This document shows, piece after piece, positions 1 through 41,833 of a DNA stretch of 41,833 bases. A program made the position numbers and the translations under genes. A model generated the notes under the pieces. That model saw nothing but the letters and a program-made list of their open reading frames with translations, was not told where the DNA came from and did not search any database. Every line of letters starts with the position of its first letter. Position 1 is the first letter of the stretch. The stretch spans positions 1-41,833 of the IMG/VR virus record IMGVR_UViG_3300031565_010158; one strand, given 5' to 3'. Source of the stretch: a virus.

Positions 1-2
1 GG

Positions 3-1790
3 GATGAATTGGTTAAGTCTAATTACATGAGTGCTGAACCAGGGGTCCTTTTTTGGGATAATATTTTAAAGAATAGTCCTGCAGATTGTTATGCAGAAGA
101 TGGTTTTAAAACAGTGTCGACGAATCCATGTGGTGAACTCCCCCTCCCCGAGCACGGTGCTTGCCTCTTAATGGCTATTAACATGGCCTCTTATGTTATT
201 GATCCTTTTACTGACAAAGCTAAATTCGATCAAGTTAAATTTAAAGAACATATAGAGATGGCTCAAAGATTGATGGACGATTTGGTTGAGCTTGAGATAG
301 AAGCCGTTAAGAAAATTATTGTTAAAATTAAGAAAGACCCTGAATCAGCCGAGACAAAATCTAATGAATTAACCCTATGGCGTCAGATTCTTATTAAACA
401 ACAGAATGGTAGAAGGACCGGATTAGGAGTAACTGGTCTGGGTGATTTTATAGCAATGTTGAATGTTAAATATGGTTCTGATGAATCTTTAGGTCTTGTT
501 GAAAAGGTATATAGTCTTCTTAGAAACGAAGCGTACAAATCTTCTATTATGATGGCGCAATCTCGCGGTGCGTTTCCTATCTTTGATTTTAAGAAGGAAG
601 TAGGAAACGAATATTTAGGTAGGCTTCCTCCTGTTATTAGGGCGGATATGAATAAGCACGGACGCAGGAATATAGGATGTTTAACAACTGCTCCTGCTGG
701 TTCTGGAAGTACTGTTGCCGGTATTATAGATTTGTTTGGGATAAGTTCTGGATTTGAGCCTGTCTTCAAATGTGAGTATAAAAGAAAAAGAAAACTTACT
801 GATAATGATGAAGATAAACCAGACTACGTTGATGAGCAGGGAGATAAATGGAAAGAGTATATTATTACTCATTCTGGATTACAAAAATTTAAAGAGATAA
901 ATGGGAAAGGATTTGAAGACAGTCCTTATAATGGCTCTGAAGCATCTCAGCTAGATTTTTTTAAACGAGTTGAGATGCAGGCCGTGGCAACTCAATATGT
1001 AGACCATGCAATTTCGTCTACGATTAATTTACCCATAGAAGTAGACTTAGAAACCGTAAGTAAACTTTATATTGCGGCACACGAACAAGGATGTAAGGGG
1101 TTAACTATTTATAGATCGGGAACGAGAGATGGAGTCTTAACGGGAATTGATTCGTCTAGACAGTGTGAAGATTGTGACGAAGCAAGTAAAGATTTAGTAA
1201 AACTTATTGAAGAAGGATTAAGGCCATCTAAAATAATATTAGCTGCTGCTCCTAAGAGACCGCCGGTATTAGAGTGCGATATTCATAGAAGCAGGGTGGG
1301 AGGCGGAGACTGGATATTCTTTGTTGGTAAATTAAATGGCCGGCCTTATGAGGTGTTTGGAGGCGATAGTCAAAAATTTACCATCCCTCAAAAATATAGA
1401 AGCGGTTGGATTTGTAAAAACGGAAAAGATGAGGATGACGTAACACAATATAATTTAATTCTTGGTTCTATGGAAGACGAAAATGAAAAACTAGAATTTA
1501 AAGGAATCGCAAAGCATTTCAATAACTATGAGTATGGGGCGTTTACTAGATTGGCGAGTTTAACAATGAGGCATGGCGCTCCTATAAGATATATATGTGA
1601 ACAGATAACTAAAAAGGGTGTTGAAGGCGACTTATTTAGTTTTCAGAGAGCAATGGCTAGGGTTCTTAAAAAATATATTTCCGAGGGCGAGAAAAGCGAA
1701 ACTGAGTGTCCGATATGTCATTCAACCGATGTAATATATAAAAATGGTTGTCCTTCCTGTCAGCTTTGCGGCCACTCAAATTGTGCCTAA
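3..1790 (+). CDS. nrdJ: Adenosylcobalamin-dependent (class II) ribonucleotide reductase, 3' part
   Basis: Reduces ribonucleotides to deoxyribonucleotides for phage DNA synthesis, using a B12-generated thiyl radical. The frame is open to the left edge, so only the last 595 residues are visible and the true start lies outside. Early in this part is TNPCGELPLPEHGACLL, the conserved active-site Cys segment of the family. Further on come TTAPAGSGSTVAGI (phosphate-binding loop) and the barrel-end motif GCKGLTIYRSGTRDGVL. The protein ends in a Cys-rich tail (CPICH...GCPSCQLCGHSNC) that resembles the redox/zinc C-terminus of NrdJ. The stop is followed directly by a strong terminator. Class I enzymes lack this tail and barrel arrangement, so the class II call is firm. 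Confidence 0.93.
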   Translation, partial: DELVKSNYMSAEPGVLFWDNILKNSPADCYAEDGFKTVSTNPCGELPLPEHGACLLMAINMASYVIDPFTDKAKFDQVKFKEHIEMAQRLMDDLVELEIEAVKKIIVKIKKDPESAETKSNELTLWRQILIKQQNGRRTGLGVTGLGDFIAMLNVKYGSDESLGLVEKVYSLLRNEAYKSSIMMAQSRGAFPIFDFKKEVGNEYLGRLPPVIRADMNKHGRRNIGCLTTAPAGSGSTVAGIIDLFGISSGFEPVFKCEYKRKRKLTDNDEDKPDYVDEQGDKWKEYIITHSGLQKFKEINGKGFEDSPYNGSEASQLDFFKRVEMQAVATQYVDHAISSTINLPIEVDLETVSKLYIAAHEQGCKGLTIYRSGTRDGVLTGIDSSRQCEDCDEASKDLVKLIEEGLRPSKIILAAAPKRPPVLECDIHRSRVGGGDWIFFVGKLNGRPYEVFGGDSQKFTIPQKYRSGWICKNGKDEDDVTQYNLILGSMEDENEKLEFKGIAKHFNNYEYGAFTRLASLTMRHGAPIRYICEQITKKGVEGDLFSFQRAMARVLKKYISEGEKSETECPICHSTDVIYKNGCPSCQLCGHSNCA

Positions 1791-1804
1791 TCAATAAAGG
1801 GTTT

Positions 1805-1848
1805 AGACTTGTTTCTTTAGAATTAATTCTCAAGAAACAAGTCTTTTT
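1805..1848 (+). terminator. Intrinsic terminator after nrdJ
   Basis: The arms AGACTTGTTTCTT (1805-1817) and AAGAAACAAGTCT (1832-1844) pair perfectly. An inner AGAA/TTCT stem extends the hairpin, and five T follow at 1844-1848. It is the strongest hairpin in the window and closes the nrdJ transcript. Confidence 0.9.
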
Positions 1849-1855
1849 GTATAAT
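1845..1855 (+). promoter_or_regulatory. GTATAAT -10 box fused to the terminator; possible leaderless promoter
   Basis: TTTTGTATAAT starts in the terminator U-tract, with TATAAT at 1850-1855. No convincing -35 is present, since the -35 position falls inside the terminator hairpin. A transcript starting about 7 nt downstream would begin at or next to the ATG at 1863, so the mRNA would be leaderless or nearly so. GTATAAT recurs in eight other intergenic places here. Confidence 0.6.
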
Positions 1856-1862
1856 GTGAAAT

Positions 1863-3191
1863 ATGAATACACGAATAATATCTAGTGGAGACAGGTACGG
1901 GTTTGCAATTATTGACGATAATCCGTCTAAGGTTGTGTATGTATCAACTTTGCATTATTTCTTAACTCCTTCTGTTAAGTCAAGTTATGAACAACCGTTT
2001 CAAGCCCGTTCTGCCTCTTATCGCTTTATAAATAACCGTTCCTATCATATTGATGCGCTGAGAAAGAAAGCTACAGAAGACATGACAAAACCTATTGCTG
2101 TAGATATTTCTGCTGAAAAGATGTTAGAAGATCACTATATGGAAATCTATAATGGAGTAAAGGGTAAGGCACGCAGTTCAAAGAAAAGTTCAGATGAAAA
2201 TAGGGAAAAGGTCTATAATGAAATCAAAATAATTGTGGGCGAACTGGAAAACATTACTCAGAATATAAAGGATCTAAAAAGTAAAAGGAAGATTAAAAGA
2301 ATTTTAATGCTCTATAAGCAGTTAATTAGAAAACATTTTGATGATTTTGCGAAAAAAGCATCAGAGCAAGAAGATGCAATGCCTCCCGCTTCCCAAATGT
2401 CTCCATTACCCCCAATGTCTCCAATGTCTCCAATGTCTCCAATAACCGCCTCTATAATTAATATGGAATCATCGGATCTATTTAAATTAATTGACGTCAA
2501 CATTAAAGAAGAAATTTTAGGGGATTATGCAGAGAAAGCTTGTGATGCTATTAGTAAAAAGCATAAAGACTTAGATTACGTTATTGATTGCCCATCTCTT
2601 GATAATATAACCATATTTTCCTCAGGCGAACCAATTTTGAACATTAGGGTTAATTCCAAATTGAACGTTAGTGGTATTTTCCCAACCGGAGAATTGTATG
2701 GTATGTATCCGTTTCATAGCGTAGAGTTTTATCAGCGATATTGGAAACCTATTGTCGAAACTATAAAGCATTTTTATTTAACAGACGCCTCTTTGCTTTT
2801 GTGCCCAGAAAGGAACCCTCTTCCAAATATTCCAAAGGAAGAAAAGAAATATGCGCTAGAGGGATGGGATGTAGAAAATAATAGATTAAGCAAGGTAGAT
2901 GTTTCTTTTAAAGGAGATAGGTTAACGTGGATGTTTGAACCTTCTGAGTCTACTGATCTTACTCTTACTGCCTCGAACTACGTATCGAAATATACAGAAC
3001 AAGACTATATTAATACTCCTATTGTTAAATGTATTGATCCTAATCTTAAATCTATTTACGGTAGAACTGGAACAGTAGTACAGGTTATTCCTTATGTAGA
3101 CCATATGGAAATAGATGTAGACTTTGGCCGGGGGCTAGATATTGTTCGTTTGACTGAAGAAAAATTAGAAATTGTTCCTGTTGACGTTTAA
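1863..3191 (+). CDS. Unknown phage protein with coiled coil and C-terminal KOW/SH3-like segment
   Basis: I do not recognise the family. Visible parts are a mixed N-terminal domain (1-100) and a charged Lys/Glu-rich helical stretch (about 100-170) likely to form a coiled coil. A Pro/Met/Ser linker (about 176-196) follows, with MSP repeated in tandem. The C-terminus (about 398-440, beginning GRTGTVVQV) has the look of a small KOW/SH3-like barrel. The ATG lies 7 nt after a TATAAT box with no ribosome binding site, so translation may be leaderless. The stop overlaps the next start as TAATG. Its place before terL suggests a structural or packaging role, but that is inference. Confidence 0.7.
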   Translation: MNTRIISSGDRYGFAIIDDNPSKVVYVSTLHYFLTPSVKSSYEQPFQARSASYRFINNRSYHIDALRKKATEDMTKPIAVDISAEKMLEDHYMEIYNGVKGKARSSKKSSDENREKVYNEIKIIVGELENITQNIKDLKSKRKIKRILMLYKQLIRKHFDDFAKKASEQEDAMPPASQMSPLPPMSPMSPMSPITASIINMESSDLFKLIDVNIKEEILGDYAEKACDAISKKHKDLDYVIDCPSLDNITIFSSGEPILNIRVNSKLNVSGIFPTGELYGMYPFHSVEFYQRYWKPIVETIKHFYLTDASLLLCPERNPLPNIPKEEKKYALEGWDVENNRLSKVDVSFKGDRLTWMFEPSESTDLTLTASNYVSKYTEQDYINTPIVKCIDPNLKSIYGRTGTVVQVIPYVDHMEIDVDFGRGLDIVRLTEEKLEIVPVDV

Positions 3192-4078
3192 TGCTACTTA
3201 TGAATTATTCTTTGTTTAAAATATCTTTTGGCACCAGTAAAAAAAATCATATTAGCGATATAGATATTGATGCTAATATTAGCGATATATGTTATGCTAC
3301 GGGAGACAAATTTATTTTTGCGTCGGATGATACGCATTGTCTTGGGCTTGTAGAGGGTGGTAAAGTTAAATTTCCGTGGATAGGCAGGATTAGAAAGAAA
3401 GGTAACGAAGATGGCAGCGGACAATCGGCACTTTTAAACGCCCCTATTTCAGTATGCTTAAATGTTCTTGGCAATATATGTGTTGTTATGGAGGATGGAG
3501 GTAGTAGAATTAGAGAAATAGAGATAGAAGCCTCATATGCGTCATCGAGATGGGGTGCTAGTCAAAATAGGTTTATTGATAGATATTTTTCTAAAATCAA
3601 GAAAGAGGATAGTAAAGAGGTGTCTTGTGCGGTTGGACCTAATGGGCATATTTATTGGGTTGTAGGAGCAATAAATAGGTGCTTTAAATGTAATGCTTCT
3701 ACTATTACAAATTTGGTTGGGAACGGACATGCAGGGTATTCTGTTTCAAATAATTTACAGTCGTCTTTATTAAACGGTCCTTCTGGTGTTTGTTCTGTGG
3801 GAAAATCAATATATATATCCGATAAGGGTAATGGTTGTATAAGAAAAGTTTCAGGAGATTCTATTGGCGTAATATATGGTAATCCTTTACAAAAGAAAGC
3901 CATGTCTCCGTCTAAAATTGTAGGTAAAAAGAATGTTATTTATTTTATTGGCGATGGAAAGAAGGTTAAGTATTTATCAATGGCAAATGAAGGCGATGGC
4001 AACATATATGAATCTGAAGGGCTTTGTTCAATTTGCCTTGACGAAAAAAATAATTTGTTTGTTTTAGAACGAAAATAA
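3191..4078 (+). CDS. NHL-repeat-like beta-propeller protein
   Basis: A 295-residue protein with several NHL-type blades. The clearest is LLNGPSGVCSVGKSIYISDK...IRKV at about residues 194-222. Weaker copies lie at about 78-110 (LLNAPISVCLNVLGNICVV), 140-165 and 270-292. NHL propellers bind proteins or ligands and carry no fixed enzymatic activity. No signal peptide or membrane segment is apparent. Translation is probably coupled to the previous gene, because the ATG overlaps its TAA by one base and there is no Shine-Dalgarno sequence. It sits directly before terL (2 nt gap). In phages such propellers could be adhesion or tail components, which is unproven here. Confidence 0.65.
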   Translation: MLLMNYSLFKISFGTSKKNHISDIDIDANISDICYATGDKFIFASDDTHCLGLVEGGKVKFPWIGRIRKKGNEDGSGQSALLNAPISVCLNVLGNICVVMEDGGSRIREIEIEASYASSRWGASQNRFIDRYFSKIKKEDSKEVSCAVGPNGHIYWVVGAINRCFKCNASTITNLVGNGHAGYSVSNNLQSSLLNGPSGVCSVGKSIYISDKGNGCIRKVSGDSIGVIYGNPLQKKAMSPSKIVGKKNVIYFIGDGKKVKYLSMANEGDGNIYESEGLCSICLDEKNNLFVLERK

Positions 4079-4080
4079 AA

Positions 4081-5820
4081 ATGAAAAAAGAACCTCAAAA
4101 TAGTTTACTAGATGCCATTCATGAGATCGAAAAGTCTAATCCGTCTTTTAATAAAAAGGGCGTGGAAATAGTCGATATTATGACTTTTTGTGATGACCCT
4201 AACTATCTTGATTTGCCTGCTAGTAATTTTAATCTTTATATATCTCAGAGAGTTATATTGAAGACTTTTTATATAGGGGCTCGAGGCAATGAGAATCTTA
4301 AGTTGAATAAGGAAGAGTGGGAATGGTTATATAGTCATGAGAAAGATGAAGAACGAGACGGAATTATTTTTAAGAAGAACGTTAGGGAAGTTATTGAAAA
4401 ATTATTGAAAAACGAAAAAGACCCCGACTTCAAGGGATTTAAGGAATTAAATCTGGTTCTTGGGAGGAGGGGAAGTAAAACGATCCTTGCATCGATTATT
4501 TCGGCTTATGAGATTTATAAGTTGCTTGTAATTGGTAACGGAGATCCTCATAAGTTTTATGGACTTCCTTATGATGATGAAATTGCAGTAATTAATGTGG
4601 CTCTTTCGCAGGAACAAGCAAGGCGTTTATTTGGCCAGGTGCAAGCGAGAATTCGTAATGCTCCGTTCTTTAGAAATAGAGTCGCAAATGAAACAACTAC
4701 AGAGATACGTTTCTATACCGATAAGGATATGAAAAAGAAAAAACAAGGCGCCAACTTGTCCGTTAAAGGTTCTATTTTTATTCTTTGTGGACATAGTAAT
4801 CCAGACACTCTTCGTGGTTACAGTACAATTCTAATACTTTTTGATGAGTTGGCTTTCTATGATGATACTGGCAAGGTTACGGGGCAATATTTTTATTCTA
4901 CTCTCAAGCCTTCTTTATCTAAATTTAAAAAGTACGGCGATGGTCGTCTTGTCGAGATTTCTTCTCCTAGTACTATGAGCGGTATTTTTTACGACACGCA
5001 TCATAGAGCTAAAGATGATGCTAGTATTTTATCTTACCAGCTTCCTACGTGGTGCTCTAATCCCGAAATTACATACGATAGTTTGTCAAATGATAGGGAA
5101 AGAAATCCGGATTCATTTGCGGTTGAATATGGTGCTCAATGGGCCAAGGGCGGAATTTATGGAAATTATTTTGAGGTTGGGCTTATAGAGAGATGTATTA
5201 GAACCGACATAGCACCTCATATGCGTCCAATGCCTAGATTTAGTTATTATTTGCACGTTGATCCAGCTAAGAATGGCGCAAGGTACGTTGCTGTTTTGGT
5301 TGCTAAGGAACGCTACATGAATATGCAAGGTCATCGACGCATTAGAGTTCATCTTGCTAATATGTGGGTTTGGGATCCTCAACCTGGCATTGGGCTTTTG
5401 TTTAATGAGATAGACAAAGATATGATTCAGATTTGTGCACGTTTTCATCCGATGGCGGTTTCTTATGATCAATACAATTCCATTCATAGTTTACAGCTTT
5501 TGAAGAGCCACGGCGTTAATGCAATACAAACATCATATAATAGGGCGTTTAAGAACAAGATTTATCAAAATTTGAAAGATTTGATGTCGTATTATCCTCA
5601 CCCTGAACTATGGCTATATGACGAACCAAGGCTACTTTTAGAAATGAAGTCGCTTAAATATAGGCCTACAATGAGGGGAGTTAGTTTGGTTGTAGATAAA
5701 CATGGTGAGATAAAGACCGACGATGTTATAGACTGTCTTGCGGGAGCTACGGCCATGGCGTCTGAAAGCTTACGGATGGCGTTACCAGAACCCGTTGTTG
5801 TAAGAACTGGGTTTGTTTAA
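4081..5820 (+). CDS. terL: Terminase large subunit (DNA-packaging ATPase/nuclease)
   Basis: Motor that pumps DNA into the prohead and cuts the concatemer. The N-terminal ATPase shows a Walker A-like GRRGSKT at residues 128-134; the Gly usually found before Lys is Ser here. Walker B is ILILFDELAF, with D255 and E256. The C-terminal RNase H-like nuclease has its metal-binding acids at D394 (LHVDPAKNG), around D463 (YDQYN) and D551 (DVIDCLAGA). The 579-residue length is normal for the family. There is no clear Shine-Dalgarno before the ATG, so coupling to the preceding gene is likely. No small terminase subunit is recognisable nearby, and the portal lies about 23 kb downstream, which is unusual. 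Confidence 0.93.
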   Translation: MKKEPQNSLLDAIHEIEKSNPSFNKKGVEIVDIMTFCDDPNYLDLPASNFNLYISQRVILKTFYIGARGNENLKLNKEEWEWLYSHEKDEERDGIIFKKNVREVIEKLLKNEKDPDFKGFKELNLVLGRRGSKTILASIISAYEIYKLLVIGNGDPHKFYGLPYDDEIAVINVALSQEQARRLFGQVQARIRNAPFFRNRVANETTTEIRFYTDKDMKKKKQGANLSVKGSIFILCGHSNPDTLRGYSTILILFDELAFYDDTGKVTGQYFYSTLKPSLSKFKKYGDGRLVEISSPSTMSGIFYDTHHRAKDDASILSYQLPTWCSNPEITYDSLSNDRERNPDSFAVEYGAQWAKGGIYGNYFEVGLIERCIRTDIAPHMRPMPRFSYYLHVDPAKNGARYVAVLVAKERYMNMQGHRRIRVHLANMWVWDPQPGIGLLFNEIDKDMIQICARFHPMAVSYDQYNSIHSLQLLKSHGVNAIQTSYNRAFKNKIYQNLKDLMSYYPHPELWLYDEPRLLLEMKSLKYRPTMRGVSLVVDKHGEIKTDDVIDCLAGATAMASESLRMALPEPVVVRTGFV

Positions 5821-5895
5821 AAATAATAAAGGGAAGACAGGGAATTAAATAGAAAAAATATAAAGATAATTATTGAAAATTCAAGGAGATTTAGA

Positions 5896-7041
5896 ATGTC
5901 TAATTTTAATCTAAAAAATCATCAGAAGATCAGCGGCGATGAGCATATCGAACGTCGGTTACGAAATGAGCATGGCAATGTCCCGAATGAAATTAACGAA
6001 AAGCAGCTTGAAAGGGCTAGGGCGACTGAGCCTAATGAGTTAACCGAAAAGCAACTTGAAAAAGTTCGTACTGGCGGTGACGATGAGGTTACTGAGAGGC
6101 GTCTTGATACGGACAAGGCTAAGTTTGCAAACTCATATCGTAACCCTTCTGCGTATGAAGGCAACATTAATAAACTGGAAGAAAAACGCCTTACGAACGA
6201 TCCAGTTGAAAAAGAAAAATACGAAGATGCCTCTGAAACTCCAAAAGGACTTAGATGGTGGGAAGAAGCTCCCAAAAGTCCCGATGACCTAAAACTCGCT
6301 CAAAAAAAAAGTAAAAAAATAGCTCAGTCTACAGAGTTTTTAGATCCTATAGAAATTGACGACGGTATTCCTCCTGAATGGCACGCTGTGACAGATGTTG
6401 ATAATCCCTATGGAGAAGAATTCCCTATCACAGAGGAAGGTCGGCCAGATCCTAGTCTATATATTGAAAAGATAAAATATCTTTCTATCCCAGGCGTTTA
6501 TATGGTTTTGAGTTACGATCCTAATTATTATCGAGGAAATACCGAAGCAATTAGAGAAGCTGCGTATGGAAAGATAGAAGAATATGATAAAGATTTAGCT
6601 AAACTTATTACGCAAGATGATTTTGGTTCTCCGGAAGAAGATGGTGACGAAGGAACAATTACTTTGAGATTTATAGACGACAAGGTTGCTCCAATAGCGG
6701 CAGCGCATCGGGCTGGCGGAACTCCGTTGGCACCAGATGTTTTTGAAGAAGTTAGTTATGAAGAAAAGGACGTGGAAGGTACTCCAATGGTAGTGGGAAG
6801 CATTTCGGTTAATGCTAATATTACTGAAGATAATAAAAATAATATAGTAGAAGAGGCGCTTACTTTTATAAATCAGTCTCACGATGGACTTAATCTTCAA
6901 AAAGAATCCCTTGATTTGTCTAGGCTTAAGCAGGGGCAAATAGGTTTTGCTATAAGTACTCCCGTAGTTACGGCATCATTAAAAGATGAATTTCTTATAC
7001 GAGACGTTACGGCACAATCTAGCGGCGTAAAAAAAAACTAG
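5896..7041 (+). CDS. Unknown virion-associated protein with xTEKQL repeats (0-frame product)
   Basis: The ATG has a good AAGGAG 7 nt upstream. The N-terminal ~90 residues hold five copies of a short motif: HIERRL, INEKQL, LTEKQL, VTERRL and LEEKRL. The same motif is repeated six times in the prohead protease/scaffold protein at 33450. After a linker ending KKSKKIAQS comes a compact domain (about 150-381) I do not recognise. The frame ends at TAG 7039-7041 just after nine A residues, and the -1 frame continues open to 7262 with no start codon of its own. A 455-residue frameshift form is therefore likely. Position next to terL and the shared repeats suggest a head or scaffold role; this is inference. 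Confidence 0.8.
   Translation: MSNFNLKNHQKISGDEHIERRLRNEHGNVPNEINEKQLERARATEPNELTEKQLEKVRTGGDDEVTERRLDTDKAKFANSYRNPSAYEGNINKLEEKRLTNDPVEKEKYEDASETPKGLRWWEEAPKSPDDLKLAQKKSKKIAQSTEFLDPIEIDDGIPPEWHAVTDVDNPYGEEFPITEEGRPDPSLYIEKIKYLSIPGVYMVLSYDPNYYRGNTEAIREAAYGKIEEYDKDLAKLITQDDFGSPEEDGDEGTITLRFIDDKVAPIAAAHRAGGTPLAPDVFEEVSYEEKDVEGTPMVVGSISVNANITEDNKNNIVEEALTFINQSHDGLNLQKESLDLSRLKQGQIGFAISTPVVTASLKDEFLIRDVTAQSSGVKKN
7029..7041 (+). other. Candidate -1 frameshift (or slippage) site, A AAA AAC before a stop
   Basis: Nine A at 7029-7037 are followed by C and then TAG. Read in frame they give GTA AAA AAA AAC TAG, so A_AAA_AAC fits the X_XXY_YYZ heptamer, with the stop as the next codon. A -1 slip continues as AAA AAA CTA GAT. 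I see no obvious internal Shine-Dalgarno stimulator or strong downstream stem. Polymerase slippage on A9 or an assembly indel would give the same fused frame. Confidence 0.65.
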
Positions 7042-7262
7042 ATGAACAAAAGATAGAAAAGGCCGTTGCGTCTTTCTTTAATACTTTTAATCCGTGTAAT
7101 CTATTTAATGCTAATAAAGAGATAGAAGATCTAATTGCCGTAGCTCAACTAGATTCTGCCGAAAAACTCCGCTTTCTTTCTCAAATAGATAAGCGATTAG
7201 AGTCTAATGGTATAACGCTAGACTTTATAGAGACAAGAAAATCTAAACTTTTTTCTGAATAA
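7038..7262 (+). CDS. Frameshift extension of the preceding gene (74 codons)
   Basis: This frame reads LDEQKIEKAVASFFNTFNP and on to KSKLFSE before TAA 7260-7262. Composition looks like real protein: amphipathic helices, no low-complexity run, and codons like the neighbouring genes. It contains no ATG, GTG or TTG, so it cannot start independently. It is open from the A9 run in the -1 frame relative to the upstream gene. The simplest reading is a C-terminal extension made by frameshifting, giving a 455-residue product next to a 381-residue one. A true single-base error in the run would make the 455-residue form the only product. Confidence 0.65.
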   Translation, partial: LDEQKIEKAVASFFNTFNPCNLFNANKEIEDLIAVAQLDSAEKLRFLSQIDKRLESNGITLDFIETRKSKLFSE

Positions 7263-7283
7263 AAATTTTTATTTTTATTCTTC

Positions 7284-7294
7284 TTCTGTATAAT
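7284..7294 (+). promoter_or_regulatory. GTATAAT -10 box upstream of the 7350 gene
   Basis: CTTCTGTATAAT is preceded by the A/T palindrome AATAAAAATTTTTATT (7258-7273) and a T-rich run, which may form a weak terminator. No -35 is recognisable. The leader to the ATG at 7350 is about 50 nt and carries AAAAGGAG. TGTATAATAAGT is shared with the promoter before the homing endonuclease at 40637. Confidence 0.5.
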
Positions 7295-7349
7295 AAGTGG
7301 TAGTTGGGTTTGTAATAATACGTCTATTTATGGTTAAAAGGAGAATAAA

Positions 7350-8207
7350 ATGAAGGTTATAGTTGAAGGATTAACGGAATCTATTCTTACGCTTAATAAA
7401 ATTGGTGTTCCTATACAGGGTCGGGTAACAGCTATTTTGGATATTAATACTAACGAACAACAGCAAGAACTTAATATAGTTGTTAAAGCTGGGTTGGTAA
7501 AAATATTGAAAGAGTCAGAATGCGTCAAGAATACCGAAGAAGAAAAAAACGCCTCTAATAAGGACGCTAATCCAGAAGGTCGAGGTAAGGGAAAGCGGAA
7601 GAGCGGTCGTCCTAAGGGATCTAAGGGCAAATCTAAAATTAATCAGGAGAAGGAAGGTGCTGCTAGAGCCGAAGCTGAAACTCAGAAAGAAGGCTCCACA
7701 GTTGTTATTGGTACCGGTGGCGACACAGTAAAGGGGAAAATGACTCATAATGCAGTCGGCGAACAACCTGAATCCGATCGCACTAAAAAATCTCTTGAGG
7801 CAATGGAGAAATTGCAAGAAGAGGAAGAAAACGAAAATGCTGAGGGATTTGATCCTCAAGACATGACTATTGATGAGAGTAAACTTGATCCCTCTGAGCA
7901 AATAGGCAGAGAGGCTATTATCGGCACTGGATCTGGCGAACAAAAGGTTAAAATGACTAATAGCTCTGTTCCTGAGGCAGACGCAATTAGGCAGATGGAT
8001 CCCTTTATAGACCGAGAAGACAAGAAAGAAATAGAGACTGTAGAAAAAGCGCAAGAAAATGCAAAAGAAAAAGATTCTAAAGAAAAAACGGCAACGACGA
8101 TTGCTAAAGTGCCTGAAAAGATTGACGAAGAAGTCTCTGCCGATATAAAAAAACTAGACGACGGAAGTGACGCAGACGATTACAGTGACGCTTTCGTAGA
8201 AATATAA
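7350..8207 (+). CDS. Unknown acidic protein with AT-hook-like basic patch and internal repeat
   Basis: The start is backed by AAAAGGAG 8 nt upstream. An ordered N-terminal ~55 residues (MKVIVEGLTESILTLNK) are followed by a highly charged, probably disordered tail. A basic patch around G86-R87-P88 (KRKSGRPKGSKGK) resembles an AT-hook, which binds the minor groove of AT-rich DNA. Two copies of an imperfect repeat lie at about 118-145 (VVIGTGGDTVKGKMT) and 189-214 (AIIGTGSGEQKVKMT), each followed by a Pro/Glu segment. The C-terminus is strongly acidic. Family unknown; a DNA-associated or internal head protein is a guess. A tnpB remnant begins directly after its stop. Confidence 0.75.
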   Translation: MKVIVEGLTESILTLNKIGVPIQGRVTAILDINTNEQQQELNIVVKAGLVKILKESECVKNTEEEKNASNKDANPEGRGKGKRKSGRPKGSKGKSKINQEKEGAARAEAETQKEGSTVVIGTGGDTVKGKMTHNAVGEQPESDRTKKSLEAMEKLQEEEENENAEGFDPQDMTIDESKLDPSEQIGREAIIGTGSGEQKVKMTNSSVPEADAIRQMDPFIDREDKKEIETVEKAQENAKEKDSKEKTATTIAKVPEKIDEEVSADIKKLDDGSDADDYSDAFVEI

Positions 8208-8224
8208 TTCATAGAAAGGACAGA

Positions 8225-8458
8225 GTGTATTTCTGTCAAAACCAAAATTGCAAAACAATTTTGGACAGAGATTATAATGCTGCTCTTAATCTACAAAACG
8301 AAGGAATTAGTATTCTTAAAGAAGGATACGAATCGGAAAATAATAATAACAATACCGTAGCAACTACGGGAATTAACGCTTGTGGACTGGTTTCAATAGA
8401 AACTAGGTTGAAGCAAGAAAAAAGAGGATTTCAACAGTCAGTAATGGCTGTTGTTTAA
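8225..8458 (+). pseudogene. C-terminal remnant of an IS200/IS605-type TnpB
   Basis: Only the final ~77 residues of a TnpB (OrfB) protein remain: the second half of its zinc ribbon (YFCQNQNC), the last RuvC block (LDRDYNAALNLQNEGI) and the typical tail with INACG. The rest of the RuvC domain and the whole N-terminus are absent. The first codon is a GTG without a ribosome binding site. The upstream edge abuts the stop of the preceding gene, and an IS right-end hairpin follows at 8466-8493. It is a deletion relic, unlikely to be functional. It differs from the intact tnpB at 16068, which lacks these cysteines, so the two insertions are separate events. Confidence 0.8.
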
Positions 8459-8465
8459 TTTCAAG

Positions 8466-8493
8466 CCTCTCCCTTTAGGGAGGGGTAGTTGAC
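8466..8493 (+). mobile_element. IS200/IS605-type right-end hairpin of the tnpB remnant
   Basis: CCTCTCCC (8466-8473) pairs with GGGAGGGG (8478-8485) around a TTTA loop, with one G-U pair, and TAGTTGAC follows. The intact tnpB element has the same layout: stem, CTTTAG loop, stem, TAGTTGA. In this family the right end forms the 3' part of the omega-RNA scaffold and TTGAC-like bases mark the cleavage site. Confidence 0.75.
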
Positions 8494-8549
8494 AGGCGGA
8501 AGTATTTTTTTATGTAAAAGGGATTTAATGTTTAAATTTTGAAGAATAT

Positions 8550-9626
8550 ATGGAGATGAAAATACTTTCTTATAGGACGACAATGCCTTTCGATAATAAG
8601 GGTCCGTGGAGTGGATCTGCTATATCTCCCCCTACTAATAAGTCTGTTTTGCCTGTTAATAATGTTCCGACTATTCAGGACTTTTTAGGAGGAGAAAAAA
8701 CCATGAAGGATATTCTTCCGGGCACTCGTGGTAATTGGTCGCCTGGCAAGGATGTAGATAAGTCATATAAGGAGAAGGGCTCAGACTATAAAAGTAAAGA
8801 AGAATATCTTGGTCGAATGTTAAGAGATAAAGAAATTCAAGAACGGCTAGTTGATAAAGATCGTTTTCCTCAAAAATGGAAAGTTAAAGTTCCCGGAGGA
8901 TCTAAGTCATTTTTATCTTTTGAACTTGCTCAACAGTATGTAAGGGAAAATAGTATTCCGTTTCGATATTTAAGCAGGGTAGCCCAAAATAGAAGTCAAG
9001 ACGAAGTAGATCGAATAGAGGTTATCGGAGAATCAATTAATAAATGTTTCCTAGTAGAATCTATAGATATTGAAGGCGGCGTTAAGGAAACAGGCTCTGC
9101 GTTCTGTATATTTCCCAACTATTTTGTTACCTGTGCTCATGTTCTTAAAAATTATAATAAAAATAAGCCAAAAAATACCTTGAATTTTAGGAATGTATAT
9201 GTTAACCTAATAAAACAAGGAAATACATATCGAGCTGATGTTGTAAAAGTCGATTCAAAGCTTGATATAGCTCTTTTAAAATGCGATATTGATGTTGAGC
9301 CGTTTAGTCTTGATACGAATTTTGTAGTAGGAGAAGATATTATTGCAATTGGCAGTCCTCATGGATACGAAAATAATGTTTCTAATGGTACTATTGGATC
9401 AATCGACAGAAAGCTTTATACATACGAGGGTGCCCCTGATTATATGTTTGTCGATTTGTCAATTTTTCCTGGTAATTCGGGAGGACCTATTATCAAGGTA
9501 GATAATGGAATGGTTATAGGGATGGTTACATTAATTGTTACAAGCGAAGGAGGTTATGGATTAAATGCAGCATTATCGTCTATTTATATAGAAAAGTTTA
9601 TTAAAGAAAGATTAAAGGAATTTTAA
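8550..9626 (+). CDS. Trypsin-like (S1/HtrA-type) serine protease
   Basis: The C-terminal ~190 residues form a chymotrypsin-fold protease. H197 is in TCAHVL, D239 in KLDIALLK, and the nucleophile S310 is in PGNSGGPI, with the usual downstream VIGMVT strand. There is no PDZ domain, transmembrane helix or obvious signal peptide, so a cytoplasmic or virion location is likely. The N-terminal ~160 residues are unknown and contain RVAQNRS just before the protease domain. The ATG at 8550 has only a weak GAAG. An in-frame ATG at 8703 (residue 52) has a perfect AGGAGGAG 8 nt upstream and may be the main or a second start. The prohead protease is a separate gene, so this enzyme must do something else. 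Confidence 0.88.
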   Translation: MEMKILSYRTTMPFDNKGPWSGSAISPPTNKSVLPVNNVPTIQDFLGGEKTMKDILPGTRGNWSPGKDVDKSYKEKGSDYKSKEEYLGRMLRDKEIQERLVDKDRFPQKWKVKVPGGSKSFLSFELAQQYVRENSIPFRYLSRVAQNRSQDEVDRIEVIGESINKCFLVESIDIEGGVKETGSAFCIFPNYFVTCAHVLKNYNKNKPKNTLNFRNVYVNLIKQGNTYRADVVKVDSKLDIALLKCDIDVEPFSLDTNFVVGEDIIAIGSPHGYENNVSNGTIGSIDRKLYTYEGAPDYMFVDLSIFPGNSGGPIIKVDNGMVIGMVTLIVTSEGGYGLNAALSSIYIEKFIKERLKEF

Positions 9627-9670
9627 ATTAACAAAAAGAACAAAGTAGTAAGAAAAAAAGGAGTATTAAA

Positions 9671-10111
9671 ATGAGTCATTGGAAAACTGGTAAGTTGAAG
9701 CTGGATTGTGCCTTGGTTATCCTCCAAAGGGCGCTTATAAATATTATGCCTGGGTGGGAAAAGCATATTAAGGTTGACGCTAGCGGCAGCCTTCCTATTC
9801 ATAGTAATTATCAGGGCACAAGTAAAAAGACATACAGCCTTGTTGTTCCTAAGGGCGGAGATACTGGCGTGTCAGGATCCGATCTTGGGTTTTCTCAGGA
9901 GGAAGATGGGTCTTGGGCTATTACCCATGATTATTTGCCCCATGAATTAAGAGATCCGGAAGGACAGATTAAACAGCAGGTGGGAGTTATGAGGGCAAGG
10001 GCTATTGCCTTTCGGAACCAATTTCAAATAACACTAGATCAGCAGATTGGTGAGGACCATGTCATCGAGATGCTGGTTCCTGAGGCTCAAGCCGGACAAT
10101 TTCATGCTTAA
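9671..10111 (+). CDS. DUF1257 (Ycf35-like) family protein, probable
   Basis: A 146-residue protein that starts MSHWKT, close to the MSHF-T start typical of DUF1257. It keeps the later family pattern: a strand YSLVVPK, then DLGFSQEEDGSWAITHDY, then a helix VGVMRARAIAFRNQF and a final strand. DUF1257/Ycf35 occurs in plastids, cyanobacteria and some phages and has no established biochemical role. The next gene resembles DUF2997, its usual small companion, and two Ycf46-like AAA+ genes lie 10 kb downstream. AAGGAG lies 8 nt before the ATG. The match is by pattern memory, so a profile search should confirm it. Confidence 0.6.
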   Translation: MSHWKTGKLKLDCALVILQRALINIMPGWEKHIKVDASGSLPIHSNYQGTSKKTYSLVVPKGGDTGVSGSDLGFSQEEDGSWAITHDYLPHELRDPEGQIKQQVGVMRARAIAFRNQFQITLDQQIGEDHVIEMLVPEAQAGQFHA

Positions 10112-10136
10112 TAAGGTTTAAAAACAGGAGATTATT

Positions 10137-10472
10137 ATGAAGATATATAAAATAGCCCAAGGCGTTCCGCAAGGTTTTGTAAAGTTGCGTATTATCGTCA
10201 AGAAAAATGCAGATGTAGATTACGAAGGTCGATTTATTAGGGGCGGAGCAAGCCAATGTAGCGAAGGATCTGGCGATGCTCTTGAACAAATTCTCAATAT
10301 GCCGCTTGAGGGATTTGGCCACGAGTTTGCCACCGGCGATCTTAAGAAGACGGAAGAATATTATGAGCAGACGAGACCTCAGGTTCCTACACCGCTACCT
10401 GCATCTCCTCAGGAAGAGGATGTCGTAACTCGACGACCAGAAAAACGGTTAGATCAGGGTTACGGGACTTAA
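10137..10472 (+). CDS. DUF2997-like small protein with Pro-rich tail
   Basis: The 111-residue product begins MKIYKIAQGVPQG. It then has a short beta-beta-alpha unit: VKLRIIVKKNADVDYEG and GASQCSEGSGDALEQIL. That pattern (two strands, a Gly-x-Cys turn and a helix) matches DUF2997, a partner usually encoded beside DUF1257. The tail from about residue 80 is Pro/Glu/Arg-rich and probably disordered. The ATG has CAGGAG 7 nt upstream, and the gene lies 25 nt after the DUF1257 gene, so they are co-transcribed. A strong terminator follows, closing this unit. The family call rests mainly on the small motif plus the neighbour. Confidence 0.5.
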   Translation: MKIYKIAQGVPQGFVKLRIIVKKNADVDYEGRFIRGGASQCSEGSGDALEQILNMPLEGFGHEFATGDLKKTEEYYEQTRPQVPTPLPASPQEEDVVTRRPEKRLDQGYGT

Positions 10473-10494
10473 TTACTGCCATATATTATTTGAA

Positions 10495-10523
10495 AAAAAG
10501 CCGGATTTTATCCGGCTTTTTTC
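10495..10523 (+). terminator. Intrinsic terminator after the DUF2997-like gene
   Basis: AAAAAGCCGGA (10495-10505) pairs with TCCGGCTTTTT (10511-10521) around TTTTA, and the T-run continues. It ends the protease/DUF1257/DUF2997 unit, and a GTATAAT box starts in its tail. Confidence 0.9.
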
Positions 10524-10533
10524 TTTGTATAAT
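10522..10533 (+). promoter_or_regulatory. GTATAAT -10 box fused to the terminator
   Basis: TCTTTGTATAAT follows the terminator T-run with no spacer, so the -35 position falls in the hairpin. TATAAT is at 10528-10533. The leader to the ATG at 10592 is about 52 nt, with GTGGAG just before the start. A decoy AGGAGAT at 10540-10546 has no start codon in range. Confidence 0.6.
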
Positions 10534-10591
10534 AATCATAGGAGATCACAGGTATTTTTTAGAATAATTATGCATTCGTAGTGGAGTGCTT

Positions 10592-13500
10592 ATGAGGATT
10601 TTGAAAATAAGTGAAGTTGTTGAACCTGAAATAGCTAATGACAGGTTTTATGGTTATTTTCTCAGAGCTTTTAACGAGAACCAAGTTGAATGGAAGCTCC
10701 AGAGTGAAAAATGGAACGTTAGGAAACTAGGAGAAGAAAACGCTATGACTGTCTCCTATGTTGGATACATTGCTATTGGCGAAACCATTACTAATAGGGT
10801 TTTTAGTTATTTGGTAAAAATATACTTTTTAATAGCCGACGATATGCGACTTTATATAGAGAGGGGCTATGATATGTATGGTAAGGAGATCGATCCTAAA
10901 AACTCGACATTTAAGCGTTCTTTAACATTTAAGCGTGCTATTGTTGAATTATGGTTCAATATTAAAATGAGTCCTACGGGAGCAGATATGGAAAAAGTAG
11001 CATCATGGACTACTGCGGGTGCTCAGTCGTCTGCGGATATTGATAATTATTTCGTTAAAAAAGATGTTAAAGATATACTAGAAAATAAATTAAATATTAG
11101 AGGTATAAAATTCCCCGACGAGATGGACGCAGAAGAAGCAGAAAAACAAAAGGGCAAAATAAAAACGTCGGTTAGGTTAACAAAAAGGAAAAGAAAGTCT
11201 CGTCTTGAAGAAGCAACGGAATTAAAAATATTTATTGACCCAAAGAAGATGGGCGGACATGAAGTTTACTATATTACAACAGAATTAGAAACTGGCAAGA
11301 CATCTCTGCCGAAATTACTTAAAGATAGAAGAGATGATGGCGCCCCCTTGACTGCCGAAGACGCAATGGAAATATTAACTCAGCATGTTGAAAACGCTAA
11401 AAACTATCGGAATTATGTAGATAAAAGCTCTAAAAGCGAATATATTCCAGAGGGATCAACGCCTCAGAATTATGATTTCGATATGAATAGGAAGAAGGAA
11501 GATGCTTCTGAAACCGATATGGTAATATCTCCAACCAAACCCGCTATTGAACTATCACCTCCGTTTGAGCAAGTTGAGGATTTAAAAGATTTATTAGGCG
11601 AAACCAAAAGGCAATATAAGTATAGTCAGGATTACGGCGGATATTTTACAGGAGATGTTCCTGATTATGCAGCAGATATTCTTGGGACTCCTTCTGTTGA
11701 TGCAGGACAAATTAAATCTATGTTTGGAAAGGCCGACAAAGCTATAGATCTTGTTAATCGTTTCAATTCCTCTCTCCTATCTAACGTCTCTTTTATATTT
11801 AATTTCGCCAAAAGTGGAGCGTATGGAGTTTATTTATCGGCTTTGGATCGAATGATTAAAACAAAAGCTCTTAAGAAGAAATTAGAAGCGCAAGGTTACA
11901 AGGTCGAGCAGAATGAACAGGGGATGTTAACGGCCTATCCTCTAAAGGAAGAAAAATCTCCTGACGAAATTCAGGCAGACATAGATAGGCTGTATGCGGA
12001 TTTAGAGACTAAGGGAGGATCTGCTTTTGGAATCAATATGAATTCTATTTTGCAAGCAGCTAAGTCTGATGCAATGCAAGCACAATCTCCTGATCTTAAT
12101 GCGTGGGAATGGATGGCTCTTTTGCATCTTGCTGGTACTATAGTCCATGAAGCCACGCATGCTAAAGGCGATATGGGAGAATCTGGACCAGAAGCAGCAG
12201 AAGCACAATTTCTACAGCAAGCACTTCCTATTGTTAACGAAGAATATCAAAGAAGCATGGAGCAGGAAGGTAGAATAGAAGAGTTTGCTCCATTAACTAT
12301 AGGAACGACAAAGAGACATGCGTATGGAAGGAACTGGTATAAATATGCTCAGTCTCTTCCTTATTATGTTCCTCAGTCGTTTTTAGATCGCCCCAGTGGA
12401 TCGGATTTAGAGGGCAGATATTCTATGGGTATTAATAGTGATCAGGGAATGGCAGCCTGGGATATGATTATGCAAGAAGACCAACACGTTCCTCTTGAGA
12501 AAAGATTAGGGAGGCAATATATGAGTCCCCTGCCTCCTGATTTGAGTCAAGAAAATGATTCATACGAAGAGCAATTAAGAAAATATACAAGAGACGATTG
12601 GAAGCTTGATCCGAAAGCCACAATGGAGGAATTACTTTCTGAAGGACATGAGGGAAATAGATATATAACATTAGAGGGACTTTTAGATGAAACAAGGCCG
12701 ACGCCCCTTATTCTTCCTCTTAAGAAAAAAAAGTTAGCGACCGAAGCAAGTAAGAAAATTACAAAAGTTGCAACTTCTTTTGGATGGATGAACAATCTTG
12801 AAATTTCTGACGGGAATACAATTCCTGGTTTGAGCGATAGAGTTATGTCATGGGAATCAAGAGAGGAAGATTTTGTAGATAGAGAAAAGGAAATTAGACA
12901 GCAACCCAGATATAATCCTACTTATGACATTAAGGGGTTTTATTATAGATGGATAGAACCAAGATTTAGGCCTCAGTTGTTTGATGACATGACAAGGGAC
13001 TATTCTAATACCCACCCTGCTAAACGTTTTGCTGCGTCAGTAGAGATAGATCCTGAGGTTGCATCTATTTTGTCTGTTCTAGTGGCCGCAAAAAAGAAAA
13101 TCCTAAAAAGAAAAATTTTAAGTACTAGGTTTATTATTACTGACGATGTGATGCCGGTTGTTGACAAGATATTTTCTGGTCCTGATTTTCGTATTGATGT
13201 TTTTAATTTTGGCAAAACTGATGCGGGGGAAGAAATTTATGCAGTATGGGTTTCGTCGCCAGAAATTAAGGGTAGTAATATTGAAAAAGCAGAAAAATAT
13301 TTCCAGGAAAAAGACGATGAAAAAGTAGATGATTTGCTTGAGGAATTATTTAGGGTTTCGTCTCAGAGAAGGAAAAACATAGATAAGATTATTGGGACGG
13401 TAAAAGATATTTGCAAGGAGTATGGGGTTAGAGATCTTTACCTTGTCGGCGGTTATCCTAGAGAGATGGTATTAAATCGTTCTGCTACTAATGTTGACGA

Positions 13501-14086
13501 GATGGATTTCAGTGCGGCTTGGGCAAATCAAAGTATTAAGGTTGGAGGGTTAGTTGCTGAACGCTTAGGGGTTAAGGATGTTAATATTTTTAAGAATACA
13601 ATGACGTTATCTTTTGTTTATAAAGATATTAAAGTGGATTTCAAGGGAGATTTTGTGCCAATTGAGGTTAAAGGCGTATTGAGAGAGCGAGGCATACCAA
13701 CGACTCCGCTGAATATGGATGTTTATAATAGAGACTTTACAATAAATATGTTGGCCTATAATATTTCAGAAGACAAAATTCTTGATATTTGTAAAGAATC
13801 TATAAACGATTTAGAAAAAGAAGTTATCAGAACATTTTTTGATCCCGATTATATTTGCAAACTTAACCCAATAATTATTTTGAGGGCTTTGACGCTTAAG
13901 ATAAAATATGGGTTTGAGATATGCTCTCGCTTACAGGAGGCTATGATTAATAATGCTTCTTTGTTATTAAATTCAATATCAAAATCTCAATTAATTTCAG
14001 CAAGGGAAAATGTCCTTAAAGAAGGAAAGAAAGAGGCTAGAGAATTATTCAAACAGTTCGGATTAGAAAAAATAGAGGAGATATAA
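10592..14086 (+). CDS. Giant fusion: HExxH metallopeptidase-like region plus CCA-adding-enzyme-like nucleotidyltransferase
   Basis: 1164 residues. The ATG at 10592 is preferred over GTG 10586 because GGAG lies 5 nt upstream of it. The first ~330 residues are unknown. At H519 is TIVHEATHAKG, an HExxH zinc site, with acidic GPEAAEAQF about 10 residues later that could supply the third ligand. GRNWYKYAQ and Pro-rich linkers follow. From about 925 on the sequence reads like the head of a class II tRNA nucleotidyltransferase: LVGGYPREMVL (G953), E970-M-D972 where the family usually has DxD, and RDFTINMLAYN, ending with helices. The metal-site Asp-to-Glu change may alter activity. A phage protein joining these two activities is unfamiliar to me; both assignments rest on motifs. 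Confidence 0.65.
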   Translation: MRILKISEVVEPEIANDRFYGYFLRAFNENQVEWKLQSEKWNVRKLGEENAMTVSYVGYIAIGETITNRVFSYLVKIYFLIADDMRLYIERGYDMYGKEIDPKNSTFKRSLTFKRAIVELWFNIKMSPTGADMEKVASWTTAGAQSSADIDNYFVKKDVKDILENKLNIRGIKFPDEMDAEEAEKQKGKIKTSVRLTKRKRKSRLEEATELKIFIDPKKMGGHEVYYITTELETGKTSLPKLLKDRRDDGAPLTAEDAMEILTQHVENAKNYRNYVDKSSKSEYIPEGSTPQNYDFDMNRKKEDASETDMVISPTKPAIELSPPFEQVEDLKDLLGETKRQYKYSQDYGGYFTGDVPDYAADILGTPSVDAGQIKSMFGKADKAIDLVNRFNSSLLSNVSFIFNFAKSGAYGVYLSALDRMIKTKALKKKLEAQGYKVEQNEQGMLTAYPLKEEKSPDEIQADIDRLYADLETKGGSAFGINMNSILQAAKSDAMQAQSPDLNAWEWMALLHLAGTIVHEATHAKGDMGESGPEAAEAQFLQQALPIVNEEYQRSMEQEGRIEEFAPLTIGTTKRHAYGRNWYKYAQSLPYYVPQSFLDRPSGSDLEGRYSMGINSDQGMAAWDMIMQEDQHVPLEKRLGRQYMSPLPPDLSQENDSYEEQLRKYTRDDWKLDPKATMEELLSEGHEGNRYITLEGLLDETRPTPLILPLKKKKLATEASKKITKVATSFGWMNNLEISDGNTIPGLSDRVMSWESREEDFVDREKEIRQQPRYNPTYDIKGFYYRWIEPRFRPQLFDDMTRDYSNTHPAKRFAASVEIDPEVASILSVLVAAKKKILKRKILSTRFIITDDVMPVVDKIFSGPDFRIDVFNFGKTDAGEEIYAVWVSSPEIKGSNIEKAEKYFQEKDDEKVDDLLEELFRVSSQRRKNIDKIIGTVKDICKEYGVRDLYLVGGYPREMVLNRSATNVDEMDFSAAWANQSIKVGGLVAERLGVKDVNIFKNTMTLSFVYKDIKVDFKGDFVPIEVKGVLRERGIPTTPLNMDVYNRDFTINMLAYNISEDKILDICKESINDLEKEVIRTFFDPDYICKLNPIIILRALTLKIKYGFEICSRLQEAMINNASLLLNSISKSQLISARENVLKEGKKEARELFKQFGLEKIEEI

Positions 14087-14087
14087 A

Positions 14088-14537
14088 ATGCCAGTACCAA
14101 TTAGACCCCTGCCAGATAATAGGAATGATGTGAGCGGAATGGATTATTCGTTTCTCTTACAAAATTTACAACCCAAGAAGAAAACTGTAACGGCCAGTAA
14201 TAAAGACGCATCGTTATTGTTTAAGTTATGGTCTACTGGAGAAAAGGTCGAAGAAGATGTTGTTAAAATTAATTCTGAGATCGATATTTCTTCAGAGGAT
14301 ATTATGAGGCTTAAAACGATGGGGTTTCTTACAGGCGGAACAGACGAAGTAAAATTTACTAAAAAAGGAAAAATAGTAATAACTACTATGGTTCTTAGTG
14401 AGGAAAGTAATTTTAACAAGAATAAGCAAGAGAAGCCATATACTGAAATTCTAGCTAATATGAGCAAAAGAGGTAAAAGAGGCTACAGGAACGCCCAATT
14501 TGCCACAGATAATACAAACCGCTTGAGACTTGACTAA
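14088..14537 (+). CDS. Small protein with winged-helix-like domain
   Basis: 149 residues, unrecognised as a whole. Residues about 60-105 (SSEDIMRLKTMGFLTGG, then VKFTKKGKIVITTM) have the helix plus wing layout of a winged helix-turn-helix, where LT-x-KGK typically forms the wing. A basic C-terminus (KRGKRGYRN) could add nucleic-acid contact. GAGGAG lies upstream inside the preceding gene and only one base separates the two genes, so they are co-translated. It is coupled to the next gene by TAATG. A DNA-binding role is plausible but unproven. Confidence 0.65.
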   Translation: MPVPIRPLPDNRNDVSGMDYSFLLQNLQPKKKTVTASNKDASLLFKLWSTGEKVEEDVVKINSEIDISSEDIMRLKTMGFLTGGTDEVKFTKKGKIVITTMVLSEESNFNKNKQEKPYTEILANMSKRGKRGYRNAQFATDNTNRLRLD

Positions 14538-14860
14538 TGGATAAATCTTTTTCCACAACGAAGATGCAACCTCTACGGTCTTTAAGAAATAAGCCGTCGA
14601 TAAGGGAAAGATATCTTCGGGGAGAAAAAGACAGAAAGAACGAGAAGAAAACTGTTGCTTTAAATATTTATGCGGAGTTGAGTCGTAAAAATTATCAGCA
14701 AATTTTAAATAACGAATTAGAGATTTGCGTTCCTTATGGAGTTAAAATGAGGAATAAGGGCGGTTCTAGGGTATTGTTTTTTGAATGCGAAGACGAAGAC
14801 GCTGTGAAGGAGCTAATGGACGGTTTAGATGCATCAGAAATTTCGTGGCAAGAGGTATAA
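14537..14860 (+). CDS. Unknown small basic protein
   Basis: 107 residues, family unknown. The N-terminal 45 residues are strongly basic (RERYLRGEKDRKNEKK). The rest looks like a small alpha/beta fold: YAELSRKNYQQILNNELEICV, then GSRVLFFECEDEDAVKELMDGL. The start overlaps the previous stop by one base. A tnpB insertion begins immediately after its stop, and the element's guide-coding flank would correspond to the last bases of this gene. Confidence 0.65.
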   Translation: MDKSFSTTKMQPLRSLRNKPSIRERYLRGEKDRKNEKKTVALNIYAELSRKNYQQILNNELEICVPYGVKMRNKGGSRVLFFECEDEDAVKELMDGLDASEISWQEV

Positions 14861-14862
14861 AA

Positions 14863-14892
14863 TCAACTACCCAATGACTAAAGATCATTGGG
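14863..14892 (-). ncRNA. IS right-end hairpin, probable 3' end of an omega-RNA scaffold
   Basis: On the - strand, CCCAATGA and TCATTGGG form a perfect 8-bp stem around TCTTTAG, then TAGTTGAT. The tnpB stop codon TAG lies in the loop. In TnpB systems the RNA overlaps the 3' end of tnpB and the guide is read from the flank beyond the right end, here TTTATACCTCTTGCCACGA, the 3' end of the neighbouring gene. Transcription is not shown by the sequence. Confidence 0.6.
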
Positions 14893-16068
14893 TTTGCGAG
14901 ACCTTATCTCACAATTAGCCAGTTGATATGGCTTGCCCGTTAGGTTTAATTTACCATCAATAGGTATATTAAACGAAACAGGGAGTTCTACGCCTTTTAC
15001 TCTTTTTCTCATGGCGTAACGATTAGCAATGTTAATTGACGCATTCCAATCAGCATCAAAAACCTTACCATCTTTTGTGTAATATCTACATCCCTTACGA
15101 ACACCTCTATCAATGCCTCTATAGTCATTTTTAGATGTATATGCAGGGTTAACCGTTACCACTATTTTACCTTGTAGTGGTGCCTTGTAGCTTAGTATTC
15201 TTCTGAGATCATAATATGGAACTTGAGCTTGTTTGTTGTTGAATTTCTTTCCTCTATGATGTTGTTTGATTCCACTCAAATCCTCCATAACAATAACATT
15301 AGATTTTGTTTCTAATATCTTATTTGCTATGAGATGAGATTGGTTCTTGTTTTTGTTACATTCTTTTCTTTTTAATGTTTTAAGTTTTCTTTGGGCAGAT
15401 CTAGAAAATGTTGTTTTACTTTTTGATTTTAGTATTTTCTTGAGGTATCTAAGTTTACGTTTATCTTTGAGAAAGATTTTGTCAGTAATAGCAAGTCCTT
15501 CCGATGTTGTAGCTAATCTTTTAATTCCCAAGTCTACTCCAATACAACTGTTTTCTATAAGTGTAGGCGCATTAACCTCAAATGATACAGATAACCAAAC
15601 CTCATTATTCCCGACAAATAATAGTGGATCGCAAACAGAATACTTGGAAAATAATTTCTTAAATTTGTCATATGGTCTATAGCTACAAATAATTCGTTTT
15701 CCAGTAGTTGTTAATTTAATTCTGTCTTTATCCAAGAACGTATAAATTCTCTTGTCTAACCTGATTGATAAGTTTTCTTGTTTAGCTGGTTCTGCTATTT
15801 TCTGATGATTTGATTGAATAGTTTTGTACGTAGCATAAACACTGTCTTTAGCTCTAATTATAACTTGAGAAGGACAGTTTGGAAATAGCTTTCTACATCG
15901 GTGATAGTTCTTGTCGTGAAGTAGTTTTTTGTCAACTTTCTTAGATTTAAAAGCATATTCTGACATATAATTCCATACTTTTTGGTGTTCTAAGAGTAAA
16001 TCAACAAGAGAACTCTTATCTTCTTGCTTTAAAAATTCTAGTTTAATATTATATGTTAATATGTTCAT
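14878..16068 (-). CDS. tnpB: TnpB RNA-guided nuclease (OrfB), zinc-ribbon cysteines missing
   Basis: 396 residues, normal TnpB length. The RuvC acids are intact: D179 (CIGVDLGIKRLAT), E262 (IVMEDLSGIK) and D340 (FDADWNASINIA). Between residues 311 and 337, where the family normally has two CxxC pairs after TS, only C327 is present (TSKNDYRGI...KGCRYYTKDG). The zinc ribbon is therefore lost or replaced, yet the frame is intact and the RuvC motifs are conserved, suggesting a functional variant. TnpB uses an omega-RNA to cut DNA and promotes retention of its element. The N-terminal ~130 residues carry the usual HTH/wedge-type region. Confidence 0.9.
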   Translation of the reverse strand: MNILTYNIKLEFLKQEDKSSLVDLLLEHQKVWNYMSEYAFKSKKVDKKLLHDKNYHRCRKLFPNCPSQVIIRAKDSVYATYKTIQSNHQKIAEPAKQENLSIRLDKRIYTFLDKDRIKLTTTGKRIICSYRPYDKFKKLFSKYSVCDPLLFVGNNEVWLSVSFEVNAPTLIENSCIGVDLGIKRLATTSEGLAITDKIFLKDKRKLRYLKKILKSKSKTTFSRSAQRKLKTLKRKECNKNKNQSHLIANKILETKSNVIVMEDLSGIKQHHRGKKFNNKQAQVPYYDLRRILSYKAPLQGKIVVTVNPAYTSKNDYRGIDRGVRKGCRYYTKDGKVFDADWNASINIANRYAMRKRVKGVELPVSFNIPIDGKLNLTGKPYQLANCEIRSRKPNDL

Positions 16069-16148
16069 ATTTATGTAATTCTTTATTTTTTGTAAAATTC
16101 CTTCTTTATTTTTAATTATTTTTTGTTTATTTTTTAAAGGTTATTAAC

Positions 16149-16155
16149 GTATAAT
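16149..16155 (+). promoter_or_regulatory. Possible GTATAAT -10 box inside the IS left-end region
   Basis: AACGTATAATTC points toward the WGR gene about 90 nt downstream. If the IS extends to about 16222, this box is carried by the element and could restore transcription of the genes behind it. No -35 is clear, and the surrounding DNA is very AT-rich, so chance is possible. Confidence 0.35.
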
Positions 16156-16170
16156 TCTTTAAATAATATA

Positions 16171-16222
16171 GAAGGGAGGATTCTCCTTTCTTCCTGACGC
16201 TAAAGATATTGGGGTTGCAAGC
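16171..16222. repeat. Hairpin-rich candidate left end of the tnpB element
   Basis: GAAGGGAGGA and TCCTTTCTTC (16171-16193) pair at 8 of 10 positions around TTC. The following bases, read on the - strand, give CCCCAATATCTTTAGCGTC, resembling the first half of the element's own right-end hairpin (CCCAATGATCTTTAG). No TTGAT-type target motif is obvious beside it, so the exact border is unresolved. Confidence 0.4.
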
Positions 16223-16241
16223 CGGGTTTGCTCATATATAA

Positions 16242-16742
16242 ATGAAAATAATGAAAATTTTTAGAATAGCGGTTGCGAATGTTACCCTTCCCGCAGATAA
16301 AAAGCCAACCAAAGATACTGTATACATTAGATCGGAAAGGTTAGTTTACCAGTACGGAACTTCTAATAAAGAATATATTGTTAGGGTTTATAAATATCCT
16401 GACGGAATGTATTCAACAATAGGCTTTAATGGTAGGATAGGCGGAAAACTGACTGTGCAACCAAAAGCCCTTACGCATAGTCTTGCTCAAGCCACATCTG
16501 TAATGAGTGAGCTTATGTGGGAAAAAGAAGCAAAAGGTTATGAGAGGGCTCTTGATGCAAATTTTCTCAGGGTTCCCGGCATACATGAGTCGGAAGTTGA
16601 ACCAGAACCGGAACCTGTTGTCGAGCTCTCTAAAGAAGAACCTCTTACGGAAAAAGAACAAGAAGATTTTGAGAAATCGGACTTGGCAGAACTTATAGGT
16701 CACCAAAATATAAGCTGGTATAAGAAAGCCCTATCCGAATAA
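16242..16742 (+). CDS. WGR-domain protein
   Basis: Residues about 27-100 match the WGR domain. YIRSERLVYQYGTSNKEYIV is the first strand pair, GFNGRIGGKLT stands in place of the WGR signature (Trp replaced by Asn), and ALTHSLAQATSVMSELMWEK with KGY forms the closing helix. WGR domains bind nucleic acid ends or proteins and occur in PARPs and bacterial regulators. The C-terminal part is acidic and Pro-rich, ending ISWYKKALSE. ATG 16242 or 16251 could be the start; neither has a Shine-Dalgarno, and the IS insertion lies just upstream. Followed after 11 nt by the LRV gene. Confidence 0.7.
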   Translation: MKIMKIFRIAVANVTLPADKKPTKDTVYIRSERLVYQYGTSNKEYIVRVYKYPDGMYSTIGFNGRIGGKLTVQPKALTHSLAQATSVMSELMWEKEAKGYERALDANFLRVPGIHESEVEPEPEPVVELSKEEPLTEKEQEDFEKSDLAELIGHQNISWYKKALSE

Positions 16743-16753
16743 GGATTTGTTAA

Positions 16754-18319
16754 ATGAATAAGGAATGGTATAGACTTGCAAAAAATGTAGCAGTAGATGA
16801 TGTAACAATAAAACAAGCTCGAGATCCAAAAACTTCTCCGAAAATTCTAGCGGCGGTTTTAAGAAGCCACCATTCGGATTACATTGCAGAACTTGTAGTA
16901 GATAATCCATCCACCCCTCCTAAAGTACTTTCAGATATGCTTCTTGGGTACACTAGTAGACCTAATAATGACAAAATAATTAAGATGATTGCTAAAAGCC
17001 GAAGAACCCCAGTAGATGCTTTAAGGAGTATTCTTGAACAGGCATTAAATCAACATCGAAATGACCCTGTTGTATCAGAAGTTATTCTTAATCCAAATTC
17101 TCCATCAGATTTGCTTGGATTGATATTAGAGAAAGAAGGAAATGGTCCTAATGGGGTACGAGCGGCTAGCAACCCAAACACCGATCCTAATGCGTTGGCA
17201 GATATTTTAGCTGGCTCTCATTCAGCCGAGCGTGTTGGAATAGAGGCCGCCGGAAACCCAAATACTCCACAGGAAAGTTTACGAAGGATTATAAATGTTC
17301 CAGCACCCGTCATGCCCCCTCTAGCTCCGGTGAGAGAAGTGTTTTATAGAGCGTTAGCTAATCCTAGCGCCCCGCCCGATCTTTTGTCGTCGTTATCGTT
17401 AGTAAGAAATAGGGGGAGGGATTCACGTGCTTATGAGATTGTTTCTGAGAACCCAGGTAATCCAAACATATCTTCGGTAGTTCTTGCAGGAATTATGGAG
17501 GGGTGGAGGGCAAGAATTATTTCTTCGTCCTATGCCAAAGTTGCTGCGAAACATCCTAACACTCCGATGGATTCTCTTTTGGGAGTTTTACGAGAAAAGT
17601 CGGACGATGAGGTTTCTAATGCCATTATCCAAAATCCTAAAGTGCCATTTGTTGAAAAATATAATTGGATAACAAAAGTTAAAAAACCGAAAGAAATTAA
17701 ACGAGACTTTCCAGAAGTATATTTTGAGATTGTCAGACAAAGAAGCCAAAAAACGCCTACTGCTGACATTACAGAAGATTTTATCGATCTCCTTAAAAGA
17801 ATAGATATAGATAAAATTAAGGATAGAAAATTTGTAGAAGACTTTGTTTATGAAGGACTTAATAATCCATCGCTAAAGGATAGGATTTTAGAACTTCCAG
17901 AGGCGTTGTTTAATAAAATTAAAATGAGTCCAGATCATAGAAAAATAGTAGAGGAGTATTTTTGCCCACCCATAGAAGGAATGGAAGAAATTAAAGAGTT
18001 GCTTGGGGTTAAAAAAAATAAAATGCAGAAATTATCTTTGCTTCCTATTGAAGACCGTGGCGATTGGTATCAAGAAGTAAGCGACAAAATAGCCCCTGAG
18101 ATAAAAGGGTTTTTCAGATTTCGTATCAAAGATGATAACGATGAGCTAAAAGAATATTTCATAGATTGGCAGGGATTGTTTTCGGATGTTAGAATAACTA
18201 AACATAACATGACGGAAGATCAATTTAAACGGTTTAAGAAAGTGATAATGAGCATGGCAAGAGAAGAATCATTAAAAGCATATAAAGAGGTTATGAACGC
18301 TTATGTCGGTGGCAAGTAA
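16754..18319 (+). CDS. Leucine-rich repeat variant (LRV)/HEAT-like repeat protein
   Basis: 521 residues, beginning MNKEWYRLAKNV. Residues about 24-310 hold roughly nine repeats of the form NPxTPxxxLxxIL: DNPSTPPKVLSDML, LNPNSPSDLLGLIL, SNPNTDPNALADIL, GNPNTPQESLRRII, ANPSAPPDLLSSL, KHPNTPMDSLLGVL and others. LRV proteins make a right-handed solenoid used for protein or nucleic-acid binding, and no catalytic motif is seen. The C-terminal ~200 residues form a separate unknown domain, possibly the functional head. AAGGA precedes the ATG. It overlaps the DUF192 gene by 17 nt. The solenoid may be an adaptor for the neighbouring AAA+ or protease genes (inference). Confidence 0.75.
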   Translation: MNKEWYRLAKNVAVDDVTIKQARDPKTSPKILAAVLRSHHSDYIAELVVDNPSTPPKVLSDMLLGYTSRPNNDKIIKMIAKSRRTPVDALRSILEQALNQHRNDPVVSEVILNPNSPSDLLGLILEKEGNGPNGVRAASNPNTDPNALADILAGSHSAERVGIEAAGNPNTPQESLRRIINVPAPVMPPLAPVREVFYRALANPSAPPDLLSSLSLVRNRGRDSRAYEIVSENPGNPNISSVVLAGIMEGWRARIISSSYAKVAAKHPNTPMDSLLGVLREKSDDEVSNAIIQNPKVPFVEKYNWITKVKKPKEIKRDFPEVYFEIVRQRSQKTPTADITEDFIDLLKRIDIDKIKDRKFVEDFVYEGLNNPSLKDRILELPEALFNKIKMSPDHRKIVEEYFCPPIEGMEEIKELLGVKKNKMQKLSLLPIEDRGDWYQEVSDKIAPEIKGFFRFRIKDDNDELKEYFIDWQGLFSDVRITKHNMTEDQFKRFKKVIMSMAREESLKAYKEVMNAYVGGK

Positions 18320-19052
18320 ACAACTTTATATAGAGGTTGCCGATACTCCTATTAAAAGGGAGTTCGGTTTGAAGAACAGGAAGCATCTGTCTAAAAACGA
18401 TGGAATGTTGTTTCGCTTTCCTCAGCCTCATTATTTAAATTTCTGGATGGAGAGCACATATCTTCCTCTTGAGATTGCTTTCCTTAGTAACGACGGAAGA
18501 ATATTGCAAATAGAAGAGATGGTGCCACTTAGTACAAAAGCTATTAGATCAAGAACGCCATGTAAATATGCCTTAGAGGTTAATCGAGGATGGTTTAAAG
18601 AAAATAATATTGACGTTGGATGTAAGATTGGCGGAGTTGGTATTAATCCTATCCAAAAACGAACAGCCCAAATGACTCCCCAAGTGCCTCCTCAAGTAAT
18701 GCCACCAGTAGGAGAATTGCTTCCGGAAGTTCCTCTCGAACCCCAAGAAGGTCTAACAGAGCCTAATCCCGATGTGGTACTTAACCTTTCGTTTAAAGAG
18801 AAGCTTCAAGATGCCGACCTCAAGGGGCAAGATATGGTTATTGTTTATGGATTAAAAGAGCGGGAAGGCGAGCCTTCTCTGACATTATCTCCTAGGGTTA
18901 TATCTCCGCCCTTCATGTTAGAACCTGATGAAAACGGCAAACACGATGCTGTTGTTAAGGCATGGGATAAATCGCAGGGCGGATGGAGAAGCTTTATTAT
19001 CGATAATATTATAGACCTAGAATATAAAAATGAAGAAATTGCAACTTCTTAA
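18303..19052 (+). CDS. DUF192 family protein with extra C-terminal domain
   Basis: Residues about 6-115 match DUF192: VADTPIKREFGLKNRKHL, DGMLFRFP, FWMESTYLPLEIAFL, DGRILQIEEMVPL and ALEVNRGWF. DUF192 proteins are ~110-residue beta-rich domains of unknown activity, often secreted in bacteria, but no signal peptide is present here. A Pro-rich linker (RTAQMTPQVPPQ...) leads to a C-terminal ~90-residue domain ending GGWRSFIIDNIIDLEY, which recalls the small-barrel end of WYL-type domains, though weakly. The start overlaps the LRV gene by 17 nt with GAGG upstream, so it is co-translated. Confidence 0.75.
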   Translation: MSVASKQLYIEVADTPIKREFGLKNRKHLSKNDGMLFRFPQPHYLNFWMESTYLPLEIAFLSNDGRILQIEEMVPLSTKAIRSRTPCKYALEVNRGWFKENNIDVGCKIGGVGINPIQKRTAQMTPQVPPQVMPPVGELLPEVPLEPQEGLTEPNPDVVLNLSFKEKLQDADLKGQDMVIVYGLKEREGEPSLTLSPRVISPPFMLEPDENGKHDAVVKAWDKSQGGWRSFIIDNIIDLEYKNEEIATS

Positions 19053-19104
19053 AGGAAATTGTTTTTATTTTTGTGAATTAAATAAGTAGTTAAATATGTA
19101 AAAT

Positions 19105-19111
19105 GTATAAT
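19105..19111 (+). promoter_or_regulatory. GTATAAT directly on the ribosome binding site of the 19122 gene
   Basis: In GTATAATGGAG the -10 box touches the Shine-Dalgarno GGAG (19112-19115). If transcription started about 7 nt after the box, the mRNA would lose the GGAG and have a ~4-nt leader. Either this is a near-leaderless promoter or the hexamer is incidental. Confidence 0.35.
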
Positions 19112-19121
19112 GGAGTTAATA

Positions 19122-19406
19122 ATGAATAAGACCTTCAATTTGCAGAAGTATATAAAAACTGCTTTTTACGAAGATTCGAGAGGTTACTGGAATGCTCAAA
19201 CTAGATCGTGGATGAATTGTTATAAATGCAAGTCGGATGAAGGCAAACAGCCTCAAGAAGCATGGAATACATGTTTAAAGGAATATCAGACGGCACTCGA
19301 TAAATCTGACTGGGTTTTGAGCTATACTGGCGCAAAGGACGGGGGCACTAGACCATATTTGGATGCAAAAACACCAGCGGCCCAAAAAATAATTAAAGAT
19401 AATTAA
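19122..19406 (+). CDS. Unknown small protein with a CxxC motif
   Basis: 94 residues from ATG 19122. An in-frame ATG at 19110 is upstream, but GGAG 6 nt before 19122 favours the later start. The protein begins MNKTFNLQKYIKTAFYEDS and has SWMNCYKCKSD, with a further Cys in WNTCLKEYQ. A metal or disulfide role is possible but three Cys do not define a known fold. Helical content is likely in the middle. Upstream lies TTTTTATTTTTGTG, a motif shared with two other leaders. Confidence 0.6.
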   Translation: MNKTFNLQKYIKTAFYEDSRGYWNAQTRSWMNCYKCKSDEGKQPQEAWNTCLKEYQTALDKSDWVLSYTGAKDGGTRPYLDAKTPAAQKIIKDN

Positions 19407-19420
19407 AGATTAGAGAGGAT

Positions 19421-19440
19421 TTTTTATTTTTGTGTTGAAA
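19421..19440 (+). promoter_or_regulatory. Shared leader motif TATTTTTGTGTTGA
   Basis: TATTTTTGTGTTGA at 19425-19438 is identical to 31305-31318 before another small gene, and TATTTTTGTG also occurs at 19066-19075. All three are in short gaps upstream of small unknown genes. It could be a second promoter class or a leader element; no partner box is conserved at a fixed distance. Confidence 0.35.
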
Positions 19441-19490
19441 TAATAAAGTGATTTGTAATTGATAATAAATACAATAAAAGGAGAACGAAA

Positions 19491-20153
19491 ATGAGTATTA
19501 TAGTACCTGCAGGAAATCAGAAAGTTGATTGGAGTCCCAAGGATAATAAAAAACTAACGAAAAAAGCTTCTATAGATGGCGCAGAAGAAGTACAGGCAGA
19601 AGAAGAGGATCCTGTTTATGAAGCCGCTAAAGATTTCTTAGGGGGGCAAGAAGCAGAAGTTCCTGGAGTAGATGAGGTTATAGAAGAAGTCTCGGAAGTA
19701 GAAGAGGTTGAAAAGAGTGTGTCGGAAGCCGTTGCGGAAGTAGAGCAGAAAGCCGAAGAAGCCGATCAGAAGATTGAAGCGGTTGTTGAAGCCGTTGAGA
19801 AAATAGATGAGGCCGTTCAGGGTGTGAAAGATGCTGTGGCTGATGCCGATGATGAAGTAGTCGAAGTAATCGAAATAGATGAGGTATCTGAAGATAAAGA
19901 TGAAGATGCAGTTGAAGCAGTTCCTGGCGAAGAAGTTATTGATGATGAAATTATTGTAGAAACAGAAGGCTGCGTAGAGGCAAAAACAGAAGACGGAACA
20001 TCTATGGATAAGGTTGCGTCTACCGAAGAGGAATTCTGCAAATACGCCAAACTTAGCCCTCAGAATAAAGCTAAATTGGCTAGATATTGGGTAGATATGC
20101 TTGGTTATCCCAAGGATTATGTTAATCTTATGACCAAGGATTACGAGAAATAA
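19491..20153 (+). CDS. Unknown very acidic coiled-coil protein
   Basis: 220 residues. About 35-160 is dominated by Glu, Val, Ala and Asp in heptad-like order (EVEEVEKSVSEAVAEVEQ, then DQKIEAVVEAVEKIDEAVQ), typical of a long acidic coiled coil as in scaffold or chaperone-like phage proteins. Short K-x-A segments (LTKKASIDG, MDKVASTEE, CKYAKLSP) flank it. The C-terminal ~40 residues (LSPQNKAKLARYWVDMLGYPKDYV) form a compact basic end. AAAAGGAG precedes the ATG and a strong terminator follows. Function not recognised; a scaffold or DNA-mimic role is only a guess. Confidence 0.7.
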   Translation: MSIIVPAGNQKVDWSPKDNKKLTKKASIDGAEEVQAEEEDPVYEAAKDFLGGQEAEVPGVDEVIEEVSEVEEVEKSVSEAVAEVEQKAEEADQKIEAVVEAVEKIDEAVQGVKDAVADADDEVVEVIEIDEVSEDKDEDAVEAVPGEEVIDDEIIVETEGCVEAKTEDGTSMDKVASTEEEFCKYAKLSPQNKAKLARYWVDMLGYPKDYVNLMTKDYEK

Positions 20154-20173
20154 TCTGTTTTAGGTAAGTCAAA

Positions 20174-20205
20174 AGCCCCGGAAGTTTTCTTCCGGGGCTT
20201 TTTTT
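20174..20205 (+). terminator. Intrinsic terminator
   Basis: AGCCCCGGAAG (20174-20184) pairs perfectly with CTTCCGGGGCT (20189-20199) around TTTT, followed by seven T. It separates the WGR-to-acidic-protein unit from the first AAA+ gene. Confidence 0.93.
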
Positions 20206-20282
20206 ATCTTTTTTGTCATTTTTTCCTTGTTTTTTCTGAAAAATTTTATATTATATATGTAATGTAAATAATAGGAGAAAAT

Positions 20283-22304
20283 ATGTCAAATAATGTTAAA
20301 ATTAAAAACACTGAAAACACTGAAAACCTTAGCGCTGAAAATCTTAGCTACGAGACATTGGTTGAGAACAGTATTAAGTTTCAGTCTCTGAAGAAACAGA
20401 TCAAAACTGCTGCTAAACTCTCTTTAACAGGAATAACGAATTTGGTTGTTAATCACGAGGATCCGTGTCTTGTAGAGTCTTTTCTTAAAAACTGTTGGAA
20501 ACTGGAAGATCTTTATAAGGAGACTTTTGATATTGATGCTGTTGAACTTCAGAAGGGCGCTCCCGGAAGAGGATTTGCGTCTCAATATCTTGATATTTTG
20601 ATTTTTGGTGGGTTCGAAGAAGAAGATTCTGGAGATGGTCTAGGCGTTAAGGTTGCAAGGACTAATCCTCAAAACGGGAGGAGAAAACGTAAACCTGACG
20701 GATTTGTTAATCGCAAGGAAGTTTTAACTGGCAAAACAACTAAGGGGGAAAACTTTAAAGATCGTCTTTTGGTGATAAAGAACATAGATTACTGCGTTGA
20801 TTTTTGCCAGCACGAACCGGGTACAATTGATGCAAGAGCGTTATGGCTTCTGGACAATTTTCGTAATCCAAGCGTGAAGATGGGGTGCCGTATTCTTCTT
20901 GTTACGAACAAACCTTTAAAACTCCCTTTCAAGATTAGAACGGTTAAAATTGATCCAGTCGATGAATATGAGGCAAACCATATTATCGATAGCTTTACTC
21001 AGCTATACAAAACCGGAGGTTATAAAATTGATTTTACCGCCAGTCATCGCAGGCAGCTTGTCCGAAAGATATGTGGACTAACTTATACTGAAGCCGGAGA
21101 CGCCATTGCAGAGGCATTATCAACTCACACTGAGACATTTGAAGGCAGTAAGGAAATTGATTCTGTCAAGGCACTTAAAAACCTTCGTGAAAAAGTCAAT
21201 CGCAATTTCATGGAAGATGCAGTTGGATTGACTCATTTGACGGCTAGACCATGGGAAGACTATATCTGTCCTAAGTCTAGTAATTTTACGTATGATGTTA
21301 ATAAGATCGTAAGGGACTTTAATGAAATAGATAATCTGAAAAAAGAAGCTCAAGAAAAATCAAAGGTTAAAGGAAAATTTGATGTTATCGAAAAAAACAT
21401 AGATGGCATCAGGGGGCGCATGCCTCACGTTATAATTCTTTATGGTAAGGGAGGCGTTGGCAAGAGTGCATTTCCAATTCATTTCGCAGGCCTTTTAGAT
21501 TTCGATGTTTGGGACTTTAATATTGGAGCGTCTCATAGTAAATGGGTTGGCGAAGGCCCTGAAAGAATGAGAGAGGCCCTTGCGAAGATTTCTAAGGCTA
21601 GTCATCTTATTGTTCGAATAGACGAATATGATCGTGCCATTGGTTCTACTGAATCGTCTGGACAAGGAATGCACGAGGCTCATAAACAGGTTGAAGCCGA
21701 GTTTATGAACTGGCTTCAAAATAGCCAAGAGGATAATTTTTTTGTTAAGAATGATATTTTCATTATTATGACGACAAACCACAAGGATAATATTACTGGC
21801 CCTCTTTTGCGTTCAGGCCGTGCAGACCTTGTAATAGATATTGCCGATTTTGATGAGGAGAGTATGAGGGAAACATTTTTATCTGCTCCTCGCAGAATGA
21901 GCAATAGGGGGGTTGTTGTTGTCGGCTTTGATACCACTCTCGATTTGGAAAAAGCTATCCAAAAACTTGATTTAGATAAGCTTGTTTCTCTGGCGGCAGA
22001 CAAGGGTTTTACCGTTAGAGATGTCGATGTAATGCTTCAGGAAATGGCGACTCATAATTATTATTATAAGAAGAGTCAAAAGGGCATTCCGTGGACTACA
22101 GATAGTTTCGTAAAAGTTCTTGAGCGTAGCGTTGGATCTGTCAATCATGATAATGAAACTACTGGCGAGTTGGTTCTTGGGGATCGATTCTTACTGGAAG
22201 AATGTGAGAAAAAGTTCAATCCGCAGCTTAATTTTGAGTTTTTGAAGGATTATACTAATGAGTTTGATCTTGACGAATTCAAAAACGTCTCATTCTTTGA
22301 ATAG
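20283..22304 (+). CDS. Ycf46-like double AAA+ ATPase, first copy
   Basis: 673 residues. A degenerate AAA lobe comes first (about 150-310). It has a strand RLLVIKNIDYCVDF where Walker B should be (N-I-D, no catalytic Glu), then CRILLVTNKPLKLPF, and no P-loop. CGLTYTEAGDAIAEAL links it to a canonical AAA+ domain: Walker A GKGGVGKS at 388-395, Walker B VRIDEYDR (D447, E448), sensor-1 FIIMTTNH and an arginine region RSGRADLV. Degenerate-plus-active order is the architecture I recall for Ycf46 of plastids and cyanobacteria. Such motors remodel proteins or nucleic acids, substrate unknown. The ATG has AGGAG upstream. It is followed by two hairpins and a second, larger AAA+ gene. Confidence 0.8.
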   Translation: MSNNVKIKNTENTENLSAENLSYETLVENSIKFQSLKKQIKTAAKLSLTGITNLVVNHEDPCLVESFLKNCWKLEDLYKETFDIDAVELQKGAPGRGFASQYLDILIFGGFEEEDSGDGLGVKVARTNPQNGRRKRKPDGFVNRKEVLTGKTTKGENFKDRLLVIKNIDYCVDFCQHEPGTIDARALWLLDNFRNPSVKMGCRILLVTNKPLKLPFKIRTVKIDPVDEYEANHIIDSFTQLYKTGGYKIDFTASHRRQLVRKICGLTYTEAGDAIAEALSTHTETFEGSKEIDSVKALKNLREKVNRNFMEDAVGLTHLTARPWEDYICPKSSNFTYDVNKIVRDFNEIDNLKKEAQEKSKVKGKFDVIEKNIDGIRGRMPHVIILYGKGGVGKSAFPIHFAGLLDFDVWDFNIGASHSKWVGEGPERMREALAKISKASHLIVRIDEYDRAIGSTESSGQGMHEAHKQVEAEFMNWLQNSQEDNFFVKNDIFIIMTTNHKDNITGPLLRSGRADLVIDIADFDEESMRETFLSAPRRMSNRGVVVVGFDTTLDLEKAIQKLDLDKLVSLAADKGFTVRDVDVMLQEMATHNYYYKKSQKGIPWTTDSFVKVLERSVGSVNHDNETTGELVLGDRFLLEECEKKFNPQLNFEFLKDYTNEFDLDEFKNVSFFE

Positions 22305-22322
22305 TCCTTTAGTTTTGATTGG

Positions 22323-22386
22323 TTCAAAGATGTCTTATCTCTTTGAATAATCCCCTTAACCCTAAAGAGAAATACTATCTCTTTAG
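22323..22386 (+). terminator. Two stacked hairpins after the first AAA+ gene
   Basis: TTCAAAGA/TCTTTGAA (22323-22347) and CTAAAGAGA/TCTCTTTAG (22362-22386, loop AATACTA) lie in tandem. Neither has a long T-tract, so they may be weak terminators or RNA processing/stability structures. The 291-nt gap to the next gene holds these, two GTATAAT boxes, and a TCTATGTTA direct repeat near 22490-22508; no gene is seen. Confidence 0.55.
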
Positions 22387-22428
22387 AGGTAGTTATTCCT
22401 TCCTGCCCTAAATCACATAAGTTCTCTA

Positions 22429-22457
22429 CCTATTTTGTATAATATTCGTGGAATAGG
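22429..22457 (+). promoter_or_regulatory. GTATAAT promoter bracketed by an inverted repeat
   Basis: CCTATT (22429-22434) and AATAGG (22452-22457) flank a 17-nt spacer that contains TTGTATAATATTC, with TATAAT at 22438-22443. The portal promoter has the same arrangement, and TGTATAATATTC is identical in both. It may be an operator over the -10 box. Confidence 0.5.
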
Positions 22458-22557
22458 AAAGGATTTTAGGCAAACCTTTTTGAATTAATCTATGTTAGTC
22501 TATGTTAATTATTATTTTATAAAGGGTTTTATATATTATTTTTGAAAAACATATATA

Positions 22558-22564
22558 GTATAAT
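22558..22564 (+). promoter_or_regulatory. GTATAAT -10 box close to the second AAA+ gene
   Basis: TAGTATAATAAC lies 31 nt before the ATG at 22596, with GAGGG in the leader. The surroundings are extremely AT-rich, with several overlapping TATA-like strings, so exact box choice is uncertain. Confidence 0.45.
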
Positions 22565-22595
22565 AACATATAATATATTAAACTGAGGGACAAAT

Positions 22596-25500
22596 ATGAA
22601 ATCAGTTGATAAGCTTAATTATAAGCTATCTGAGTTTTTTAAATCTAAAAAGTTTTACAAGAAAGCATCTCTAGGAAACTTTTCTGACATTAAAGATAAA
22701 GAGGAAATGGCTAAGTCTGCTGTTATGACCAAAGAGATGCTTGATCTCCCAAAGTATCAATCTATCATAAGTGATCTCAAGGGCTCCACGGGCATTGTTA
22801 ATTTTGTTACTAATGATGAATATCAACCGTTGGTTGAACTGTTGATAAAAACCGCCTTTCCCTCTACAACGAACGATATTTACAATATGGGACAATCTGA
22901 GGCCTCCGGAGAAGAATATTTTATATCTCCTAGTTTTTTTGCAAAAGATGCCGTAGCTGGTTCTTCACAACAAGCCCAAGCTGCCAGAACAAAACTTCAA
23001 GACTTACTCCTTGGAACTAAGGCTCATATGACTAGGGAATGGTTGAAAAAGGAAAAACATTTTACCGATGATCAAATCCAGCACCTTCTAGGCTCCCCAA
23101 ATCAACAAGGTGCAATCGATCAGATAATGCAGCAGCAAGCTCAGAATCCAGGCGCTCCCCTGTCGGACGCCAACCCGTTAGGTGTTTTAGTATCAATGTA
23201 TGAAATGCGAATGTCCGCAATTAAGTCTAAATACGACCCTAACATTCAACAGATTAATAAAGAGTTGTTAGAACATAGTACTGGCGAACGAGAACTCAAG
23301 GTGTCTGATATCAATGAAAAGAAAGAACAAAGAGAGATATGGATTTCATTGAAACGATCAGAGATTAATAATATAAATAACACAATAGGTAAAGCTATAA
23401 CTGTTGAAAAATGGTATCCGGGACAGTCGTATAGAAATTCTGATGGCTTTATTAGTTCTACGACACAAGAAGAAGCGGTAGCTGCTTCCGTTGAGCTTGC
23501 TATGAAAATTCAAGCTAATAAACCCGAGGCCGATATTCTGCGTGCTTCTCTAGATCTTAAGATGAAATTAGAAGATTATCAAACCAACAATTCTAATTTA
23601 CAACAGGTCAAAGAACAATTTATAAAATTCTTAGGCAACGGAACTCATGATGATTACCTTAGAATAAGAGCTAATATACGAGGACTCTATATGCAGTTGC
23701 AGTACGCATTTGTATCAATGGTTAAAAGACAGGGGAAAGTTCTTATACTTGACGACTTTGATAAATCCGTATTATGTAATCCCGCTCATCCAGAAGGTAA
23801 TGAAACTCGTTTAGATGATTTAACGAGAGGCGCTTTTCTAGATTTTGCCGGTAAGAATGCCAGTAATCTAGAAAGAGACGACAGCCAAGGCAAAAGAGAA
23901 AGAGGAAATAGAATTATAGTAATTTTGTCTAGTGATAAAATTGTAAATCTGCCTGCCTCTAGTGTAGTAGAAATGGATGTGGCTCCTGTAGATATAGCAG
24001 AGGCCGAGATTATTGTTCGTAATATTTTGAAGCAATATGCGACCGACGCCTCTAGAAATTTGAAGCGCAGACTACATCGTGAGATTGATGAAAAGCATGG
24101 AACGAAGACAACGGGTAAAAAGGGGTTTGATAAAGAGTTAATAAATGAGCAGATAGAATCAATGGAAGATTCTTTGGCCTCTATTTCTGATGATACTAAA
24201 AAGAAAATGATGGGAATGATTATAGGTATGGGTCAAAGAAGTGCCATCGACGCTGTTAGGACCGCAGTAAGATCTGGGCTTAAGGTAGATGATTCAAATG
24301 TATTGGATGTAGAAATTTCTTTTGATGAAAAAACAATTATTAGTAATCTTAGGAATACTGTTAATACTAAATTATCTACAGACGTTTATGGCCTTACGGT
24401 TCTAGAGCCAGAAGTTGAATTTGATAATTATGCGTATAAGAGAACTTCCGAATGGGCAAATAAAGTTCGAGGCATGAAAGATGTTAGGGACGAACTTGTT
24501 GATTTAAAAGAATGTATCAAAGATAATGAGCAAAGAATAAGATCAATTGACAAGGACATTGCTATTTCTAATAAGATGCCCGCCGGTGACAAAAGAAAAC
24601 TTGATAAAGAAGACGTAACCCTTTTAATGCAAGAACGAAAAGGGCTTATTGATCAGACGGCACATTATAAAACAGATAGGCATAGTATTGCTGCTAATGA
24701 CATTCCACATGTTTATGTTTTATACGGTCCTCCGGGAGTTGGTAAGTCAATTTGGGCTCACGCCTTAGCATCGCTCCTTAAAATAAATATCAAAACCGTG
24801 GATATTGGTGCTCAAAAGGACAAATGGCTTGGTAATACTGAGAAGAATGCCATCCGCCTGTTTAATTCCATGAAAAATTCCAGAGACACTATTTATTTGA
24901 TTGATGAAATTGATAGACAGGTTGAAATGGGAGGAGCGCAATCTGTAGGTACCCATGAAACAACTAAAGAAATAGTAAGTAGGTTTCTCGAGTTCTTTGA
25001 TAATACTGAAAACGAAAGATTATTTAGAAAGAATAATGTATTCTTTATTATGACTAGTAATAATGTTCAAGATATTGATACTGCGTTGCTTCAAAGAGTT
25101 TCTGAGGCGTATCATGTTGAATTGCCCGATGAGCCTGAAGATTATCAAAAATTCTTTAAGAGTTATATGGATGTTGAGAAAAATAGGTTTCCTGATGATC
25201 CATGGTTTTGCGCCCTTGAAGATAAGAATACGGAAGAATGTTGGACAACTACTTTCAATATGGTTAATGCTCTCGATTGGGAAGAAATATCGAAAGTGTT
25301 TGCTGAAAAACAAATTGACTTTAGATCTCTTAAGAAAATGCTTCAGCAGGCTTTTAATGCTCATCGCTCGTGGCGCATTCGCATGAAACTTATTGGTAAA
25401 GGAAGAGAGGTCGAACCGCTTGGCCTTCCTCTAACAACAGAAAACCTTCTAGCCGTTGGCCATATTATCGAGACAGGGGCTGAATCAAATGATGCCTTTA

Positions 25501-26195
25501 AACTTGGAGTGGGGGCACTTGCCAAAGATAGAGAAGAACAAGTTAGGAAGATTATGGAACCTTATGTTAGGGGCGAAAAACAACTTGAAACTCAGTCCGT
25601 TACAGATCCGCATACTGGACAGGTGCAAGAAACATATGTCCTGCCTAAAGAAGTGTTAGATGTTATGGAGGGCAAAGTTGCGGCTCAGATGCCGGGAACT
25701 GAGGCAGAAGAATGGGAATATAGTAGCGAAGAAACGCCAGAAGGCCAAAAGAGAGTAGATCTTAGGCGCAAAGGACCTAAGCCAGAGGATCAAATGCAAG
25801 AACTAACAGAAGATAGTTTCGAGGAACAGCCTCTTGAGGAGACAGATCAAGAAAAAATCAAATCCGAGAAGGAAAAGCCCTCTCCGTTAGAGAAAAAAGA
25901 AGAAGAAGTTAAGTCTTCTACTGACTATTTGTTTAATTTCTTAAAGAAAGAAGGCTTTGTTACGGAAGATGGCGATTTTGTTTCGCCCAAGAAAGAAAAT
26001 AAGACTTTAAAGATTAAGAAAACAGAAAATAAAAAAGTTAAAGAGGCACAGGTATTACAGGCGTCTCCGGAGCAACAAATGGCATCCGATGGAGTTTATA
26101 TGTTTGGAAGGGAATCTAAGCCGTTTATAATGATAGCTCCGGGTTCTGCTACTGCACCTCCTCAAATTATTCAATCGGAGTCGAAAAGAGTTTAA
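22596..26195 (+). CDS. Ycf46-like double AAA+ ATPase, second, enlarged copy
   Basis: 1199 residues. The N-terminal ~350 are helical and unknown (starting with KKFYKKAS). A degenerate AAA lobe has VLILDDFD (D386, D387), NRIIVILSSDKIVNLP and no P-loop. After a coiled-coil spacer (about 640-695) comes a canonical AAA+ domain: Walker A GPPGVGKS at 711-718, Walker B YLIDEIDRQ (D770, E771), sensor-1 FFIMTSNN and LLQRVSEAYHVELP. The last ~200 residues are Glu/Lys-rich and disordered, ending with KEAQVLQASPEQQ. Same lobe order as the gene at 20283, but much longer; the pair are probably diverged paralogs that could form a mixed ring. The start is supported by GAGGG. Confidence 0.8.
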   Translation: MKSVDKLNYKLSEFFKSKKFYKKASLGNFSDIKDKEEMAKSAVMTKEMLDLPKYQSIISDLKGSTGIVNFVTNDEYQPLVELLIKTAFPSTTNDIYNMGQSEASGEEYFISPSFFAKDAVAGSSQQAQAARTKLQDLLLGTKAHMTREWLKKEKHFTDDQIQHLLGSPNQQGAIDQIMQQQAQNPGAPLSDANPLGVLVSMYEMRMSAIKSKYDPNIQQINKELLEHSTGERELKVSDINEKKEQREIWISLKRSEINNINNTIGKAITVEKWYPGQSYRNSDGFISSTTQEEAVAASVELAMKIQANKPEADILRASLDLKMKLEDYQTNNSNLQQVKEQFIKFLGNGTHDDYLRIRANIRGLYMQLQYAFVSMVKRQGKVLILDDFDKSVLCNPAHPEGNETRLDDLTRGAFLDFAGKNASNLERDDSQGKRERGNRIIVILSSDKIVNLPASSVVEMDVAPVDIAEAEIIVRNILKQYATDASRNLKRRLHREIDEKHGTKTTGKKGFDKELINEQIESMEDSLASISDDTKKKMMGMIIGMGQRSAIDAVRTAVRSGLKVDDSNVLDVEISFDEKTIISNLRNTVNTKLSTDVYGLTVLEPEVEFDNYAYKRTSEWANKVRGMKDVRDELVDLKECIKDNEQRIRSIDKDIAISNKMPAGDKRKLDKEDVTLLMQERKGLIDQTAHYKTDRHSIAANDIPHVYVLYGPPGVGKSIWAHALASLLKINIKTVDIGAQKDKWLGNTEKNAIRLFNSMKNSRDTIYLIDEIDRQVEMGGAQSVGTHETTKEIVSRFLEFFDNTENERLFRKNNVFFIMTSNNVQDIDTALLQRVSEAYHVELPDEPEDYQKFFKSYMDVEKNRFPDDPWFCALEDKNTEECWTTTFNMVNALDWEEISKVFAEKQIDFRSLKKMLQQAFNAHRSWRIRMKLIGKGREVEPLGLPLTTENLLAVGHIIETGAESNDAFKLGVGALAKDREEQVRKIMEPYVRGEKQLETQSVTDPHTGQVQETYVLPKEVLDVMEGKVAAQMPGTEAEEWEYSSEETPEGQKRVDLRRKGPKPEDQMQELTEDSFEEQPLEETDQEKIKSEKEKPSPLEKKEEEVKSSTDYLFNFLKKEGFVTEDGDFVSPKKENKTLKIKKTENKKVKEAQVLQASPEQQMASDGVYMFGRESKPFIMIAPGSATAPPQIIQSESKRV

Positions 26196-26232
26196 AGCTA
26201 AAGAAAGAACATAAAATAAAGGAAAGAGAGAT

Positions 26233-27324
26233 ATGAAAATTAATAGAATGGCAGAAGAAAAGACAGCACCTAGTTGGCTGTTTGAGGGTAGCAATGCTCC
26301 GGAATTTTCTGACTCTGATTATATCATTAACGAAGAGTTTAGTAGAATTCAGTTGATGCCAGATCGGTTATCAGAGGATGATCTTGTTTCTGAAAGAGAA
26401 ACTATAGAGGCCTGTGCGGTAAAGGGATCTCTTTATCATTATAGCTCTAACTGGGAAACTACAACTAAGTCGGCACTCAAGGAATACGCTTTGGTTTGTG
26501 GTATGGATATGTCTAAATTTAGGGCTATTGATCCTGTAACAGTTGTAGAAGCAAATTGTGGTTCATGCCATCAATTGCCTGATTATGATTCGTTTTTTCA
26601 AACAAAGGTTCAGGAAAAACTGAAAGAAAAAGGAGTGAATAGTCTTGATGATTTGTCTGAAGGAGAACAAAAAGGGTTTTTTAAAGAGGTAGATAAAAGT
26701 TGGAAGGGAAAAGACGAGGTGACAGCTATGTTGAATGATCCGTTTAAGATAGATGAAAAGGCTGATATGAGCCATATGGAAAAAGCAAATTGGGAAGACA
26801 GTAAAAAACAGGGCAACATGGATCTTAGACCGTCTATGAAAGGAGGTATTATTCCTCTTAGAGGCGGCGAGGATTATAATAAGAGTCCTGAAACTAGAAC
26901 TGCACAAGGACAAAATAGTATAGGGAACGCAGATGCTATTAAAGATCTTATTGAAAACGAACAAGAAGATACTGGCGCAAGACTTAGAAGAGAGAATGAA
27001 GAAAGAAGAAATACCGATGCAAAACATCAGGAGTGGGAACAGGATCAGGTTGATAAAATAGGAGATGTATCAATTGTCCCTAAGGGCAATGTTTTTCAAA
27101 CAGAATCCATGAATGCTCAGCCTGGTATTAAGGGGGACGATCCTTTTGGTCTTGACGCAATTCCTGAAAAAACTCAGGGCGAAAAGATTGCTGAAGTTAA
27201 CGAAGATCGAAGAAAAACAATTCAAGGTGAAAACAAAGAAGATTTTGAATTTAGTTCTAATAAAGCTCCTGTTCGTAGAATTTCTGATTTGTTTGGCGAA
27301 GAACTTAAAAAGCATTTAGGATAA
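26233..27324 (+). CDS. Unknown charged protein
   Basis: 363 residues, family not recognised. The first ~130 look folded and include KEYALVCGMDM and EANCGSCHQLPDYDSF, a CxxC that might bind metal. From about 140 on, it is rich in Glu, Lys, Asn and Gln with little hydrophobic core. Two similar segments, RRENEERRNTDAKHQEWEQ and EVNEDRRKTIQGENKEDFE, repeat an NE-[ED]-RR unit. The C-terminus APVRRISDLFGEELKKHLG is a likely amphipathic helix. Starts 38 nt after the AAA+ gene with GGAAAGAGAG upstream, and is coupled to the next gene by TAATG. Confidence 0.65.
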   Translation: MKINRMAEEKTAPSWLFEGSNAPEFSDSDYIINEEFSRIQLMPDRLSEDDLVSERETIEACAVKGSLYHYSSNWETTTKSALKEYALVCGMDMSKFRAIDPVTVVEANCGSCHQLPDYDSFFQTKVQEKLKEKGVNSLDDLSEGEQKGFFKEVDKSWKGKDEVTAMLNDPFKIDEKADMSHMEKANWEDSKKQGNMDLRPSMKGGIIPLRGGEDYNKSPETRTAQGQNSIGNADAIKDLIENEQEDTGARLRRENEERRNTDAKHQEWEQDQVDKIGDVSIVPKGNVFQTESMNAQPGIKGDDPFGLDAIPEKTQGEKIAEVNEDRRKTIQGENKEDFEFSSNKAPVRRISDLFGEELKKHLG

Positions 27325-27518
27325 TGAAGATAATCAAACTATCTGCTCTTGCTGACGATTTAGAAGATGCTTATGACGGATTGAATAAAGCATTAGAATA
27401 TCTAAGTCAAAATTATGTTGGTAAAACGAAGATAGAGATTAAGAAGGCGTTAAAGAAGCTTGAAATAGTTAGGCCTCATTTGAAACATAAGGGTAGACCG
27501 TTCAGGAGAAAATTGTAA
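27324..27518 (+). CDS. Unknown small basic helical protein
   Basis: 64 residues: MKIIKLSALADDLEDAYDG, a predicted helical pair, and a basic tail KHKGRPFRRKL. The ATG overlaps the previous TAA by one base and has AGGA just upstream. The stop again overlaps the next ATG, making a coupled chain of four genes. No family recognised. Confidence 0.6.
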   Translation: MKIIKLSALADDLEDAYDGLNKALEYLSQNYVGKTKIEIKKALKKLEIVRPHLKHKGRPFRRKL

Positions 27519-27637
27519 TGAAACAGAAACAAAATCAGAAAGTTGCAGATATTATTGATAAAAGAATGGTAAGGAAGGCCGAATGTAAAAAAGAACTTAT
27601 AGCTTCTATCAAAAAAGACTTAAAGAGGAGAAAGTAA
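27518..27637 (+). CDS. Unknown 39-residue basic protein
   Basis: A short frame starting MKQKQNQKVADIIDKRM and ending KKDLKRRK. Support comes from AGGAGA 9 nt before the ATG and from TAATG overlaps at both ends with its neighbours, which makes a chance reading frame unlikely. It is Lys/Arg-rich and probably helical. Function unknown. Confidence 0.55.
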   Translation: MKQKQNQKVADIIDKRMVRKAECKKELIASIKKDLKRRK

Positions 27638-28887
27638 TGGATTTTTTTACCAGCCCAGAAGATTTAAGAGGATGGATTAAGACGCAAAAATCTCCGGACG
27701 AAGCGGCTCATAAGATTATGGAGATTATAGGGAAAGAAGAGGAACAGGATATAGTTGACACTTGCAGATCTATTTTTCAGGGAGAAGATCAGACGGCTTC
27801 GAGGATTTTATTTGACGTTTTAGCTAAATATAACATAACAAGTATAAAAGAGGGGAATATGAAAGATACTAAATTAAAAAAAGAAGCCCAGATTTATAGA
27901 GGTGAGGCTCCATTATATCAAGATATGCCTATGAGGGTCTGTCCTAAGCTTCCTCGTAGCGTAGGCAGAGTAGTTAACACTATTCATTGTCGAGATCGTT
28001 GCATAGACAGTATATCGTTAGACGACGATCCTAAGAGGGTTTATTGCGCAGAAGCTCTTTGGCGTAGAAATGTAATGGATAAGTTTTCAAGAGAATTTAA
28101 GAACAAAGAAGGTAAATGGGTGGGCGGCTATATTAATGATAGATTTCAGGTCTTTCATGATGACGGCGGCAACCAAATGGAATTAGCTAATAAGGAACGA
28201 ACAAGAAAGCCTAGACCTCATCAGTATTCCACAGAGAGAAGGCTTAGTGAAGGCAGAGGAGAAAAAACATACGACCTTACGGCATCTTCTAAAAAAATGG
28301 TAAAGCTGGCATCTGTTGAAAACTATGTTTCTGACGATAAAATTTATAAGGTATTTTCAGATATTGTAGAAATGCACGAAGCAGGATTGACTAGTGAAGA
28401 CATTATCTATAAGGTTGCTGAACACTATAATGAATCTATTATAAATGTTGCTGTTATCCATAAAGTAGCTATGAAACAACTCCTAAGGCATAATGGTGTT
28501 GTATATTCCCATAATAATTCTCAGAAGGTTCAAAAAACAGCACAGCAGATTCCAGGTCTGACTACTATGGTGTCCAAGAAGGATATTCAAATAGTATCAT
28601 TAGCAGATGGTCAGCCAAAAACGTTAAAAATAGAAACTCCAGTGGTAATGGTTTCAAACAATCAAGAGTCTCCAATTTTTCAGATTGTTGATGGGCCGGA
28701 TGCGGGAGACCAGTTTAAACTGAGTCAACAGCTAGATATCAATGACTCTTTTGGGATTCTTGAAGACGTTGCTCAGGGCATGATTCAAGATGGTGCAGAA
28801 GAAATAGGATTAAACGAACAAGTGCCGTCTAATGAAATTGCCGAAACTACGGAACAGGGTAAAGAATTTCCGATAGTTGAAGTGTAA
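27637..28887 (+). CDS. Unknown structural-type protein with internal start site
   Basis: 416 residues; GAGGAG upstream of the ATG. Residues 1-74 form one helical unit. At residue 75 an in-frame ATG (27859) follows AGAGGGG by 5 nt, and the sequence changes character (MKDTKLKKEAQIYRGEAP), so a shorter product is possible. The middle (about 95-200) contains several Cys (MRVCPKLP, HCRDRC, VYCAEALW). KKMVKLASVE and QKVQKTAQQIPG mark linkers before a helical and then a beta-rich C-terminal part. The next gene is the portal, so a head-related role is reasonable, but no family is recognised. Confidence 0.65.
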   Translation: MDFFTSPEDLRGWIKTQKSPDEAAHKIMEIIGKEEEQDIVDTCRSIFQGEDQTASRILFDVLAKYNITSIKEGNMKDTKLKKEAQIYRGEAPLYQDMPMRVCPKLPRSVGRVVNTIHCRDRCIDSISLDDDPKRVYCAEALWRRNVMDKFSREFKNKEGKWVGGYINDRFQVFHDDGGNQMELANKERTRKPRPHQYSTERRLSEGRGEKTYDLTASSKKMVKLASVENYVSDDKIYKVFSDIVEMHEAGLTSEDIIYKVAEHYNESIINVAVIHKVAMKQLLRHNGVVYSHNNSQKVQKTAQQIPGLTTMVSKKDIQIVSLADGQPKTLKIETPVVMVSNNQESPIFQIVDGPDAGDQFKLSQQLDINDSFGILEDVAQGMIQDGAEEIGLNEQVPSNEIAETTEQGKEFPIVEV

Positions 28888-28901
28888 ATTATTCACATAT
28901 T

Positions 28902-28935
28902 TTTAACACAAAACTGTATAATATTCTGTGTTAAA
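28902..28935 (+). promoter_or_regulatory. Portal promoter: -10 box inside a perfect 9-bp inverted repeat
   Basis: TTTAACACA (28902-28910) and TGTGTTAAA (28927-28935) are perfect complements around AAACTGTATAATATTC, with TATAAT at 28917-28922. A dimeric regulator bound here would cover the -10 box. The 22.4 kb promoter has a similar frame, so the two may be co-regulated. The leader to ATG 28963 holds GGAG. Confidence 0.6.
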
Positions 28936-28962
28936 GTTTGTATTTATTGAATGGAGTTTATA

Positions 28963-31251
28963 ATGGCAGGCGGTCCGGTTATTCAAACCAGTAATCTTAG
29001 TGATACATTTAGGGCTCTTCGCAACAGAGATCCATCTAAATTAATCAGTCAGGACGTTCCTTATGCTCCTGATTACAAATCTGTACCTTCCCAAAATTAT
29101 GGCCCAACCACTTCTGTCTCTAATGCGTTCGGCGGAGGGGGCATGTATCGGTTTGGTTCTGCCTCTTCAAACTCAGGAATTATTTACGGTCAGCCACAGT
29201 TTTTCTCACCAGTTCATACTCCTATCAACTGGCAAATACCATCCAAAAGACTAGAGCAATACCAATGGGCAAGATTTTTTTATGAGAATGAGCCTAAGGT
29301 TGCTTCTTCGATGGACTTCTATAGTTATTTTCCGATGAATGACTTTGACAATGAATGCAAAGATCGTAATGTTAAGAAATATTTTGATAAGCTAAAGAAA
29401 AGGATTGAACTTCCTAAGTGGCTTCGATTAATGAGTCATGAGATTCATTTACTTGGAGACTGTTTCCCGTTCATAGAAATTTCTTGTGATCATTGTGGAG
29501 GTTTAGGCAGAACTGGAGATGAGATATGTGAACATGCCGGCGGAACTATTAGGCGCATTGTTATTTTAAATCCAGATTATGTCGAAGTGTATAGTTCTCC
29601 TCTTATGCCGGATCCTCTTATAGCTCTTAAGCCGGACGAAGAACTAATTAATATGGTTCAAAAGAGAACTCCTGGTTATGAGAAATTAAGTCCCGATGTT
29701 ATAAAATTAATCTCGGCTGGCAAACCAATTCGTCTGGATAACCGTAATGTTTCTCATCTTATGTATGGAGAAAGCGGATATACCTCCTATGGCGTTGGAA
29801 TGGTCAGAAGATTATTTCCTATCCTTTCATATAAAACTAAATTGATGGTGGCACAATGGATAGTGGCAGAAAGATTAATTGTTCCTATTAAGGTTGTTAA
29901 GGTTGGTACCGATGAACGTCCTGCTGGCCCTGCTGATATTGCTGCTGTTCAGTCTCAATTAGCTCAAACAGCAAATGACCCAAATTTAACTATTGTTACT
30001 CATCACGCATTTGAATTAGATTGGTATGGTGCCGCTGGTAAAGTTCTAACTCTATCTAATGAATTTGACTTTATTAATCAGGAAATTCTTGATGGTATGA
30101 TGATTAATAATGCATTGCTAAATGGAGAAGGACCAAATTTCAGTAATGCTGCTGTTGGTATTGAGGCTATGATAGAAAGGCTTGAAACTTTTCGTAGGGA
30201 AGTGGCTACATGGATTGAAGAACGTATTTATTTGCCAGAAGCTATACGTCAAGACTTTAAGGAAATAGACGAAGAAACTGGCGAAGTAGAATATATTTAT
30301 CCTAAGGTCAAATGGAACGCAATGCACCTGCGAGATCAGCAGCAGTATCGTACATTTGTATTGCAGTTGTATGAAAAAGGGCTTTTGAGTGCCCAGACTG
30401 TCCTTGAAGCATTTGATTTCGATCCAGATCAGGAAATAGAGAGAAAGAGATATGATGCTGTTCAGTTGATGGCGCTTGGACAGGGCATTGGAGGCGCCGG
30501 AGGTGCCGGAGGCATTGGTGGCGCAGAAATGGGTGGCGGCTTTGGCGGCGGAATGCCACCGATGGGTGGCGCTCCTGGAGGCGCTCCTGGAGGAGACATG
30601 GGCGGAATGGGAGGCATGGGCGGAGGTGATATGGGAGGCGGAGCTCCAATAAGTGCTCCAGGTGCCGGAGGAATGTCTGGCGCCGCTCCTGCATTAGCTT
30701 CGGCAAAGACTTCATTAGATATAGCTAACCCTTCTGAATATGGTGGTAAAGTATTAAAAAAGAAGTCTAGAGAGAGAGCTGATTCTGAAAAAAAGAAAAT
30801 TTATCAGCGACAGTCTGGGCAAAATGCAAAACAGGGAGATCAGGGTAATGGAATGACGGGGGCGAGAGATCTCAAGGGCAGGATAGTTTTTACAAAGCCC
30901 GAAAGAGAATTGCTTACTGCTCTTTCTAAATATAAAAGCGATGGCCTTATTAAATACCCCATAATTCCGCAATACCCAGTTTCTTTTGGAAATGTAGAAT
31001 ATCCAATAGATTTTGCATTGCCTCATTTAAAAATAGGAATTGAGGCCGATGGTGAGGTTTTTCATTCTGCTCCAAAGCAAATAGTTCATGATAACGAGAG
31101 AGATATGAAGCTTTCTCAGTCTGGATGGACAATATTAAGATTTAAGGACGCAGAAATAGAAAAGCAAGTAGAGCGAGTAATGAGTACCATCATTAAAACT
31201 ATTATGCAGAAAGAAATGGCTCTAGAGAAACAAAAGCAAGAAATAAAATAA
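28963..31251 (+). CDS. Portal protein fused to a DUF559/Vsr-like nuclease domain
   Basis: 762 residues from ATG 28963, chosen over in-frame 28951 because GGAG lies 6 nt before it. Residues about 80-480 are a phage portal: QWARFFYENEPKVASSMDFY, the DWYGAAGKVLTLSNEFDF region and IMINNALLNGEGPNFSNA-type wing and stem sequence. The portal is the DNA channel at the head vertex. C175-x2-C178 with GGLGRTGDEIC looks like a zinc knuckle. A Gly/Met/Pro-rich linker (about 507-574) leads to a C-terminal domain with YPIDFALP (D683), IGIEADGEVFH (E694, D696, H701), a conserved NERD element and GWTILRF. That is the PD-(D/E)xK pattern of DUF559/Vsr-like endonucleases. I know of no standard portal with this domain. 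Confidence 0.87.
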   Translation: MAGGPVIQTSNLSDTFRALRNRDPSKLISQDVPYAPDYKSVPSQNYGPTTSVSNAFGGGGMYRFGSASSNSGIIYGQPQFFSPVHTPINWQIPSKRLEQYQWARFFYENEPKVASSMDFYSYFPMNDFDNECKDRNVKKYFDKLKKRIELPKWLRLMSHEIHLLGDCFPFIEISCDHCGGLGRTGDEICEHAGGTIRRIVILNPDYVEVYSSPLMPDPLIALKPDEELINMVQKRTPGYEKLSPDVIKLISAGKPIRLDNRNVSHLMYGESGYTSYGVGMVRRLFPILSYKTKLMVAQWIVAERLIVPIKVVKVGTDERPAGPADIAAVQSQLAQTANDPNLTIVTHHAFELDWYGAAGKVLTLSNEFDFINQEILDGMMINNALLNGEGPNFSNAAVGIEAMIERLETFRREVATWIEERIYLPEAIRQDFKEIDEETGEVEYIYPKVKWNAMHLRDQQQYRTFVLQLYEKGLLSAQTVLEAFDFDPDQEIERKRYDAVQLMALGQGIGGAGGAGGIGGAEMGGGFGGGMPPMGGAPGGAPGGDMGGMGGMGGGDMGGGAPISAPGAGGMSGAAPALASAKTSLDIANPSEYGGKVLKKKSRERADSEKKKIYQRQSGQNAKQGDQGNGMTGARDLKGRIVFTKPERELLTALSKYKSDGLIKYPIIPQYPVSFGNVEYPIDFALPHLKIGIEADGEVFHSAPKQIVHDNERDMKLSQSGWTILRFKDAEIEKQVERVMSTIIKTIMQKEMALEKQKQEIK

Positions 31252-31325
31252 AAGAAGGAATTATCATAGTTTTTCACGAAGAATGTTTTAAGCGAAAATT
31301 TTTGTATTTTTGTGTTGAGGCAATT

Positions 31326-31748
31326 ATGAAGCGATTTGCTAGAGAAAAACTAGTTGAGAAAGACATAGAATGGGGCGAGACGTATACTGACAAAACATTG
31401 TTTCTCAAAGACCAATTTGAAGACGTAGTAGGTCCTGGAAGTTATTTTAGATTTGAAGGTGAAGATTCAGGGAGTGGGGATAGATATTATTGTATTCTTG
31501 GTCCAGCCAAAGTTCATAAACCAAGGGCTAAGTTTTTTGCAGGCGTTAGAAAACTTCCTGCAACTTTTTCGGCAGGCGGGAAATATTTTGACAGTATGGA
31601 TTCGGCAGCACGATACGCAAGGGAGACATGGGGAGTTCCTACACCGGAATCATTACGGCCTTATACATCGGCTAGCCTCTACGGAATAGCAGGGAAAATC
31701 AAGAAATGGAAAGACCAGAGAGACCAGAAAGAAGAGAATAATGAATAA
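31326..31748 (+). CDS. Unknown small protein
   Basis: 140 residues from ATG 31326, preferred to upstream GTG/TTG codons because TTGAGG lies 5 nt before it. Residues 30-75 look beta-rich (GSYFRFEGEDSGSGDRYY, then LGPAKVHKP). Then come a helix SMDSAARYARETWGV and a basic C-terminus. The leader contains TATTTTTGTGTTGA, shared with 19425. It overlaps the next gene by 8 nt. No family recognised. Confidence 0.65.
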   Translation: MKRFAREKLVEKDIEWGETYTDKTLFLKDQFEDVVGPGSYFRFEGEDSGSGDRYYCILGPAKVHKPRAKFFAGVRKLPATFSAGGKYFDSMDSAARYARETWGVPTPESLRPYTSASLYGIAGKIKKWKDQRDQKEENNE

Positions 31749-33450
31749 ATTTAACCTTAGTCAATGGGAATCCAACAAGGTAGCGGAATACGTTGGAAGA
31801 TACGTAAAGGCTATGGGATATACTCATCAAAAATACAGAGACCAGTATAGGTGGTGGGACTATGATACATTAAGGGAAAGTCCTCCGGAAGATTGGAGTA
31901 ATTGGGTTTCTGCTGATCCGAGCTTAGTCGATGCTTTAAGAGATGCTGCAGACATTAGATGGAAGAAATTAAGAGAAGTTAGACAGATATATGGAATATC
32001 ATCCCAAGAGGCCGCTAAGATTGTTAAAACATATGTTGGGTACCATCCCTCTTATGGTGGCTATATTTGTCAACTTGGGCCTTATATTAGTGCAGGTGGA
32101 GGACATGGTAGTGGATTTATTATAGAAGAAGCTATAGATAAATTCGGATATTACATCAAGAGGAAAAGAAGATCTACTCCCGAACAGGTTATGAAATCTG
32201 TTTTGAAGAACATCAGTGGCTATCAAAATAGATTTGGAATAGATTTTGATGCCTCAGATTTCGGATACGTTATAAAAGAAAATCCATCTGAATTCGATTC
32301 TGTTAGGTCCAGGCAGCCTAATAAAACAGTTAGAGAATATGTTTCTACTCTCGACCCACAAAGTCCAGAGGCACAATCCTTTTTTGACAGAGCTCCAATG
32401 GTAGGGGAAGGCTCTCATTTTACTCTTAATAATAGAGGATATGATAAATTATTGAGGGGTTTAATGGGAACATGGTATCAAGAAGCAATTAGAGAAAGAA
32501 TGGCACAGCAAAATTTAACAGAGGAACAGGTAGTAAATTCTATTTTGACAAATCCTGAAACCTTAAGATCTATTTATACGTCTACTTATCAAAAATGGCA
32601 AGAAGCAAGAAATAGTGGTGAGGCCGCAGCTGCTGGTATGACCGCCCCCCCTAAGTTTATGGATGCGTCTCTTAAACCAAAATCAGGACAAGTTATAATG
32701 AGTACCATTCCTTCAAATAAGAGTATGGTAAGTGAGTTAGAGTTTCGTCAGGAAATTTTGCAGTTGTTATCAGAAGGGGTTGACTCTCCAGAAGCAATAG
32801 CGGGAAGATTAAACGCCGATCCTGCAAGAGAAATAAAGAATAGGGCTCTTCAAGGTCGAGGAAGAGAATCGGTTGTTATTTCCCCCGATGAAGTTCAAAT
32901 GCGAATTAATAGAATAAACGCTCTTCGTGAAAGTGATGATGGACAGAAAGATTATCAACAGCTCCTTGGCGAAAACTCCCAAATGATTGATGAGTTAGCC
33001 GTAGGAAGAGGATTTGATGATCTTAGAACAGCCTTTGAGATGGCTGCAATGTATTTCTCTAGTATGCCAGTAGAACCCAAGAGCGGTGCAAAATTAGGTT
33101 CTGCCAACTCCATTATTTTTAATCCTCCGGAGAATTTTGAGAATTTTACAAGTCAGGATCTGGCTAGGTTTAGGAGAGAGCGGACTGGTAAAACCGAAGA
33201 AGAATTGGCTACCGAAGAAGATGTTGCCAGAGATATTGGAGAGATTCCTTTAACAAAAGAAGAAGAACCTGCCCCAGAAAGAGTTCCTGAAGCAGAATTA
33301 CCTGATGAAAAAAATGATTTAGAAGAACTTCTTGGTCGAACATTAAAAAATCTTATCAAAATAGCAGCAGAGCTCGATGAAGAAGGCAAAGATGATGCTG
33401 CTGAAGAGATTCATAAAGTAATTAGGAAATATCAAGAGAGGATTTTATAA
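31741..33450 (+). CDS. Unknown structural-region protein
   Basis: 569 residues. The N-terminal ~270 form a folded region rich in aromatic residues (YRDQYRWWDYDTL, GTWYQEAIRERM). The centre (about 330-430) is helical. The tail from about 480 is Glu/Pro-rich, with NLIKIAAELDEEGKDDAAEE near the end. No catalytic motif is seen. The start overlaps the previous gene by 8 nt, and its TAA overlaps the protease ATG by one base, so it is translated together with the protease/scaffold gene. A minor head protein is the likeliest role by position only. Confidence 0.65.
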   Translation: MNKFNLSQWESNKVAEYVGRYVKAMGYTHQKYRDQYRWWDYDTLRESPPEDWSNWVSADPSLVDALRDAADIRWKKLREVRQIYGISSQEAAKIVKTYVGYHPSYGGYICQLGPYISAGGGHGSGFIIEEAIDKFGYYIKRKRRSTPEQVMKSVLKNISGYQNRFGIDFDASDFGYVIKENPSEFDSVRSRQPNKTVREYVSTLDPQSPEAQSFFDRAPMVGEGSHFTLNNRGYDKLLRGLMGTWYQEAIRERMAQQNLTEEQVVNSILTNPETLRSIYTSTYQKWQEARNSGEAAAAGMTAPPKFMDASLKPKSGQVIMSTIPSNKSMVSELEFRQEILQLLSEGVDSPEAIAGRLNADPAREIKNRALQGRGRESVVISPDEVQMRINRINALRESDDGQKDYQQLLGENSQMIDELAVGRGFDDLRTAFEMAAMYFSSMPVEPKSGAKLGSANSIIFNPPENFENFTSQDLARFRRERTGKTEEELATEEDVARDIGEIPLTKEEEPAPERVPEAELPDEKNDLEELLGRTLKNLIKIAAELDEEGKDDAAEEIHKVIRKYQERIL

Positions 33451-36400
33451 TGATAATTAAATTTGCTTTATGCGAAATTATTCCGTTAGATATGCCCGTG
33501 AGTAGTGACGGCAAAGTTGGCATTATGAAAACAGCGTCAGGTAGAGTTTTTGTTGAGCCCGATAGCGACAAGGCTCGAGTTATAGAGAGCGAAATTGAAA
33601 AGCACCCAACGTCATTGTTTTTTAGGGCAAAAGCTATTAAGGCCGACGAACCTAATTCTAATGGTGATTATTTTTCCGAAGAAGAGCTTTTGAAGAGTCA
33701 TAAGAGTTTCGAGGGCGTTCCGTTCTTTACAAATCATGATAATCAAAACGTAGAGAACGCAAGAGGTAAAATTATATTTGCAGAATGGGATCCAAAAGAG
33801 AAGGCGGTTTATACAATTGCTTTTGTAGATCGTGAAGCCTTCCCACATATTTGTAGAAGTATTGAAGAGGATTATGTTACGGGCGTTTCGATGGGATGCT
33901 CTGTTGAATATAGTATTTGTAATATTTGCGGAAATAAGGCGGAAAAAACAGAAGATTATTGTTCTCATATTAAAGAACGAAAAGGTAGAACGTTCTCTGG
34001 GAAAGCCCGTAATGTACGAACCGGAGAAACTAAAGAATTTAAGAATGAACTTGTTTTCGAATATAACTATGGAATTAAATTTATTGAGTTGAGTGCTGTT
34101 GTAGATCCTGCTTGCCCATCATGTCGAATTGAAGGACTCCTTGCTAATGATGATTATATGAGAAGAGTTGCAACCGTTGAAAATTCTCTCAGGATGATCA
34201 AAATGTCTGCAATTGAAAAGGAAGCAAGTCAAGAAGAAATTGATCAATTAAATCAGGTCTTGACTACGTTAGAAAGTATTGCGGTTAGTTTAATCCAAAA
34301 TAGGCAACAAGTAGAAGTCGAATTCGCAAGTGATTTAGTTGCGATCCTTTCTGATCTGCAAAAATTTGTTGATGAATTAATAGGTGCTGGTTACAGTAAT
34401 GTTCAGGGTGTTCCTGGGGTAGCAGATTCTCCGGACGGATTAATGCTCCCTGATGGCGGAGGTGTTCCTGCTGCCGGAGGTGTTCCTGCTGGGTTAGAAG
34501 CTTCCCCTGTCGCCGCAGAAACACCAATTGCAGATATTCCTGTCGGAACCGTATCAGGATCACCATCTAAACCATTAGTACAGCCCCCTCAGTTACCTAT
34601 AACAGCTCCTGCTAAACCTATAGCTTTTGATTCTAAAAAGTTGAAAAAAGTTGCCGGGCTTCTTGGAGGTTTACAAAAAATTAGCGATAAAATGAGAAAT
34701 AAAGGAGAAGACAATATGGGCGAAAGACGAACATTAGTCAAGCGAAAAGAGCAGGCAAAAGTTGCTACTGAAGTTTTATCAAATTTGTGGAAGGAAAAAC
34801 AGAAATTTTTTGCGTATATTAATAGAGTACCATCTATACAGGATAATGAGTATAAATTGTCCGTTAAAAAGAGAGATGATTCTTTCGTTATTGTAGCAGA
34901 AGATAAAGGAAACTCTGAAAACCAAAAAAATTGGACTTTTGAAGATTTGACGGATAAAGAAAAGAAAATGGTAGAGGAATCGCCGAAAGAGGCAGCATTG
35001 TACTTTTTAGATACGTTTGCAAATAGTTTTAAAACTAACATAAAAGAAGGAGATACAGAAATGACAGATAATATTAGAGAAGCTGGAGCGCAGTCCACAA
35101 ACAAGTCTCCCGAAGTAATTACCGAGAAGCAACTAGATGGGGGTGATCTTTATCATGCTCGTACTGATGCTGAACAGAATGTAATTACCGAGAAGCAGCT
35201 TGACGGACAGCGTTCAGGAGAGAAGGACGTAATTACCGAGAAGCAGTTAGAGGAAAAAAGTAATAAACTGAATCCTCGTAAGGACGAAGAGAAAGAAGTT
35301 ATTACCGAAGCTCAGCTGCAAGGAGACGCTTCAGGCGTTTCTTCTCGTAAGGACAACGCTCCTAATGTTGTTACTCAGAAACAGCTTGATGATTACAGGG
35401 GCAATAAGGAGCCTGACGTAATAACTGAAAAACAACTTGACTCCGTTGATACTCCTTGGGAGAGAGCGGCATCAAGAGACTCTTCTTTGTTTAAGAGTGC
35501 CGGTGAGCACATGCAGGCCGTAATTGACGTTCTTGCTGACAGTGCTATATCTACTGGTTGTACTCCTCAGGAAGTATCTGGCGTAGCTGAATCACTTATT
35601 GGTTCTACTAAAGATCGTTTCGAATTAGGAAATGCGGTTCTTGACAAAGCACAGGAAGAAGATGTTGATTATAGCAAGAGACTTGCTTATTGGAGTGCAA
35701 AGAATATTAAGGTAGCTGGCGTTGGTAGTAAGGAAATTGCAGAGACTATCGTTAGAGGTCTTAGAAGAATTGCTTCTGATATAACTATTAATCCTGAAAT
35801 AATTATTGATGCTCTTGATGTTGCTACTGAAGGAGACGAAGGTATAGAAGCTATTAGTAAGAAAATTGATGATAAATTAGAAGAAGCTAAAACAGAAACT
35901 GTTAAGGCTAGTAAGAAAGCTGAACTTCGCACCGCTCTTAAAGGGAATGCTGGAAAAGAAAAAAGAGACGAAGAAAGAAAAGAAATTGAAGCTTCGTTAA
36001 ATAAAGAAGACAATAAACTTACAAGAGAAGCCGAAAGAGCATTGTGGGAAAAGGGCGTTGAAGAGGAGAAGAGGCCTGATACTATGATCGAAACTAATTT
36101 TGAAGAAATTGGTTGTAGTAAGGACGCCGAAGGGTTTAGGCCTGCAATTAAGAGTTTTGCAAGAGGAGCACTTGCTTCGCAGAACATTAAATTAGCAGCT
36201 ATTACTAATGTAACAATTAATGGTGATACAATTTCAATTGCGGTTCAGACCGATGGTGGCGAAGAAGCCATAGACATTCCTATTGGCGAAGAAATCGCTC
36301 CTATTGAAGAAGAAATAGTTCCCGAAGGAGACTTGGCAGGCGAAGGTCTTGAAATGGGAATGGGAGAATTAGGAAAAGTTTCTCCTCAGACAGGTCTTCC

Positions 36401-38852
36401 AATAGCAGCTTCTAAGAAACAGGGTCTGAAGAAACAAGCACAGTCTCCTATGGGCGGTGGCGTTCCAGGAACACCCGGCGAAGTAGCTGGTGGTCCTGGC
36501 GGTCTTGCTGGCGGCGGCGTCCCCGGCGGTCCTCCTATGGATACTCCAATAGAATCACTAACGGTTGATGAAAAAGTTGTTTCTGATGAAATTCCTACGG
36601 CTGGTGAACAGCAGATGCCTTATGCTATCTGCCCCGAATGTGGTAGCTCAGACGTTGATATCGAAAAAGAAGCAAGTGGCGGAATTAAGGGTGGTTGTAA
36701 CAATTGCGGAGCAGAATACGAAGCTCTTGTTAAAAAGGCTATTGAATTCAAAATTGTTAAGCCTACTAGAAGTATTGGCGAAGAAGGAACAGTGGGTGAC
36801 TTAGAATCTCCTGAGGTTCCTGCACTTCCTGTTGCAGCTCAGACTAAGTTAGATAAAGATGTTATTGTTAGAGTTGCTTCAAATCAGCAAAAGCATGGTC
36901 ATGTTTGCCCTGCTTGTGGTATGAATCAATGCAAAGTAGCTTCCGAAGAAGGTGGTCACACTGAGTACACTTGTCCGGCTTGCGGTACAGATGTCGAGAA
37001 AGATGTTGTTATTAATGTAAATGATCCTGACGAAAGTTATTTAAGGGTTAAATGGGACGTTGTTCCTAACCTTGAAAACTGCGAAGGATGCGATGAAGAC
37101 GCAACTAAGTTTGCTTCAATGATTAAAATTGAAAAGATGATGAAGCAGGCGACAAGTGGCGAAACGGAATTCCCAATGGCTAATTGCATTGAGAGAATAG
37201 CTTTAGTCTATGGCGGAAATACAACGGCAACATTTGGTCCTTGCAAAGGAAAACTTCTTACTGACTGTGTATGCGGGCAACTTAAGCGTTTGGGGCTTAC
37301 TAAAGTTCGCCACATGGAAAGACTAGCAAGTGTTTATACTCAGAAAGATCCGATGGACGAATGCATTAATGATCAAATGAAGAAGGATTTTGATCGTAAA
37401 GAAGCAGAAAACATTTGTAATTGCTTAAAGAAGAAATTCGCTTCGGAAGAAGACGACAATATCTTTGTTCAGGCGTTTGCTGATGATATCAAGTCTGGTA
37501 AGGAGAAAATTCTTACCGCCCAGGACTTAGGCGTTATTAACGACCTATTTGTCGAAGAAGCTCCTGAGGTAGAAGACTTCGAAGATACTGATATTGGCGA
37601 TGCTATCGAAGAAACAGTGACAATAGAGGTTAGTAAGGCCACCGCCGAAGAACTCGCTAATGCAGCTGCAGATGCAGTTGTTGAAGTAGAGGTCGATGTT
37701 GATCTTGAAGTTGAAGGAAATCCTGAAATAGTGGAAGAAATTCCAGAAACAACTGCAACTGAAGAAATTGAAGTTGCATCTGACTCTACAGATAAGATAG
37801 AAATTAATACAGAAGAGGAGAAAGATATGGTTGAAGCTATGAAATCTCATAAATTAAGAAGGGTGGGTGACGAAATTGTTAAGGTTGCCGGTGAGCCTAA
37901 GGTAGTAGAAAATATCGAAGGTAATGTTAGAGCCGGTGTTCCTAGAGCAAAAGCTACAATGGGAGAAGAGGGAGCTGATAATATTGATGTTCCTATGGCA
38001 AAGCCTAGTATCCCTAGAGCTAATGCTGAAATGGGTAACGAAAGCTCAAGTAATATTAACCCTGCCGCAGGACTTCCTAATGTTGCGGTAGACAGTTCTT
38101 ATATGGGCGTCGAAAAGTCCGTCCAGAAAGACATGCCTGCTATCAACAACGAAATCAAAGGTACTGTTATTGCAGAAAAAGATGGTAAAAACGTCAAAGA
38201 AGCAAAACAGCTTAAGGAAGTAGAAACGGTTGAGCAGGATGTTAGAGCCGGTGTTCCTAGAGCAAAAGCTACAATGGGAGAAGAGGGAGCTGATAATATT
38301 GATGTTCCTATGGCAAAGCCTAGTATCCCTAGAGCTAATGCTGAAATGGGTAACGAAAGCGCCGATAATATCAATCCTAAGGCCGTCGGACCTGACGTTC
38401 CAGTAGACAGTGCTTACATGGGCGCCGAGAAAGCAGTCCAGAAAGACATGCCTCCTATCAATGACGAAATCCTTAAGAATGTTCAGCAGAACATTAATAA
38501 GGAAAAACAACAGGAAAGAATATCTTCGGCTCGTAGAATGAAGGCTACTGAGGTTACTTCGAAGCTCTTGGCTACAAACAGAATACCTGAAGAAGCATAC
38601 GAAGATGTAATTGATGCCCTAAGCAACTTTGAAATTGATAAGATTGCTGTTAAGGCAGACACTATGTATCCTAGAAAGGCAGTAAGGGCTAATCAGGATC
38701 CTAATGTTCATTCTATCCCTGCAATCGTTATGGAATCAAAGAAAATCAAATCTTCTGATCCAGTAGGCGAATTAGCTGATAGAATTGCTTCTCACCTTAC
38801 TATTGGTAATAAGTCATTTGATGAGAATTTGACTGTCTATGGCGAGAAATAA
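33450..38852 (+). CDS. Prohead protease fused to a very long scaffold-like region
   Basis: 1800 residues. The N-terminal ~235 form a prohead (U35/gp21-like) serine protease: SLFFRAKAIKADEPN, FFTNHD with H96, and GVSMGCSVEYS with candidate nucleophile S147. An inserted zinc knuckle has C157, C160, C171 and H173. The remainder resembles scaffold: Pro/Gly/Ala linkers, six VITEKQL-type repeats starting at 556, 578, 594, 617, 640 and 657, and acidic helices. Two four-Cys zinc ribbons lie at 1061-1086 and 1153-1178. A 105-residue-period tandem repeat starts near 1492. Three in-frame ATGs (34716, 35061, 37827) have good Shine-Dalgarno sequences, so nested scaffold products, as with lambda C/Nu3, are plausible. 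The protease matures the head by cutting scaffold. Confidence 0.85.
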   Translation: MIIKFALCEIIPLDMPVSSDGKVGIMKTASGRVFVEPDSDKARVIESEIEKHPTSLFFRAKAIKADEPNSNGDYFSEEELLKSHKSFEGVPFFTNHDNQNVENARGKIIFAEWDPKEKAVYTIAFVDREAFPHICRSIEEDYVTGVSMGCSVEYSICNICGNKAEKTEDYCSHIKERKGRTFSGKARNVRTGETKEFKNELVFEYNYGIKFIELSAVVDPACPSCRIEGLLANDDYMRRVATVENSLRMIKMSAIEKEASQEEIDQLNQVLTTLESIAVSLIQNRQQVEVEFASDLVAILSDLQKFVDELIGAGYSNVQGVPGVADSPDGLMLPDGGGVPAAGGVPAGLEASPVAAETPIADIPVGTVSGSPSKPLVQPPQLPITAPAKPIAFDSKKLKKVAGLLGGLQKISDKMRNKGEDNMGERRTLVKRKEQAKVATEVLSNLWKEKQKFFAYINRVPSIQDNEYKLSVKKRDDSFVIVAEDKGNSENQKNWTFEDLTDKEKKMVEESPKEAALYFLDTFANSFKTNIKEGDTEMTDNIREAGAQSTNKSPEVITEKQLDGGDLYHARTDAEQNVITEKQLDGQRSGEKDVITEKQLEEKSNKLNPRKDEEKEVITEAQLQGDASGVSSRKDNAPNVVTQKQLDDYRGNKEPDVITEKQLDSVDTPWERAASRDSSLFKSAGEHMQAVIDVLADSAISTGCTPQEVSGVAESLIGSTKDRFELGNAVLDKAQEEDVDYSKRLAYWSAKNIKVAGVGSKEIAETIVRGLRRIASDITINPEIIIDALDVATEGDEGIEAISKKIDDKLEEAKTETVKASKKAELRTALKGNAGKEKRDEERKEIEASLNKEDNKLTREAERALWEKGVEEEKRPDTMIETNFEEIGCSKDAEGFRPAIKSFARGALASQNIKLAAITNVTINGDTISIAVQTDGGEEAIDIPIGEEIAPIEEEIVPEGDLAGEGLEMGMGELGKVSPQTGLPIAASKKQGLKKQAQSPMGGGVPGTPGEVAGGPGGLAGGGVPGGPPMDTPIESLTVDEKVVSDEIPTAGEQQMPYAICPECGSSDVDIEKEASGGIKGGCNNCGAEYEALVKKAIEFKIVKPTRSIGEEGTVGDLESPEVPALPVAAQTKLDKDVIVRVASNQQKHGHVCPACGMNQCKVASEEGGHTEYTCPACGTDVEKDVVINVNDPDESYLRVKWDVVPNLENCEGCDEDATKFASMIKIEKMMKQATSGETEFPMANCIERIALVYGGNTTATFGPCKGKLLTDCVCGQLKRLGLTKVRHMERLASVYTQKDPMDECINDQMKKDFDRKEAENICNCLKKKFASEEDDNIFVQAFADDIKSGKEKILTAQDLGVINDLFVEEAPEVEDFEDTDIGDAIEETVTIEVSKATAEELANAAADAVVEVEVDVDLEVEGNPEIVEEIPETTATEEIEVASDSTDKIEINTEEEKDMVEAMKSHKLRRVGDEIVKVAGEPKVVENIEGNVRAGVPRAKATMGEEGADNIDVPMAKPSIPRANAEMGNESSSNINPAAGLPNVAVDSSYMGVEKSVQKDMPAINNEIKGTVIAEKDGKNVKEAKQLKEVETVEQDVRAGVPRAKATMGEEGADNIDVPMAKPSIPRANAEMGNESADNINPKAVGPDVPVDSAYMGAEKAVQKDMPPINDEILKNVQQNINKEKQQERISSARRMKATEVTSKLLATNRIPEEAYEDVIDALSNFEIDKIAVKADTMYPRKAVRANQDPNVHSIPAIVMESKKIKSSDPVGELADRIASHLTIGNKSFDENLTVYGEK
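34704..34718 (+). promoter_or_regulatory. Internal in-frame start: GGAG and ATG 34716
   Basis: AAAGGAG sits 8 nt before an in-frame ATG at residue 423 of the protease/scaffold gene (MGERRTLVKRKEQAK). It falls where a Pro-rich linker ends and a new folded segment begins, which fits a nested or formerly separate gene. Confidence 0.5.
35048..35063 (+). promoter_or_regulatory. Internal in-frame start: AGGAG and ATG 35061
   Basis: AAGGAGAT is 8 nt before ATG at residue 538 (MTDNIREAGAQSTNK), immediately upstream of the six TEKQL repeats. A product started here would be a protease-free scaffold of about 1263 residues. Confidence 0.55.
35115..35438 (+). repeat. Six coding repeats of VITEKQL
   Basis: Copies start at residues 556, 578, 594, 617, 640 and 657, spaced 16-23 residues apart; the fourth is VITEAQL and the fifth VVTQKQL. 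TAATTACCGAGAAGCA is identical in the first three at DNA level. The same peptide motif is repeated near the N-terminus of the protein at 5896. Confidence 0.85.
37815..37829 (+). promoter_or_regulatory. Internal in-frame start: GAGGAG and ATG 37827
   Basis: GAGGAG is 6 nt before an in-frame ATG at residue 1460 (MVEAMKSHKLRRVGDEIVK), at the border between an acidic stretch and the tandem-repeat region. A separate ~341-residue product could be made. Confidence 0.5.
37924..38045 (+). repeat. 122-nt perfect direct repeat, copy 1
   Basis: Identical base for base to 38239-38360, period 315 nt (105 codons). It encodes VRAGVPRAKATMGEEGADNI and on to ANAEMGNES. The flanking parts of the two 105-residue units are only similar, so the identical core points to recent duplication or gene conversion. 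Confidence 0.95.
38239..38360 (+). repeat. 122-nt perfect direct repeat, copy 2
   Basis: Second copy of the 37924-38045 repeat, in the same frame of the protease/scaffold gene. The units diverge afterwards (SSSNINPAAG against SADNINPKAV). Confidence 0.95.
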
Positions 38853-38880
38853 TTCGGTTAGATTTATTGAAAAGGTTAAT

Positions 38881-38915
38881 AAAAGCCCCTGAAAAATCAG
38901 GGGCTTTTATTTTTT
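38881..38915 (+). terminator. Intrinsic terminator after the protease/scaffold gene
   Basis: AAAAGCCCCTGA (38881-38892) pairs perfectly with TCAGGGGCTTTT (38897-38908) around AAAA, followed by ATTTTTT. It separates the scaffold from the capsid genes. Confidence 0.93.
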
Positions 38916-39117
38916 AAAAAAAATAGAGGAATTTCGCTAGTTTTATAAGAACAATATAACCGTATTAAATAATTGGCATAATATATCGATTTAATAAAAG
39001 TGAATTAATATGAGAAGCAATAGCAGAAACACCGTTTTAAAAAAAGATTTTATCTATCCGAACAACTACTTGCCGATAAGTTGTTAACTGTAAATTAATT
39101 AGAAAAGGAGAGTAAAA
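38916..39117 (+). other. Capsid gene leader
   Basis: About 200 nt without a supported gene. It holds AT-rich DNA with GCATAATATAT near 38979 as a possible -10 (not the GTATAAT form), a hairpin AACAACT/AGTTGTT (about 39060-39084), and AAAAGGAG before the ATG at 39118. A promoter for the capsid genes must lie here or upstream of the terminator; I cannot place it firmly. Confidence 0.45.
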
Positions 39118-39654
39118 ATGGCTCTTATTGAAAGATATCATGTTGTAGCCGCTGAAAGAGCAGTCGCTGCTGGCCAGACCATTAAGGAAGGCCAGATTGT
39201 TTCTCTGAATAGTTCGGGTCAAGTCATAATCCAGGGTACTGGAACTTATGATAAGATTCCCTATGGCATAGCTGGCGATACAAAGTCAACTACGGCCTCT
39301 TCCATGCCTGGTGTTGAGGAAGGATGGCAGAATAGGGTTTCTGACTATTATGATGAGACGAAAGCCTCAGGCAAAATGACTGTTTATCACAGTGGCGGAG
39401 AGTTCGCTACAGATCAGTTCCATACTAATGTAGCAACAGCTACTATTATGGATGCACTCTATGGAGTTAGTGGGTATCTAGATATCAATGATACTAATTC
39501 TACCGGAGTTATTGTTGCACGTCTTATTAAGGCCGCTGGCTCGTATCCGTCTGGCGTTCCTGGTATTGACATTAATGGTGATATGGCATTAAGTGGTGCT
39601 TCCGGTGATGCATCTGATCAGAATACTTATTGCGAAATTAAATTAGTTATATAA
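39118..39654 (+). CDS. Probable capsid decoration/stabilising protein
   Basis: 178 residues directly before the major capsid gene. Its N-terminal part has the pattern RAVAAGQTIKEGQIVSLNSS followed by GQVIIQGTGTYDKIPYGIAG, a small beta-rich fold common in head decoration (lambda gpD-like or DUF2190-like) proteins. No catalytic or membrane features. AAAAGGAG precedes the ATG. Co-transcription with the capsid protein (68-nt gap, no terminator) fits a component needed in similar amounts. The role is inferred from fold pattern and position. Confidence 0.6.
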   Translation: MALIERYHVVAAERAVAAGQTIKEGQIVSLNSSGQVIIQGTGTYDKIPYGIAGDTKSTTASSMPGVEEGWQNRVSDYYDETKASGKMTVYHSGGEFATDQFHTNVATATIMDALYGVSGYLDINDTNSTGVIVARLIKAAGSYPSGVPGIDINGDMALSGASGDASDQNTYCEIKLVI

Positions 39655-39722
39655 TCGAACAAAATATTTGTTCATTTTGTAGGTTTTTTAAAACCCTATA
39701 AAACAACAGAGGAGAATATAAA

Positions 39723-40589
39723 ATGGCTATTGATAAAAAAGCTGTAAACGCAGAGAGAGAAGCTCTTATTGCTCAGGCACTTGATACACCCGAAGGTAGA
39801 GTCGCCCTTGCTCAGGCAATGGTTGAACCTATTCGTAGGGCTCTTGAGTACCAAGCTGTAGGACGTAAACTTCTTATGGTTGATGAGCTACCTCAGGGTG
39901 CTTATGCTCGCTATGAGAAAGATGTTAGAGCTACCGCATATGTCATATCGAGACGTGGTGCTGTACCTGACATGATCGTAGAAGGAGAAGAAATTCTTGT
40001 TCCTACGTTCGAAATTGCTACTAATCCAACGATTCGTTTGAGTGAAGTTAAGGCTCGTAGATTCTACATCGTAGACCGTGCCCAGATTAAGGCTAAGGAA
40101 GCTATCCAGAAGGAAGAAGATTTAAATATCTTCAACGCAGTTCTTGCGGCTGTTAATGACACCCATACTGTTGTGTCTACTGGTGGAGCACTTTCCCTTA
40201 ACGCATTGAACCAATGCTTCGCTACGATCGAACAGCACGATCTTACGGTAGGAAAGATTGTTTGCCATGCACTTCGCTATGCAGACATCCGTAACTTCGG
40301 TAAGACAGTCTATGATGAAGCAACGCAGAAGGAAGTCTTGACGACTGGTTTGTTTGGTCATCTTTTCACTGCTGACATTCATGTTAGCTCGAAGATGCCC
40401 ACAGATACAGTTATCTTGCTTGCCCCAGCAGAGTATGTTGGTGCATTCCCGATTCGTCAGGATATCACTGTGCTTCCCGCAGATGATCCTAAAAAGCTAA
40501 GGCTTGGATGGATAATTTACGAAGAAGTCGGTATTGTAATCATCAATGATTACGCAGTTGCTAAAATAACTGTTACTGCTGGTAGCTAA
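39723..40589 (+). CDS. Major capsid protein (HK97 fold)
   Basis: 288 residues, a common size for HK97-fold capsid subunits. Expected landmarks: an N-terminal helix (AEREALIAQALDTPEGR), the E-loop region (YARYEKDVRATAYVISRRG), the spine-helix stretch DRAQIKAKEAIQKEEDLNIF, and an A-domain end TVLPADDPKKLRLGWIIYEEVGIVIIN. It assembles the icosahedral shell and is probably produced in excess; AGAGGAG precedes its ATG. No long N-terminal delta domain is visible, consistent with a separate scaffold. A terminator with a TTCG tetraloop follows. Confidence 0.85.
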   Translation: MAIDKKAVNAEREALIAQALDTPEGRVALAQAMVEPIRRALEYQAVGRKLLMVDELPQGAYARYEKDVRATAYVISRRGAVPDMIVEGEEILVPTFEIATNPTIRLSEVKARRFYIVDRAQIKAKEAIQKEEDLNIFNAVLAAVNDTHTVVSTGGALSLNALNQCFATIEQHDLTVGKIVCHALRYADIRNFGKTVYDEATQKEVLTTGLFGHLFTADIHVSSKMPTDTVILLAPAEYVGAFPIRQDITVLPADDPKKLRLGWIIYEEVGIVIINDYAVAKITVTAGS

Positions 40590-40602
40590 TCGTTAGAAAT
40601 TT
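40587..40602 (+). repeat. 16-nt direct repeat, left copy (flanks homing endonuclease)
   Basis: TAATCGTTAGAAATTT begins with the stop codon of the capsid gene and recurs at 41660-41675 over the end of the endonuclease gene. Each copy leads straight into a terminator. Confidence 0.85.
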
Positions 40603-40634
40603 AAAGAAAAGGGTGGTTCGCCACCCTTTTCTTT
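40603..40634 (+). terminator. Intrinsic terminator after the major capsid gene
   Basis: AAAGAAAAGGGTGG (40603-40616) pairs perfectly with CCACCCTTTTCTTT (40621-40634) around a TTCG tetraloop. The promoter for the next gene begins in its tail. Confidence 0.95.
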
Positions 40635-40642
40635 TGTATAAT
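40632..40642 (+). promoter_or_regulatory. GTATAAT -10 box fused to the capsid terminator
   Basis: TTTTGTATAAT, with TATAAT at 40637-40642, follows the hairpin without spacer. The leader to ATG 40671 is about 22 nt and contains AGGA. The endonuclease therefore appears to have its own promoter, insulated from capsid transcription. Confidence 0.6.
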
Positions 40643-40670
40643 AAGTAATAAACTAAGATTAGGAATTCAA

Positions 40671-41669
40671 ATGACTGTAGAATCTAAAATACATAAGAAT
40701 GAAGATTTACAGAAACTAAAAGAATATTATATTGACAAAAAGATGTCCACAGTAGACATAGAACAAAATAGTGAATCTATTTTTGGTTTTTATATTAGTA
40801 GAGGTACTATTTACAGAACGCTTAAAAAACATAATATAAATGTGCGCAATAAGTCTGTAAGTGTTTCAAGGGCGATGTCAAACTTAGATTTAGATAAGAT
40901 ATATGTAAATGAAAATATTATAGAATGGATAGATGGGTTTAATTTGGGAGACGGCTATATCAATTGGGACAAAAGGGGAGGATTGACAAAAGGCGCAAGG
41001 TTTGTAATAGGATCAATAACAAAAAGTTGGTCTCAATATGCGATGTCTGGACTCAATATATATTCTCCATCAGAATTAAAACAATATGGTAGGGTTAGAA
41101 AAAGAACCCCTAATTTAAGCTGGGTTTCGCAAACTTGTACCCATCCTGACATACAATATCAAGCTGATAGATGGTATCCAAATGGTAAAAAGAAAGTTCC
41201 TAAAGACGTTCGTATTACTCCAACTAGCATTATGTTGTGGTATTTAGGGGACGGGAGCATAGTTGTTGATAATAAAACCAATGCAGTTTGGGCTCAATTT
41301 GCAACTTGTTCATTTGACAGAGAAGATATACATAATATTTTAAGGTTTAAATTAGAAAACTTAGGAATCAGAACCAGATATAATAAAGGCAAAAATGATA
41401 TTATTATTCCTTCTAATGCCATTAGTAAATTCTTTAATCTAATAGGCCGCAAATCACCAGTTCCTGAGTATCAGTACAAATTTGAATATCCTAAATGGTT
41501 AGATTTTATTCGTCTTTCTGAAATAGTTAAGAACGACAAGGAAAAATATAGGGCTCAATATTATTATAAAACAGGTCAAATAGAATGTTCTAAAAGTCCT
41601 GGTGGTAAAATGCTTCTTTTTACAGAAAAACAGGCTGAAAAATTAAAGAATAAATTATGTAATCGTTAG
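40671..41669 (+). CDS. LAGLIDADG homing endonuclease, free-standing
   Basis: 332 residues with both motif copies: WIDGFNLGDGYI at about residue 87 and LWYLGDGSI at about 193. The acidic residues that bind catalytic metal are present in each. An N-terminal ~65-residue segment (DLQKLKEYYIDKKMSTVDIE, ending ISRGTIYRTLKKHNI) looks like a helix-turn-helix DNA-binding module. Such enzymes cut a cognate site lacking the element, and repair copies them in. It lies between two 16-nt direct repeats with its own promoter and terminator. The target is probably in or after the capsid gene of related phages. Confidence 0.9.
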   Translation: MTVESKIHKNEDLQKLKEYYIDKKMSTVDIEQNSESIFGFYISRGTIYRTLKKHNINVRNKSVSVSRAMSNLDLDKIYVNENIIEWIDGFNLGDGYINWDKRGGLTKGARFVIGSITKSWSQYAMSGLNIYSPSELKQYGRVRKRTPNLSWVSQTCTHPDIQYQADRWYPNGKKKVPKDVRITPTSIMLWYLGDGSIVVDNKTNAVWAQFATCSFDREDIHNILRFKLENLGIRTRYNKGKNDIIIPSNAISKFFNLIGRKSPVPEYQYKFEYPKWLDFIRLSEIVKNDKEKYRAQYYYKTGQIECSKSPGGKMLLFTEKQAEKLKNKLCNR

Positions 41670-41675
41670 AAATTT
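41660..41675 (+). repeat. 16-nt direct repeat, right copy
   Basis: Identical to 40587-40602. Here the repeat encodes the last Asn-Arg-stop of the endonuclease, so the gene appears to have been joined to a duplicated piece of the capsid 3' end. Confidence 0.85.
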
Positions 41676-41676
41676 T

Positions 41677-41711
41677 AAAAACCCCTGAGATTAATTTTTC
41701 AGGGGTTTTTT
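41677..41711 (+). terminator. Intrinsic terminator after the homing endonuclease
   Basis: AAAAACCCCTGA (41677-41688) pairs with TCAGGGGTTTTT (41699-41710) around a 10-nt loop. Its T-run leads directly into the tandem repeat. Confidence 0.9.
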
Positions 41712-41833
41712 ATCTTTTTATCTTTTTATCTTTTTATCTTTTTATCTTTTTATCTTTTTATCTTTTTATCTTTTTATCTTTTTATCTTTTTATCTTTTTA
41801 TCTTTTTATCTTTTTATCTTTTTATCTTTTTAT
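41711..41833 (+). repeat. TATCTTTT tandem repeat, running off the window
   Basis: An 8-bp unit repeats without error for 123 nt (15 full copies plus 3 nt) up to the last base. It starts from the U-tract of the terminator. It could be a real microsatellite or an assembly end effect; the copy number cannot be trusted because the window stops inside it. Confidence 0.95.

What the first reader, a model, noticed from the sequence alone, without database searches (positions are those of the whole stretch)
28963..31251. Portal protein carrying a C-terminal DUF559/Vsr-like nuclease domain
After a Gly-rich linker the portal ends with a domain holding D683, E694-x-D696, H701 and a GWTILRF strand, the layout of PD-(D/E)xK nucleases of the Vsr/DUF559 group. 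A nuclease tethered to the DNA channel could nick DNA, help free stalled packaging, or attack host or rival DNA during injection.
Basis: partly seen in the sequence, partly recalled or inferred. Interest (0 to 1): 0.75.

Follow-up and report, generated by a model that had tools for sequence, protein, structure and literature searches.

The report
Phage portal carrying a built-in nuclease
A whole clade of uncultured large phages builds the ring through which DNA enters the head with a DNA-cutting domain permanently tethered to it; this has a single origin, looks enzymatically intact, and was found in no sequenced cultured phage.

Summary
ORF 28963-31251 is a portal protein (phrog_16240, E 4e-47; portal fold). 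After an ~90-residue disordered Gly-rich linker it ends in a DUF559 nuclease domain (PF04480, E 2e-10, 41 bits against a cut-off of 20.6). The domain is predicted with pLDDT above 90 and resembles I-Bth0305I, the DUF559 structure 3hrl and Vsr. It is not an oddity of this contig. Scans with the portal body alone found the tail in 75/75 and 57/58 portals not cut by a contig end; the exception has one in-frame TGA before it. Tailed portals form one clade (support 99, one gain), beside tailless relatives such as phage G. In 51 non-redundant tails E647, Q670, D683, E694 and D710 never vary and D696 and H701 almost never. The nuclease is under the same purifying selection as the portal body (omega 0.045 and 0.046; linker 0.13). 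No portal in the phage-record searches (50,697 records) matched over the tail. The terminase keeps its own nuclease residues, so this is an additional enzyme. I favour a head-internal nuclease acting on phage DNA during packaging (about 0.5), over one released and ejected with the genome (about 0.25). Activity, specificity and location are inferred, not shown.

The parts
28963..31251 (+). Portal protein with C-terminal nuclease (762 aa)
29200..30489 (+). Portal core, residues about 80-509
   Evidence: phrog_16240 E 4e-47 over 75-502; AlphaFold portal fold; Foldseek against many solved portals
30490..30756 (+). Gly/Met/Pro-rich linker, residues about 510-598, predicted disordered
   Evidence: pLDDT < 50 for 506-598; omega 0.13 against about 0.045 on either side
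30757..30858 (+). Junction with GGKVLKKK basic motif and short helix, residues about 599-632
   Evidence: a [KR][KR]GKG or GGKxLKKK motif recurs before the nuclease in the window subclade; helix 600-620 in model
30859..31248 (+). DUF559 / Vsr-fold nuclease domain, residues 633-762; E647, Q670, D683, E694, D696, H701, D710, R713, D714
   Evidence: PF04480 E 2e-10; conservation; fold
4081..5820 (+). Terminase large subunit of the same contig with intact nuclease aspartates (HVDPA, SYDQ, KTDDVID)
   Evidence: phrog_2 E 2.8e-29; alignment
33450..38852 (+). Head maturation protease fused to a 1,800-aa protein (could in principle release the tail)
   Evidence: phrog_18299 E 6e-16, residues 66-222

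Best explanation
A portal protein gained, once, a C-terminal DUF559-type PD-(D/E)xK nuclease on a flexible Gly-rich tether, and a whole clade of large phages has kept it as a core head component. The portal ring (12 copies by analogy) would hold its nuclease domains inside the prohead at the mouth of the DNA channel, because portal C-termini face the capsid interior. There they most likely act on phage DNA as it enters or at completion of packaging: nicking or trimming irregular DNA (branches, ends, mismatches, torsional strain). That is a built-in counterpart of T4's separate packaging nucleases (portal-bound endonuclease VII; head-completion nuclease gp4). Shown here: the fusion, the predicted fold, the invariant catalytic set, single origin, near-universal retention, purifying selection, and intact terminase nuclease residues. 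Inferred: location, catalysis, timing, substrate.
For: PF04480 above cut-off. Core fold a-b-b-b-a-b with pLDDT > 90; Foldseek best hits I-Bth0305I 3r3p, DUF559 3hrl (TM 0.86 by target length), Vsr. Catalytic set nearly invariant in 51 non-redundant tails. Portal-body-only scans: 75/75 and 57/58 tailed. One gain on the portal tree, support 99.4; a single clade of nuclease domains not rejected, p-AU 0.71. omega nuclease 0.045, body 0.046, linker 0.13. DUF559 in 17/17 tailed records (one copy in the portal; one record has a second, free-standing copy) and in none of 12 tailless. Domain not swapped for others: favours a core role. T4 portal C-terminal GFP lies in the prohead interior (PMC10893049); portal-bound gp49 releases stalled branched DNA (PMC9958956); T4 gp4 is a nuclease needed for packaging (PMC7824862).
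Against: No activity or location data. If the domain sits inside the head it cannot easily reach branches stalled outside the portal. An active nuclease next to packaged DNA needs a restraint that was not found. Resolvase genes do not show a clean complementary pattern: RuvC 0/17 tailed against 4/12 tailless, RusA 3/17 against 0/12, endonuclease VII 1/17 against 1/12. Tailless sister phages do without any DUF559.
Confidence: 0.5

Rival explanations
1. Ejected effector: the tail is an internal head cargo. The head maturation protease frees it, and up to 12 nuclease domains enter the cell with the genome to cut host or competitor DNA.
For: The portal C-terminus should lie inside the head (PMC10893049). 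Portal fusions to enzymatic domains (PBECR, 2H, InPase) have been read as injected effectors (PMC5512222); MuF toxins are a similar idea (PMC5576092). The phage has a head maturation protease.
Against: No shared cleavage motif seen in the linker. The domain is constant and never swapped, unlike polymorphic toxins. No strict partner or immunity gene: the downstream small gene is absent from one tailed subclade.
Confidence: 0.25
2. Non-catalytic DNA handling: the domain only binds DNA, for example to grip the packaged genome or signal a full head.
For: Tethered domains at the channel mouth could do this without cutting. A basic motif precedes the domain.
Against: Predicted metal-site residues D683 and E694 are 51/51, D696 49/51, H701 50/51; binding alone would not need them.
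Confidence: 0.12
3. A homing endonuclease or other selfish nuclease parked in the portal gene and still mobile.
For: Nearest solved fold is the homing endonuclease I-Bth0305I. Portal genes of this clade are full of inteins, so such invaders are common here. Plausible as the origin.
Against: Single gain, vertical inheritance, near-universal retention, purifying selection equal to the portal body; no DNA-recognition domain found in the tail.
Confidence: 0.05
4. Replacement of the terminase nuclease: the portal domain makes the headful cut.
For: It would sit at the packaging vertex (inference from the portal fold).
Against: Terminase nuclease aspartates are intact in tailed and tailless lineages.
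Confidence: 0.03

Closest known systems
DUF559 (PF04480) proteins, e.g. NGO0050 structure 3hrl
   Same: Profile match above cut-off, same core fold, shared D...ExDG motif and the RF strand
   Different: The known ones seen here are stand-alone or in helicases and homing endonucleases; none found on a portal
I-Bth0305I, EDxHD homing endonucleases (3r3p)
   Same: Best Foldseek hit; Vsr-like catalytic core with the E-x-x-G and D motifs aligned
   Different: No NUMOD-type DNA-recognition region found; vertically fixed, not mobile
Vsr endonuclease (1vsr, 1cw0)
   Same: Overall fold; D and H positions comparable (residue correspondence partly from memory)
   Different: No Vsr Pfam hit; no cysteines for the zinc site; no mismatch specificity known
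T4 endonuclease VII (gp49) bound to portal gp20
   Same: A nuclease physically associated with the portal during packaging
   Different: Separate protein, unrelated fold (from memory), resolves branches outside the head
T4 gp4 head-completion nuclease
   Same: A restriction-fold nuclease required in head morphogenesis
   Different: Separate TnsA-like protein, not fused to the portal
Portal or MuF fusions with PBECR, 2H, InPase or toxin domains (polyvalent proteins, MuF toxins)
   Same: Enzymatic domain on a portal-vertex protein
   Different: Other enzymes, variable, MuF toxins mostly in temperate phages; here one constant DNA-nuclease type

Membership tests
Caudoviricetes portal protein | Portal sequence profile and fold | tested here: met
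   phrog_16240 E 4e-47; Foldseek against many portals, E down to 3e-10
DUF559 (PF04480) | Score above gathering cut-off | tested here: met
   41.0 bits against 20.6
DUF559 (PF04480) | PD-(D/E)xK core fold and catalytic residues | tested here: met
   Predicted fold; D683, E694, D696, H701 conserved
DUF559 (PF04480) | Nuclease activity | not testable with these tools
   Needs a biochemical assay
REase_MTES_1575 (PF18741) | Score above gathering cut-off | tested here: inconclusive
   37.4 bits against 38.2: just below
Vsr endonuclease | Vsr sequence profile | tested here: not met
   No Vsr family among Pfam hits at E <= 1
Vsr endonuclease | Cys-based zinc site (feature from memory) | tested here: not met
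   No cysteine in the tail, P0002
EDxHD homing endonuclease | Catalytic core fold | tested here: met
   3r3p Foldseek E 1.6e-4
EDxHD homing endonuclease | Mobile, sporadic distribution | tested here: not met
   75/75 and 57/58 retained; one gain
Polymorphic toxin on a virion protein | Variable C-terminal domain among close relatives | tested here: not met
   Same domain throughout the clade
Polymorphic toxin on a virion protein | Adjacent immunity gene | tested here: inconclusive
   Downstream small gene beside 116 of 226 tailed-portal ORF entries (duplicates counted), missing from the second subclade
Headful nuclease replacing that of the terminase | Terminase nuclease degenerate | tested here: not met
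   Motifs I-III intact

The most novel reading that the evidence does not exclude
In a whole clade of large phages, packaging depends on a nuclease held by the portal inside the head, for example a nickase that relieves torsion or repairs irregularities in a very long genome as it is packed: a packaging step not described in model phages.
Probability: 0.3. Interest if true: 0.82.

Novelty: new variant of a known kind. Interest (0 to 1): 0.62.

Why it matters
Portals are seen as passive channels and valves, with DNA cutting left to the terminase and separate nucleases. Here an enzyme-like domain has been part of the portal since the base of a diverse clade of large phages and is as strongly conserved as the channel itself. 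That implies a required DNA-processing step at the portal, or an obligatory virion-carried nuclease, and either is directly testable by a single catalytic mutation. The clade was not found among searched annotated phage records, which explains why it could have been overlooked.

Tried and rejected
Terminase-replacement idea: rejected, terminase motifs intact. Resolvase complementarity (RuvC, endonuclease VII, RusA): no clean pattern, inconclusive. Dedicated partner or immunity gene downstream: not universal. Protease cleavage motif in the linker: inspected by eye, none shared across the clade. FastTree of nuclease domains against cellular DUF559: too short to resolve; a constrained test did not reject one clade. 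Search of bacterial genomes with the tail: 28 DUF559-like loci, none beside a portal homologue. The A4 search of genome contigs failed for lack of conserved stretches. Literature: no paper in the held library found describing a portal-DUF559 fusion, but most subscription papers are not held. I-Bth0305I's own paper was not available.

Full report
Observation. ORF 28963-31251 encodes a 762-aa protein; the start at 28963 follows GGAG. Residues 75-502 match a portal family (phrog_16240, E 4e-47) and the full AlphaFold model matches many solved portals. Residues 506-598 are predicted disordered. Residues 679-747 match PF04480 DUF559 (E 2e-10).

Fold. The tail, modelled from an alignment of 47 sequences, gives pLDDT above 90 over most of the domain with the order helix, three strands, helix, strand, the core layout of PD-(D/E)xK nucleases. 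Foldseek's best matches are the homing endonuclease I-Bth0305I (3r3p), the DUF559 protein 3hrl and Vsr. Profile search agrees (3hrl E 4e-10, 3r3p E 8e-7). There is no Vsr Pfam match and no cysteine, so the domain belongs with DUF559, in the wider Vsr fold group.

Distribution. A search with the tail alone brought 80 viral contigs; of the 79 new loci 78 carry it on a portal ORF and the other, L101, has an in-frame TGA just before it. Because that search selects for tails, I repeated it with portal bodies only. Among portals not cut by a contig end, 75/75 in the window's clade and 57/58 in a second clade have the tail; the one exception is the L101 contig again. Contigs from similar phages are not independent; among portals collapsed at 95% identity there are 51 tailed ones plus L101 (counted before the last two scans). 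A scan centred on phage G found mostly tailless relatives, many ending in the Gly-rich region. On the portal-body tree tailed portals are one side of a branch with support 99.4, and one change explains the distribution. In 29 records (phage G and other relatives, many of them large contigs), DUF559 occurs in 17/17 tailed and 0/12 tailless ones; one tailed record has a second, free-standing copy. In annotated phages, portal matches cover only the body, and tail matches fall in helicases, homing endonucleases and hypothetical proteins.

Constraint. In 51 non-redundant tails E647, Q670, D683, E694, D710, G721, W722 and R726 are invariant; D696 is D in 49 and E in 2; H701 is 50/51. Over 32 usable pairs median omega is 0.045 for the nuclease, 0.046 for the body and 0.130 for the linker; many of these pairs share sequences, so they are not independent. 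In at least four relatives an intein sits directly after the E of the E-x-D motif; inteins favour conserved catalytic sites (general knowledge), so this fits.

Mechanism. Portal C-termini face the head interior: in T4, GFP fused to the portal C-terminus lies inside the prohead (PMC10893049), and crown and wing contact packaged DNA (PMC9958956). I infer the same here. The terminase keeps its nuclease aspartates, so the tail is an extra activity. Its constancy and lack of swapping favour a core packaging role; T4 shows two separate packaging nucleases, portal-bound endonuclease VII (PMC9958956) and gp4 (PMC7824862). The ejected-effector model remains open: portal fusions with other enzymes have been read that way (PMC5512222). 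Resolvase content, a downstream partner gene and linker motifs did not decide between them.

Novelty. Portal fusions with enzymatic domains are known; a DUF559-type DNA nuclease fixed on the portal of a large clade was not found in the searched literature or phage records. New variant of a known kind. Substrate, activity, location and timing are untested.

Noticed in passing
L021:3469-10119, L009:4480-9981, L013:3636-9785: Portal genes of this clade carry up to four large insertions each, at recurring sites near residues 103, 121, 358, 394 and 695; Pfam names intein splicing and LAGLIDADG domains in L021.
   Followed up: partly
L010, L013, L018, L021 (portal tail): An intein sits inside the catalytic E-x-D motif of the nuclease, directly after the E.
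   Followed up: partly
L322:6681-6683 (same contig as L101): A single in-frame TGA separates portal and nuclease tail; sequencing error, recoding or real split not resolved.
   Followed up: partly
L041-L109 subclade with L067: About 100 extra conserved residues (YKFASxLMNEI ... SAAHEGF ... GRGxLGxLPEEYDG) lie between the Gly-rich linker and the nuclease, absent from the window's subclade.
   Followed up: no
L010, L013, L019-L021: A short extra C-terminal segment follows the nuclease (e.g. YLGRFYKAG, EIGYIVKAG).
   Followed up: no
window 33450-38852: Head maturation protease domain fused to a 1,800-aa protein with repeated VITEKQLD segments.
   Followed up: no
window 40671-41669: LAGLIDADG homing endonuclease gene directly after the major head protein gene.
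   Followed up: no
window 14878-16068 (-): Transposase gene (phrog_506) on the minus strand, among plus-strand genes.
   Followed up: no
window 20283-22304 and 22596-26195: Two large AAA+ ATPase genes in a row shortly before the portal.
   Followed up: no
window 10586-14086: 1,166-aa protein with a poly(A) polymerase / tRNA nucleotidyltransferase head domain near its C-terminus.
   Followed up: no
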